Origin: Planoprotostelium fungivorum
Taxonomy: Eukaryota; Evosea; Variosea; Cavosteliida; Cavosteliaceae
DNA length: 64,000 nt
Assembly (NCBI GenBank): GCA_003024175.1
Contig: MDYQ01000071.1
Location: forward strand, 1 to 64,000
Direction: 5' to 3'
The notes beneath the pieces were generated by a model, which was not told the origin of the DNA, made no database searches, and worked only from the letters and a program-made list of their open reading frames with translations. Made by a program: the position numbers and the translations under genes. Positions 1 to 64,000 of this stretch are shown here, one piece after another; positions within the stretch are counted from its first letter, which is position 1; every line of letters begins with the position of its first letter.

Positions 1-3000
1 GAGGAGATCACATGATGAGGAGTGAGGAGAGTGTGGACCAGATTCTGTTCAGCCACGTAAGTCATGGCTCTCGCTACATCCCTGCCGCTATCGACAGGTC
101 AGATGACAGCCAACAAGAGATATTCTCACATCTGGAAGATGAAAGGAGACACTGAGCGAGATAGAGAAAAGGAGAAGAGACTGCCATCATTCATCCATTC
201 CATCATCATCCATTTGTCTATTCGGATGAATATGCAGCGTACGATTCGAACTCACCCGTAAGATTCTGACCGAGATATTGTACGATATTCGGATGATGCA
301 TGTTCTGTCCTCCGTCAATGTCTCGATCTCTCTCTCGCTTCACCTTCAGTTTCGTTGCTTCTTCCATCATTCTATGAATATCTTTGTCGAATTTTTTCAC
401 TGCTACTGTAGTCGTTTCATTGTGTACGGCCCTCCACACTTCTACGCCCTCACTATCAGCAACTTTCTCGATCAATGTTGTGATTCCATCCATCTTCGTG
501 TCATCTCTTGGCTGGTAAAACTAGATCCGGATTAACATGATCATCCATCACCGATCTGTTCACCTCTTGAGTCGAATTTCGACGTCGATGAATGATGAAG
601 GCCACCATCGCTCCGATGATAAGTGCAACACCCGCGGCACAACAGATGACCACGATCAGTGTACGTTTCTTGTCGTCTCTTTCTGCAGACCTCAAATCAT
701 CTGCCTCCGTTGGCCTCGAATTCTGTTCGATACCGATGGAGAAGTTGGTCAGATGGGTCGTCTGACAGATCGTTACGTTGCCGTCCATTACAGTCTGCAG
801 TCCATCTCTCGACCACTGCGATGCAGTCTCGCTCCAGTACTGACACACGGCATCTGTCTCTGTCGTCATTCTCTTCTCCGACTTCCATGTATATCATCAT
901 CATCCACTCACGATAGCCATCAGGTATCGAGTGAACACTGCCTATGGATATGTTGATGTACTGAGAGACACCATTGATAACCAGCTCTCTCCCTCTGTCA
1001 TCGTAGACGCTCACTCCCGTCACTGAACTGTATCTGATGGATTTGTCACGAAAATGATTCAAAATCGATGCCTCACATCGTGCTGTTGTAGATCGACACG
1101 AAAGGGTTGAATGATGCGATGAATAAGGCAACGGATACTGATTGAATGTCATCAACATGACAGGTTAGACAAGAATTGGTCACCTCGTGATGAGCTGGTG
1201 ATAGATGATATGAGGCTAACGGAGGTTCCACTATTCTGCACTTCGTTGAAGATAAGTGATTCCTCAGACGTGTTGTAAGATTGTAGATTGATCGATACGT
1301 TTCCGGTATCGTACGCAAAGGATGACGTGTTACGTAATAAGGCCTCTATTACGGCGGAAATCAATTGTACAGCCTATAATTCGTCACTATGGGTGTCTAA
1401 TTCTCGGTACAAACCCGTATATCGTTACCCTGTACTCCGACATCGAGAATGTTCTAAAATCGTCAATTTAAATCCATTTACCACATGCTCACCTTTGCCT
1501 CATTCTCCGATAAATTCGTCTGGCTATTGTAGAGATAATCGATCGCGTCACCATTACATGGATAATACTTGGCCACTTGACATTGGGATGGCAGAATGAG
1601 GAGAGGATAACATGCTATGGGATTATCCGCGATGAAGCAATTGCCAGTTATCTGTACGTATTCCACCCAAGTCAACTCGTTTCCGCTGAGATCTAAGGAA
1701 GATAGAGGTGCGAGCTTCGCGTCTCTTCCAGGAACGATTCCGTTGAGATTGTTGGCATTGAGGGACAGGAAAGATATGTTGGGCAGATTCATCAACGATG
1801 GAGGAATAGTACCCGTCAGGTTCATTTGGTTCTGCACGTCAAGAATGAATGAGTGTGATGGGGTGACGAACGACTCACGAGATTCAAAGAACTCAGATTT
1901 TGAAGGAGACCGATGCAAGAGGGAATAGTTCCACCAACGAGTGAGTTACCGTGGAGATCCACGTTCACCAGTGATTTCGCCTGACCTTTCTCTCGTGTCA
2001 TTTTTATCATGACATGTGATCACGGTTCGAAAATGGTAAGGTCGGACTCACACATTTCATCTGGTATCGTTCCGTTCAACCGATTACCATATAGATAAAT
2101 CGATCGGAGTGATGACATTCTGCCCACAGAAGCAGGTATCGGCCCAGTCAAGAGATTTGAACTCTGACTCGAATCAGAGAGAATCGCGTCTAAAATCTCC
2201 TCACCATGTCGATCCACTGTAGACTCTTCATGTCTCCGATGGAAGAGGCTATCGGCCCAGTGAACGAATTTCCGCTGAAATCTGCGGTGGTGAGATTTTG
2301 GAGCGAGCCGATTGTATCGGGAATCGATCCGTTGAGGTAATGGTTCGTATCCTGTTGACGTGTCAAACGGTTTCTTGTGGAGACTCACCAGGTACAATTC
2401 GGTCAGACCTTTGAGCTGATGGATGCACGAGGGAATACTTCCGGACAGATAATTCGTACCCAGATTGAGGTAAGTCAATTTCGTCAAATTACCTCGTTCA
2501 TTCAGTTCGATTTCATTCCATTCCCTCACAGATAGTGTCAGGTATATTCCCTTTCAAAGCGTTCGTTCCAAAATTGATCGACTGCAAGTTGACCAGATGA
2601 CCTATCGTGGAGGGGATCGTCCCTCCCATCACGAAATTGATGCTCAGCTGAGTCAGATTGACGAGGTCGCCGATGTGGTCATTCAATCTTCCCTTGAACG
2701 TTTGTCCGTGTAAGTTGATCGTCAGTGGTCGACAAGTCAACCCTACGTAGTCGGTCTTGTTACAGATCTAGGATGAGGTGTCAGAAGATCAGATGATGAG
2801 CAACGTCCGTACGTCTTCACCCCTCCAGAGCGATGGGTCACCTGCGATCGACATCAGGGTCATGCTATATACGATGGAGGAAAGAATGGCTGATGTTACG
2901 TGACAAGATGAGGTTCTCACCGATCAGATCTCGCCACACGAGCCGAAGAGAATCTGCTGTACTACACGCCGCATACATCACGTTACATAGCGTCGGTAGA

Positions 3001-3879
3001 GGTAACTCAGGATAGCATGGAAAGACCATGCCCGATAGATCGCAGGAAGAGGTGACTTGGATGTATCCCACCGACGTCAAGTTGTTATAGCTCAGATCTA
3101 AAACTTGTAGAGGCGACAGGGATGTATTTCTGGCTGAGATTGCACCGTTAAAGACATTCGAGCTGAGGTTGAGGAACTGCAAATTCGGTAGGGCTATGAG
3201 TTCTGGAGGTATAGTGCCAGTGAGGTGGTTGGAAGACAGATCGAGGCGTGTCAGTGATGTCAGTCCACCAATGCAAGATGGGATGACTCCTTGAAGAGAA
3301 TTCGATGAGAGGGTGACGTTGACCAAACTGACCACATCACCTATTCGCCACATTAGCATCAGGAACCATCGTCCGATGATAGGCAGAATGACGAAACTCA
3401 CAAAGGGAGTTCGAAACGTTTCCCCCAAATATGTTTCCCTCTAAATTCAAATGAGTGAGATTCCTCAGCTGCCACAGATTCTGCGGAATGGTCCCTCCGA
3501 CACCTTTGATGGTGAGAGACGCCAGGCTGGTAATGTTTCCGATGGAAGGATCGATAAAAGCGGTGGACGTGTAGTTGGGTGCGATGTAATTTAGTTCAAC
3601 TGGCCTGCCGTCACTGCAGATCAACCCTACAAAGTCGGTCTGATTGCAAAACTAGAATCAATCAGGTGGATCCTTCCGTGAATCCTCACATCTGCACCCT
3701 TCCAATAACTGGAATTACCTGAAGGTGAGGTCAACTCGATCGCGCTCGACTTGAACAACATGAACTGCCTCACCGTCCAAAGAAATCCATATTTGTTTCA
3801 GACTATTAAGTGTGTCTGCTTCCACTATCTCAACGATCAGAAGGACCAGCAGCAAGAATAGAGACAGTTGCAGCCTCAT
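1..3879 (-). CDS. LRR receptor A with GPS-like module and pseudokinase domain (cut at left edge)
   Basis: Predicted type I membrane receptor. The ATG at 3879 opens a hydrophobic signal peptide (MRLQLSLFLLLVLLIVEIV). An LRR N-cap follows (3.8-3.6 kb), then plant-type LRRs with repeated G-x-IP units, a second cap at about 2970-2700, and more LRRs to about 1.5 kb. Next comes a GAIN-like stretch and a GPS-like motif at 870-740 (CQYW, WSRDG, then THLTNF), one membrane helix near 660-590 ending in HRRR, and a kinase-like domain below 500. The VAVK lysine is present, but the catalytic loop reads HTLLTPHH (12-35), so the HRD aspartate is gone. It therefore looks like a pseudokinase. The DFG region and C-terminus lie outside the window. 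Many short GT-AG introns fall at LRR borders. Family and architecture are clear; ligand and signalling role are unknown. Confidence 0.85.
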
Positions 3880-3923
3880 GGTGCTCTGTTCGTCTTACCG
3901 GTAATTGACAGGCAGTCAGCATT

Positions 3924-4043
3924 TTACTCAAAATTGTCTTCCGTGGTGATTCTATGGTTAGGCGGCCGTGAAAACAGGAATCAGTTCTCAGTCGCTTTTC
4001 AAATGAAAAGATAAACGATGGATCGGAAGACAATTTTGAGTAA
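3924..4043. repeat. 20-bp perfect inverted repeat upstream of receptor A
   Basis: Arms at 3924-3943 and 4024-4043 are exact reverse complements, separated by 80 bp. They lie 45-165 bp upstream of the receptor A start codon. This could be a promoter or 5'-UTR hairpin, or the relic of a small insertion. Nothing similar was seen upstream of receptors B and C. Confidence 0.75.
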
Positions 4044-4533
4044 CGACGCTGCACGTTTCACAACGTCTGCTCTATTCTAACGACTGTCATCGGAACAAAG
4101 GGAACATCCGCGTACTTATATGTCGACAGGTGGGTTAAATGTGCTTACGACAGATTTTCCACGCAAACCGACGATTCCATCCTCTGTAGAGCTTGTTGAA
4201 AAACTGATGATACAAGCGGAGGCTTTACGGTCCCGGAACAAGTGTAACCCCTCCACTTACTTCTTCGGTTCTGAATCTCAGGTGAGATGACAACACAAAT
4301 CTCACAACCCGATCTCATCTTGTGAACAAGAAGTCTTCGACTTGAACATCGCTCGTCACGGAGACGGAGAAATCGACTTGTGCCATTTTCTTGACGGATT
4401 TTTGGCTGTCCACCTACTTCCAATCATCATCATTGTCGTATCTGACCGTCGTCAGTGGTGGATCATCTATCAATATCCGCGGCCACCATGTCCATAAAAT
4501 CATCTCGCACATGTCTCACAGTGGTAAGACATT
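4044..4533. other. Intergenic region between receptor A start and receptor B stop
   Basis: No convincing gene. A 92-codon minus-strand open frame (4145-4423) matches no domain I recognise and is taken as chance. The stretch must hold receptor A's upstream control region and receptor B's 3' end. The 12-mer TCCGCGTACTTA at 4107-4118 recurs at 9049-9060 upstream of receptor B. Confidence 0.5.
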
Positions 4534-7500
4534 TTATTCTAACGGTTGTTCACCGTACGGATCAAAGGATGAATCTTCGACCACCTTCTGCGACGCAGTT
4601 GCAGCTATTCTGGTCATCCTCTTTGCGATGGCGACAAAGTCCGGTCTCGCGCTCACGTCCGTGTCCGTGCATTCTTGTACCAGTGACTTCACTGTCGCTT
4701 CCCAGTCTCTCTCCACATTCACCGTAGACACTCTCTTCCGCGACTCTCGTTGATAGGTCTGCGAATAGTATGATCATGGATGGCGTCGTCTCACGATTGA
4801 TGCACACACCTGACTCTCTGCGTTCTTGCCATCACTGGCTATGAACGACAGCAGCAGTCCATAACTCCACACATCTGCTGCCTTTCTCTGTATGCCGCTC
4901 TCTCTCACTTCTGGCGCCTGCTGCATCTCAATGATGTCACTCGTCTTCTGCTTACCGTGTGACCTGCAGCCTTCTTGCGATACTTTGTGGCATCAGCCAC
5001 GCAATTACCGAAGCCTGTGATCTTGGCAATCATGCTCTCTTCATTCACTTCTAAGAGAACCTGCAGAACAGTGAGACGGAGATCGATTGAGAGGAAGGGT
5101 GATCACATGATGAGGAGTGAGGAGAGTGTGAACTAGATTTTGTTCAGCCACATAGGTCATGGCTCTGGCGACATCACTCCCTCTGCCGACACGTCAGAAG
5201 ATGCGTCTGATGCGATCGCTCACATCTGAAAGATGAAGGGAGATACAGGGTGTGAGAGAGAAAAAGAGAAGAGGCTACCGTCCTTCATCCATTCCATCAT
5301 CATGTACTTTTCTTCATCTACGTCAAACTTGACCATATCTGGATACTCACCAGAGATATTCTGACCGAGGTATTGTACAATGTTCGGATGGTGCATATTC
5401 TGTTCTCTATCAGCTTCTTTTCCTCTCTCTTACTTCTACCCTCAATCTCGTCGCTTCCTCTACCAGCTTACGTACATCTCTGTCAAATTTCTTCAATGCC
5501 ACTGTAGTTACACTGTTCTGAATGGCTTTCCACACTTGCGTATCTCTGCTACGGGCGATTAGATCCAATAGATCCATCTTCTCCTTCACTTGATCATCTT
5601 CTCTTTTCATATCGAACTATGATTACTGTCATCGTCTGTTCGTTCATCTCATGCTGATTCACCATTCGCGTCAATATCTTACGACGATAGATGATGATCG
5701 TAATAGATCCCACGATGATAGTGCTACCTACAGCACAGCAGACCATGATGATGATCAGTGAGCGTTGGTTTTCTCCATCTGGTGCCTTCGGTCCATCTTT
5801 CACGTTGTTATCTGCCTTCGGCTCGATACCGATGGAGAAATTGGTCAGATGTGTCGTCTGACAGATCGTCAAGTTGCCATCCACTACAGTCAGCAGTCCG
5901 TCTCTCGACCACTGCGATGTCGTCTCGCTCCAGTACTGACACACAGCATCTGTCTCTATCGTTACAATCTTTTGTTCTTGTTCTTCTTCTATGTGTAACA
6001 TGATCATCTTCAACTCACGATATCCATCAGGTATAGAGCGAACGTATCCCATAGAGATGTTGATGTATTGAGGGACATCGCTGATGATCAACTCTCTTCC
6101 TCTACCGTCGTAGACGCTCACTCCTGTTACCGCGCTGTATCTATGAAACATCAGATGATTCCATACCTTGGGATGAGACGGACTCACATGGTTGTGTTGT
6201 ACAAGGATCGAAAAGGATCGAACGATAACATTGTTAGGGCAATCGAAACTGATGCGATGTCATGGCCAATAGTGCGAATCGAATACCTTGTGATGATGTT
6301 GCAATGGAGGCAGGAATTGTGACGGAGATATCGGAGTTTGGGATCTTATTGTAGATGGAGGAAGTCTTCGATGAATTGTACGTCTGCAGATTGATGGACA
6401 CATCTCCAGCGTTGTAGATGAATGATGATGCATTCCGCAATAACGCCCCAATAATAGCGGATATTATCTTGGGAATCTACAATGCGTCAGTATCGTGTTT
6501 GATGATGAACTATTTAACCTGTGTTTCATTGGCTCGTATGTTTGTATCCAAGATAATCTGTCAAATATCAAATCATTCATCACTCTATTACGCTCACGTT
6601 CGCTTGTTCCTCAGACAATGTAACCCCATCCTCGTACAGATAATCGACTTGCTTTCCGTTGCAGGGATAAAATTGGATGACACCACATGGAGATGGTAAT
6701 ACCAATGGGGGATAACAAGGTATGGGATTATTGGCTATGGAGCAGGTGTCCGTTACGTTCACGTATCCCACGTATGAAAGGAGATTTGAGCTGAGATCCA
6801 TGAATGACAGAGGCGGCAGCTGAAGATCTCTTCCTGGCACCGATCCTCTCAGCCCATTGTTGTTGAGAGACAGAGAAGACAGATTTCGTAGATTCACGAG
6901 AGATCGCGGAATATACCCCGTCAGATTTAAGTGGCTCTACACTCGAGTCAATTAGATGCAGTACAGTTTAACGTCTCACCAGATCTAACACAGACATGTT
7001 CTTCAAATTTCCAATGCAAGAAGGAATCGATCCACCGAGGCGTGGAACATTGTACAGGTAAAACGTATTCATTGACGTCAGATTGCCTATCTCTCGTGTC
7101 ATTGAGAATATCATAGACCTATCATGCATAGAAGAGACAAACTCACAGATTGAATCAGGTAATGAACCGGAGAAATAGTTCGTATGGAGGCGAGTGATGG
7201 TGAGGTTTTGAAGTTGTCCAAAAATCTCCGGAATCGATCCATCTAGAAAATTAGTGTCCTGATTTTATGTCAGATGAAATCTCGATGAGATGTTACCAAG
7301 TACAATTCGGTCAGACCCTTCAGTTGACCGAGACAGGTGGGGATGCCACCGGACAGGTAATTCGTACCCAAATTGAGATAAGTCAAATTAGTCAGGTTAC
7401 CTTGTCAGTTCAGAAACGTATCATCAAGATGAATCGCTCACAGATGGAGTCTGGTATATTTCCACCCAAACGATTCGTCCCAAAGTTGAGATACTCTAAA

Positions 7501-8905
7501 TTGACCAATTTACCGATGGTAGTGGGTATGGTTCCATTGATGTTGTAATTGATGGACAGTCGCGTCAGATGGATGAGATCGCCAATATGAGGATTGAGTG
7601 TGCCAGTGAAAGCTTGGCTCTTCAGGATCATCGAAAGTGGTTTGCAAGTCAAGCCGACGTAATCAGTGCTGTTACAGATCTACCAAGGGGAATCAGTCGA
7701 TGAAGTGAAAGCTACCCCACGTACGTCTTCGCCCCTCCATAAAGATGGATTACCTGAATAATGATGTCACCACGATAATCGTATGAATTCTTATAGGATA
7801 TATTCTAACGCGACGCTGTGAGAAGTTCACCGTTGAGGTCTCGCCACACGAGCCGGAGAGAGTCTGCCGTACTACACGCTCCGTACGTCACCTCACATAG
7901 TGCAGAGATAGATAACGGAGGGTAGCATGGGAAGACCATGCCCGACAGATCGCAGGAAGAGGTGACCTGGATGTATCCCACCGACGTCAAGTTGTTAAAG
8001 CCCAGATCTAAAACTTGCAGAGGCGATAGAGATTTGTCTCTTTCTGGTACCGTACCGTTGAGGAAGTTTGAACTTAAGTTGAGGTAATGCAAGTTCGGTA
8101 AGGCCGTGAGCTGTTGTGGTATAATGCCGGTGAGCTGATTGGTTGACAGATCGAGATGAAACAAAGACTTGAGATCGTTGAACGAGGGAGGGAGGGGTCC
8201 TTCGAGCGCATTGTTATCCTGACCGGATTGAGAGAAAGAAGTGATGGAGTGTGAACGCCTTACCAATATCAACGATCGGAGGCGGTTGAGTTGTCCGATG
8301 CAAGATGGGATGTTTCCTCGCAACATGCTGGAAGATATACTAACATTGGCAAGACTAACTGCTTTACCTTGCATCTGCTTCAGAATGAACTCATCCAATG
8401 CTTCTCACAAATGGACTCCGAGATGGTATCACTTGCATTGTTGCTTGTGAAATTGTTATCGTTCAATGTTAAGTCGGTGAGGTCTTGCAGCTGCCACAGA
8501 CTGTCTGGGATTCTTCCACTGACTCCTCTAAGTGTAAGAGACGTGAGACTGGTGACATTTCCGATCAATGGATCAAGAGCAGCTGCTTTGTTGGGAGTAG
8601 AGGATGCTGTTGAATAAGATAGGCGGACTGGAACCCCGTTGGCGCAGACTATTCCCACAAAATCGGATTGATTACAGAACTGAAAGAGCGTCAGCAACTG
8701 TCATCCAGAAGTCGGCATCACATCTGTGCCCGTCCAAAGCGCTGGGTCACCTGAAATCGCAAGTCAGGTTTCATTGGTTCCTCTTTGTCGTACCTTTCAA
8801 TGACGCCCATATCTGTTTCAGAGAGCTCAATGTATCTGCCTTCACCGTCTGAATTGTCAAGAAGGTAAATATTAAGACCACCAGTGAACACCGTGAAACC
8901 TTCAT
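4534..8905 (-). CDS. LRR receptor B with GPS-like module and pseudokinase domain (complete)
   Basis: Complete paralogue of receptor A. The ATG at 8905 opens a signal peptide (MKVSRCSLVVLIFTFLTIQT). Two LRR N-cap/LRR blocks follow, capped near 8860-8640 and 7860-7660. Then come a GAIN-like segment, a GPS-like motif at about 5960-5840 (CQYW, WSRDG, THLTNF), a membrane helix near 5770-5690 ending YRRK, and a kinase-like domain to 4534. The beta-3 lysine is kept (TTVALKKF). The HRD loop is HTLLTPHH (5106-5130), and DFG is replaced by GFG (ITGFGNC, near 5020). The C-lobe ends with a conserved block carrying DVSARPDF. It appears intact but catalytically dead by known kinase rules. Its only close neighbours downstream and upstream are receptor A and UTP14. 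Confidence 0.87.
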
Positions 8906-9048
8906 CCTCTTGCTGATAATCGAACCTCCAATTTAGCGGTTAATCGGCTAAATTCCCGCGATAGTGGCAGGCAGCCCAGTATGAAACAAAGTACCTGCTT
9001 AAGCCCTCCAGCCGCGTCAGTTTGCCTTGTCAACGAAAGAGAAATAAA

Positions 9049-9060
9049 TCCGCGTACTTA
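9049..9060. promoter_or_regulatory. Shared 12-mer upstream of receptors A and B
   Basis: TCCGCGTACTTA is identical to 4107-4118. It lies 144 bp upstream of receptor B's ATG, and the matching copy lies 228 bp upstream of receptor A's ATG. It may be a conserved promoter element or residual homology from gene duplication. It also sits within 30 bp of the UTP14 stop codon. The function is inferred. Confidence 0.3.
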
Positions 9061-9073
9061 TGTCACCGTTGTT

Positions 9074-12000
9074 TTATTTCTTCCAAGTCGGTTTCTTTTG
9101 CTTGGCCAGACTCTCTTGCAATTTCTTCTCCTTGTTCTGCTTCAGTGTCTCGATGATGGACTCGTCCAGTGCTTCGATGTTTCTGCCGGGGAGGACCTTC
9201 AGCTTGGGCTCGATCATTCTCTCTAATTGTTTCGGTGTGTTTAACTCTCTGGCCAGAGGTGTTTCCATCTGTTTGTTGTGGAAAGAGGTCATGTTCTTAG
9301 GTACCTATGAACCGCATCACCATCCGATCATCATTTCGAATCGCATGATCCGATCATCTCGAAAAACAGGATGAAGGTGAAAGATGAGAAGGAACGAAGG
9401 ATGCTCACCACTGCGCGATAACGTTGCTGTCTAACGGCACCGAGAGGGTTGATGATGTGAGATCCGATCTCGGCCACCTGGAACAACTTCTCTGGTTTCT
9501 TAGCGGGTGGACGACGGTAAGACTTGATGCCTGATCCGGCCCAGCCACCCCAACCTGGTGGTCACGATGAGTCATCGGATGATGTGATCGTCCATCAACT
9601 CACCTGGAAGGAAGCTGTCATCGACAGGTGCAGGCTCTTTCGATTTTGCGTCTTCGTTCATGGCCTCCCTGCGATGTCCATCAGATCATGTCATCACGAT
9701 GCGACAGATGAAATCGATCGTGAGGGTGATGGCAAAGATGATGGATCAGGATCCGATCGTGTAGATGATCATGATGTGCGATGATCGTGATGAGATGGAT
9801 CTCGTGATGCAATGGAGGACTCACAAGAAATCGCCCTCGTAAGAGTCCATATCATCGCGGAAGGCTTCTTGGATGAGTTCCTTCTGGTTCGACGTAGAGC
9901 CCGACAGATCGAACTCGTCTCCCTTTGTCTTCTTCACTTGAATCATGGCATCTGGATCCAATAGAACCTGAATGTCACGATTGAGTCACGCGAGAGAAGA
10001 TGAGACGATCGACACTCACGGCCGATTCCGAAGTCCTCTTCTTTCTCTTCTCTCTCAGTCTCTCCGAATTGGTGACGCTCCTCTCCTTTTCCTTCTGTGA
10101 CATCCAAGGGTTGTTCTCTTGGTCCATGCCTTCTTCTCCTCCCTCACTCGTCGTCTGCCGTCATCAGTCCCACCACCATCATCACATCGTGATCGCATCG
10201 GATGACGATGATCACCTCTGTGGCGAACGTCTGATGCTTCTGCTTCGGTTCCGCCTTCTTCTTGTTCAAGTTTTCAAATTTCATCTCTAGATCTTCTCCG
10301 TCCGCTGTCTTTGCCTCCGTCTTCTTCTGCATCTTTCTATCGCGGCTCCTGGACTTATCCACCACCTTGAGAGGCTTGACGATCTCTTTGTTTTCTTCGA
10401 CTTTCGGTTGCCTCCTGTTCACCTTCTTCGTCTCTCCGTTGGGTTCCACCGACTTCGATTTTGAGACCTGAAGACTTGTCACACGTCACCTTCGTGTCAA
10501 AGTCAAATCACCTGCATCGTGGGCAGTTTCTCTTCACGTTCCACCGAAATTTCAGTGGATTTCGTCTTCGTTCCTCGGTTGGTCAATTCGATGCCTGTCG
10601 TGTCTGTAGATTCAACGTCAAAATGTCCCTCCAATTTGTCGACGTTCTTCTTCTTCTCTTTCGATGTCTTGATGGGTGCAGTATTCGATCGAAGGAGTAC
10701 CTGTGTTGTGATGAGCCATCACATCGGCGTGATGAAGATGATGAAGATGATGATGATGATGATGATCGCGAGTGTGATGATGAGATCACCTCGGATAGAG
10801 GGAGTTGGACGCTGGCGTCGACGATCTGTGATTTCATCTGTTGATCTTCTTTCTCGGCCTCCTCGAAATCATCTCTATCTGCATGCTCTGCATCCTGTCA
10901 CATGTCATCAGTTCACGATCATGATCATGATCATCGGATCATGAGAAAGATGGACTCACTTGATAGTCTCGAATCAAGGCTCTCTCCATGAACTTCATCT
11001 TGAACAGTTTGGCGCGCTTGTCGGACGAACCACCCTTTGTCATGTTCTCCAACTCTTCTCTGGCCTCCTCCATTCCCTTCGCTTCTTCCTCCTGATCGCG
11101 ATCAGATCATCATCAGATGTCATCATCATTGTGATCACGTGATCATGATGATGATCACGATCATCATATCACAAACCATGATGAACTAGATTCTCAACAT
11201 CACGTACCACAGAATCATCTTGAGAAGTGTGCTGCTTCTTTCTCAAGAGAGCCGCCTTATCTCTCTGCTCTTGTGCATTGCGAGAAGCATTCTTATCGTG
11301 GGCAATGAGATCTAGATACCGTTCAGTCTCCTCTCTCTCCTCTCCTCCTCACTCCTCGAAATCTTGGATTTCTTTGAATGTCTCAGCGTCATTCTCTCTT
11401 CGATTCTCAATTGTTCAGCTTTTCTTCTCTCTTCCGCAGCCAATTCGGGATCCAGCTGTAGGAGAGTTAAATTCGTTCTGAATAAAGGAGAAAAATTGAA
11501 ATGTCTCACCATCTCTAATTCTTCAATGGAGAGTTTGTTTTCATTGGCTGCCTTCAATTTTCTCCTCCTGTAGTCTTTCGATTTGATCTTGTTCTGCTGG
11601 GCCTGCTTCATCTGTTTGTAATACAGCATGTTCTTCATCTTCGCCAAGTTCTTGGCTTCCTCCTCTGCTCTCTTCTCTTCCAGCTGAAACCCATTTTCAA
11701 CACCATCCATCTTCAAACTCTACATCACCATAGGTAAAGTCAGCTCCGATCGATCCGTCTCTTGTAGCCCAGCATCTGCAGAAAATGAGTCGAAATTCCG
11801 ATGAAAACTCGCGGAAATTCACCCAGCAGAAGAGCTTGGATTTGCTTCTCCATGGGTGTGACGGCCTTCAGTTCTTTGACCTCAATGGTTTCCTTCAATT
11901 CACCGTGAGCCCTCAGTGGGAACCTATTACGGTCACGTGATCTGTTTCATAAGAATGAGACTCACACGGCACCCTTTCTCTCGATGAGTTGTGAGGCTTC

Positions 12001-13255
12001 CTCCCAGCGGGTGACAGAATCCTCTGCAAGCTGTGTTCTTATGTGAGAAATGAAATTCGATGAAAATCGTTTTAGAATGTGAATCAGGAACAGAACATAT
12101 ACAAAGTATGAAGAGAAGATAAAAGCAATCAAATATGATGGCGAGAGAAAAAAATGATGGAAAAAACGAAAGAGAATATCATGCAGATATAAATCATGGT
12201 TCGTTGTAGAGAGTCAAAGCTTCACCTTTCTGGCCTGTTGCTCCACAAATCTCTTCTTCTCAAAATCCGACATAGGTTTCTGTACAGCTCCCGCTTTGAT
12301 CAACGGCGTCGCCACCTGGTGCAGGATCTCCCTGTTTTCCGTGAGTTTTCACTCGAATCTCCACCACAACTACAACGGGGCGACGTTCGATGACTCACTG
12401 TCTCATCTGTGTGTTGGCATCTTTGATGAGATCACCGATGGCGAGGCGCCCCTTTCCATGCTTGGTCAGATTGAATTGATCTTCTTCGAACGCTTCGGTT
12501 CTGTCTCTCGCTGCAACTTTCTTGTTGGTCTCTGTGACCATGGAGGCCAGTTTCGTCAGTTTTAATTCTTTCGATCTCTCTGTATCGGAATCTTCATCGA
12601 GGTCATCTGAGACACGGTCAGACGCAGGCATGAGGAAGAGATGTTACCATCGTTGCGTCCTCCGAAATCAGCAAAGACATCATCCAACTCCTTGTCGATC
12701 TCATCTCTTTCATCTTCTTCAGAATCTTCAGAAGGCAGATCCATCATCTCGGATAGATCCATCATCTCTCCATCTCCTGGTTCTTCATCGTCTACTTCTC
12801 CCCTCTTACCAGACTTTCCTTCGAACAGACTTTGCCGAATGAGCTCGTCGTTTCAGCGAACAACACACCTTCTCAACTTCTCATCGCCGGAGCCAAATGC
12901 TTCTTCCTCATCGATCTCTTCGTCATCATCGTCAAACTCCTGCATTCTTTCAGTCAACAGATCAAGAGATGTAAAACACCTCTTCGTCGTCGCTCAGCTG
13001 CTTCTTCGGTCTCGTTTTCTTTTCTTTCACAACGATCTGTTTTCCCTTCTTTGATTTCTTGACATATTTCTCCTTTGGGCTCTTGTCATCCGTTGGTCTT
13101 CCTGCTCAAATGTGTGAGATGATATGTGATGTGATTCGATCACATATCATCTGACCTTTTGTCACAGGGCGACCACCTCTACCACCTCGAGCGCCTCCTC
13201 TTCCACCACGAGTGTTACCTCTCCCTCCTCTTGCTGCACCTCTCCCGGTTGCCAT
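9074..13255 (-). CDS. UTP14: UTP14-family small-subunit processome protein
   Basis: UTP14 is a nucleolar component of the SSU processome needed for 18S rRNA maturation. The middle part carries the family pattern of a lysine-rich block with NKIKSKDYRRRK (about 11600), followed by EERMTLRHSKKSK (about 11400). Near the C-terminus are a tryptophan/glycine segment (PGWGGWAGSGIKSYRR, about 9540) and a conserved FHNKQMETPLARELNTPKQL block that matches the family's 'TPIG..WN' region. The N-terminus from the ATG at 13255 is an RGG-type Gly/Arg-rich tract, followed by acidic Asp/Glu runs around 12600-12950. I chose this start because the RGG tract follows directly; a longer in-frame start near 13363 is less likely. 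The gene sits between two receptor genes, with no obvious functional link to them. Confidence 0.8.
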
Positions 13256-13444
13256 CTTGTTTTTGTTTCCCGTTTCATTCCTTTCCGGAAAATGACGTCT
13301 ACAACGACATTGGCTGTCGCAGCTTTGTGGTGTGATGCATGGAGAAAGACACAGCATGATCAAATGATCTTGAATCTAATCGATGAGTCGCTCTATTCAT
13401 AACTATACTATGCAACAGCCAATCGGTTTATCATCCATCGTCCA

Positions 13445-16400
13445 TCATCGCATGCGGTAGGGATCAAGAGCGGAAGTTGGTCTGGCTTGTTTCTTAGACG
13501 ACAAGACTTCCTCTCTCGTCATTCTCTTGGCGATAGCAACAAAGTCCGGTCTCGCGCTCACGTCTGTGTCCGTGCATTCTTGTACCAGTGACTTCACTGT
13601 CGCTTCCCAGTCTCTCTCCACATTCACCGTAGACACTCTCTTCCGCGACTCTCGTTGATAGCTCTGCGGATCGTATGATTATGGATGATGTCGTCTCATG
13701 ATCGATGCACACACCTGACTCTCGGCGTTCTTGCCGTCACTGGCTATGAACGACAGCAGCAGTCCATAACTCCACACATCTGCTGCCTTTCTCTGTATGC
13801 CGCTCTCTCTCACTTCTGGCGCCTGCTGCATCTTAGCGGCATCACTCGTCGTCTACTTACCGTGTGACCTGCAGCCTTCTTGCGATACTTTGCGCCATCA
13901 GTCACGCAGGCACTGAAGTTTGTGACCTTAGCTGTCACGCTATCTTCTGTGACATGCAGAAGAACCTGAGACAATGAGATGAGAGAGGAGAAAGAGGAGA
14001 TCACTCGATGAGGAGTGAGAAGAGTGTGGACCAGGTTCTGTTCAGCCACGTAAGTCATGGCTCTCGCCACATCTCTGCCGCTGATGATACGTCAGTATGT
14101 CTCGTGATAGGATAAGATTCTCACATCTGGAAGATGAGGGGAGATACAGGATGTGAGAGAGAAAAGAGAAGAGGCTGCCATCGTTCATCCATTCCATCAT
14201 CATGTACTTTTCTTTTCTCTCGTCAGTTTATCTCTATGTAGTTCTCTCACCAGATATGTTCTGACCGAGATATTGTACGATATTCGGATGATGCATGTTC
14301 TATTCTCTGTCAATTCTTCTTCTCTTTCATCTCACCTTCAGTCTCGTCGCTTCCTCTACCAATTTACGCATATCTTGAACTTTCTTCACCGCCACCGTAG
14401 TTGTTCCATTGTGCACGGCCCTCCACACTTGTGTGGCTTCTCCCTGAGCAATCATCTCGACCCACTCGACCTTCTCTTCCATCTCCATCGTTTCATCTTG
14501 CACGTGAAACTGTATCGTTCTCGATCAGATGTATGACGATGAGTTTCCACTCACGTTTCTCCTCGCGCTGCGACGTCGATAGATGATGATTAATGCGATG
14601 GCACTGACCAGCAGAAGGCCACCGGCAGCACAGCAGACGATGATGATGATCAGATTACGCTTATCGTCTCCTTCTGTCGATCTCAGTCCATCAGCTGTGA
14701 CGGGCCTCGTCCCGTATTCGATGCCGATGGAAAAATTAGTCAGATGTGTCGTCTGACAGATCGTCAAGTTGCCATCTACAACGGTCCGCAGTCCATCTCT
14801 CGACCATAGTAATGAAGTCTCGTTCCAATACTGGCACACTGCATCTGTCTCTATCATTATTCTCTGTATTCGTCTACGTACATCATCGATGGTGACTCAC
14901 AATGGTCGTCAGGTATAGAATGAAGGGTTCCCATGGATATATTGATGTACTGAGAGACACCATTGATGTCCATCTCTTTTCCTCCATCATCGTACACACT
15001 CACTCCTGTCACTGAACTGTATCTGCATAACAAATGAGGAATGACCTGCTGATGATAGCTCACATCGTAGCATTGTAGACGGATGAGAAGGGGTTGAACG
15101 ACAGCGACGTAAGAGCGACAGATACTGTTCGTCATCAGCCATGTCTATGTTAAATCAACCTCGTTACCTCTATTGGAGGCCGTGATGGAGGATGGAAGGG
15201 TGGCTGAGATCTGACCGTCTACGATCTCGTTGTAGATGATGCCCTGACCCGTATAGGTCTGTAAATGGATGGAAACGTCCGAAGCGTTGTAGATGAATGA
15301 GGAGGTATTACGCAGTAGGGCTAATAGGATGGCGGATGTCAATTGTACGGCCTAGTTCTGTCAATTCCTCTTCTTGTGCATCGGTTCACCTCAGTGCCTC
15401 TATCGTTCTTTAATCTGAGATCCAGAAAGACCTGTCATCCTTCAATTCGATGCGTTTTCCACTCTTCACCTTGGCTTGATCGGGTGTCAATCGAGTGTTA
15501 CCGTCGTACAGATATTGCAATTCTGTATTGAGAGTGCAAGGGAGATATTGAATGATACACTGTCCATAAACAGGCAAGATCGGAAGACATGGGAAAGGGT
15601 TCCCGCTGTAATCGCAGGAGCCTGATACAGGGAAGTTTTCCACGGAGGTGAAATTGTTGTAACTGATATCCAGTGTCTGTACGGGATAGGCAAAGTAACC
15701 TTTTCTTGCTGGTAGCGTTCCGTTGAATTGATTGTGGCTGATATTGAGGGTTTGTAAACCGAAGGAGCTCACCAGATTTGCCGGTACAATTCCAGTCAGA
15801 CGATTATCGCTCAAATCCACGATTGACAAGTAGTAACTGTACGTCTGTGATAAAACCCCCGTCAGCTGGTTGTGGCTGACGTTCAGTGTGTACAGATAAT
15901 TGAAGCCGTCCAACACGATCGAGCCACTCAGGCGGTTGCTCGATAGATCTAGAGTCCTCAAAGTCGAAAGAGTACCGAGGAGAGAGAACGGGCCAGTCAG
16001 CTGATTTCCCGAGAGATCGATCTGAGCGATGGATCTACTGGACATGTTGATGAGCGTGCCATTGATGCGATTGTTGGACTGTTGGATGTGAGATGACTGA
16101 TGACGTCACACGACGTCACCAGGTTCAGAATTTCGATACCTCCGTAGGACTCCATGCAAGGGGGTATCGGACCGTACAGATCATTATCATTCAGATAGAG
16201 GTTCATCACGTTCGTCACGTTGCCTGACACGATCAGAAGATCACACAGACAGACGACTCACAGATTCCATCAGGTATGACACCACTCAGACGATTGTTAT
16301 TCAAGGCCAGCTGTCTCAACGAGATCGAGCGATCGAATGATGGAATCGAACCGTTCAGCCAGTTTCCGCTCTGCGAGAATGAGCGGTGAATGGATTGAGG

Positions 16401-18410
16401 ATCTCACCAAGTTCACATCGGAGAGATAAGCCATCTTCCCTAGGCAAGGTGGAATACCGCCCGTCAGTTGATTACCACTCAAGTGCATGATACTCAATTT
16501 GGTATTACCTTCGATGAATCATAAGGCGCATCCGTGAATCACTTTCACAACGTGACTCACAGATCTCATTGGGAATCGATCCACTCAGGCTATTGTTGTT
16601 CAAATTGAATGTACTCAACGAATTGAAGCCAGCTAAGGAGGGTATCGATCCGTTCAAATGGTTCACACTCTGTCTTGGATCAGGAAGATGAATGAAGCGA
16701 CGCAATTTCACCAGATCGAGATTTACAAGTGTACCGAGGTTGCCGATACACGAAGGTATCGGACCTGTCAACAGATTGCTTGATAGATCGATCGTATTCG
16801 CAAATTGGCCCATGTTACCTGGATGGAATCAGTGTCCATCACCTCTATTCATCCTTACAGATCGAGGCTGGTATGACACCGGTCAAGTGATTGCCCGACA
16901 GATAAAGATAATTCAATAAAGGGAGCTGAGATGGTATCGTTCCATTGAGAGAGTTGTCTGACTGATGAGATTGAGCAGAGAGGAAGAAGATGAGTCGTTC
17001 ACCAATGTAAGAGTGCTCAAGCTGGACATGTTGCTGATGCACGAAGGAATTGAACCGATGAGTTGGCATCCGCTCATTTCCACGTTAGAAATTCTCTGCA
17101 ATCGACCTGTATTTGTCACATTGCAGATCATCATTACATCATCGATCATCATGGACGTTGATCGATCAGCATGATGTGTCCACTCACACAGCGTATCTGG
17201 AATCGTTCCGTTGAACAGATTGCCACCCAGATTTAAAGAGAAGATGTTTTTCAGGTCACCCAGTGATGCCGGTAGGGAACCAGTCATCCTATTTTGGTTC
17301 TGTATGTCGTGAGGACAAGAGATTTAGAGAAAGTCATTCACCAATAGCAGGACGCTGAGAGAATTCATATTCCCTATGCACGAAGGCAGCGAACCTGGAA
17401 TGACATTCTGTGATAAGTCGAGGTCTCGTAACGACTGAAGGCGGCCTAGATCATCATTCAGATCTGATACGTAGATTTTCATCTTCGATATAAATGAGTG
17501 CGGGAGTATATTTATCATGCATGCAAAAGAAGAGAAAGCTCACAGATGGAGTCAGGTATGGATTGATTCAAGCCATTTTGTTCGATGTAAATACTCTGCA
17601 GAAATCGAAGATCACCAATGGAGTCTGGTAAACCTCCCCATAATAGTCGATTGAAACTCTAATGATAATGAGATGGATCCACGATGTCTGTCATTACCAG
17701 ATTGATGGTGGTCAAATTTGTTTTGCCGATGGAGGATGGTATGGGTCCGCTGAGCGGATTGGCATACAATTGAAGTTTGGTCAGTTGAGTGAGATTTCCG
17801 ATGCATGAAGGAATGGGACCGGTCAGCTGGTTTCCGCTGAGGTCAAGAACAGTCAGCTGTTTCAATGTACCTTTGGATCATCAGAAATTCTGTTCAGAGG
17901 GTTCATCATGAATGATAAATCATCTTGATTCTCACAGATGAATTGTGGAATAGAGCCATTCAATCTGCCTCCTCCACCGTTCAGAATCAAGGTATTTAGA
18001 TTGATCAGCTGACCGACGCTCGAAGGAATGGGACCGGCGAGATTGCTGGAGCTGATGGAGAGAGATTGGAGTGTTGTGATGTTACCAAGAAGAGGACTCA
18101 AAAAACCTGGTGGACGCTGTTGGTAGAGCAGCTCGATCTTGATGGGATTGAGAGCACCGTCGCAGGTCACACCGACAAAATCACTCGCATTACAGAACTG
18201 AAAGAGGTCAGAAATCCTCTTCATCATCATCGTCTCCTCACGTTCGAGCCGACCCAAAGAGATGCATTTCCTAATCGGCCTCAATCCTGACTTTGAAAAC
18301 ACGATCTCACCGTTCAAGGCCTTCCATACTTCTTTGAGAGAAGTCAGGGTGCTCCCTTCCACCACGACAGACGAGAAGATCAGAAAGACGATGATTGCCA
18401 CCCGATGCAT
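13445..18410 (-). CDS. LRR receptor C with GPS-like module and pseudokinase domain (complete)
   Basis: Third paralogue, complete. The ATG at 18410 opens a signal peptide (MHRVAIIVFLIFSSVVVEGS), followed by a single LRR cap (CNASDFVGVTC). A long LRR array of G-x-IP units follows, each exon covering about one to three repeats, down to about 15.4 kb. A GAIN-like segment, a GPS-like motif (CQYW, LWSRDG, THLTNF, about 14850-14720) and a membrane helix ending YRRR (about 14640-14580) follow. The kinase-like domain keeps VAVKK, an APE-type motif (QAPEV) and ADVWSYG. It lacks a glycine loop, reads HTLLTPH at the catalytic loop (14005-14034), and has NFS in place of DFG (AKVTNFSAC). Unlike A and B, it shows only one LRR cap. 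Ligand and pathway are unknown. Confidence 0.86.
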
Positions 18411-18689
18411 CGCTTCTTTCCTGTGTTCCGGTATACCAGCATATTCTCTCCTCGCAGTATTGACAACCGCCGAAAAATCGTGTAGAATTCTGAACGTTCC
18501 GTTCAGCCACAGGCCAATAAGAAACTTATAGAAGATGACAGTGCTGCTGTGTCCACGAAGCATGAGTAGGACGTTGCAGAAAACACACGACGGTCTTGAA
18601 ACATGAAACAGATGTAAGAACACAAGGACATGATGCAGACACAAGAGTCGATGGAAGAGGGATGAACAGGTCGGTGGACTGGTTTTCAT

Positions 18690-21600
18690 TCAAGGAAGGC
18701 CGTCCATCTTTTGCATGAGATCCTCTGCCAACTTCAACAGCTGCACGTTCTCCTTCTCTAAGATCTGCACTCTTCCCTTCATGCTCTCTCCCCTCGTAGT
18801 CGTTCTGGCGATCTACAACGAGTCAGAAAAGATTCACCGATTTTTCTTCCAGTGAAGTCTTTTTTTCGTATTTCAAAAAATGGGAAGAAAAAATTGGAAA
18901 AAGTGAAAAGATTTTATCGATAAAATAAAGAAAAAGAAAGAAAAGTTACCTTGGACTGTAAGACGTAAGATAATAATTCGTGCTGTTGATTCATGTGTTG
19001 TAGTCTGGTCTCAGCGACAGAGAGGGTGTGCTGAGCTTCTGCTGTGTACTTGTCGTATTGACTTCTCAGCAGTGCGTTCGCATCTCTCGCTGAAATTTCC
19101 CTGCGCCTCAGCTCCACGTCGTTCTATTTTTAGACATCAGATGATGACAATGATGATCGTGATCATGATGATGATGGCAAAGAGTGATGATGATAAAGAG
19201 CATGGTGATGATGATAAAGAGGATGGTGATGATGATGAGATAGAGTGTGGACGATGATGATGATGTCTCACCGACAATAGAGTCTCTTGCTCTCTCTTTG
19301 CATTCTCATACAGTGCTTTCGCTTGCAGGAATGCCCTCTCTTTCTCTTGGTAATACACTTTCGTCTTTGTCATCTCTTCCAAAACCTTCTTCACTTCAAT
19401 CCAAACGTTCCAATAATAATAAATTGTCAATTCAAAAAAGATTCAACATTTGGTGAAGAAAAAAATGAAAAGAGGATGAGATGTATGGAATGAGAGTGAA
19501 AGAGATAGAATGAAGAAAGGAAATAGAATGAATGACCTGAGGTAATGCATTGAGAGCGTGATCGAAATTCGAAGCAATTTGACCCATCCTCTCTCTGTGT
19601 GCTTCTTCCTCTCTACACTTCTCTTGTAGAGCCGCCAGCCTTGAAGATTCAGCAACAGGCTCTATATTTAGAACCTCACTTTTCGAGCAGCTGTTCAGCT
19701 TCCTCTCTGGCCTGTTCGTTCACCATCCTGCGAGTCGAAATCATCTCGGTGCGGCTAAATTTAGCCCTCGAGGTGGGATCCACCGAAGAATTCGTGGAAA
19801 TCTTGACGTCTTTGAGAAAGGCTCCCGGTTCCTGCAAAATTGAGCGTTGTAGATGGAATTGATCATCATTTTCGTGATGAGCGTTGTAGATGAGATGTAT
19901 ATTTCAATTTTCTTCACCTCTTCACGGAAACAGTGGAGTTGGCTTCTGACCTGATCATGATGAGTCGATCTACAGCGTTGTAGAAGGATGTCACCTGTTC
20001 CATGGTTTTGATGGGTTTCCTGGGTTCGCTCGTTGGAAGGGGAGCGGGGGCGGGAGCGGGTGTGAAGTTTCCACCACTCTTCTTTGTCTCACGTTCGAGG
20101 TTAAGGGAGGGAGAGGGAGGCAGTGAAGTGTTAACGGCTAATTGTAGAACTCTAGCTGTATGAAGTGTCATCAGAGCATCATGATGATCAGGATGATGAT
20201 TATCATCATCGGCATCATGGACAACTTTTTCGAGTCTCACCATTCTGCATGCTCGTTGGACTCGTCTACAACTCGTCAGCTTCTACATAAAATTCGCAAC
20301 TCACCACCGGCTTCTGTGCATTCCTCGTACGGTCCAACACTTCTCTCATCTCTTGCAATCTCTTCTCTGTGTTGCTCTGCGTCGATTTCTTCTCCGACTC
20401 TTCCGTCTTCACCTTTCATGCAGTGAGATCAGGAGGACCAAATGATTGAGACGTAGGTCACGTGACCTCTACGGTGCTTACCTTCTCAGATGGTGTGTTC
20501 GGTGGTTCGGCAATTGTCTGTTTCGGTTGAACGACGGGTGTCTGCTGCTTCTCTTCGATAACTGTGCTGTCTGTTTTCGTTGGAGCGGCTACTTCCAATG
20601 GAGTCTGATAGGCTCAGTGGCGCGTTGTAGATGAAGATAAAATATCACCTCTGGTGCAGGGTCTTCCTTCTTGGTGGCCTGTCTGGCTGCTGCCATCTGT
20701 TGCTTCATCTCTTCTCTCCTCTTCACAGCGGCTTCGTCTCTCAGTCTCTTCTTCTCTGCTTCTTCTGGATCGACTGGTTTCGCTGCCACGGCCTACATCA
20801 TCGTCAATATTGATCACGTGATCTACCTTTGTGTCGTCACCTTCTTCACGGGTGCCTTCTTCGGTGGTGGTGCAGTTTCTGTGGGCTCACTCGTCTTGTT
20901 TCCTTCTTCAGCTTCGACTTGGGCCATGAAATCAGCCCAAGAAGGTCCGTCTGATTTTTTGTTGAGGGGGATCCCGTCATCAGTGCTCGTTGTAGATGCG
21001 GCCGCCGCAGTGATGGGAGGTTCATCTACAACGGGAGACGTGGCAGTGGGGACGACAGCTTGTTCGATTTGAGATTGGGGCTGTTGAAATTTCGGCGAAC
21101 ATTCGATTGCGTGATGAAATATGATGTTTCAATTATATGATGGACGTTCCACCTCAGATGCAGGCTCTTCTTGCTTGGTGGCCTGTCTGGCTGCTGCCAT
21201 CTGTTGCTTCATCTCTTCTCTCCTCTTCAACGCAGCTTCGTCTCTCAGTCTCTTCTTCTCTGCCTCTTCTGGATCGATCGGTTTCGCAGCCACGGCCTAC
21301 ATCATCGTCATCATCATGTCCATCACATCGCGATCGTTTCATCACCTTCTTGACGGCTGCTTTCTTCGGTGGTGGTGCGGTCTCCGTCGATGCATTTCCC
21401 TTGGTCGCTTCTTCCGCCTCCACTTGGGCCATGAAGTCAGCCCATGAGGGTCCATCCGATTTCTTCTGTATGGGAAGATCTTCTGCTGCCGTGTATGCTG
21501 AAGGTGTTTCGTACACGATGGGCTCCACTGCGACAGATGTGGACTCCTCAATCGGAGCAGGAGCCTCTTCCGTCTTCTGAAAGACGTCAACTCTTGTGAT

Positions 21601-22196
21601 GGAGAGATGAGAGGATCATCATGAGATGGTTTACAGTTTGTCTTTGGAATGGAATATCTCACTTCAGGTTGTGGCTCATCTTGTTTGACGGTCTGTCTGG
21701 CCGACGCCATCTGTTGCTTCATCTCTTCTCTCCTTTTCAAGGCAGCTTCGTCTCTCAGTCTCTTCTTCTCTGCTTCCTCTGGATCGACTGGTTTGCTTGT
21801 CGCGGCGGCTGCCTTCTTGGCTGGAACTTTCTTCTTCACGACTGTCTTCGTGGGTGGCTGTAAGAATATAAGAATAGAAGGTATTGATAGATAGATCTCG
21901 TGAGGTGATGTATCNTCGTAAACAGATGATGATATGAGTCATTTTCTGAAAGAGAGAAAGAAATGACTCACAGGATTAACGATACCATTCTTGGCGTCTT
22001 CCTCTTCCATCTGCTTCTGAAATTCTGCCCAACTCATGCCAGCTCCTATTGACACCTCCATCAGTTTCAAGATCGATGAACACATAAAGACTGTCCATGT
22101 GATATACGAGTGATTACAAAAGAAATGAGACCTACCTCCACCAGAGAGCGGTTTGGAATCGATCGGAATCTGTACGTCCGCTTCTTCTTCCGCCAT
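18690..22196 (-). CDS. Repeat-containing coiled-coil protein with TACC-like C-terminus
   Basis: The ATG at 22196 begins MAEEEADVQIPIDS. Three consecutive cassettes follow, each with a PSWADFMAQVEAEE-type segment (MSWAEFQKQMEEED in the first), a proline/lysine linker, and a highly charged helix around EEAEKKRLRDEAALKRREEM. The rest is long coiled coil, ending in LEKENVQLLKLAEDLMQKM just before the stop at 18690. TACC proteins, which recruit XMAP215-type factors to centrosomes and microtubules, end in a similar coiled coil with a closing KEN..L...CDdLI.KM pattern. The match is suggestive, not proven. An ordinary coiled-coil protein is the alternative. Introns are short, and several carry CGTTGTAGA copies. 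One undetermined base lies in an intron at 21915. Confidence 0.65.
20648..21860 (-). repeat. Three tandem exon-intron cassettes, period about 505-515 bp
   Basis: The block encoding KPVDPEEAEKKRLRDEAA and its flanks occurs at about 21665-21860, 21151-21420 and 20648-20925. Long runs are near-identical at DNA level. The second and third copies also share the start of the intron (the GGCCTACATCATCG boundary) and the next exon encoding ETAPPPKKA. This indicates tandem segmental duplication inside the gene, with the first copy the most diverged. Confidence 0.85.
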
Positions 22197-22317
22197 GATA
22201 TTCGATAGATGTTATCTTTCAGTCTGTTTCCACGTTGAAGAGAGGTGAGATGTAATGGTCTCGTTGATTGATGTCAGCGGGCGGGAAATTCAAATAACCT
22301 TTTTCGCCCAAATATTT

Positions 22318-22813
22318 TTATGCAGCAAACAACGACACAGGTGACCACGTCTTCAATTGTGCAGCAGAAGAAGACAAAAGAGGATTCACGTAACATATAA
22401 TGAACAATATCCGAACTGTTTGTATTTCACAGAGTTTTTCGATAGCTCCAGAGGTCGTCGGCTCCTTTGAAGGTAGTTTGTCATCATCATCAGTATCTAC
22501 ACAATGGTTTGACTCTTTGTCACATGACACAGACTTCACCGTTCAATGAAGAGAATAAATCACCCATTGTCAGTTGACTCTGCATCATGCTTCCAAAGGT
22601 ATCCACGATGACGGGATGGTCTTCCTCTCTTGACTCTCTCTCTTGACACAGCTCGATGATGTACTGCGTTGTGTTCTTTGGTGTTTGTTCGTGAGCCTCA
22701 ATGTCCAGCATGAAGCGTGATGTCGGTCTGTTCTTCTTTCGGATGGCGAGGTTCTTGAATTGCTTGTGCAGGCGAGCGAAGAGAGGTGTTCTGGTAGCTC
22801 TGTGTGACTTCAT
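22318..22813 (-). CDS. Small hypothetical protein, two exons
   Basis: The ATG at 22813 starts a basic N-terminus (MKSHRATRTPLFARLHKQFK). A short intron beginning after the SSLN codons (about 22544-22500) joins in frame to an acidic DTDDDDKLPSKEP segment, and the reading frame runs to a stop at 22318, giving about 150 residues. Without splicing the first frame ends at 22520. I recognise no domain. The far C-terminus contains a hydrophobic stretch (about 22400-22360) that could be a membrane helix. Confidence 0.45.
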
Positions 22814-23466
22814 GAGTGGTGCTCGTGCGACTTGCTTCTTGTGTGTCTCACAAAAAATGATTTCGATTGAAGCGAAATCCGCTAAACCTTAAAACCGACT
22901 CCAAGAGAAAGTTCCAGGCTTTGGCTACGACAAATCTACAACGTTGAATACAGAAGATATTTAGCGCATTGGGGCATCAATGAGAGAAAAGAGATCGTGG
23001 GATAGAGACTCTCAAGTCATCTATGGACAACGATTTGGAATTCAAAATAATGTGATCTGATTGATTCATCGTTGCGAGCATATAACTCACCTTCCTTTAG
23101 ACCATGTTTTGTTATGTAGGAATTATGAAATTCCTGTTTCGAAGCATCGGGCGGTCAGCCTCATCAACTCGATTGTCACAGGTGGTTTATGATTAATCAC
23201 GTGTATTTTGGTGAAGCAATTCTCTATCCTCATCATAAAGTCGTGTCCTCTTTGTTCGTTTCAGTGATTGTGAGGACTGCAAAGATACAGCGAGGCTCGC
23301 GTAGAGAGGTGCAAGAGGGGCCTTCAGCCGATTTTGCAGTGTTACGTTGTTGGATCAAAAAGTGGGTGCATACAGATCCAGGGATATAGAAGAAGAAAGA
23401 GTATATATCGATGGAGAATAACTCGTGGAGACCCCGGCTGGACTGCAGGTGCAAAATGAGAAGGCG
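22814..23466. other. Region upstream of the 23.5-kb gene, no firm gene
   Basis: Likely a shared upstream region of two divergent genes. Short plus-strand open stretches at about 23265-23390 may be 5' exons of the next gene, but I could not fix their frame. One CTACAACG copy lies near 22927. Confidence 0.35.
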
Positions 23467-23815
23467 ATGAAGTCACTCGGTTGGATGATCCACAGTGGCA
23501 GCAGGAGAACAGAGAGGCTGATGGATGTGCTGGGACAGCACCTCGTCAACTTCACCTTCTCTTACGAGGATCAGCCGAGTGAAAAGCTGAGCATGAGAGT
23601 GACCTTCGATCAAGTAACAGAAGAGGAAACCATGATGAGAAACCGGGATGATGATATCGATAGAGAGTGACGTCCCCTGAGAACCATTCAGAGTCAAGCA
23701 GCGAGGAAGAGAAGGAAGAAGAAAGGAAGAAGTAAACGAAGAAAAGAACGAGGAGAACGATGAAGTTGAAGTAGCGCCTTGTCAGCCGCATGGAAAACGA
23801 AGGAGGCTCTTCTGA
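23467..23815 (+). CDS. Small unknown protein, 5' end uncertain
   Basis: An exon at 23442-23665 encodes MKSLGWMIHSGSRRTERL followed by LVNFTFSYED, and joins across a short intron (about 23668-23700) to a charged tail ending GKRRRLF, with the stop at 23815. The tail is rich in Glu/Lys/Asn and ends in a basic, nuclear-localisation-like cluster. The FTFSYED segment recalls HORMA-domain proteins, where a similar 'F.F.Y' strand follows a helix. The evidence is too short to name it. Upstream exons probably exist, and the ATG given is only the first methionine in the clear exon. Confidence 0.35.
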
Positions 23816-24068
23816 TCCATCAATCGTCGATAAAGTCATGGAAGCGGCAGAATGTTTTCCAGTTCATTTGGCCGATCTGCTGCACAGCGGAACAACTGAA
23901 TCATCACGGACGTACCCATCCAACAGATACTGTTCGTTGCGTGGTGATCATCTTCATTTCGTGCTGCTATTTATTCCAATAAATTTTCCCGCCTAAATCT
24001 TCTTACGCTTTACAACGAGTGTCATCGGAAAAACGACCGTTAGAACATCAGCCATCGCCATCGGCCAG

Positions 24069-26225
24069 ATGGAGTTACCCAATCCATCTGTGACATCTCC
24101 TGTGCGATATGTGAAGCTCGGCGGCATTGCATTTAATCGCATACAAGTTGGTCGTCGAAGGACAGTCATCTTCACAGGTGATTGTGATTTGCGTCGCCAT
24201 CTCCTGATCTTTCTAGTTGCTAACACAGGCACTGAAGGCACTACTATGACAGTCGAAAAAATGAGAGTCATTCAGGTGTGAAATCATTCTCTTTTACTTT
24301 TTGAAACGAATCGATCTCGCATGAGCGACATCACAATTACACTTCGCGATTGATCTCCTCTTAGGTCGATCCCAATCTCCTCACGTCGAGTCCAGCGACT
24401 CTCGACAGTACTCTCACTTTTCACAATCGAATCCATTCACCCATCAGTCACATGGTCACGGAAAGTGAACCCATTCAGGTGATACCACATCATCACGATG
24501 ACTCCCAGTCGTGTTTTGACGATGAAATAGAAGACAGAGTGTCCCTTTTATCTAAGCTTGACACCCAAGCTGCCGATCCACCTGAAGCATCAACATGAAG
24601 TAGAGTGCCACGTAGTATTCGAACCATCACAAGCTGGCTTCTACGCGGCTGTCATCGAAATCTCAACGAGATTTCCACATCCCAGGTACCTCTACCTCGA
24701 CTAATTTCATCAGACTGACACGTTGTAGACAGAGGATTACGCTCCACGGTGAGGCTGAGATCCAGACGCATCCCCAGCAGATCTTTTACGACGTGAGTTC
24801 TCGATGAAATTTCGCATGCTGAAGCGAGTTGTAGAACAGAATGACATCAGAAGCCACGTACAGATCACCTTCTCAATCTTATTTATTAAGCCAACATCAA
24901 TACAAGGGCATCGACGAGGACTCGCGAGGCCAGAGGAGAGAACAGGAGGAAAATTCGATGACAACTCCAGTTACGGGACCAGTCCCTTACTCGGCTCATT
25001 CTACAAAGAGGTGAAATTCATTCTCTCGTTCTGTCTTCTCGCGTTGTAGACGGATATTGAAGGGCGGCAGAATGGACAGACAATTACCCGTTCGAGATTC
25101 TACATCGAGACAACTCTTCCGTCCCTCACCCAACACGACTCCCGAGCGCCGTGCCAATCATCGTCATCATCGAGATGATCGTCACCTCCACGATGGCGAT
25201 GACGATCACGATCATCCGCATCTCGTCGATCGCGATCACGATCATCCACACCGTCACGACGATCGCGATCATCCGCATCACGCCGATCGCGATCATCGTC
25301 ATGACACAAACGGTGATGCAAGTCTTCCGCTCCACCTACCCAGTCCTCTCGCTTCTCTGCAGCAATCACAGACCATCACCGAACGATTCAATCAGATCGA
25401 CGAGAGCATCGCCGATATCCTGCGCGCTCTACAACTGACCAAGAGGAATTCACCCAAAATCGCCTCACCGCAGGTGAGATGGCGGGCTCGTTGTAGATGG
25501 ATACGATGGGTTCGTTGTAGATGGAGCTGACGGGGGTAGGGATTGAATGATACGCAGAGAATCGATATGAAGTCGCTGACGGCTGATCTATCAGATCTTA
25601 GCAGCCTGAGCAGTTTAGACGATCATCGATATTCAGGTGAAAATTCGTAGAATGATGGACGGGCGCGTTGTAGATGAAGCTGATGGTTCGTTGTAGATCG
25701 AGAGGAGGAGTCGATTCAGACGTCGACGATGAGTGAAGAAGACAGACTTTTGTTTGAAGAGATGAGAACGCCGGATAAGAAGAGAGATGCTTCCGATCAC
25801 TGGAAGAGTTTTCTCGATGGTTCATCTAGGGTGATTAGATCTCCATCATCATCTTCACCTTCATCTTCATCACATCTCATGAGATACCGTTCACATCATC
25901 ACAACGAAAACGACGATCATCACGAACAGAGACATCACGCATGCATCATCTGATCTCACATCTCAGTCGAGCACGCCACCCGTGGACAAGATGAGCGACC
26001 TCTATCTGAGGACGGGGAAGCACTCACCATCTTCAAAGACTCCCGCCAAACAACCGACGACGCCACAGATCGCCTCCCTCTTTAAACCACCAGACTACTC
26101 GGAACCGTTCTGGACGGAAAAGATGCAGGTGATTGATTGATGGACTGAACACGATGAGAATGATGTCTATATAGGTAGAGAATACGCCGGTATCGAACAA
26201 ATCGAGGTCACGGAGACATTCTTGA
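24069..26225 (+). CDS. ASH/MSP-type immunoglobulin-like domain protein with coiled/charged C-terminal half
   Basis: The ATG at 24069 opens MELPNPSVTSPVRYVKL, then GIAFNRIQVGRRRTVIFTVA, the start of an ASH/MSP beta-sandwich. Splicing through short introns gives a later strand ECHVVFEPSQAGFYAAVIEI and ITLHGEAEI, the typical 'V.F.P...G.y.a.I.i.....i.L.G' ending. ASH domains occur in cilium, centrosome and membrane-contact proteins. A Ser/Pro-rich region follows, then a His/Asp-rich tract (25140-25320), a short helix (TITERFNQIDESIADILRAL, 25370-25440), further charged exons, and the stop at 26225. The introns at 25480-25560 and 25637-25698 each hold two CGTTGTAGAT copies. The His/Asp tract might instead be an intron. 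Confidence 0.6.
25145..25320. repeat. GATCATC/CACGATC-type low-complexity tract
   Basis: Degenerate short repeats of GATCATCC, CGATCACGATC and related words. All three plus frames and two minus frames stay largely open across it, so open frames here mean little. In the frame of the flanking exons it encodes a His/Asp-rich stretch. Similar GATC/ATC-rich sequence fills clear introns elsewhere, such as 30330-30490. Confidence 0.7.
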
Positions 26226-26422
26226 TGATGTGGAATGGAGTCCGAACTGGAGATGGATGGATGATGATTAAGACGATGGACTGTCGCTCGGAGATGAGAA
26301 TTAAAGCGAAGGTCTGGTGGATGTTTGTTGTTCGCGTGATATGATTAAATATTCATCGTATTCTCTTTTAGGTGTGTGCAGCTTGTAGAATAGATCGAGA
26401 TTTCAGTTTACGAAAAGTCAGC

Positions 26423-28171
26423 ATGATGCTACCATCATCACGCGCTGTTCGTTCTATATCTCTCTTCACACGACCTCATCGCATCACGTGAGTCTATCTG
26501 CCGAGCACGATCTCACCTATCTCGATAGGAGGGTGACACAACGCTGGAACAGTGATGCAGTGACAGAATTGAACTACAAGTGGGACGAGAAGTTAGTCCT
26601 CGATAAAGAGGTGGTTTATCATCTTTATGATCGGCGGATCGAATGATTGACCACTATACTTAGATTCCAGTATTACCTGTTGTCTTCTGTCACGGACTGC
26701 TGGGTGAGAATCGATAATCTCGCGTCCGTGTTCTGATTGAATCATGCAGGCTTCGATCAGTTGGGACCACTCCACTATTGGAGAGGTAAATGTTCATTTG
26801 CCGAATTCCAACCAAACATCACAACAGTCATCATCTGACCATTCCACCAGGTATCAAGAAAGATTTAGAATCGAAAGGAATCAAGACGATCATCATGAGA
26901 GTTCCTCCCACCGATTCCATCGAGGTGATGTCGTCTCACCATCATCTCATCTGACCTCTCTGTAGGGCCGTGCTCTCTTTCTGAGGGATTCATTGAACAA
27001 AGCCATGGAACAGATGCAAGCGGAGAACAAAGGAGATCTCGCCGTCGCCGAAACCCATCGAAGAGGTGTCGCGATCATCATCGTCACATCCTCCTCCATC
27101 ACACACATCTCTCATTCGCATCACTCTCCCATCATCATCCACGTTCATCATGGACGATGACACCGCCTGCAGAACAAGGAGGCACCGTCACTCAATCAGA
27201 GAGGTTGGGAAGTGGATCACAACCGAATCCAAGCAGAGGACACAAAGAGAAGGAATCTCCTCCAACCAAACGAGTGAAGAAGAGATGACTCGTTGTAGAC
27301 TGACGAGCGATCTCGTCAGACGGTGAACAAGGTGCACATCATCGGACACAGCATGGCCGGGTTGGATTGTAGATATCTCATCAGTCAATTGGGAGGACAC
27401 GAATATGTCTTCTCTCTCACTACACTGGGTACTCCACACCGAGGCTCCAGGTATTACCTTCATACGTAATCTGAAATTTCCACCGAATCTCCTCACCCTG
27501 TATTAATGTGGAATTTGGTATTGACTCGTTGTAGTGCGGCGGATTATACTCTGAGGAGGTGGGGAGAGCAGTTCAGAGTGCTCAACCTGCTCAAATTATT
27601 GGGCATCAAGACTGGTGCCTGGAAGAACCTCACGCGACGTTATCTGGGTATTTCGACCGTCTACAACCCGCCAGACTGATTGTTGTAGTGAGAGAATTCA
27701 ATACGAGGGTGAAGAACCATCCGGACGTGCAGTATTATTCTGTATCAGGTGGAGGAGACAAGGCAGTTAGCAAGTGAGTCTTTTTCTCTCTATCCTCTAT
27801 ATCATCACATTTCGTTCGACACGCACATCACGAGAGTACGATGAGAATCGTATGTCGTATCTTCTATGGATGTGTTATCACGATGAACTGATGGAGGATG
27901 TAGGTTCTCTCTGATGAGAATCTTCTACAAGTTGATGTTGGAGCATGAAGGACCCAACGATGGACTCGTGTCGGTTCAATCTGCAAAGTGGGGACAACAT
28001 CTTGGAATCGTAGAGGTACGCCGTTCATTCGGATGATGGATGCAAATGACTCGTCACCAGATGGATCATTTAGAGATGGTGAATTGGAGTCTATCGAAGG
28101 ATACTCTCTATCTGTATCGAAACATTGCCCGTCTGTTGGCTGAGAAGGAGAAGGAGGCTGGCATTCAATAA
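26423..28171 (+). CDS. Alpha/beta-hydrolase triacylglycerol lipase-like protein
   Basis: The fold starts with VLPVVFCHGLLGFDQLGPL, the HG oxyanion strand. The nucleophile elbow is GHSMAG (near 27350), then TTLGTPHRGS, the usual lipase follow-on. A later NDGLVSVQSAKWG (about 27957) supplies the acid, and MDHLEMV (about 28060) the histidine. The triad Ser-Asp-His is therefore visible. The family includes fungal and protist triacylglycerol lipases. The N-terminus from the ATG at 26423 is Arg/Ser-rich with almost no acid (MMLPSSRAVRSISLFTRPHR), resembling a mitochondrial presequence. A possible 25-nt intron lies at about 27270-27298. The C-terminus ends in a Lys/Glu helix. Confidence 0.82.
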
Positions 28172-28431
28172 AGACTTCGGGCGATGAAGTCATCGTCTGA
28201 TGTGCTAGGATAATTAATTATCATCAAGGTTGAGGTGACATACAGATGACATAGCGGCTAGACGGCCTAGGTAGGCAGTGGTAACGATCGATGAGTCTGG
28301 AAAGAGAAGCGGGTGTTCAGGCTGTTTAGAAGTTGGTGGATCGAAGGGACAAAAAAATATTTCAAACGAGGAACATCCCGACATCCACCAGGGCTCATAT
28401 CACGCCGAAAGAGATCTAACCGTCTCTGTCC
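28172..28431. other. Intergenic spacer
   Basis: No supported gene. The following gene may have an additional non-coding or short coding exon here (about 28290-28390, bounded by plausible AG sites). Confidence 0.4.
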
Positions 28432-31400
28432 ATGGACAGGAACGGAAGCAGCTATACGATCGTCTCCCAGAAGAGTCGATCATCCGTGTCCCACCTCTGT
28501 CTCGTCAATCGGGACTTGTGGTGCGGTGTGGGAAAGAGTCTATGGATATGGAGTACCAATGTGAAGACTACTTCTCGATATCATTTCACATATGTTCCAT
28601 CGATCTTCTGAGAGATGTTCAAAACTGATGTTGTCACTCAGAAGACACAACCAAAGAAGGAAATAGCTGCTCACGACGGGAACATCACTTCCATAATCTA
28701 CGTCGAAGATGGGAGCCCACCATCTCTGGGGAGATCTCACACGACACTCGATTTAGAGAGTCAATCTGTCAAGGTGATCCTCTATCGTTCTCGATGCGGT
28801 AACATTCCAACATTCACAGGCGGAGTTGATTCGAAGAGGAGTGAGTGATCCAAAAGTCAGCCGTCATCGCAGTCTCTCTCGTTCATTACCCAAGGTGAAC
28901 ATCTTTTGCACGATCGATCACGCCAATCTAGAACCATCTCATTTATTTCAGAACATGTCGGAGATGGTAGACACCACCGGCACCATGATTCCAAGACGTT
29001 CCGTATGGACATCATCCACCGATGGAAGCATCAAGATCTGGGACATCGAAGAACACAATGTAATCATCGTCTTCATCGATCCCATTTCTCCATCATCTGA
29101 TCTCATCTCTCAGGATTTTCGTCTGTGTCGAATATTGATGCAAGATATTTCACCACCCGAAGCCATCGGCTGCATGAAGTTTGTCAACGGCACCATCTGG
29201 GCGGCAACCAAGAGTTCGATCTTCCTCTACGACAAGGAGGGAAACTTCCGAGGAAAATTTCAAGGTGAGAAGATTCTCTGAACATTCTGTGTCGACACGC
29301 AAACAGTGGGAGAGGAAGAAATACCGAATTGCATCGTCAACACGAATAGCAAGCACGTGTGGATATCTTATGGTGCCGTTCTACTGGTCTACAACGCTCA
29401 CGTTTTTCCCGCCCAGGTGAGGATATTTCAGAGAAAATTCTGAGACAGATCAGGGGAAGATGATCAAATCTCATCGAAGACTGACGGATCACACAACGAA
29501 GATCAGTAGCATGCTTTATGTCGACAACATCGTGTGGAGTTGTGAAACGTCAGGGGACATCATACTGTGGAGTGCAGAGGTGATTCATCTTGTATACATC
29601 GCGTGATCATCAGAACGATCATCATCATCCAAGTCTGTTCAATGTGCCGACGATCATCGATCGATGATCATCGATCGATGATCGCATGAGATGATCTGAT
29701 CCCATCTCAGTTATTCGAACCAGTCATGCCCAACATCCGAAAAGCTCATGCGAGCATCATCAGAGACATCATCATCTGTCAACAAGGTAGAGACGATCGG
29801 TCCGGTGAAGTCTGGACGTGCAGCGACGACAACACCGTTCGAATCTGGGACAAGCAGGTGATCCATCTACAACGTGCCATTTCGATAAAACTCCACCAGA
29901 ACATGTTGTGCGTCAGATCGATCCGTACGAAGACCAACGTCCTCTGCATGGCTCACGTCAAACGTGACGTCGCGGGAGAATCGACCGGTAATTCGCAGAA
30001 ATTTCGTCGAAAACTGAACAAAATTTCAGTCTGGGTCGGCAGCGGTGACCACTTGGGCTACATGAAGGAAGAAGCTCCTCTACCGACGAGCCGCAGGCTC
30101 ATCACCTACACGAACGGTGATAAGTATGTGGGAGAAATTTACGCCGCGCCACACGTTGTAGCGAGACATGGAAGGGGTGAATTCCATTCAGTAGGGGGAG
30201 ATATTTACGTCGGCTACTGGGCCAACGATCAAGTGAGTGGATGGTGGAGGTAGAGGTGACGAGAACAGAGGCACGGATATGGAGTGACGACGTATAAGAA
30301 CAAGGACAAGTATTATGGGCACTGGTGAGAGTATCAACTGTCGATCGTCATCGTGATGGAGATGATGATCGTGCGATGATGTCGAACTTGATCGCGATCG
30401 TGGTCATCTGATCATGATTCACATCACGATCAGCATCATCACAATCACGATCACCACCACGCTCATCATCGCATGTGCCAATACATACTTCGATTGACAC
30501 GCGTCAGGACCGATGACAAGAGACAAGGATACGGTGTGTACGTACATTACGACGGCACCTGCTACGAGGGAGAATGGAAAGACGACAGAAAAGGCGGGAA
30601 AGGGAGATTACTCCTCCCCAACGGTGACACGCTGCAGGGTGAAATTCGGGCGAAATTTCGAATCGACTCAAATCGGTCAGGTGAATGGAAAGGAGAAGAC
30701 GTAATCAAGGCAACCTACGTCAAAGGCAGCACGACAAACGTACCACAGTGAGTGAAATTCCATCGAAATTTCATTCAAAATTCCGACGTCGTCATCCAGT
30801 TGCGTGGAAGGATTGTTTCGCTCCGCCTGGAAGATTCCCGTAAATTTCGAAGAATATTTTGGCGGGAAGACGCTGCCCATGCGGAAATGGAGCTACTTCA
30901 CCACGCAGCAAGTCAAACTCGTCGTCACGAGTCTCAAACACCAATACCCCGCCAATACCATATCATCACGTGACCTGTCCACCCTCCTCTTGTGAGAAAT
31001 CTCATCGAAATTTCACCGTTCCCCGCAGTTGACGTCTATCCCAGGAACGATCGCAGTTGCTTGGGCTCTTCTGTCGCCGAGTTCTGCTACATGTTCGAAG
31101 CCTCGTATCACTTCACCTATGGAGAGTCATCCACGCTACTGCACCACGCAGTAGACGACGTACATTCTTTCCTCAGTATCCTGAAATTTCCACGGAATTT
31201 CGAACTTCTTTTTCCTTGACGAGTTGTAGATGGGATGTCGGTCATGATCAGTCGGTGCTTTACGAACGTGAACGAGAAGAGATGTTGGCAGATGATCAGT
31301 GACGTCGTCTTCTCTAAAATTTATGATTCTCTCTTCACCCTGTACAAAGCCACGGTGATGATATTCTTCTCTTTTTCACAAATTCTGAAAACATTCAAAA

Positions 31401-32834
31401 TTTTCCTCTCTGTGCTTTTTTTCGTCAAAGATTAAGAATTCGGACGAATTGTACAGCTTCATACTATTCTACAATAGTGTAGATACATCTTCCATCTTCA
31501 CAATCTCCTCCATTTTCTCTGACCTTCTATAGAATCAGAGCGTCGACACCCTCCTCACCGTAAAGACACGCTGTCTCTCTCAAGTGACATTAGAACAATT
31601 GGGAACACGTCCGGATCTTATCTTCGGAAGATCTGGTTCCGCGGAACCGGACAGTTTCCTGGGAAACGAGTCGGAAGCTCCGTACTTGGAGGCGGTGAAC
31701 AAGCTGAGGCAACTTTCGGAATTCCGAACGGTTTCTCGGAAATTAGGAATCCTAAAAGAAGCATCTCGGACCATCCTGCAGTGCATAAGCGATCACTGCT
31801 TCAAAGAGTGAGTGATGAAATTTCGCGGAAGATTCTGAAGGAAGAAGAGACGAGAGGGAGGAGGTTTGCGAGGAAGAGGGGGCTCCGGAGGCTGGTGAGG
31901 GGTCTGTTCCCGCCAAAATTGACGGCATCTAGGTCTCGAAAATTCGGGATATTTTCTGGAGGATTCTCCGGTCATGTCGAGAAATTCGGAGGAAATTTCG
32001 ATAGGGGTACACGCCGTGTGAGTCTCAATCGTTTGCAACGGCCGCATGATATATATTGATGCGTTGTAGAGGATCTGAGGACAAATTACCCATTTTATTG
32101 TACTGCCTCATCCAAGCGAGGATTCCACAACTGCACTCTGAACTCTGTTGGATGAAAGAATTTGCCCTACCTCAAGTGAATCTGAATCAGAAGAATCGAT
32201 GAAAACTCACGTTCGACAGGTCTTCACATCGGAAGCTCAGTATCGATTGATCGAGTTGGAGCAAGCGATCACTTATCTCGAATTCTTGGAATGGAACATC
32301 ATAGACGAAGACGGTCTGTTAGTCTCCGTATCGAGCCTAGAGAAGAGAATCAGTTATAGCTTATTGAAGTCGGTCAACCGCATGAAAAACAACGAGTCAC
32401 CACAGCTATTGTGGATATCTGAGGTGAGATTCCACGCCGAATACATCGCATCGTTCACCACACCATCGACTTTTATCATCACTCCATCATCGTCATCACG
32501 AACGACATCATCACACGTTCCATCCGATCATCATAGACACCACCTCATCTCTAAACAGGTCCTTCTCATCTGTGGCAGCCGCAGGTCCACCCCCGACGAT
32601 GCCTACGATTTTGTTCTAGACAGAGAATACAACAGCTACACTCGCGATGATCTGTGGTTAGACTTGATCAACTCCGTATTGGAACCATTGGGGGTTCGAT
32701 TGGAGAGGGAGGAAGGACAAGTGACTCAGACGAGAGTGCACCTGAATAAGAGGATACCTCAGTATGTATACACGAAACTGGCCAGGTTATTGGAAGAAGA
32801 AATCATGAAGATCAAATGGAGTAAAGAACGGTAG
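28432..32834 (+). CDS. WD40-MORN-VPS9 protein (alsin-like Rab5-type exchange factor candidate)
   Basis: The N-terminal half has WD40-type blades: LWCGVGKSLWIWS, VWTSSTDGSIKIWD (about 29010), IWAATKSSIFLYD, IVWSCETSGDIILW and VWTCSDDNTVRIWD (about 29815). MORN repeats follow (YTNGDKYVGEIY at about 30110, GYGVTTYKNKDKYYGHW, GYGVYVHYDGTCYEGEW at about 30535). The C-terminal part fits a VPS9 domain: KLPILLYCLIQARIPQLHSE (about 32082-32150), then LIELEQAITYLEFLEW. VPS9 domains activate Rab5-class GTPases on early endosomes, and alsin (ALS2) combines MORN and VPS9 in the same order. Here a WD40 propeller takes the place of alsin's RCC1 and DH/PH parts. The start at 28432 has a good context, but an extra 5' exon is possible. 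Confidence 0.8.
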
Positions 32835-32875
32835 CAACTGTGTCGAATAAGATGGATTCCCTCATCAACAACAAA

Positions 32876-32968
32876 ATCATCAACACATCAACATAATCAC
32901 ATCAACATCATCAACACATCAACATAATCACATCAACATCATCAACACATCAACACAATCACATCAAC
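32876..32968. repeat. 31-bp minisatellite, three copies
   Basis: Three head-to-tail copies of a 31-bp unit beginning ATCATCAACACATCAACATA. The first two are identical and the third has one substitution. It lies directly downstream of the VPS9 gene, in its likely 3' UTR or terminator region. Confidence 0.85.
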
Positions 32969-33037
32969 AACAACAACATCAACTTTCAATCGCATTCAAA
33001 CAGTTATGTTTCCATTTCATGTTGCATTTTATGTGTA

Positions 33038-34684
33038 TCAGTAGGAAGGTTTGCAGTTGGGATAAGAGCTGCAGGCGAGGATCCTTCTACCGTTAGCATC
33101 GGGTCTCTCTGTCATGGGGAGATTACAGGTGGGGCAGGACTTTGTCTTTCCCTTCTTCTCGTCTTCTCCTTTTCCTCTCGGTTCTGTCTCTTCATTCAGT
33201 TTGTGTGTCATGATGTGATTGATCTGACGTGATTGGCCATGTCACATCATTTCAATGTGATGATCGATGTCTGACTGTGAAGTGAAATGGTTTCACCTAA
33301 AGCGCCTGTCTTTGTGTTATCGTACCAAGGCACACTCCCCTGCACCAATTTCTTGAACGTGTTCCTCCTCTCCTCCACCGTCGGTGGCCTGGATGAATCA
33401 CCCTGCACTAGATTGTACTTTCTCTTCGTGTTCGGTCCTTTCGCTCCCACGACATTCAAGAAGCCTGATTCTCTTCAGTATTTCATTCTATTTCGTGTGT
33501 TTATATCACCTTCATTCTTGCTGTTCATACCCACAAAGTGAAGGTTGAACGTGCCTTTCTTTGCACGCAGGCGACCCTCGATGTGGCCAGACTGAGTGAT
33601 CTGCAGTAGATCAATATCTTGTGACGATCTACAACGCGTACGTTTCCCACGTATTCCCGTGGTAACTTGTGACTGTTCGAACTGGTACCACGGTGCAGTA
33701 TCTGTGATGTCGTCGGAAAAATTTCTGTTTTTTCATTTTCACCTCAAACTCTGAGAACTTGACTTGTTTCTCGTCGATGAGAAGACCTTCCAAGCTAGTT
33801 CTGGTACCATCAGTCCATTCCATAACACCCGATATCTGTTCGCGAATGAGATGACGCGTCCATCATCGTGTAGGTCACCCTCTTCCTCTTCTCATCTTCC
33901 GTGTCTTTACGAGAAGTGATGAAGAGACGGAAAGATTGAGAGTGTTCGGCTGCATCAGTCATAGTCCCAGTCCATTCCGCACCCAAAATGATCAACGCCC
34001 TCCGATCTGATCGGATGAGTCGTCTCAACATCTCTTCTCTCTCACCTTCACCGACTTCCAGCCCCGAGAAGACCTGTTGAAAGTGTGAACTGATGCAAGT
34101 TTTCGTGATGGACAAGAAGAGGAGGAAGAAGTAAAGATAAGGAAGAGCTTACGTCGATGACGCCTGCCAGCTCGGAGGATGTCTTGTTGACCTCATCTTG
34201 ATCTCTCACGACGAGGAACAGACGTAATAACCAGTGGCACCCAATGGTCTGACAATGAGAGAGAGCCTGTGACGGTCGGTTAGTCGATGAAGAAGGTGAC
34301 GTGGTGGGATTCACCTCCTGTAATTCGGGGTCTGAAGTGATGGTGATGAGATCTTGTTCTTCGTCTCTCCATTTGAGGGATATCGTGTGTCCTGTGAATA
34401 TTCGATGGTGATACGAAGAATAAGTTCGTTCAATAGTCACCCTCCGTATTGAGATATTGAAAGGTTTTTGAGAGATTCTCTACGATAGCGTCGAACGTTA
34501 TCTCATTGTCTTTCGCAATGATGGATGATATCCTGATAACATGTCAAACACTCGAGAGGCAGACATCATACCTGTTCTCTATCGGTTTCTCTTGTTCTCC
34601 CAATACAGTCGCGTTGATGATCAACTTTCCAGGCACTCTCATTCTCTTTCGTGTATTGTGTCTCTCCCCACCAGATTTCCTCAT
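33038..34684 (-). CDS. PB1-domain protein with C-terminal C4 zinc finger
   Basis: The ATG at 34684 leads into KLIINATVLGEQEKPIENR, then DNEITFDAIVENLSKTFQ and LKWRDEEQDLITITSDPELQE. This is a PB1 domain with the acidic D-E-(E/D)..D..SD motif, so it can dock basic-type PB1 partners. The middle contains beta-rich repeats around tryptophan/glycine (ILGAEWTGTMTD, VMEWTDGTRTSLEGLL, SGHIEGRLRAKKGTFNLHFV). The C-terminus has a topoisomerase-type zinc ribbon, CPTCNLPMTERPDANG then CSSYPNC, ending at 33038. Such architectures serve as signalling or autophagy scaffolds in other proteins, but I cannot assign this one. An intron near 33650 ends with GCGTTGTAG. Confidence 0.65.
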
Positions 34685-34734
34685 TGTAAATCTCCTATTC
34701 CAAGAAAACATTAAATTCCAAATAAATCCCTCCT

Positions 34735-37700
34735 TTATTTCTTCAGAGCTCGCTGGGCGATGAGTGTCTTCTCTAACATGTTCTCCAAATTCTGAAACTC
34801 TTCGGAGAGTCCATAGATATCCCTCGCCTTCCCGATGAGAGAGTTGAGAGCCGACTTGGATGCAAAGAGGGACTGCGATGAACCCTCCTCCACGTAAGCG
34901 TCGGCCAATCGGTACGTTGCCTCTGCTGTCTCCTTCCAGAGAGGCTCTTCTACCTCCCAACCTGCCTTTCTCGACGCCCTCAGACTCTTCTCGAGGTATT
35001 CGATTCTCTTCTTGTGGTCTCCCAAATCTCCAAAGTAGTCCGCATAGACACCCCACAAGTCCGATGAGTCCGTCTTCTTGTTGGCGACGGCCTCTAAGAG
35101 GGCTTCCAACTTTTCACGTAATCGAAGGACGACTGTTGGAGTGAGTATCGAAGATGTGATCTGATGGTGGAATGTGATTCGGATGTCAGATCTGATGATG
35201 AGAGATGATTTTACCTCCACGATTCTCGTCTTCTTCTGGGAGATGAGACACGCTCTTCCACTGAGTCGCGATGACACGACACAAAACGCCGATGATCTTG
35301 ATGTCAACACTGTCTTTCATGTCCAGCAGTTCTTTCAAGGCATAGATGGCCTGTTGGTACTCTTTCAAGTCCTGATCGCTTCAGAGGAGTTCGATCGTGT
35401 CATCGTCGACTCACCATGCAGATGATGACGTAGTTGTCCCAGATCTTCCAGTTACTTCTCATATACTTGATGGCCTCTTGCAGCGGTAAGAAGCTCTCAC
35501 GCCTGAAAGCGTGTCAATCCTTCATCTACAACGAGCCGTCTCAAAGATGACGAAATAAAACAGAATAAAACACACTTCTGTCCCATGGAGATGTAAACCG
35601 TCGCCATGTTCGCCCAAGCTTCTCCTTCCTATACCTCTAAGACATCGATGTCCCCCACACGAACCCACCTCTGGCTTGATGGAGATGACCCTCTGAAAGG
35701 CATAGATCGCCTTCTGCCACTCTTTCGTTCTCATGTAAGAGCAGCCGAGGGAGAACCAACAATCAGAGAAGAGTGGATTGATAGCAAGTGCATCTTCAAA
35801 GTGTTGTATGGCCGCGGGCCACTGTTTTTGTCAGGTTGTAGATGGAACTATCATCATCTATTTTTGGCAGATATCTCACGTCGGAATTTTTGATGGCGGC
35901 ACGACCGAGAGATCTCTTTGCCCTGGAGAATCTGTTCCCAGAGATTTCCCAAGAGGTGAGGTAGTGCTCTGCTTTCCCTGTGATGTCGCCTAGGATGCAG
36001 TGTAGGAGGGGTGTTGGGTTCTCGTCTAACATCTTCCTGACCAATGCTTCCGCCTTCGTGTCTTGGTCCATGACCTGCATGATGTCAGCTCTTACGTTCT
36101 CGTTCGCGTCTGATGGATGAAATTCGACTTCGGATGATTTGAATGTGAACGTCTGTGATGATGTGTCGCTTGTGATGATATGAATCATTATCCATTTTTC
36201 TTTTTTCTTTTTCTTTCTCCTTTGTCTTTTTTCTTTTTCTTTCTTTGATTTGTTCATCCTTATTACGATATTCGAACGTGTATCTCTATAGACAACAAAT
36301 CTCACCCTGTAGCACTGTATGACTTCGTCCCACATCTCCAATTCTTCAAAGATCTACACCTCGTCACTACAACTCCAATCAAGACGGCCTTACCTCTCTC
36401 GCCGTGGCAGCGGCACCCAACGCTAAGAATCTCTTTCCCATCTCTCTCTTGGCATTCCACCGACTGGGAAAATCTAGAGTGAAAAAGTATCTCAACCGCT
36501 CTCCCACAACGGCCACCTCGACGGCGTCAATTCGAAATTCGAACGATGGATTTCGGCGGGAAATCACCTCGGTCTTCTCTTTCTCTTGGGTGATCGTCGT
36601 CGACGTCTTCTCTTCGAATTGATCGACCAACACTTGCATCTGAAGGGCGGCTTTCTACAACGAGTCAGATTTTCGTCTCCAATCCTATTACCCACGTCAC
36701 TGGTTCTATTTTTAGTCGATTCGAGCCTCGATTTGATCAAGAGGGCCATGCTGTGGATCAACCAGTTGTTGGGATCTTGGAGAACTCGAGTTACGTACGG
36801 CATCATCTCTTCGTGAGTCAAACCGTCCCCCACGGCATTCTGAGATCGAATATTGAGGCTGGTTGTAGATCGTGAATAAATAGAAATAAAATCCTCCCTC
36901 ACCATTGGGCAAGGATGATGCACTGATCGATCGAGTCTAATCGAGTGTCTTTCCTCTCTTGCTCAAACTTTGGTAGGTCTAAATATGTATCATCTTCGTG
37001 GCTGATCCTCTCTGGCACAACTACAACGCGTCAATCTCAAAATTCCACGGAAATCTACGAGGATGAAGCGTGTCCCAATTACGTACCGGCGGTGGCGTCG
37101 TGTGCGGTGTCACGTGATCTGGCATCCAATACCAATTGGGACACCTGAAACGATTGAAATTTCGTGCGAACTCCAAGTGCTCCCGTCAATTTCATTTCGA
37201 GGCCTGATTTCTCTCTCGCTTTCTCATATTCCGCCTATTTGAATGTCAATCGTTTGAAATTGTGACTGTACATCGCATGATCACGCGATGGCATCATGAC
37301 ATGATCGCGTCATCACCTTGGCTCGGTTGAACTGATGATGATGGTGCTCGTTCAGACCTTTCTCTAAGGAGAGGATGGTCTGGAGGCGAGCGGTCGTCGC
37401 GGCGGGTTGTAGTGCGTCGAAATCGGCTTCGATCTGTCGTTGCAATACTTCTGTGTTTTCCGATAAGATGGACTGGTGAACGATGCGAGAGCGTATTCTC
37501 CACCACAGGAGACTCTTCAGAGGGTCAGAGATAAGAAAAAATGGAGATGAAGGCACCTGGTACTTCTGTGGTGTGTAATCGGATGTGAGTTGATCGATGA
37601 GATAGAGAAAGTCTAAAGCTACGGCTTTGTTGTAGACTTGCTCGCCGCTCCTCTGTAATTTCTTCTTGACGTCCTCTGTGGGATACTGGTTATCAATCAG

Positions 37701-38087
37701 ACGATGGGTGAAGGGGTAGACAGGTTCACCTTCTCGAGGAGTTCTTTAGAGGGTGATGGTCCGGTGTAATTCGCCTGGATGAAAAGGAGAAGGGAGGAAC
37801 ATGATGCCAGAAGTCTGTCCAATTCATCGATGGAGGAGCTGAACGAATCAGACGAATGTCGTTGACGAATTATGTTCACCTTCCTGATCGGACATTGTCT
37901 ATGGCAGAGGTGATCCTCGCATGTTGGAAGACCTGAATGTTCTCATTCAGAAACATTTTTCTTCGTCTCTCACCTTATCAAATTGACCTTCAATGATTTG
38001 AATCAATAATGTCTTCAGATCGTCATCTTGCAGGTTCTCAAAATAGGACACGTCGGTCAGTAACAATCCAATCTCTAATGCCTCCAT
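34735..38087 (-). CDS. TTC27: TTC27/EMW1-like tetratricopeptide protein
   Basis: The ATG at 38087 begins MEALEIGLLLTDVSYFENLQ. TPR helices dominate the C-terminal half. The diagnostic run is SLGCSYMRTKEWQKAIYAFQ (about 35740-35690), then WANMATVYISMGQKRESFLP (about 35630-35490) and YMRSNWKIWDNYVIICM (about 35475-35415). This matches the TTC27 family order 'GCaY...A..AFQR', 'W.NL...Y...', 'W.iWeNYi'. TTC27/Emw1 proteins are essential in yeast and linked to cell-wall integrity and chaperone function. The stop at 34735 is only 50 bp from the PB1 gene's start. CTACAACG copies mark several intron ends (for example 35525, 36652, 37020). Confidence 0.8.
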
Positions 38088-38306
38088 GTCGATCTCTATC
38101 TTCAATCTCAAATCGAACTCCGATGATCAGATGAGAAACGCTAGGAAGGCACGAATATTTGAGTTGCCTCGACTTATCAACAATGTCGACCGTATTTCCG
38201 CTTCTCTCAGAACGCACATCGGGTGTGAGGTCATTAGATCTCCCAGGCCACAGCAGTTGCTACTCTTTTTGGAGCTCATCATTTTTCCTTAGACGATCGA
38301 ACAGAC

Positions 38307-39040
38307 ATGGCGGATTATGATGGTGAAAGTGAGTGGGTAGGAGGTGTGTCGAGCTGAAGAGGTTTCAGCGAAGAACACCGAATGGTTCGGAAAGACCTGG
38401 AGGTGCTACCGTTATAACGCTCTGAGTGAGTTCACATTGCATACACGAGGACCTATTTAGCTGATATGTTCACAGTCTGGGTGGAATGGTTCTTCAAGTT
38501 GATCACCATCTGCGTAGCCCTTGGGTCTCTCTCGATCATCGACAAGAACTTTCCCACATATCGTCTGTACCAATCTAGAGTCGGTCAAGCCGCCGTTTTC
38601 GGCGTCGCAGGTCTCTTGCAGCTGGCCCTCCTCGTTCTCCGCATCTTGGACAAGGAAGTCATTGCCATCATAGTCCAAATCTTCCACTGCATAGGACACT
38701 TGATCATGTTGCTCAGTCTCATCTACTCTTACGATCCTACTGCTTGGATCTTCGTCTACGCCTTCTTGGTCCTCCTTGCCGAGGTGAATGATATGCACCA
38801 TTCGACTCCATTCATTAACGCGAGCAGATCATTCGCACCCTCTATCTCGCCCTCGCCAACGAGGAGAGAATCCACGTGGCCAAGTTCAACAAGTGGGTTC
38901 AAGTTGGAGTGACTGCTCTGGTTGCCATCCTCCATCTCGTCGTGGTTATCATCCAGGTGAGAATTTCACATCTTCCATCTTGTTCACATGATGACAATCA
39001 TCAGGTCGTCAAGTGGTACAAAGAGTTCAATGACTATTGA
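38307..39040 (+). CDS. Small multi-pass membrane protein, unknown function
   Basis: The ATG at 38307 starts MADYDGEAKNTEWFGKTWRC. Two small introns (38322-38370 and about 38425-38460) are followed by four strongly hydrophobic stretches: WFFKLITICVALGSLSII, VFGVAGLLQLALLVLRIL, VIAIIVQIFHCIGHLIMLLS and AWIFVYAFLVLLAEI. A fifth near the C-terminus (VALVAILHLVVVIIQ-like) precedes the end VKWYKEFNDY. The product is about 190-200 residues, with no signal peptide. I recognise no family. The start lies about 220 bp from the divergent TTC27 gene, so they may share a promoter region. Confidence 0.65.
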
Positions 39041-39250
39041 GACGAGTGTAAAAATTATAAATGTTCTTTTATCATTCATCTTCTATATCCTCCCTCGTGT
39101 CTGCATGAGAGAAGACAGCTACCTCACAGCGGGTCCTATGTCACAGTTTCCGACATCGTAACAGCTGCCATATTGGAAGACTCCACCGACAAATCAACAA
39201 ACCGAAACTTCTTCGGAGGAGTTTTCATTTTCAACAACAGCGACAAAAAG

Positions 39251-41171
39251 ATGAGGTCTCTTGTCCTGTTCTGCCTCTTGGGATGTACCCTCGTGGCTCT
39301 CGCCCAGAACTGTGGCTGTGCAAGTGACGAACCATGCTGCAGGTGAGATGGATCGGATCGCCCGAAAGCTGAAATGAGAGCCAGTCAGTGGGGATACTGT
39401 GGAACCACTGCAGAGTACTGCGATGTGAGGACTCGGACTCCATGCGACACCTTCTGAAGGACTACAGAAAGCCCAGGGATGTCAACAGGGATGTTGGGGT
39501 AGTGGAAGCAGCAGCGGTAACAACAACAACTATGGTAGCATGGAGGATGGTGACCGTCCTGGAGCCGACCTCGCGGGTCAGCCCCAATCCGCCTCTAACG
39601 CCAACGATTGTCAGAAGCGTTGCTACGATAATCAGTGAGCCCCTCCCTTCCAATCGGATCTTCCATTGACATCATACAGGGCTTGCGGCAGCTGGGCCTT
39701 CGATACATGTGGCAGCAACTGCTGGTTGAAGTCCGGACAGGTCGCCAAGAGGGCCGCCAACTGCAGAAAGAGTGGCTCCATCCCCAACCGCAACGGTGGT
39801 GGAAGCACCAGTGGAGGTAACAGTGGTAATGGAGGTACCAGCGGTGGTGGCGGCGGCTCATGCAGCTACAAGAACGAGCAGAAGTGGACCGGCTGGGGCT
39901 TCTACGACCAGGTATCTTCGTCACATCATCACCTCCCATATCATACATTCTAATGTCTTCCATCAGTTTGACTTCTGGACCTCGGGAGATCCAACTCACG
40001 GACACGTTAAATTTGTTGATAGAGGAACCGCTCAGAACACCGGTCTCATCTCGGTCAATGGTAATGGACAAGTCTACATGGGAGTCGATCACGTGAGATC
40101 TCATCACCAGCGTGCCTCGCGTTGACTTTCTTCAAAGAACAACAACGCACCCAACGGAAGACCCGCCATCCGTCTCACCTCTAAGATGTCATTCACGACT
40201 GGTATGGTCATCCTAGACCTCGACCACATGCCCGGAAGCGTCTGTGGCTCATGGTGCGTCCTCTCCATCTTCTAATCATCATCATCATCTCACCTCCATC
40301 AGGCCCGCCTTCTGGACCGTCGGTGCGTGTCCCAATCATTCGATCCGTCTCCATTTTTCGTGCCGTCTCAATCTGATGAGACTTCAGGTGGAGATTGGCC
40401 CAACAAGGGAGAGATCGACATCATAGAAGGAGTCAACAAGGGAGACACCAATCAAATGACCCTCCACACCAACTCCGGATGCCGCATGAGTGGACAGTCT
40501 CAGACTGGAAGGACCGTCCAGGCCAACTGCGACGTCGCCGCCACCGGTAACTCTGGTTGTGGTGAGTCATTGGACGGGGTGACCATCTCGATGATGATGA
40601 TGCAGGTGTTCAGAACACAAAGGGTAACTCTTACGGAGACAACTTCAACCGCGCTGGCGGTGGTGCTTACGTGAGTTTTGGCGGGAAAAGAACGTCACGT
40701 GACGTGATGATAGGCCATGGAGAGAGCCAACGACGGTATCAAGGTGTGGTTCTTCCCCAAGGGTCAGTACCCCTCCGACTTGCTCTCCGGCAACCCCAAT
40801 CCTTGCAACTGGGGCACTCGTGAGTCCAATATCGATCTCTCTCCCTCGTTTGTTCCGATAATCGCGAGAATTCGACCTTTTATTGTGTATCTACAACGCT
40901 CTGACTCCCTCGTCAGCCGATTCTCACTTTCCCCTGGGTAACAACTGTCCCTCTTCTCACTTTGGCCCTCAGAACATTGTCTTTGACGTGAGACACTCTC
41001 TCATCAGACTCCATCGACTGACATGATCAGATCACCTTCTGTGGAGATTGGGCCGGAGCTGTCTTTGGACAACAGTGTGGAGGAGACTGTAACAACTTTG
41101 TCTCTTACAACCCTGGAGCTTTCAAGGAGTCTTACTGGCTCATCAACTCCCTCAGAGTCCTCTCTAGATAA
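39251..41171 (+). CDS. Secreted GH16 beta-glucanase with chitin-binding module
   Basis: The ATG at 39251 opens a signal peptide ([19 protein letters not shown]). A hevein-type chitin-binding domain follows ([20 protein letters not shown], spanning an intron), then a cysteine-rich PAN/WSC-like stretch ([20 protein letters not shown]) and a Gly/Ser/Asn linker. The GH16 domain starts near 39870 (WTGWGFYDQ) and holds the catalytic [10 protein letters not shown] (E-x-D-x-x-E) near 40410, with PAFWTVG before it. It ends [13 protein letters not shown] at 41171. GH16 enzymes of this type cut beta-1,3(4)-glucans outside the cell; the chitin-binding part would tether the enzyme to chitin. It could act on prey walls or on the cell's own cyst coat. 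The 3' UTR runs into the next gene. Confidence 0.88.
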
Positions 41172-41346
41172 ATGTTGTAACACTTGTTTCATCGTGCGAA
41201 CGATGATAGATTTGAGTCGATCTTCTTTCGTCTTCATCTTACGCGATCGTCCATATAGACAGGCATCGATGACTTTGTTGATCAAGTTGGCCACGAACGA
41301 ACCCAATTTAAATGGAATAAAACTAAAAACAGTCGTTAAAAGACAC

Positions 41347-42044
41347 ATGCAACATCGGGAGGATGTGGCGGCTAGAAGAATACAAGTGAGATCCTTTGTA
41401 TGTCAAATTTATCCTCATCATCCGAACAGAGTTTGTTTAGAGGATACATCATTCGGAAGGACATCATACATCAATGCAGAACAGAATTTGAGCTGCTAAC
41501 TCATGAACTGGAACGTTTCGATGCCTTCGTAGACATCGAATGGAGATCGAATCGTCTCTGCGAGCCAACATTCAAACAACCTTTACCTCCCACACCAGTG
41601 GCCTTGTCCACGATAACGCTCCACACACCCTTCAGTCCATCGATCCATCAAGATCACAGATTACCACCGTCACATCAGGAACATCACGAAGAGGATCGCA
41701 AGGTTGAATCGTTACGAATTGAAGAGATTTCTTCACCTTTTATCGCATCAGCATCACCGATTACCGCCATCGTCGAATCAAAGGCCACCATTGAATCATC
41801 ATCATTCGCAGAGGACAAACCGTCAGAGGATACAGCTGTGAACATAGAGCTTCAAACGGTTCCCGAAAGAGAAATACAGTTGACACCCATGGAGTTATTG
41901 AGAAGCATCGAGACATTAATGGCCGAGCTATCTTGGACAGAAGATGCCATCAAGAGCCGTAAGAGAGTGAGTCGTTCGTGTTATCACCATCTGATGATGT
42001 GGTAGCATCTTCGACAGAGAAAAGCCCAGCTGATGGAACAGTGA
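41347..42044 (+). CDS. IQ-motif protein (IQCC-like N-terminus)
   Basis: From the ATG at 41347 the protein reads MQHREDVAARRIQ, then after a 60-bp intron SLFRGYIIRKDIIHQCRTEF, together an IQ calmodulin-binding motif (IQ...RG...R). The following ELLTHELERFDAFVDIEW resembles the segment after the IQ motif in IQCC-family proteins. The rest is Pro/Ser/Glu-rich, probably disordered, with a helix near the end (ELLRSIETLMAELSWTED). A last intron at about 41969-42004 leads to the stop at 42044. It would bind calmodulin or a myosin-light-chain-like protein; its partner is unknown. Confidence 0.55.
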
Positions 42045-42695
42045 TGGACAAATGAGGAGATCGAAGTGATGATGTCCAACAGTCTGCGCGAGAGGAGATC
42101 ATAGTCCACATCAAGGGAGAGCTCACGCTGAATCAAGTGCATGTCGTGTGAAGAATAAAAAAAGGATGTCTTCTCGTACTTCTTATAGCCCCTTGTGAAT
42201 TCGTTTGAGGCTGTGATTTACATTATGAGCGCACCACACGGTCACATGTACAAAAAACTGGTGTACATCACAATAAATAAAGAGATCATGGGCGAATACT
42301 ACGAATGAGGGAAGAGGTAAATGAAGAGCAGCTTCACTCTCTCACCAAGTGTGTTACAGCATTCCAGATGTCTCTTCAATCGACGATTTTGAGGTTGGCA
42401 GATTCACATCCTCGTCCTCGTTGTGAAACATGCATACGACATCTAAAATCGCATTGCATTAAACGGGTGTCACAAGACCAACAATGAGGATCACGAGCGT
42501 CTTATTATATTAACGTCCTCCGCACTATCCCATTTATCTACACACACAGCCAACCTCCGTGTTTGTGTCGACATCATCTCATGTGCTCAAAAGAGAACAC
42601 CAGTCATCTTGACGAAAAACGATCATCAAGTGTCACCACTCTGTCAGACGAAAAAGATGCTGCAGACGAGAGCTTCTCTACACGTTGCGATTCAT
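42045..42695. other. Convergent intergenic region, no supported gene
   Basis: About 650 bp between the 3' ends of two convergent genes. It contains AATAAA-like words (near 42155 and 42275). A 60-codon plus-strand open frame with four cysteines (42305-42487) lacks any recognisable domain or splice partner. Confidence 0.45.
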
Positions 42696-43350
42696 TTACA
42701 CAGATTGTCTCAGATGTCGTAGGCGTCGATCTCTTCCGAATTGAAAACAGTTGGATGAGATCTTGGCTTGAAATTGTCCCTCTTTCGTCGTATAATCGAT
42801 GTCGAAGCCGAGCCGAAGTTTTCTCTCTTCGAGATGTTGTGATAGCTACACGTCCGTCAGATCAGGTGTCGCGACGTGAAGAGATGAGATGGTCTCACCT
42901 TGATGGTGAATGGCGCCGTCTGGAGTCGACTCAAGATCATGTTCCGTTGTGGTCCGTCGGGTGTGATGAGCCCAGTCTGTTCTTCACGACTGAGAGGTGC
43001 ACCGTCGCTGTCTAAGAGACGGACTGTCACGACACACTGCTTCATCGTGCGTGTTAGAGGTGATTCCTGTTGGTTGTTGTCAGCGTTGTTGTGAAGGATG
43101 TCAATCATACTCTTCGTAACGCAATGATCGGTCTGGGTGATAGGTCTTTACTCTCGCCAGTGAGATGTTTCCTCTGTCGACTCTTCAACGGTTGCATCAA
43201 GCGAAAGTCCCCATCCTCTATAGACAGTGATGGATCCCTACACATCTTGATCGCCCTCTCTCTCACTACTTCTTCTCGCCAGAGTTGGTTCACCCACTCG
43301 ACAACTAATTCAAAGGGAGGAAAGCTCGCGGGTTCCATCTGTTCTGCCAT
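42696..43350 (-). CDS. Unknown protein, three exons, beta-rich centre
   Basis: The ATG at 43350 starts MAEQMEPASFPPFELVVEWV. Exon 2 (about 43065-42898) encodes CVVTVRLLDSDGAPLSREEQ, then GLITPDGPQRNM and LQTAPFTIK. Exon 3 (about 42847-42696) gives LEERKLRLGFDIDYTTKEGQ and ISSNCFQFGRDRRLRHLRQS. The repeated strand-turn pattern and the basic end suggest a beta-sandwich that might bind nucleic acid, as in Rel/p53-like folds. I recognise no family. The introns are 40-55 nt and keep frame. Confidence 0.5.
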
Positions 43351-43969
43351 GATGCTCCGTGTGACGATTCTCTTTTCGTTCGTAATCGATTCTCGAACCA
43401 CTTCAGAAGGGTGTAATCTCTCTTTTGGAAGCGATATCTCTCGTGAAACTGAGCACAGTTCTGTAAACGAACCCTTAGAGGACGTTTACTATAGTATAAG
43501 TGGCCTTAATGTCATCCACTCAGCTTTCTCTCGTTTCCCATCCGCGGGAAAATGAATCTCTCCAAACTGACTCCTCTCTAGGGAGTACGATGTGATTTGT
43601 CGGGGGTAACCTCACAGAGTATCAGTAAGCGGCAAGAATGATATTTTCGGTACGCAGGACACCACCTGAGAAGGTTAAGAGAAGCGGGAACACTATCATT
43701 GTATAAGCTTGCGACACTGCTCCATGATAGAGTTATAGTAGATGATGATCGTCTCTTTCGGTGTTAGGTGAGAATGATGTCGAGGAGATAGGACAGGTGA
43801 GGAGGTAGACAGCAAGACGATCGTAACGACGGTGTTACGATCTCGAAGGTGATCGATCGTGACCTGATTTATAAACGAAGAAATAACTGATGTTCGCGTC
43901 TCTCCATCAGACGATGTGTGGCGAAGATGATTGACCCATGAAAAAACAAGAATTCCATCGTAACACGTT
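43351..43969. other. Spacer, no gene seen
   Basis: The frame of the upstream gene extends a little into 43351-43401, but nothing else is convincing. The region must hold that gene's promoter and the 3' end of the next minus-strand gene. Confidence 0.5.
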
Positions 43970-44814
43970 TTATAGCTCTCTGTCTTCCATGATGGCGATC
44001 AATTGGTCCGATGAGTTCATCGACACTCTCATCCCCGCCGTGAGAGCCCTCGGTCCAGCTACGCTGTTGGCATTCTGGCTGCGAAATAAATTCTGTCTCT
44101 CTGTCATGACACGATCGAATTCAGCTCTCTTATATCTTCTCCAAACGATGACCCCAAAGAGGATGACGACCATGAGGAGAGTGACTCCGGCTGTTGGTGA
44201 CGTTCAGATGATGAGACGGCGGAGAGAGGAAGAATCACCGGTAACGCAGGAGATGATGATGATGGCGACGACGTTTCTCTGTGTGAGTTGGTAATTGATA
44301 TTATAAGTGACGGAGGCCGGTTTGTCATCGCGGTTGACGATGATGACCCTGCATGTGGTTTAGATTTCGAAATGGATGATTCGATCACCAGAATTTACCG
44401 CTGGATGGCTCCAAAAAGGGTGAAAGGCTGGCCTTACTCGAATCGACTTTGGAGGCGATAGGGATGTAAGATGGAACGCCGACTGTATGTCCATCAGACG
44501 AAATTGAAAGGTGAGATCCATCCAAGATTCGGAGTTTACATTCCGTTCGATATTCGATGATGCTGACACTCACCCAACTTGGTACCATTCCACCGCAGGA
44601 ATGTGAAGTCATCAACATATAAGACACTAAGAGTTCGGTTCGCTTCCATCGAATAATCTAATTCATAGGGACCCTGGAAGGTGGTGGCGATTATTTGCCC
44701 ACCAGCCAGTGTCTCATTTCTGCCTTCGATGTGTCGAGGGTAATCAGACAGGGGCCACATTGCCTGTGCGACTCCTAAGAGTCCCAAGACAAAGAGCGTG
44801 AGCCCCATGTTCAT
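43970..44814 (-). CDS. Type I single-pass membrane protein, unknown
   Basis: The ATG at 44814 (or the second at 44808) opens a clear signal peptide MNMGLTLFVLGLLGVAQA. A beta-rich extracellular part follows with GPYELDYSMEANRTLSVLYV and several N-x-T/S sites. After short introns comes ASVTYNINYQLTQRN, then a long hydrophobic helix (VVAIIIISCV and GVTLLMVVILFGVIVW, about 44270-44140) with stop-transfer WRRYKR. The cytosolic tail is about 45 residues, ending MEDREL at 43970. The intron nearest the middle is uncertain in phase. Function is unknown; a surface receptor or adhesion molecule is plausible. Confidence 0.6.
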
Positions 44815-46018
44815 TTTCTTCGGTGATGTGATGTTTTGTGTTGGAACGCGAATCTTTCCGTTTTATTCTATTTTATTGTACCTGACGTTCAGATTGATAA
44901 ACGAAGGTATCACAATCCCTCCTCTTTATCGCACCCACAGCAACTGCCTCTCACCAGCTGCTACGTCTCGTTCGTTTCAGAATATGAATATTCATATGGA
45001 TGTTCACCTCTGGTTGTAGTGCTGTGAGAGTTGACAGCCGGCCAGCCGGCCGCCCTCCAAAACAGACGACCGGCGGTAGAAGATTACGATGGTCACCTCA
45101 TCATTTATACATCCACACGACAACAACAAGAGGAAGAAAGAAGATGAGACAAAAGGAGATACTTGTACAGCAGCAATCCACCAGAGTCCGTACGCATAAT
45201 CAAGGAGGTCTTGCTATCGACGGTGGTCGATGCAGCGAAACGAAGCGTGAAAGACGACACAGACGACATCACGCCTACTTCAGAGTACTCTTACCCAGGG
45301 CGATTGAGGGGAGAGAAGACAACATTGAGGAGACCAACTATCAGCTGGAAGACTTCATACAGCAAGATGAATCTTTTTGGGAGGCCATCTTTGACCAATG
45401 AGAATGGAATAGATCCATATGTTTTTAAAACAAATCGTCTTTCATCTTATAGAGGTTTTCTATTTATCTTCTATATGATAGTCTGATTGTCTCCACGTGG
45501 TCCCTTTGAAGTCCATACAATGTCTCGTGATGGACAATCAGACAGGCTTCCCAGTCCATTTATTCTCACATCTTACCTCCTCTTCCAATCGCCATCATAA
45601 CCTTCTGTCGTGCGACTGGATTGACGATGTGTTAGTGTCTCTGCCGTCTGTCATTTTGTCCAGTTTTATTTCATCTCATTTACAACGCGCCAAACAATTA
45701 GGCGGCCAGAAGCTTCTGGTGTTAATTTTCCGAGATCTAAAGTCTCCGCTGTACTTTTATTAACCGAAGGCCCCCTTGCGCCGACTTCTCATCCTGCTTC
45801 TATGAACAGACGTCCACGATGTCAGGATGTGGTATGGATTCTATATGGTGCACCACCACTCGATTGAATACCCCACCTCCCCCGGGCTATTGTCACAACA
45901 TACCGAGAGAGAAGTTGGCTGCTTGCGTTTGCGTTTAACAAGTCAGTTCTCAGCGACATCCCTACTTCTGAGGGAAGTTCAACCTTCACCATTATTTTCA
46001 GAATCCCACGCCGCAAAG
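44815..46018. other. Long spacer with ambiguous open frames
   Basis: About 1.2 kb upstream of the P-ATPase gene. Two overlapping plus-strand frames span 45000-45486. One starts at an ATG (45000 or 45144) and ends with an acidic tail ENFIQQDESFW-like at 45401. The other lacks an ATG and ends at 45486. I cannot choose between them, so no gene is called. A GCCGGC-rich palindromic cluster sits at 45039-45052. Confidence 0.35.
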
Positions 46019-49000
46019 ATGGGAAGGAAGGAGAAGAAAGAGAAGAAGCAAGAGTACGAGGCTCACCTTCAGACAGTGGAAGAGGTGAACACCGTCATCG
46101 TGATGGCGCGTCGGTGACGATCTCACAGGTCATCGCTCACTTTGAGACGGACGCCACATCAGGACTGCCGTCAGCCGACGCCCAACAGAGGCTGGAGACG
46201 AATGGAGCCAACAAGTTCGATACATCGGGTGGTAAGACGTGGTACGGCATCCTCGCTACGCACACGTTCAACTTTATGAACCTCGTATTACTGGTCGCCA
46301 TGGCCCTCTCTTTCGTCGTGGTGTCTTTCATCGACGCGGGTGTCGTCATCTTCGTCATCATCACCAACGCACTGATCGGTTTCTCTCAAGTGAGATGACG
46401 AGCGACGTCCACCACCTTCTGAAACTCGACAGGAATGGTCGTCCGAGAAGACGATGGCGTCTCTTCGAAACATGTCCACGCCCACTTGTCAAGTCATTCG
46501 AGATGGACAGGTCAAAGACATCGAGTCGACCGATCTCGTCGTGGGAGATATCGTGGTTCTTGAATCGGGAAGAACGGTTCCAGCCGACCTTCGAGTTACG
46601 GAGGTGATCATTTCCACCATCGATTACCGACTGACTATTATAGACGAACGACCTGGAGACGGATGAGGCGATGTTAACCGGAGAGAGTGATCCGGTCGTC
46701 AAGACCACTACGCCACTCACCACAGAGGGAGATGAGGTTAGACGGTTTGAATGCATATAGATTGACCTCTCCAGATTCCACTGGGCGACCGAAAGAACAT
46801 GATGTACATGAGTTCGGGCATCAGCAAAGGAAAAGGAAGAGGAGTTGTCATCAGGTCCGATGAATCACATCGAATCACATCAGCTGACATCGCATCAGAA
46901 CCGGAAACTCCACCGAAATCGGAAAGATCGCCAAGACTCTCACGAAATCTCAGAAAGGAAAGACTCCCCTCCAAAAGGTAATCCATCACCGTCATCATCA
47001 TCACCCCACCTGAAGCATCATTAGAGATTAGATCGACTGGGTATCCTCCTCTGCATCGTCGCGGTCATCTGCATCGCCATCGTCTTACTCACCGGATGGG
47101 GTTGGAGGACGTTCTCCGTCTACCCCGAAGGTCTTCGCGTCGCCGTGGCAACTGCAGTAGCCGTCATCCCTCAGTCCATCGTTGTAGTCGTCACTTTGAC
47201 TCTGACTGTGGGAATAAAAGCCATGGCCAAGAGGAATGCCCTCGTGAGAAAGTTACAGGCCGTGGAGACGGTGGGAAACGTCATGCACGTGTGTTCAGAC
47301 AAGACGGGAACTCTCACAGAGGGTAAGATGATGGCCACCAATGTCAGGTGCGATGTTCGTCGAAATTTGGAATATTTTTGACCCATTGTAGATTGTACAA
47401 CGGACACCGGTTCGTTGTAGAGGGACACGGGGTGACACCGGAGGGTGACATCCGAGACGAAGAGAACAACGTGGTCGACATCGACTCGAACTCTGTTCTC
47501 AGACGCATCATCACCATTGCATCACTCTGCAACATGGCCACCGTAGACAAAGTGGAAGAGGTGGAAGAACCCGAAGAGAGACCGAGAGAGAGCGACGTAG
47601 TTCGTGAGACCGAAACTTCCAACCGAGAGAAACGAAAAGAAAGAAAGAAGAAGGAGAAGGAAGAGAAGAAGAAAGAGCCAAAGAAGGAAGAGGGAGCTGG
47701 TGGACAAGAGAAGAAAGAAGAAGAGACACCGGAAGGTTACGCCACGTCTGGTTCACCCACCGAAGTGGCACTTGTTGTCCTGGGAATGAAGGCTGGGCTT
47801 TCGAAGGGAGATCTCACCGAGTTTTCGCTCATCTCGGAAAATCCGTTCGATTCTACGATCAAGAGGATGTCGACGGTCTACAACGGACCGGAAGGGAGGA
47901 TTTTGTTCATCAAGGGAGCACCCGATTTCATCAATCGTGAGGAAAGTTTGAGACGATGAAGTTGACGAGAGACAGCTTTGTGCGTGAATGCCGTAAAGGG
48001 AGACGAATTGACGGACGTCGAGCCGTTAGATGATGAGAAGAGACAGAAGGTGAGATGATGTCATCATCACACGATGTTCTACGTCACATATCGTCATGAT
48101 GGTCTCATCATCTTCGCGATCACCACGTGACTGACACTTTAGATGCGTGAACTGAACAAATCGATGGCGAGCGAAGGCCTTCGAGTCTTATCTCTCGCCT
48201 TCCGCATCGATCCACCCGACACCGAGAGCCGCACTGACATGGAACAAGATTGCACTTTCGTCGGACTCATCGGAATCCGCGATCCACCCAGGGAAGGTGT
48301 CCCAGAAGCCATTGCGACGTGTCACCGAGCGGGGGTGGTGGTACGTAGGCGAGTTGTAGATGGAACGTAACGTACGTACAGGTACACATGGTGACAGGTG
48401 ATCATCCGTTCACGGCGAGGGCCATTGCCAAGCAGATTGGAATCTTACCGTCGCACTTGTCGGATGAGATGACTGAGAAATTGGTTATGACGGCGACGAA
48501 ATTCGACAAATTATCCGACGAAGAACTGCAAGGCCTCAAGAGTTTACCTCTGGTCATAGCAAGGTAAATGCATGAATATCTATCTGCACAATTGTATTTC
48601 ATGAACGTCTTTCTCTGATGCAAACGTGACCATCATCACGACACCATCATGAGCATCTTCTTATCTGAAGCAGATGTTCTCCCGACTCGAAAGTGAGAAT
48701 GGTCACGGAATTACAGAGAAGAGGACAGACCGTAGCCATGCTGGGAGATGGAGTAAACGATTCACCTGCCATCAAGCTATCTGACGTCGGCATTGCCATG
48801 GGTAAGAACGGTAGTGAGGTCACGAAGGAAGCTGCCGACATCGTCCTACTGGGTGAGTCGCACATGCGCGAGCATCTGCGAAGGCTGACGCATCGCAGAC
48901 GACAATTTCGCCACGGTGGTATCGGCCATTCGAGAGGGAAGAAAAGTCTTTGCCAACATCAGAAGATCCGTCATCCATCTCCTCTGTGGTAATTTCTCGG

Positions 49001-49914
49001 AGGCACTCGTTCTGGTAGCTGGAGTTGCTTTCAGCTTGGACCCTCCCCTGACTCCACTGCAAGTCCTGTGGATCAATTTGATCACGTCGGCGTGAGTAGT
49101 TCGACTTGTCTCGTGAGAATTTCGAGATGATGAACTGACGATGATGCAGACCTCCCGCTTTTATTTTGGGTACAACACCAGCCAAAGCTTGGTACATGGA
49201 CAAGACGAAGAGGAAGGCAGACGAGAGATTCTTCAATGTAGAAACCATCGTCGATATCTTCTTGTACGGTCCTCTCATGGGAGGATTGGCCATCGTCAAT
49301 TTCGTCATCGCACGATTTGCTTTCGATCAAGACGTGAGACACCCTCGCATGACATCATCATCCGATCTTGTCATGTGAAACTCTGACCCCTCGCAGGTGC
49401 CTCGCTCTCAAGGTGCCACTTTTGCCGCTCTCACCATGATGCTCATGTTCCACGCTTACAACTGCCGAGACCTACGCGGTCACTTCTGGCGAAAAGGATT
49501 CGTCAACAGCTGGTGGCTCCACCTCTCCGTCCTGTGGGGCATCGGCACTCTCTTCTTCACCTTCTACACTCCACCTTTTGAGCGTCACGTCTTTGAACAC
49601 CGCAGGCCAGATTACCGCAATTGGCTGGTGGCCATAGCAACCACTGTACTCTTCATGTCTGTTTCGGAGGTGAAGATGGAGTGTTGTACGGGGTGGTAGA
49701 TTGACGGGGATTAGATCTATAAATTGATCAAGAGACCGCTAAGACAGAAGTCGACGAAGAAGCATCTCAACAAGCTGGCGGAAGAAGATGAATATGGAAT
49801 CTACAACGGTAACCCCGTCGTAGAGAGAGAACAAGTGAGGACCAAGTCATCATCTGATGGACACGTTCTGATGATGTGTAGGTATCTGAAGAGATGAAAC
49901 CATTGAAGGTGTAA
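46019..49914 (+). CDS. P-type cation ATPase, ENA-like (type IID)
   Basis: Membrane pump that couples ATP hydrolysis to monovalent cation export, as ENA Na+/K+ pumps do. From the ATG at 46019 a Lys/Glu N-tail leads to LTGESDPV (actuator domain, about 46675) and helix M4 with [18 protein letters not shown] (about 47157-47212). The phosphorylation motif [11 protein letters not shown] follows (Asp codon at 47298-47300). A nucleotide domain has FIKGAP, the hinge is [20 protein letters not shown] (about 48740-48800), and the C-terminal helices run to a stop at 49914. The M4 'IP-x-S' in place of IPEGL is what ENA pumps show. About 40 Lys/Glu-rich residues are inserted in the nucleotide domain (47616-47736). 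There are many short introns. Substrate choice is inferred from family resemblance. Confidence 0.87.
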
Positions 49915-50095
49915 ACCATCACAGTGTAACAACAGAACCGTACTTGAAACGACCGACGAGACCACATCAAGAGGAATAATAAAAGGATATCCTTCTCTCT
50001 TCTTTTATCGAAATAAACCCATTCATCGCACGCTTAACAGACTCGATTGCAAATGTCTCTTCTATACACTCCTCCATCGCCCCACGTGAATATAA

Positions 50096-53000
50096 TCATT
50101 CATCGTAATCATCGTCTCTCGTTCCCTTGCTGAGCGAAGCTTGCAGAAAGTTTGCCGAGCGAAGGACTTGAACGCGATTGGTGAGGGAGCTCATCCAGTC
50201 TTCCATCTCTTCCTTTGTGTCTGCGTAGACATTGTACGTCCTACCGGCCGATACCGTGATGTTGAAACCAAACTCTTTACTCGAACTATCTGCATGGATC
50301 AAGGCTCCTGTGATTGGATGTCATCCATCCATTCGATGTGATGCTGTGATGTATTCCATGTGATGATGTGATGATGATATGATGTGATGTTGTGATGATG
50401 TGATGATGATATGATGTGATGTTGTGATGATGTGATGATGTGATGATGTGATGATGTATTCGATGTGATGATGTGATGATGTGGTGATGATGTGATGATT
50501 CGATGATTCGATGAGCTGGAGACGACTTGTGATGTGAGAATGAAATCAATCGGGATGGATGATGGCACCTGATAATTCGATGGAGCCTAAAAATCCTTGC
50601 ATCTGATCTTTTGCGTAATAGAGGTGACTGTCTACACCGGATAGAAAGAAATATCTGTGAAATTTCACGACTTCGTTCTTAGAATCTTCTCACCTCCTCC
50701 TCCACACTGGAAATAATAACCCCTTCTTGTGTAGCCATCCACTCTTACTGATCTACAACGAGTCAGAACGATTTTTCGATATCTCTCTTCACCTGAGTGA
50801 GAGGAACGTTGGCCACAAGTGTTTGTGATCGGCTCATGTGACGGATGGCGATCTCTTTCTTCTCCACTTCCTCTTCTAATTCTCTGATCAAGGTGTCTTT
50901 CCTAACGTTCATGTCATCATGATCATCATCAACATCATCGCATCACGATCACCATCCGTGATCATCATCGCGATCATCACCGTTCACACATGTACATTCT
51001 AAAAGATGCCATTCATTACCTCCTATTCTTCTCATCTGAAGCCTGCAGTCTATCCATCAGCTCGTCCAGCCTACTCTCCTTCCTCTTTGAAGATTCCATG
51101 TTGTCTCTCATCTTCGAAAGGTAGCCTTCCGTGTTTTCTATGTCCCGATTTAACGTGTTTAAACGTCCCAATTTCTGTTCCAAGAAGCTGATACGGTGGT
51201 TACGCCTGTGATACACTGCCGTGCTCGCTCGATTGTAGTACCGATCGAGACGGTTTCGAATACCTGAAGGCGTAATTCAGTCATCGAATTTATTTCATTT
51301 TATTGTTCTCACCTTCGAGGGTAACGCCTTCTACGGTGCTGACGGCCCTCTCCTTTTGGAGAGTGTTCTCTGAGATTTCTCCGGATGGATCTACAACGGG
51401 CCCCTGTTTCCTCGCGGTCATCCACTTGTGCTCGGCCTCGGCTCTCTCTGCGGGTGTGTGGTGACTCGTTACTCTTGCCAACTATCTTCTTTAGTTCTTC
51501 CCCTCATTGAATGATGTGATACGATGATGATGTGATGATGTGGTGGTGTAATGATGTGGTGTGATGATGTGGTATGATGTGATGGTGTGATGGTGTGATG
51601 TGATGATGTGATGATGTGATGATGTGATGATGTGATGATGTGATGATTTGATAGTGATGTGATGATTATGATGACATTGATGATGTACCCTTCTCATCAT
51701 AGAGTATGGTGGTGGTGCAGTGATCGATACTTCTCTCGTCTCTCCATTCGTATTCTCCTTGTTAGAAGCTTCCATCAGGTACTTGGGTGGGTCACGTGAC
51801 CCCCTTCTGATCGAACTCGATCGATTCTGCGGAGATTGGATCTCCGAAAAGAAAGATCTGATCACGTGACTCAATATCAAATAAAAGGAAATAAAACCCC
51901 ACCTCATCCCGGTATTATCTCTCTTGATGGTAGTGGGCATCCAAGAAGGTTTCTGTGAAATTTCTGCGGTGATTTCTTCGGATTTTCTCTGAATTTTCGG
52001 TGTCGTCTCTTGAGAATCTTTCTTGGACTTTTCCGTGGAATCTTCCGATGAATTTTCACGGACGTCGACCAGTGGAGGTGTAGAGCTCCTCGTTCTCTCG
52101 CTTCTGATCCATTTGGGTGATGACGTGGCACTCACGCTGGGTGACGTCATAGTGCCTGTGTGCAACGCGGCCTTCTTCTCCAATTTCTCCCTCTCAAAAT
52201 TTTCTCTGATATGCATGAGCATGACGATTCATCGTGTTGTATAATTGGACAAATGGATCGAAATATCATTTCACCTCTCCTTCTGTAGTTGTTGCTCCAA
52301 TATCTCTAAAAGTCTCCTCTGTTCCTGCAGTTCTTGTCTATCGATGTCGTTCTGCAGGGCGGGGCTATTGGACTCGTTGTAGATGGACTCGTCCAATTTC
52401 GTCTGCAATTCTCTCGCGTTCTCTTTCATCTGTTCCAACAGCTGCTCGGACTCTTCCAGTTGTTCTTTGAACTGTTTGTTCTGCTCTGCGAGGTATTGTA
52501 TGATTTCTCCCAAGTTCTCTTTGTCCTGATCGAGATCATCATCATGGACGATCGTGATGATCATGATGATCGATTTATTCGATGACAATCGATCCATGAT
52601 ATCTATGATGACATCACTTCACATCATCTCACCTTCAATAGATCATTCAGCTCCAAATTTTCCTTTTCCAATCGATCGATCTCATTCCTCATGCTCTGCA
52701 GACCTCTATCACTCTTGACCTTCTCGTCCACCTCTTGCTCTTCTAGTTCTCTCTCCTTGTCCCTCTTCTCTTTCAGTTCGGCTTCCAGACTCTTGCACTC
52801 GTGCATCAGCGTCATCATGATCTGATGGGACTCCTGCTCGGTCGTTCTCGCAGCCTCTAAAGCTTCTTTCTGTCTCTCGATCATCTGATTTCGTCTCAGT
52901 CGTCGGTCATCGTGTCATGCGAAGATGGAGATGTAGGATGATCGTGACGGCCTCACGTCATTGAGCTCTCTCTGTGCCTCTTGGTCCTTCTTGAAATCTC

Positions 53001-53729
53001 TTCTCATCACCGCTACGTATTCATTCAGTCCAGACTCGATCATCATCGCGACGGAGACACATTGTCATTAGAAGATGGACTGTGGATCATCGAACTCACT
53101 GATTTCCTTTCTCAGTTCTTCGTATTGAACCAATAGATCCGCTCGAAAGTTTTCTGATTCTAAGAGTCTCATCTCACTGTCCCTCTCTTTCTTCATGTGC
53201 TTCTGAACTTGTTCGTTATAGAGATGCATGAAGCGTTCCAAATCTAAGTTTCCATTGTCCTGTGAGAATGTCATTTGAAGGGTGAGGAGGTTGATCGATC
53301 GATGTGACCTGTGCATCTTTGATCCACTGAAGAGTGTCGTCATCTTCATCGAATGACTTGTCTTTTTCTTTCGATATCTCTGTGAAATTGTCAAGAGTAT
53401 GAATAGAGTGACAATGGGCATGTATGATTCGATCGATGCAGGATGAAAGAAAGACGATGCTAAAAGTCATTGTGAACGTGATTTAATAGTGATTGAGTCA
53501 GTGAGAAGAGGTTACAACAGTTTACCTTTCGTCAATCTCTGGAGATCTTGGGCCATCGATTCTATTCTCCCCTTCAGCTCTTCATTTTCTTGCAACAATG
53601 ATTGTCCAAATTGAGCAGCGAGTATCAGATCATTATCTTTCTCATCCAATAGAATGAGAAGGTCTTCAATGGATGGTAATTCGTCTGCTCGTATTCAACC
53701 TTACGACGAGACGAGATCTTACCTTCCAT
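50096..53729 (-). CDS. Coiled-coil protein with CC1-box motif and C-terminal PH domain
   Basis: The ATG at 53729 gives MEDELPSIEDLLILLDEKDN, then LAAQFGQSLLQENEELKG (AAQFGQSLL at 53593-53619). This closely follows the CC1 box (AA-x-x-G-x-x-LL-x-x-N) by which BICD, Spindly and TRAK/HAP1 adaptors hold the dynein light intermediate chain. Long coiled coil runs to about 52.2 kb, then a Ser/Pro/Lys-rich linker. More coiled coil follows (FLEQKLGRLNTLNRDIENTE, about 51180-51030), and finally a PH domain: RYFFLSGVDSHLYYAK, FGFNITVSAGRTYNVYAD and EEMEDWMSSLTNRV, ending at 50096. A dynein-linked adaptor that uses the PH domain to bind membrane is the natural reading. Two introns are filled with TGATG microsatellite. 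Confidence 0.75.
50334..50520. repeat. TGATGATGTG microsatellite in an intron
   Basis: Degenerate run of TGATGATG, GATGTGATG and TGTTGTGATG words inside the intron between two PH-domain exons. The minus-strand open frames across it (His/Ile/Ser-rich) are a by-product of the repeat. Confidence 0.85.
51509..51690. repeat. GATGATGTG/GGTGTGATG microsatellite in an intron
   Basis: Second TGATG-type tract, with a run of exact TGATGATG/TGTGATGA words, between the coiled-coil and linker exons of the same gene. It may have the same origin as the 50.4-kb tract. Confidence 0.85.
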
Positions 53730-53814
53730 CGCTCAATGATGCCTGAGGGAACCGGTGTCAAACTATTGTAGAAGCTGTTGTCAGGACTCAGCCACAGATC
53801 ACATTTTATTCATT

Positions 53815-54624
53815 TCACACACGACTCCCATTCATGAACAGCAGCTTCGTGTATGGAGCACAGAAGATGGGAAGTGACGTCATAACCTCTTTCAACATAT
53901 CGCATGGAACTGGTAGCTGCAACATTCCATCAGATCACCCCCTCTTCACTTCTCACCTCCAAAATTTGCCGATAAGGTGCATAGTTTGTGTAATATTTAG
54001 ATGGTTCGAGGCTGATTACGTCCATCTTCAGGACGTTCAATGATCTGCCCTCCACCTCCAATCGATCCAGTTTGATCGCGTGAAGATAGAGAGTATTTGA
54101 AACTTTACGACCACCTAAAGGGAGTACATTCCACCTGAGGAATGAGATCATCAAAGTGATAGCCGATATGTGTGGTACCTCTTTCCGTACGCATCTATCC
54201 CATCTTGACGAAGGATGCAATGATGAACGTTAGGATCGTACGCCTTCTTTCGAGGTATGCAACAGAAGTATATGATGAGACCTGTGAATATGACGAGCAG
54301 GAGCGCACCAAGAGGAACCAAGATGAATAAAGATAGTCCGCCATAATCGATGTATGTCAAGAAACCTACCATTGTTCAGCAATATCACATCCAAATCGAT
54401 GAATCGCCACCTCCGATGAAAACGGCGAACATGACCGTGAAAAAGAGGCAAATGATGGGTGCGGCGTGTTTCGTCTTGTAATTCGCATCGTGTTTCGTCT
54501 TACAGAAGAGTGACCATTCATCTTCTCCGAACGTCCAACCTACCAATCTCCTCTCCCCTACACAAGATCTACATATACGATTATTCAGTAGTGGCGTCGC
54601 ATCGTGATTGTACATCGTGTCCAT
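53815..54624 (-). CDS. Two-helix membrane protein, unknown
   Basis: The ATG at 54624 (or 54615) gives MDTMYNHDATPLLNNRICRS, then C and W residues (GWTFGEDEWSLFCKTKHD). Helix 1 is IICLFFTVMFAVFIGG (about 54460-54420). After a 48-nt intron comes helix 2, LSLFILVPLGALLLVIFTGL (about 54340-54280), then IIYFCCIPRKKAYDP. A cytosolic part follows (LHAIKLDRLEVEGRSLNVLK) and the protein ends KLLFMNGSRV at 53815. It is about 210 residues and recognised by no domain I know. It is tightly packed against the CC1-box gene, whose start is 86 bp away. Confidence 0.55.
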
Positions 54625-55072
54625 CGGTTTGTTGTTTGTCAGCGGGCGTCACCCGTGTCAAATCCTTTCTTCTTCCTTTTCCCCTCTCAGTCCTGAACGA
54701 TCCAATCTGACTCCCATCGACCAATCCACGGCCACGATATCGCTGTATGCTGCGTGGGAATTGAACTCCGATTGATATTATTATGAATGTGTAATATGTA
54801 ATGCAACCAACACTCGTTGACGCTCCTCGATGCTGCGTACATATTGCAGCACATCTATGATACATCTTACACGCTGGTATTCCAGCGTTCTTCCCCTCCA
54901 ATGGAGAGGAATTGTTCTGTACATTCGAAATCCTTTGTACACCGCTGTGACAGTGCAGAAGAACCCACTTCTCCTAAGTATACCTTATCGACCCCCTGTG
55001 TTCATGGCAACCCGCTCATTACGCGATCTCTCACTCTCGTTCCGAATAGCGTAAAGAGAGGATCGAAGGTTT
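54625..55072. other. Divergent spacer, no supported gene
   Basis: Overlapping open frames exist on both strands (54581-54901 minus, 54817-55095 plus), but neither shows a domain or signal peptide. Probably the shared upstream region of two divergent genes. Confidence 0.4.
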
Positions 55073-55392
55073 ATGAAGAGGCAGAGGTCGTATGATCTCC
55101 CATCTCCCACCGGCAGACCAGCGCCAAAGGCGATGATGATCGTCCGATTTTCCAAAGAAGGACAACCGTTCGTATCACTGGTCGATGATATGGCCAAATC
55201 AATATTATCCCCTCTACTCGATAATAGCGGAAGTGGAAGGTATTTCATCGTCAGAGGAATCTCGGTTAACTAGATCCTAGAAACGAAGACGTTCGATCAT
55301 TTTGGAAGACCATCGAGACAGTGGGAAGAGGAGAGACAGAAAGAGAGGAAGTAAAATTTCAAGTCTCAGGCAGTCCACTATCCGTCAAGTGA
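55073..55392 (+). CDS. Small hypothetical protein, two exons
   Basis: The ATG at 55073 gives MKRQRSYDLPSPTGRPAPKA and SLVDDMAKSILSPLLDNSGS. A short intron (about 55238-55280) ending in CCTAG restores the frame to give RNEDVRSFWKTIETVG and the end GSPLSVK, with the stop at 55392. The product is about 90 residues with a basic start. I recognise no domain. A read-through frame without splicing stops at 55273. Confidence 0.4.
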
Positions 55393-55580
55393 GATGCATT
55401 CCATCCTCTACACAGACACCAATCGGCCACCAGGTTCAGACAGACGAGAGCGAATGGTGAAACGACAGTCATCGTGACAGCGAGAAAGACGAAACGAGCT
55501 CAATCTCAGATGATCCCGTCTTCGAATCGTTCGGGTGAAGAGAAGAAGAAATGCGAATCTGATTAAGAGTAGGCATCCCC

Positions 55581-57200
55581 ATGGAGCTCAATGGGCTCAT
55601 CAACGCCATAGAACAAGACGTCATTGGAAAGATCCTCGGCATCGATCAGATGTTCCTCGGCCTCTTCGAGGTGAGACGAAAACAATGGACGGTGGATGAT
55701 GACCCCACTGCCAGGCGGTCCGTGGCAGATATTCCATCTTTGCCGTCAGTCCATCTTTCGCACACCTCCTCCACTATTCACAGCCCCATGAACTCCGAGG
55801 AATGAACACGAGTGAGTGCTCCCTGCATCATGTTGATCGTCACGATGTTCTCTCTGATGTCGTCGTCTGATGTTTCAAAGCCGACCTCAGTTGCCCCACG
55901 GCCGAGAGTGGCATCATCTTCGATCAGATCAGCTCGAACATGAACCCTGACACGAAGACGGCGACTCTGTCCACCAGTCTCCATCATTTCCCCGGAATCT
56001 TCTTCTTCTTTGCCATTCGCGAGGTAATATTAATCTCATCCTTACATCACACGATCACATGATCACATCATGACATCTCACCACACCATTTCATCCTCTC
56101 ATCCACAGGATGGTGACATCGTGACATGATTACACACCATCACCTGATCAACATCGTGACACATTGTCACATCTCCATCTCGATCACTCAAGTCATCACT
56201 CGCAGATCACACCGGGCGTCAATCTCTCCCTCTTCATCGCCCACGATCACAACCGACACTCCATGGGCCCACCACCCCCCGCCGTACCCGCTCTCCCTGG
56301 TAATCCCGTGTGGCGAAGGAGTGAGTGGGACGAAGTCCTGGAGAACTGTCTCCATTACATCCACTTCAACCGCCACCACGCCTCCCATTCCAAGATGACT
56401 CTACCGAAGGAATTCTTAGAAGATAGCAAGAGGGTATATTGTTACGTTTACACTGGAGAGAGAGGTGAGAGGACAAGAGATGCCATAGAGTATGTGGAAT
56501 AGAACGATAGAAAGACATAGAAGATGAATGGAAGACACTGAAAAGACGATCGATCATCATGAGGATGAAGATGATGTGAGACGGCGAGTTGAAAGTTCGC
56601 AGGTTTTCTACCCTCTGGAAACAGCGACGGATACATTTGGAGGTCGAGCTGCGGCATCGTGTCTGGCGGTGAGCGTTGCCTCTCCACATGTCAAACTTAT
56701 GTGCACAGGAAGCATGAAGAAGAAGTACCATTACGTGGATCTGCCTGATGGCAAGAAACTGAGGAGGAGAGTAATGTGGCTGGAACAAGTGAAAGATCTG
56801 TACATCGTGGAGTACAGACATCACGATAACAATTATACCGCCGCCGATCTCCTTTTGGGGCCAGATTGCATGGATTGGGATAGACTACTGCACAGAGTCC
56901 ACGCTGCCAACCAACATCTCAACAATTCATTAGCGAGCATCGTGAGTCGATCTCCTCCATCATCATCATCATCATCATCGATTCCACCTCCCACATCTGC
57001 ATCATCTCCATCATCACCATATTATACGCACCATCACATCGTCATCGCGTCACCTGCATCACGAAGAGTGACAACAGCAGAGCGGGCACTTTAATCGAGC
57101 AGAGACGAGAGTGAACCAGTCCGAGATCGGCTCTGAAAATGTTGTATCGTACGTCAATGATATCCTCACAAATTGGGCCACGGAATACGGCAGACAATGA
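55581..57200 (+). CDS. Unknown soluble protein, six exons
   Basis: The ATG at 55581 gives MELNGLINAIEQDVIGKILG. Exons joined by GT-AG introns continue with RGRYSIFAVSPSFAHLLHYS, IIFDQISSNMNPDTKTAT, FPGIFFFFAIRE, ITPGVNLSLFIAHDHNRHSM and WRRSEWDEVLENCLHYIHFN. After the intron ending at about 56602 come VFYPLETATDTFGGRAAASC and WLEQVKDLYIVEYRHHDN. The last exon ends YVNDILTNWATEYGRQ at 57200. The product is about 320 residues, alpha/beta in character, with no signal peptide or clear membrane helix. It lies upstream of the glucan synthase on the same strand. I do not recognise it. Confidence 0.6.
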
Positions 57201-57924
57201 CATCATGAAGAGTCTGTCCGCGAGCGAAGAGAGAAGAGGCGAATGAAGTGATGAGTTTTGAACACAGATGCATCTTCTCGTGGTGATTGTCTGTCGATCG
57301 ATGTCCATCATCGGGACATCAGATCAGAAGGACACAGAATCAGCTCCACCTCAAATGTTCGTCTCTTTTCGTATTCAATTGTGAGATAGAAGGGATAAGA
57401 TAAGCCTGCCTTCCATACGAAATATTCTCGATGTCGAGACTTCAAACGAGAACTCATCAACCACCCCAGACTGTTCTATCCCACGAAAGAGACAGTTCAT
57501 TAGAACCAGCGGCTCATCTTTATCTCCCTTCGTTCTCACCACCTCCTTTATCCCTTTAAACAGAGCATCTGTCAATACGAGTCCGTGTGAATACTCAACC
57601 TATCTCACGCTTCTCTCTCACAAGAGAGTGCATTGTTATAGAACATCCACCGATGGGCGGAGGACAGCAGTCAAGTCTGGAAGAAGGGAGAAGATGTCTA
57701 AAAAATCAGCAAGTTCCTGGGGCTATGGTCGGAATCAAAGGGACTCTTAGTTTTCGGTCGAATTCCCGAAAGGTACCGCAGAACCTGGCATTATTTCCTG
57801 CCTCTCGACCAAAGCATCACACAAGAAGGACGCTTTTGCTCTCATTAGAAGGCAGGCGACACTACGGTGAGTTGTGAGGAGTGTTTGGGATGTCTGATGG
57901 TTATAGACGAGATACGATTCTAAA
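57201..57924. other. Upstream region of the glucan synthase
   Basis: Open frames at 57375-57575 (minus) and 57587-57877 (plus) show no domain. A possible ATG at about 57695 starts MSKKSASSWGYG, but its frame closes at once without splicing. It may be leader or an unresolved 5' exon. Confidence 0.35.
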
Positions 57925-60900
57925 ATGTCTCGTAATCGAGATGGAGGGAACGCCTCCAGTTGGGGGAAAGCTGCTTTCTTGAGACATATAGAGGTGGGCC
58001 TCTTGGGGAGCTGTTCGACCTTCGATAACCGTTTCAGGTATTACGCAGTGTATTCGATAGTCATTGGATAGGACAGCAGTTATTTCAACAGCACATTGTT
58101 GAGATCGCTTGGCACAAACTGAAGAAAAGAGCCATAGGATGGTTAATGCACAGAAATGTGTGGACGGACGAAGAGGAGAACGAATCCAAATTCAGAGACG
58201 CTTGGGAGCAGTTTGAAAAGAAGCATTTCAGAGCTTACAAGAGATGGAAGAAGATTACGGGAGCGGCGGGGGGTTTCGACCTGAAGATGGAATCATCTCT
58301 AGAGCAGGGTATTAACAACATTTTCTTGTACTATCTCGTTTACGCAGAAGTCCAAGACCTCAGGTAATCGAACGTCCTCCATTCGAAAATCAATGAATGA
58401 CACCCGCAGATGTATGCAGAACCTCACCCACCTCTTCTTCCACATCGCCAGTGCTCTGTATAACGACAAGAACAGTGCCATTGTGAGTCCATTTTCCCTC
58501 CACCTCCTTCTCACCTCCCTTAGAAAGCCGCTGAATGGATCAGAAGGGAAGGAACGAAGGTCTATCGCTTCATGTCCCTCGTCTACAGCAAGGACGACAT
58601 GAATCAAGATGTCTTCCATCACGATGATATGGACGATCTCTCTGCCACGAACGCCTTCGTGAAAGTGGCTATGAGCACCCTCGACCTCTACAAGGGTGAG
58701 ACGATGTGATTCCATCGAGGCTGACATCATCCAAAGCGCTCAAAATCGAAAAATATCCCACCTTGGCCAAGGTTCTACAACTCGACACACCCACTTTCAT
58801 CGTCTATTGGTTGAAGGGCGCTCAAGGCGAGCTCAACGGTAACGTAGAGAAGGCCCAACAGAGAGAAAAGTGAGCTCCACCAGCCTCAACGCAACGACTG
58901 ACTACAACGTTGTAGATGGATTATCGATAATTTCACCAACGCGAGAGAGTCGCAGAAGATTCAAGACCACTTGAACAAGGCAGAACAGATTTCCAGCCAG
59001 ACTCGTCAGTTGAACGCAGAGATGAAGGCATGTCAGGAGGCTCTCAGCACCGTGGACAGGTACTGAAACCTGCGTCTGCGATCTGCGACTGAGACGGACA
59101 GGTACCGTCCCAAGGAAGAAGATTTCGACGAAAAACCAGATTCCCTGGCCATCTTTCAATTGGCTCTCACTCAGCTTGACACGGCGAGAGAGCTATTTTT
59201 ATCCGCAGAAGAGACGGAGAGATCTCAGGTACACCCCCGTTGTAGATCAGCCATTGACTCGTTGTAGATCAGCGGAAAGCTCCGCGAGGCCAAAGTCAAT
59301 TATTTCAACAATCGCACCGAGAGCGAGAACCGCTACGGCGCCAGCATCAATGGGTTCAAACAATTGGGACAAGACTATGAAGAGTGTGAGATGGGCTTGC
59401 GAAGGGCGTACGAAGGTTTCACCGATCGTTCCCTGGGAACCTGCAAGGCCTACGCCGCCGAGGCCAGGTGAACTCCGACATCGGAAGTCCGATCTGACTC
59501 GTTGTAGATACCTCCAGAGCAAGGCCGCGTGGAAGAGAGTGGCCATGGAGGAGCAGATCGAGCGCGTCGCTGCCTCTCGCATCATTCAGTTTGCCTTCGA
59601 GGACGCCGTCAACAGCGCCAGGAGCCAATTTGCCAAGCGTAACAAGACGTACGTCGAAGCGGCCGGAGGCCCGCTGGGAATCAGCGGTTATTTAACGGTC
59701 ATTTACCATTACTCTCACGCCGCTTACCTTCACCTTCTCATGCTCGTTCCCCTCTGCTGGCTCTATTTCGACTACCACTACGTCATCGGAGGTTACCCCA
59801 CCATCCGAGAAGGTGACATCCATCTACAACGCGCCGACTGACGACGCGGCAGGTATCATCGGAGTGGTACAGATCGACGGTATCTTTGACATGTACAACA
59901 ATGTCATCTTGTCTTTCGCCATACCCATCGGTCTCACGCTCATCTTGTGGGTCATCGTCAATCTCATCTTACGCTGGAGAGTCTCTGGGGCGAAATCGGC
60001 ACCGAGGAGAGATGCAAAATGTTCGACGAACATTTCCATGTCCTCTCGTTTCGCCGTCTTCCTCTTTTGGTTCTTCACCATCGTCACAGAGGTGACCCTC
60101 TACCCGCTAGAAATACCCTGACTCGTTGTAGATCGTCATCGTCAAGTTTCTCATCATCAACGGTATCCGTGGTTACACGAGAGATTGGACGCAGAACCTT
60201 CCCCTGTCCACTTCGGTTCCCCTTTTGGTCTTCAATTGGATTCCCATCATTGTCCTCTACTTGTGTTCTCTCCAATTCATCTTCACCATCTGGATCGGCA
60301 TCTTTGGTTTCGTCTACGGATTGATCGACAGGGTGGCCAATGTCCAGAACTGGAGGCACGTCATCTCTGCCTTTGAACATTCGGACATCAAGTGTCAGCA
60401 TTCGGACGGTAGGCTACCTCTCATCGCGGTCGAGTGGAGCCACAAGGTGATCTACAACGTTGTAGATGGATTTAACTCGGTCAGGTCATGCCGAAGAAGA
60501 AGGACAAGGAGGAATCGTGGGACAGAAAGTACGTCGCCTTCGCAAAAGCTTGGAACATGGCCATCGCCTACTTTTACGAGACCCACAAGGTGCTCGCCCT
60601 CTCTACCGTCAAACTGACACCACACAGATCTCGAAAGAAGAACTACAACGCTACTGCTTCAAGATCAAGGGCACGCACGGCTCATCCGATTCCACCGATT
60701 TTCTCAGCGGAGCCGTGGAGAAGGAGCCCGATCTGAGGATTCCACCTCAAGTGAAGGACGTCAAGATGCACATCATGCATCTGGTCAACAACATCCGAAT
60801 GTCCAAGCCCACCAGCGGAACGAGCGTGAGGGAGATGTTACCTCTCTGCGTGGTCACCCCCGTGGGAGCGGAGAAGATCTTGTACGGGTGAGATTTTGGC

Positions 60901-63900
60901 GGGAGATTTGAAATTCAGATGGATAACGGTCGGCAGTTACGAGTTCATCATCCACGTCGACAACACGCAGAGCTCCTTCTTGCAGCATCTCATCGGTGGG
61001 TGTGACGTGTGATGACATCATGATGACATCATCAGATCGTGACCCCTCCGAATGGCAAAACTTTAAGAGGAAGGAGTGTCTCACCGACAAGGCGAGAGAT
61101 TGGATCTCCAGAATGGAGAAGGACGTACTGCAGGGTACCGCCGAACGCAAGGAAGGAAAGAAGAAGAGGTGAGGAGCCAGTTGTAGACTGTCGATTGACT
61201 CGTTGTAGATGGATCGATTCGACCGAAGAAGGATCGAGACTGAAGGTGAAGATCTCAGAGTGGGCTTCCCTTCGCTTCCAAGCTCTGTACAGAACCGTCC
61301 ACGGTTTCATGCAGGTGAAACATTTATTATTATTTTATTCGAATCACCCATTGACTCGTTGTAGATCCCCAGAGCCTTAGCTCTCATGGCCCGTATCCAA
61401 GAGCCTTACTTGAGTCAAGAGAAGGCCGAAGAGCTCGCCCACGCTAAATTCAGCTACCTCGTCGGTTACCAGAGCTACGCCGGCTACTACGACAAGTACA
61501 AGAAGTCGAAGCAGAGAGGACAAGAGGGTGCCAACCTCTCAAAGGACGAGATCGAAGCACACGAGTCCGTCTTCTTCATCAAGTTCATCCGCAAAAAGTT
61601 TCCCGAGATCAAGATCGCCTACCCAGAGAAACAGAACGGTGAGATCCATCCTTTTATTCTCATTTATTCTCTTTTATTCTCTTTTATTCTCTTTGATTGA
61701 CTCTTCAGGTCGATACTATGGAAAGTTGGTGTCGGGTGTGAAGCAGATGAGAGGTACATCCAAGCTGGATGACTACCGCGTAGAGATATTCGGTCCATTC
61801 ACTGATTTCGGTCTCGGTAAACCGGCTCATCAGAATTTCCTGGCTCAGTTTATCGATGGAATGATCATCCAGGTGAAGTGAACGATGGGAAGATGGATTC
61901 TGACTCGTTGTAGACGATCGATATCAATCAGGATAACGTATTACCCCAATCTTACTTTATTCCCAACGTCCTCGGTGAATTCGCCGCCGACAAGAAGGTA
62001 TCACATCGACATCGACATCACATCAACATCAACATCACATCACGATTCTCATCCATCCAGGTCCGCATCGTAGGTCTCCCCGAATACGTCATCACCACCA
62101 AATGGTCCTCCACCGCCTGGTGCTCTGCCTTCTCCGAGCACACCTTTGGTACTCTCACGCAGAGAACCTACGCTCGATTCGGTGTCCGTCTACACTACGG
62201 TCATCCAGACTTCTTAGACGCTCTGTGGGTGCAGACGGAGACTGGCCTCAGCAAGCTGCCCTACGTCTCCGAAGACATCTTCACTGGATTTGACACCGTA
62301 CTCAAGGGCGGGAAAATCATTCACGTGGAATATCACGAGGTGAGTTGGAAAATGGGACGCGTCTACAACGAGGCAGGTGGGAAAGGCCAGGGACGTAGAT
62401 CTGTACACGACTACGAAATTCCAGCGGAAGATCAGTATGGGAGCATCACAGATGTCTTGCTCTAGGTACATCGGACAGATGCACACCTCGTGGTCGGTCT
62501 CTGTCCTACAGGGTCTGTGCTACTACTACTCTACCGTTGGATTCTACCTCAACCATCTCATCCTCTACCTGTCTGTATGGGTGGCCATCACCTCGCAGCT
62601 GATCTTGATCATTCTACAACGCTACGTCTTTGGAGAGGACATCCAGTACTTCATCACGGAGAGAGTGTACACTTTCCAGGTGAAATGTGGCGGGAAATTC
62701 AAACTGAATGGGACAGGTCGGATTCGCTCTCGTTTTCCCAGGAATTCTCCAGCTCATCCTCGAATTCGGTCTCATCGAGGCCGCCTGGGCTTACCTCTCT
62801 CACTTTTTCATCCTGTCGGTCTACTCCACCTTCCACATTTTAAACACTTCATCTTACTGGCAGTGGGGTCTGACTAAGTCTGCCTTCTACCTCGGCTCAG
62901 GAAGAGGAACAGGTATTTTATTTCATTTTATTTCGCACGAGGAGAAAAAATGACGCCGGGGACAGGTCTCGAACACTATTTCATGAAGGACCTCTACGCT
63001 ACCTTCTACACGACTCACTGGGGTCCCGCCTTCATCATCTTCTGGATGGGCATCTTAGCTCTATCCTTCTCCGGTTCCTTCTTAGTCTTCTTAGTCATGT
63101 ACCTCTTACCCTCTGGTATCTGGCTGTGGGGTGCCATCTTCTTGAACCCTGGATCTCTGCCCTCTACTGTCCACGAGGAGCAGTGGAAGAGACTGATGAA
63201 CGTCGACATGCAGCAGGCCGCACAGATTGTAAAGGGTGAGAGATTCGAGGGAAATCTCGCGGAACGGATTTGGGACTGACTCGTTGTAGAACACTCGAGG
63301 ATCGATTATCATCCACCCGAGCCACCCAGGAATTGGTTCAAGAGGATCTTTGTGAAGATGTGGAGGTTGTTCACCTATGGGTTGCGTGTGGTGCACTGGC
63401 TCTACACCCTCTTGAACTTTGCCGTGTTCATGAGAGTCGTTCGTTTCATCGGTAAGCCATTCGTCCTCTATCATCATCCATCACATCACATCATTCACAA
63501 TCACATCATCACTAATCACATCATCAATCACATCACATCACATCACCAATCACATCATCATGATGATGACAACAAGACTGATTCTCTTCAGCCATCTTAG
63601 CCCTCCTGTGGGAGTGGATCTTTGCACAGAAGATCGCCACCTTCCTCTTCACCGATGACAGACGTCGCGTCCTGCGTTGGGACGAAGACGATACCAGACA
63701 GAAGTCCATTTTCTTCTCTTCTATGGTCAGAAAACCAGCGTCTGAATCCTCCAGCCAGAACAATTCTCCTTCCATCGGCAAGCCGAAATGTGAATCTACA
63801 ACGTTGTAGACGGTCGATATTGACTCGAATAGCTTCCGGCGTTGTAGATCGAACGAAGACGAGGGAGGCGACGTTGAGAGGGAAGATGGCACAGAGAGCC

Positions 63901-64000
63901 ATGGCAGCCAATTTGGCCGCAGAGAAGAACAAGCAGCTCTTATCTGCCGTATCCACTGCCAACTACTACGAGCAGTCGCCCGACATGAACTCTTCCTTTA
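57925..64000 (+). CDS. 1,3-beta-glucan (callose/FKS-type) synthase, GT48, cut at right edge
   Basis: Polytopic plasma-membrane enzyme that makes 1,3-beta-glucan from UDP-glucose. The ATG at 57925 gives MSRNRDGGNASSWGKAAFLR. An FKS1_dom1-like segment follows (VYAEVQDLRCMQNLTHLFFH, 58340-58440), then coiled-coil exons and the first membrane helices (59.7-60.3 kb). The GT48 core has WCSAFSEHTFGTLTQR, RLHYGHPDFLDALW, SEDIFTGFDTVLKGG (about 62268), GKARDVDLYTTTKFQRKIS and YYYSTVGFYLN (about 62525). Membrane helices continue to 63.6 kb. Core motifs look closer to plant callose synthases than to fungal FKS1. Introns are about 40 nt, and at least seven end in TGACTCGTTGTAG. The C-terminus lies beyond the window. 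Confidence 0.93.
58900..58913. repeat. CTACAACGTTGTAG palindrome at an intron 3' end
   Basis: Perfect 14-bp palindrome forming the last bases of the intron 58869-58913 in the glucan synthase gene. The flanking exons (REK / WIIDNF) join in frame at this AG. Confidence 0.85.
60450..60467. repeat. 18-bp palindrome at an intron 5' end
   Basis: ATCTACAACGTTGTAGAT is a perfect palindrome three bases into the intron 60447-60484 of the glucan synthase gene. It occupies nearly half of that 38-nt intron. Confidence 0.85.
63470..63565. repeat. CATCACATCATC-type repeat in a glucan synthase intron
   Basis: Run of ATCACATCA, CATCATC and AATCACATC words filling an intron between two membrane-helix exons. 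It is like the other ATC-rich introns of the window. Confidence 0.75.
63795..63810. repeat. 16-bp palindrome within a glucan synthase intron
   Basis: TCTACAACGTTGTAGA lies four bases inside the intron 63791-63848. The same intron contains a TTGACTCG word and ends GGCGTTGTAG, so it has three relatives of the motif in 58 nt. Confidence 0.8.

Follow-up and report, generated by a model that had tools for sequence, protein, structure and literature searches.

Three neighboring LRR receptor genes combine a GPS motif, a single membrane helix, and a pseudokinase domain and probably encode cleaved two-chain receptors

The three paralogous genes A, B, and C are neighbors, all on the minus strand of the window, i.e., the whole 64-kb stretch of DNA analyzed here. 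With somewhat better than even confidence, we regard their combination of domains as new and the product as probably an LRR receptor-pseudokinase cleaved into two chains. In the spliced models of all three genes, a signal-peptide-like start is followed by LRRs, about 140 GAIN-like residues, a GPS, one helix, and a kinase-like domain, which bears out the order of LRR, GPS, single helix, and kinase-like domain proposed in a preliminary description of this DNA. The span given there, 501 to 15135, holds all three GPS, but the genes reach beyond it, with gene C starting at 18410. An Utp14-like ORF separates genes B and C, and the same window also encodes a cation ATPase and a glucan synthase.

Positions 1 to 3879, minus strand: gene A, ending at the window edge within the kinase-like domain (993 aa visible)
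Positions 4534 to 8905, minus strand: gene B, whole (23 exons, 1120 aa; hand-spliced model, all GT-AG)
Positions 13445 to 18410, minus strand: gene C (3' end near 13445, from reading the translation)

The ectodomain of gene B comprises two LRR blocks, and the Pfam scores of this gene are 91 bits for LRR_8, 33.8 bits for GPS, and 93.1 bits for PK_Tyr_Ser-Thr. Gene C has a single longer LRR array and otherwise the architecture of A and B; it also matches a ComC-type LRR model (34.3 bits versus a cut-off of 27). The layout of an LRR receptor kinase, namely, an LRR ectodomain, a single helix, and a kinase-family cytosolic domain, is complete in gene B and partial in genes A and C. A comparison of gene B with NCBIfam gave nine matches, every one far under its cut-off and reflecting generic LRR or kinase likeness, and Rfam gave no match at gathering thresholds. 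Automatic gene models, both the first and the retrained ones, had wrong splices and were replaced by GT-AG models with short introns (35 to 98 bp). One intron of gene B, at 6018 to 5956, is 63 bases long and in frame and may be retained. Since the splices were picked by hand with the paralogs, and not transcripts, as guides, the copies agree in intron placement partly by construction. This procedure lends some weight to the view that separate neighboring LRR-GPS and kinase-like proteins were fused by the choice of splices, but a single open exon holds the GPS, the helix, and the following basic stretch in each of the three genes, and the kinase-like exons come directly next; we consider such a mis-joining very improbable. 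Relative to A and B, the frame of gene C is lost in the exon starting at 14211, with the later kinase exons still readable, and its model requires a shifted splice acceptor adjoining the GPS. Gene C shows decay or an assembly error.

The proposed cleavage module is located just outside the membrane helix, where the motifs CQYW, WSRDG, and CQTTHLTNF were found in each gene on the minus strand, in line with the preliminary description, which gives CQYW, WSRDG, and C-x-T-x-HLTNF for all three receptors. The coordinates that it gave for HLT proved exact, reading 755 to 747 in gene A, 5851 to 5843 in gene B, and 14746 to 14738 in gene C.

Positions 726 to 845, minus strand: GPS of gene A (Pfam GPS profile, motif positions)
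Positions 747 to 755, minus strand: HLT of gene A (codon positions)
Positions 5822 to 5941, minus strand: GPS of gene B (CQYW...WSRDG...CQTTHLTNFSIGIE), within a single exon (Pfam GPS profile, motif positions)
Positions 5843 to 5851, minus strand: HLT of gene B, with the predicted cut between L and T (codon positions)
Positions 14717 to 14836, minus strand: GPS of gene C (Pfam GPS profile, motif positions)
Positions 14738 to 14746, minus strand: HLT of gene C (codon positions)

The profile search that had been suggested as a check, with Pfam GPS (PF01825), was significant for every gene: the scores were 33.8 bits for A, 33.8 for B, and 31.5 for C, above the curated cut-off of 22.5, and rose to 36.2, 36.7, and 34.4 bits when the juxtamembrane region alone was the query. 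A chance or convergent motif, unrelated to GPS, might be supposed given that the motif is short and that the PDB matches are weak, but the alignments span profile positions 2 to 44 of 45 with E-values of 5e-8 (A), 4.9e-8 (B), and 2.5e-7 (C), and they retain one cysteine pair, the Trp, the Gly, and a site just outside the membrane. A coincidental origin is therefore scarcely credible, and, judged from the sequences, the GPS match is more than chance. The set of three motifs occurs nowhere else in the 64 kb, where the only further match to a loose GPS pattern (63186 to 63212, minus strand) lies without a CxYW alongside. GPS cysteines pair 1-3 and 2-4. The first and third are kept in all three genes, that of gene C depending for its first cysteine on the choice of acceptor, while the second is Leu and the fourth Thr, so that of the two disulfides of the human aGPCR type one is missing as a pair.

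According to a 2026 study, HxS/T alone is not sufficient for cleavage, and an aromatic residue stacking on the His (S10.49) matters (PMC13062082). In the same study, the F803Y and F803W variants of ADGRL1 retained full cleavage in the full-length receptor and cleaved slowly as purified ectodomains, and a Gly is described as strictly conserved among cleaving human receptors. Genes A to C carry HLT as the H-X-S/T catalytic motif; the Tyr of CQYW is invariant and is aligned, on the basis of alignment and not structure, with CVFW of ADGRG3 and ADGRG1, and the Gly of WSRDG, i.e., the conserved Gly before S12.50, is present in all three. Both further determinants named in the study are found here, the aromatic by alignment. 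In gene B, the His and Thr of HLT are residues 782 and 784, and the Tyr is residue 754. The GAIN-like module might nevertheless be structural and no longer cut, so that the receptor remains a single chain in which the module senses strain or forms a rigid linker, comparable to the barely cleaved ADGRB2. ADGRB2 has HLS, yet only about 2 to 4% initial cleavage, and ADGRG5 has HLT, yet no cleavage in COS-7 cells (PMC13062082); the loss of one GPS disulfide in genes A to C points the same way. However, the stacking aromatic and the Gly are both missing in ADGRB2 according to this source and are invariant in the three genes, in which the His and Thr are moreover unchanged despite differing synonymous GPS sites (dS of 0.31 to 0.77 among the paralogs). 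We regard the loss of cutting as rather unlikely and infer that the products of genes A to C are probably cleaved and exist in a two-chain state.

The region upstream of the GPS was delimited as follows.

Positions 846 to 1453, minus strand: GAIN-like region of gene A (paralog alignment, dN/dS)
Positions 5942 to 6557, minus strand: GAIN-like region of gene B (exons 6557-6519, 6476-6287, 6248-6188, 6134-6019, and the start of 5955-5663)
Positions 14837 to 15431, minus strand: GAIN-like region of gene C (paralog alignment, dN/dS)

Of the GAIN/GPS-like module described previously, the GPS part was confirmed by its profile in all three genes, but the GAIN part had no profile match in genes A to C at E-values up to 10 (HMMER filters discard weak matches) and weak PDB matches. 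These had an E-value of 0.011 against GAIN domains with a single-sequence query, with unrelated fluoride channels already appearing from 0.17, and of 0.028 with a three-row profile query; upstream of the GPS, the similarity covers at most one strand. AlphaFold predictions of two partial contiguous pieces were of low confidence (mean pLDDT of 43.4 and 43.9). The paralogs are 57 to 61% identical in this region, for which a GAIN fold is a tentative reading.

Hydropathy, on which the assignment rests, indicates one N-terminal hydrophobic segment and one helix after the GPS in each gene and none further, in agreement with the single membrane helix originally proposed, and 7tm Pfam models had no match at E-values up to 0.1 (gene B complete, A and C partial). 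Membership in the adhesion GPCRs or polycystins was ruled out, with only one helix seen. The HLT threonine lies 29 to 30 residues from the helix in the three genes. For the paralog pairs, dN/dS amounts to 0.08 to 0.14 in the GPS, 0.12 to 0.21 in the GAIN region, and 0.11 to 0.25 in the kinase N-lobe, and to 0.41 to 0.79 in the stalk plus helix, the contrast to be expected between a folded module and the passive spacer that carries it.

The cytosolic part, previously described as kinase-like, has a PK_Tyr_Ser-Thr-family match but must be corrected to a pseudokinase, because the HRD aspartate is gone in all three copies and the DFG aspartate in both copies in which the site is visible.

Positions 9 to 475, minus strand: kinase-like domain of gene A (N-lobe plus the first part of the C-lobe; the window stops just past HTLLTPHH)
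Positions 4537 to 5565, minus strand: pseudokinase of gene B (splice model, PDB alignment, Pfam)
Positions 13445 to 14458, minus strand: kinase-like region of gene C, with the frame lost inside (HTLLTPHR, NFS for DFG, APE kept)

In gene B, the Lys of VALKK and the APE are retained, HRDL is replaced by HTLL and DFG by GFG, and the glycine loop is degenerate; in an alignment with CSK, HTLLTPHH stands opposite HRDLAARN and GFG opposite DFG. The change of HRD to HTL is common to all copies (HTLLTPHH or HTLLTPHR), and DFG has become GFG in B and NFS in C, the site of gene A lying beyond the window. Among the best 60 of 1100 PDB matches, most are tyrosine kinases with CSK first, a ranking by similarity and not a phylogeny. 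An active receptor kinase is ruled out by the missing aspartates. Together with the lost frame and the shifted acceptor of gene C, these losses might indicate a decaying cluster of former receptor kinases on their way to pseudogenes. Against this, gene B is open across 23 exons, dN/dS is well below 1 for the GPS, the GAIN region, and the N-lobe in all three pairs, and the identical HTLL in every copy argues for an inherited, working pseudokinase; decay of the whole cluster is accordingly improbable.

Research on self-cleavage at GAIN/GPS modules has centered on 7TM adhesion GPCRs and on polycystins, in which the freed strand is interpreted as activating the helix bundle as its agonist. Adhesion GPCRs share with genes A to C a GPS just outside the membrane, HLT, an aromatic and a Gly near the site, a large ectodomain, and a postcut strand that resembles the Stachel, whose motif in these receptors is TNF.... 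In contrast to them, genes A to C have one helix instead of seven, a cytosolic pseudokinase, plant-type LRRs, a single pair of GPS cysteines in place of two, and a variable spacer between strand and membrane. Plant and protist LRR-RLKs (LRR-RKs) have in common with the three genes an LRR array with an N-terminal cap-like segment, a single helix, and a PK_Tyr_Ser-Thr-family domain, whereas genes A to C have a GAIN-like/GPS module between the LRRs and the helix and have lost the catalytic residues. Polycystin-1/suREJ proteins have many helices and other domains and, unlike genes A to C, lack the order of LRR, single helix, and kinase. They likewise carry the GPS cleavage module on a receptor outside the classical aGPCRs, according to the available part of one source, which also describes a single-pass variant of Drosophila Cirl, i.e., a one-helix product of a GPS-family receptor gene, that differs in its origin from a 7TM gene and for which that part mentions no kinase-like domain (PMC13197933). 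GPCR-kinase fusions of choanoflagellates, oomycetes, and amoebozoans also join receptor modules to kinase domains but have seven helices, a single-helix GPS form being unmentioned in the accessible part of a 2025 survey (PMC12716839). The same part reports GAIN and 7TM domains in other, separate genes of diverse non-holozoans; if the source organism is such a non-holozoan, genes A to C show possible attachments of the GAIN module. The earlier statement that no described class has the order of LRR, GPS, single helix, and kinase-like domain was uncontradicted by the open-licence literature among the matches listed. Relatives were sought in viral contigs and in prokaryote genome contigs; 22 stretches fit the pattern in each, and none was confirmed in either.

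Under the cleaved two-chain reading, the receptor would be synthesized as one single-pass chain and would most likely cut itself once, in the secretory pathway, between the Leu and Thr of HLT. Of the two products, the N-terminal chain would contain the LRR sensor and the larger part of the GAIN-like fold (783 aa in B, including the signal peptide) and the C-terminal chain the TNFSIGIE strand, a variable spacer, one helix, and the pseudokinase (337 aa in B), both being held together noncovalently after the cut. As to trigger and output, we conjecture that a ligand or a pulling force at the LRR part might release or shift the N-terminal chain. Since the membrane chain has neither a 7TM core for a tethered agonist nor a catalytic kinase, the output might be a changed clustering or an allosteric contact of the pseudokinase with a partner kinase or adaptor.

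That one eukaryote lineage has evolved its own LRR receptors, which cut themselves into two chains and, once the sensor chain is removed, signal via a one-helix pseudokinase, is a prospect that we rate at slightly short of even. A one-helix, catalysis-free receptor with this module would allow the two roles proposed for cleavage, the tethered agonist and the detachable sensor, to be told apart. If true, GAIN/GPS cleavage would be a general route to force- or ligand-released receptors, independent of 7TM tethered agonism, and would feed into a plant-style LRR receptor.

Three paralogous receptor genes, here called A, B and C, lie on the minus strand of this eukaryotic DNA and carry short GT-AG introns (35 to 98 bp across the three models). 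The gene models were obtained with a simple splicing program, after which each splice was set by hand with the three paralogs as mutual guides:

8905 to 4534, minus strand: gene B, complete, 23 exons, 1120 amino acids (hand-spliced model)
3879 to 1, minus strand: gene A, runs past the window edge, 993 amino acids visible (hand-spliced model)
18410 to about 13445, minus strand: gene C, end judged by eye, spliced model ending at 14121

From the GAIN region through the GPS and the helix to the kinase part, introns match among the copies in position and phase, in part because the copies themselves steered the splicing. The exon of gene C from 14211 (14121-14211, minus strand) departs from the frame shared by A and B within the kinase part, so that this gene may be broken or decayed or carry an assembly error; its kinase exons beyond the departure are still recognizable. 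The array is broken up by an unrelated gene, a Utp14-like open reading frame between B and C (11312-11719, minus strand; 37.2 bits, cut-off 30.2). Elsewhere in the window, at 45868-47956 and 61914-62462 on the plus strand, the matches are to a P-type cation ATPase (two pieces, 54.9 and 52.5 bits) and to a 1,3-beta-glucan synthase (one piece, 123.8 bits).

The preliminary description had proposed receptors with leucine-rich repeats (LRRs), a GPS, a single helix and a kinase-like domain, and the Pfam profiles run on the spliced proteins (A and C being incomplete, the latter queried with its first 1064 residues only) bear out the GPS in all three genes, with PF01825 scores of 33.8, 33.8 and 31.5 bits for B, A and C against a cut-off of 22.5. 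LRR_8 scored 91.0, 120.8 and 113.0 bits in the same order. Hydropathy scans showed a signal-peptide-like N-terminus and a single further membrane helix in each protein (A, 830-848; B, 813-831; C, 944-962), beginning 29 to 30 residues past the threonine of the HLT motif, whose codons do lie at 755-747 (A), 5851-5843 (B) and 14746-14738 (C). The ectodomains of A and B contain two LRR blocks, every block with a cap-like segment (W.G...C) ahead of it, and that of C one long block, a difference that suggests internal duplication or loss in the N-terminal half.

In the juxtamembrane alignment, CQYW, WSRDG and the 16 residues TICQTTHLTNFSIGIE are identical in all three copies. The tyrosine of CQYW aligns with the phenylalanine of CVFW in ADGRG3 and ADGRG1; by this alignment, we take the third residue of CxFW to be position S10.49. 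The glycine of WSRDG is retained, cysteine S12.50 is replaced by leucine and the cysteine two ahead of the histidine by threonine, and the other two cysteines are kept. GPS disulfides pair 1-3 and 2-4, so one of the two usual bonds is gone as a pair, leaving one cysteine pair where human GAIN/GPS modules have two. According to a 2026 structural study, H-X-S/T is by itself insufficient for cleavage, cleaving receptors stack a Phe or Tyr on the histidine (F803 in ADGRL1), and the Gly directly ahead of cysteine S12.50 is strictly conserved in cleaving human receptors (PMC13062082). The same study reports full cleavage of full-length ADGRL1 with F803Y or F803W, less with F803L or F803A, and slow cleavage of purified F803Y and F803W ectodomains (PMC13062082). 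With both the aromatic residue and the glycine in place, the sequences indicate that these receptors are probably cleaved, two-chain proteins; the main rival is a structural GAIN that stays uncleaved.

A GAIN profile search gave no match, and matches to adhesion GPCR GAIN structures in the PDB were weak (ADGRG3 at E 0.011 in a search where fluoride channels, which are unrelated, appeared from E 0.17; ADGRF1, E 0.028, in a second search). Structure prediction used contiguous genomic pieces rather than spliced protein, and neither the GAIN piece, which included a translated 63-base intron (pLDDT 43.4), nor the GPS exon alone (pLDDT 43.9) gave a usable model, both containing beta strands. This intron of gene B (5956-6018, minus strand), directly upstream of the GPS, is in frame without stops; its retention would lengthen the link from the last upstream strand to the GPS by 21 residues, and an isoform with altered cleavage is possible. 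In the counterpart intron of gene C (14839-14900, minus strand), the acceptor chosen in A and B would lead to an in-frame stop, and the model takes one further downstream, reading HLCQYW.

Pairwise dN/dS (Nei-Gojobori with Jukes-Cantor, three pairs per region) was 0.08-0.14 in the GPS (40 codons), 0.12-0.21 in the GAIN region (134-140 codons), 0.11-0.25 in the kinase N-lobe (71-72 codons), 0.26-0.54 in the last LRRs plus cap (67-79 codons) and 0.41-0.79 in the stalk plus helix (49-50 codons), the ratios being rough for the 5 of 15 values with dS above 1.5. Selection maintains both the N-lobe and the cleavage module; the spacer is drifting.

Where the earlier picture changes most is the kinase-like domain. 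It matches PK_Tyr_Ser-Thr (93.1 bits for gene B; 46.2 and 32.0 for A and C, both incomplete; the cut-off being 23.1), with CSK as the top PDB match of the cytosolic part of B (E 2.9e-15; residues 35-253 of the 276 in the query). The domain keeps the VALKK Lys, a Glu in EEATRL and the APE, but its glycine loop is degenerate, the HRDLAARN position reads HTLLTPHH (the HTLL change in all three copies), and DFG is replaced in both copies where the window covers it (GFG in B, NFS in C). Judged from these residues by the usual criteria, the domain is a pseudokinase.

Most likely, one chain would be made, fold and probably be cut at HL/T, the LRR chain being held to the membrane chain via the GAIN-like sandwich. 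A ligand or force might then take off or shift the LRR chain, whereupon the membrane chain could alter its clustering, or the contact of the pseudokinase with a partner kinase or adaptor. The TNFSIGIE strand that such a cut would free is invariant among the copies, which is no proof of tethered agonism, since it would also be a strand of the fold itself; these proteins have no 7TM domain to take it up.

Searches of viral and prokaryote contigs yielded no confirmed relatives. The earlier claim that no described receptor class has this order is not contradicted by the open-licence papers listed, where no LRR, GPS, single-helix and kinase receptor appeared, most being judged by title and the start of the abstract. 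Amoebozoan family 2 GPCRs lack GAIN domains (PMC10445921), the word GPS is absent from a paper on 916 LRR-RLKs (PMC13091385), and several receptor-kinase lineages gained LRRs independently in a paper that likewise does not mention GPS (PMC3268121), as is the case for PMC4053784 and PMC4758236; PMC3482391 and PMC13197933 were consulted as well. The combination of LRRs, GAIN-like/GPS module, one helix and pseudokinase is real, repeated and selected, and represents a variation on receptor kinds already known.
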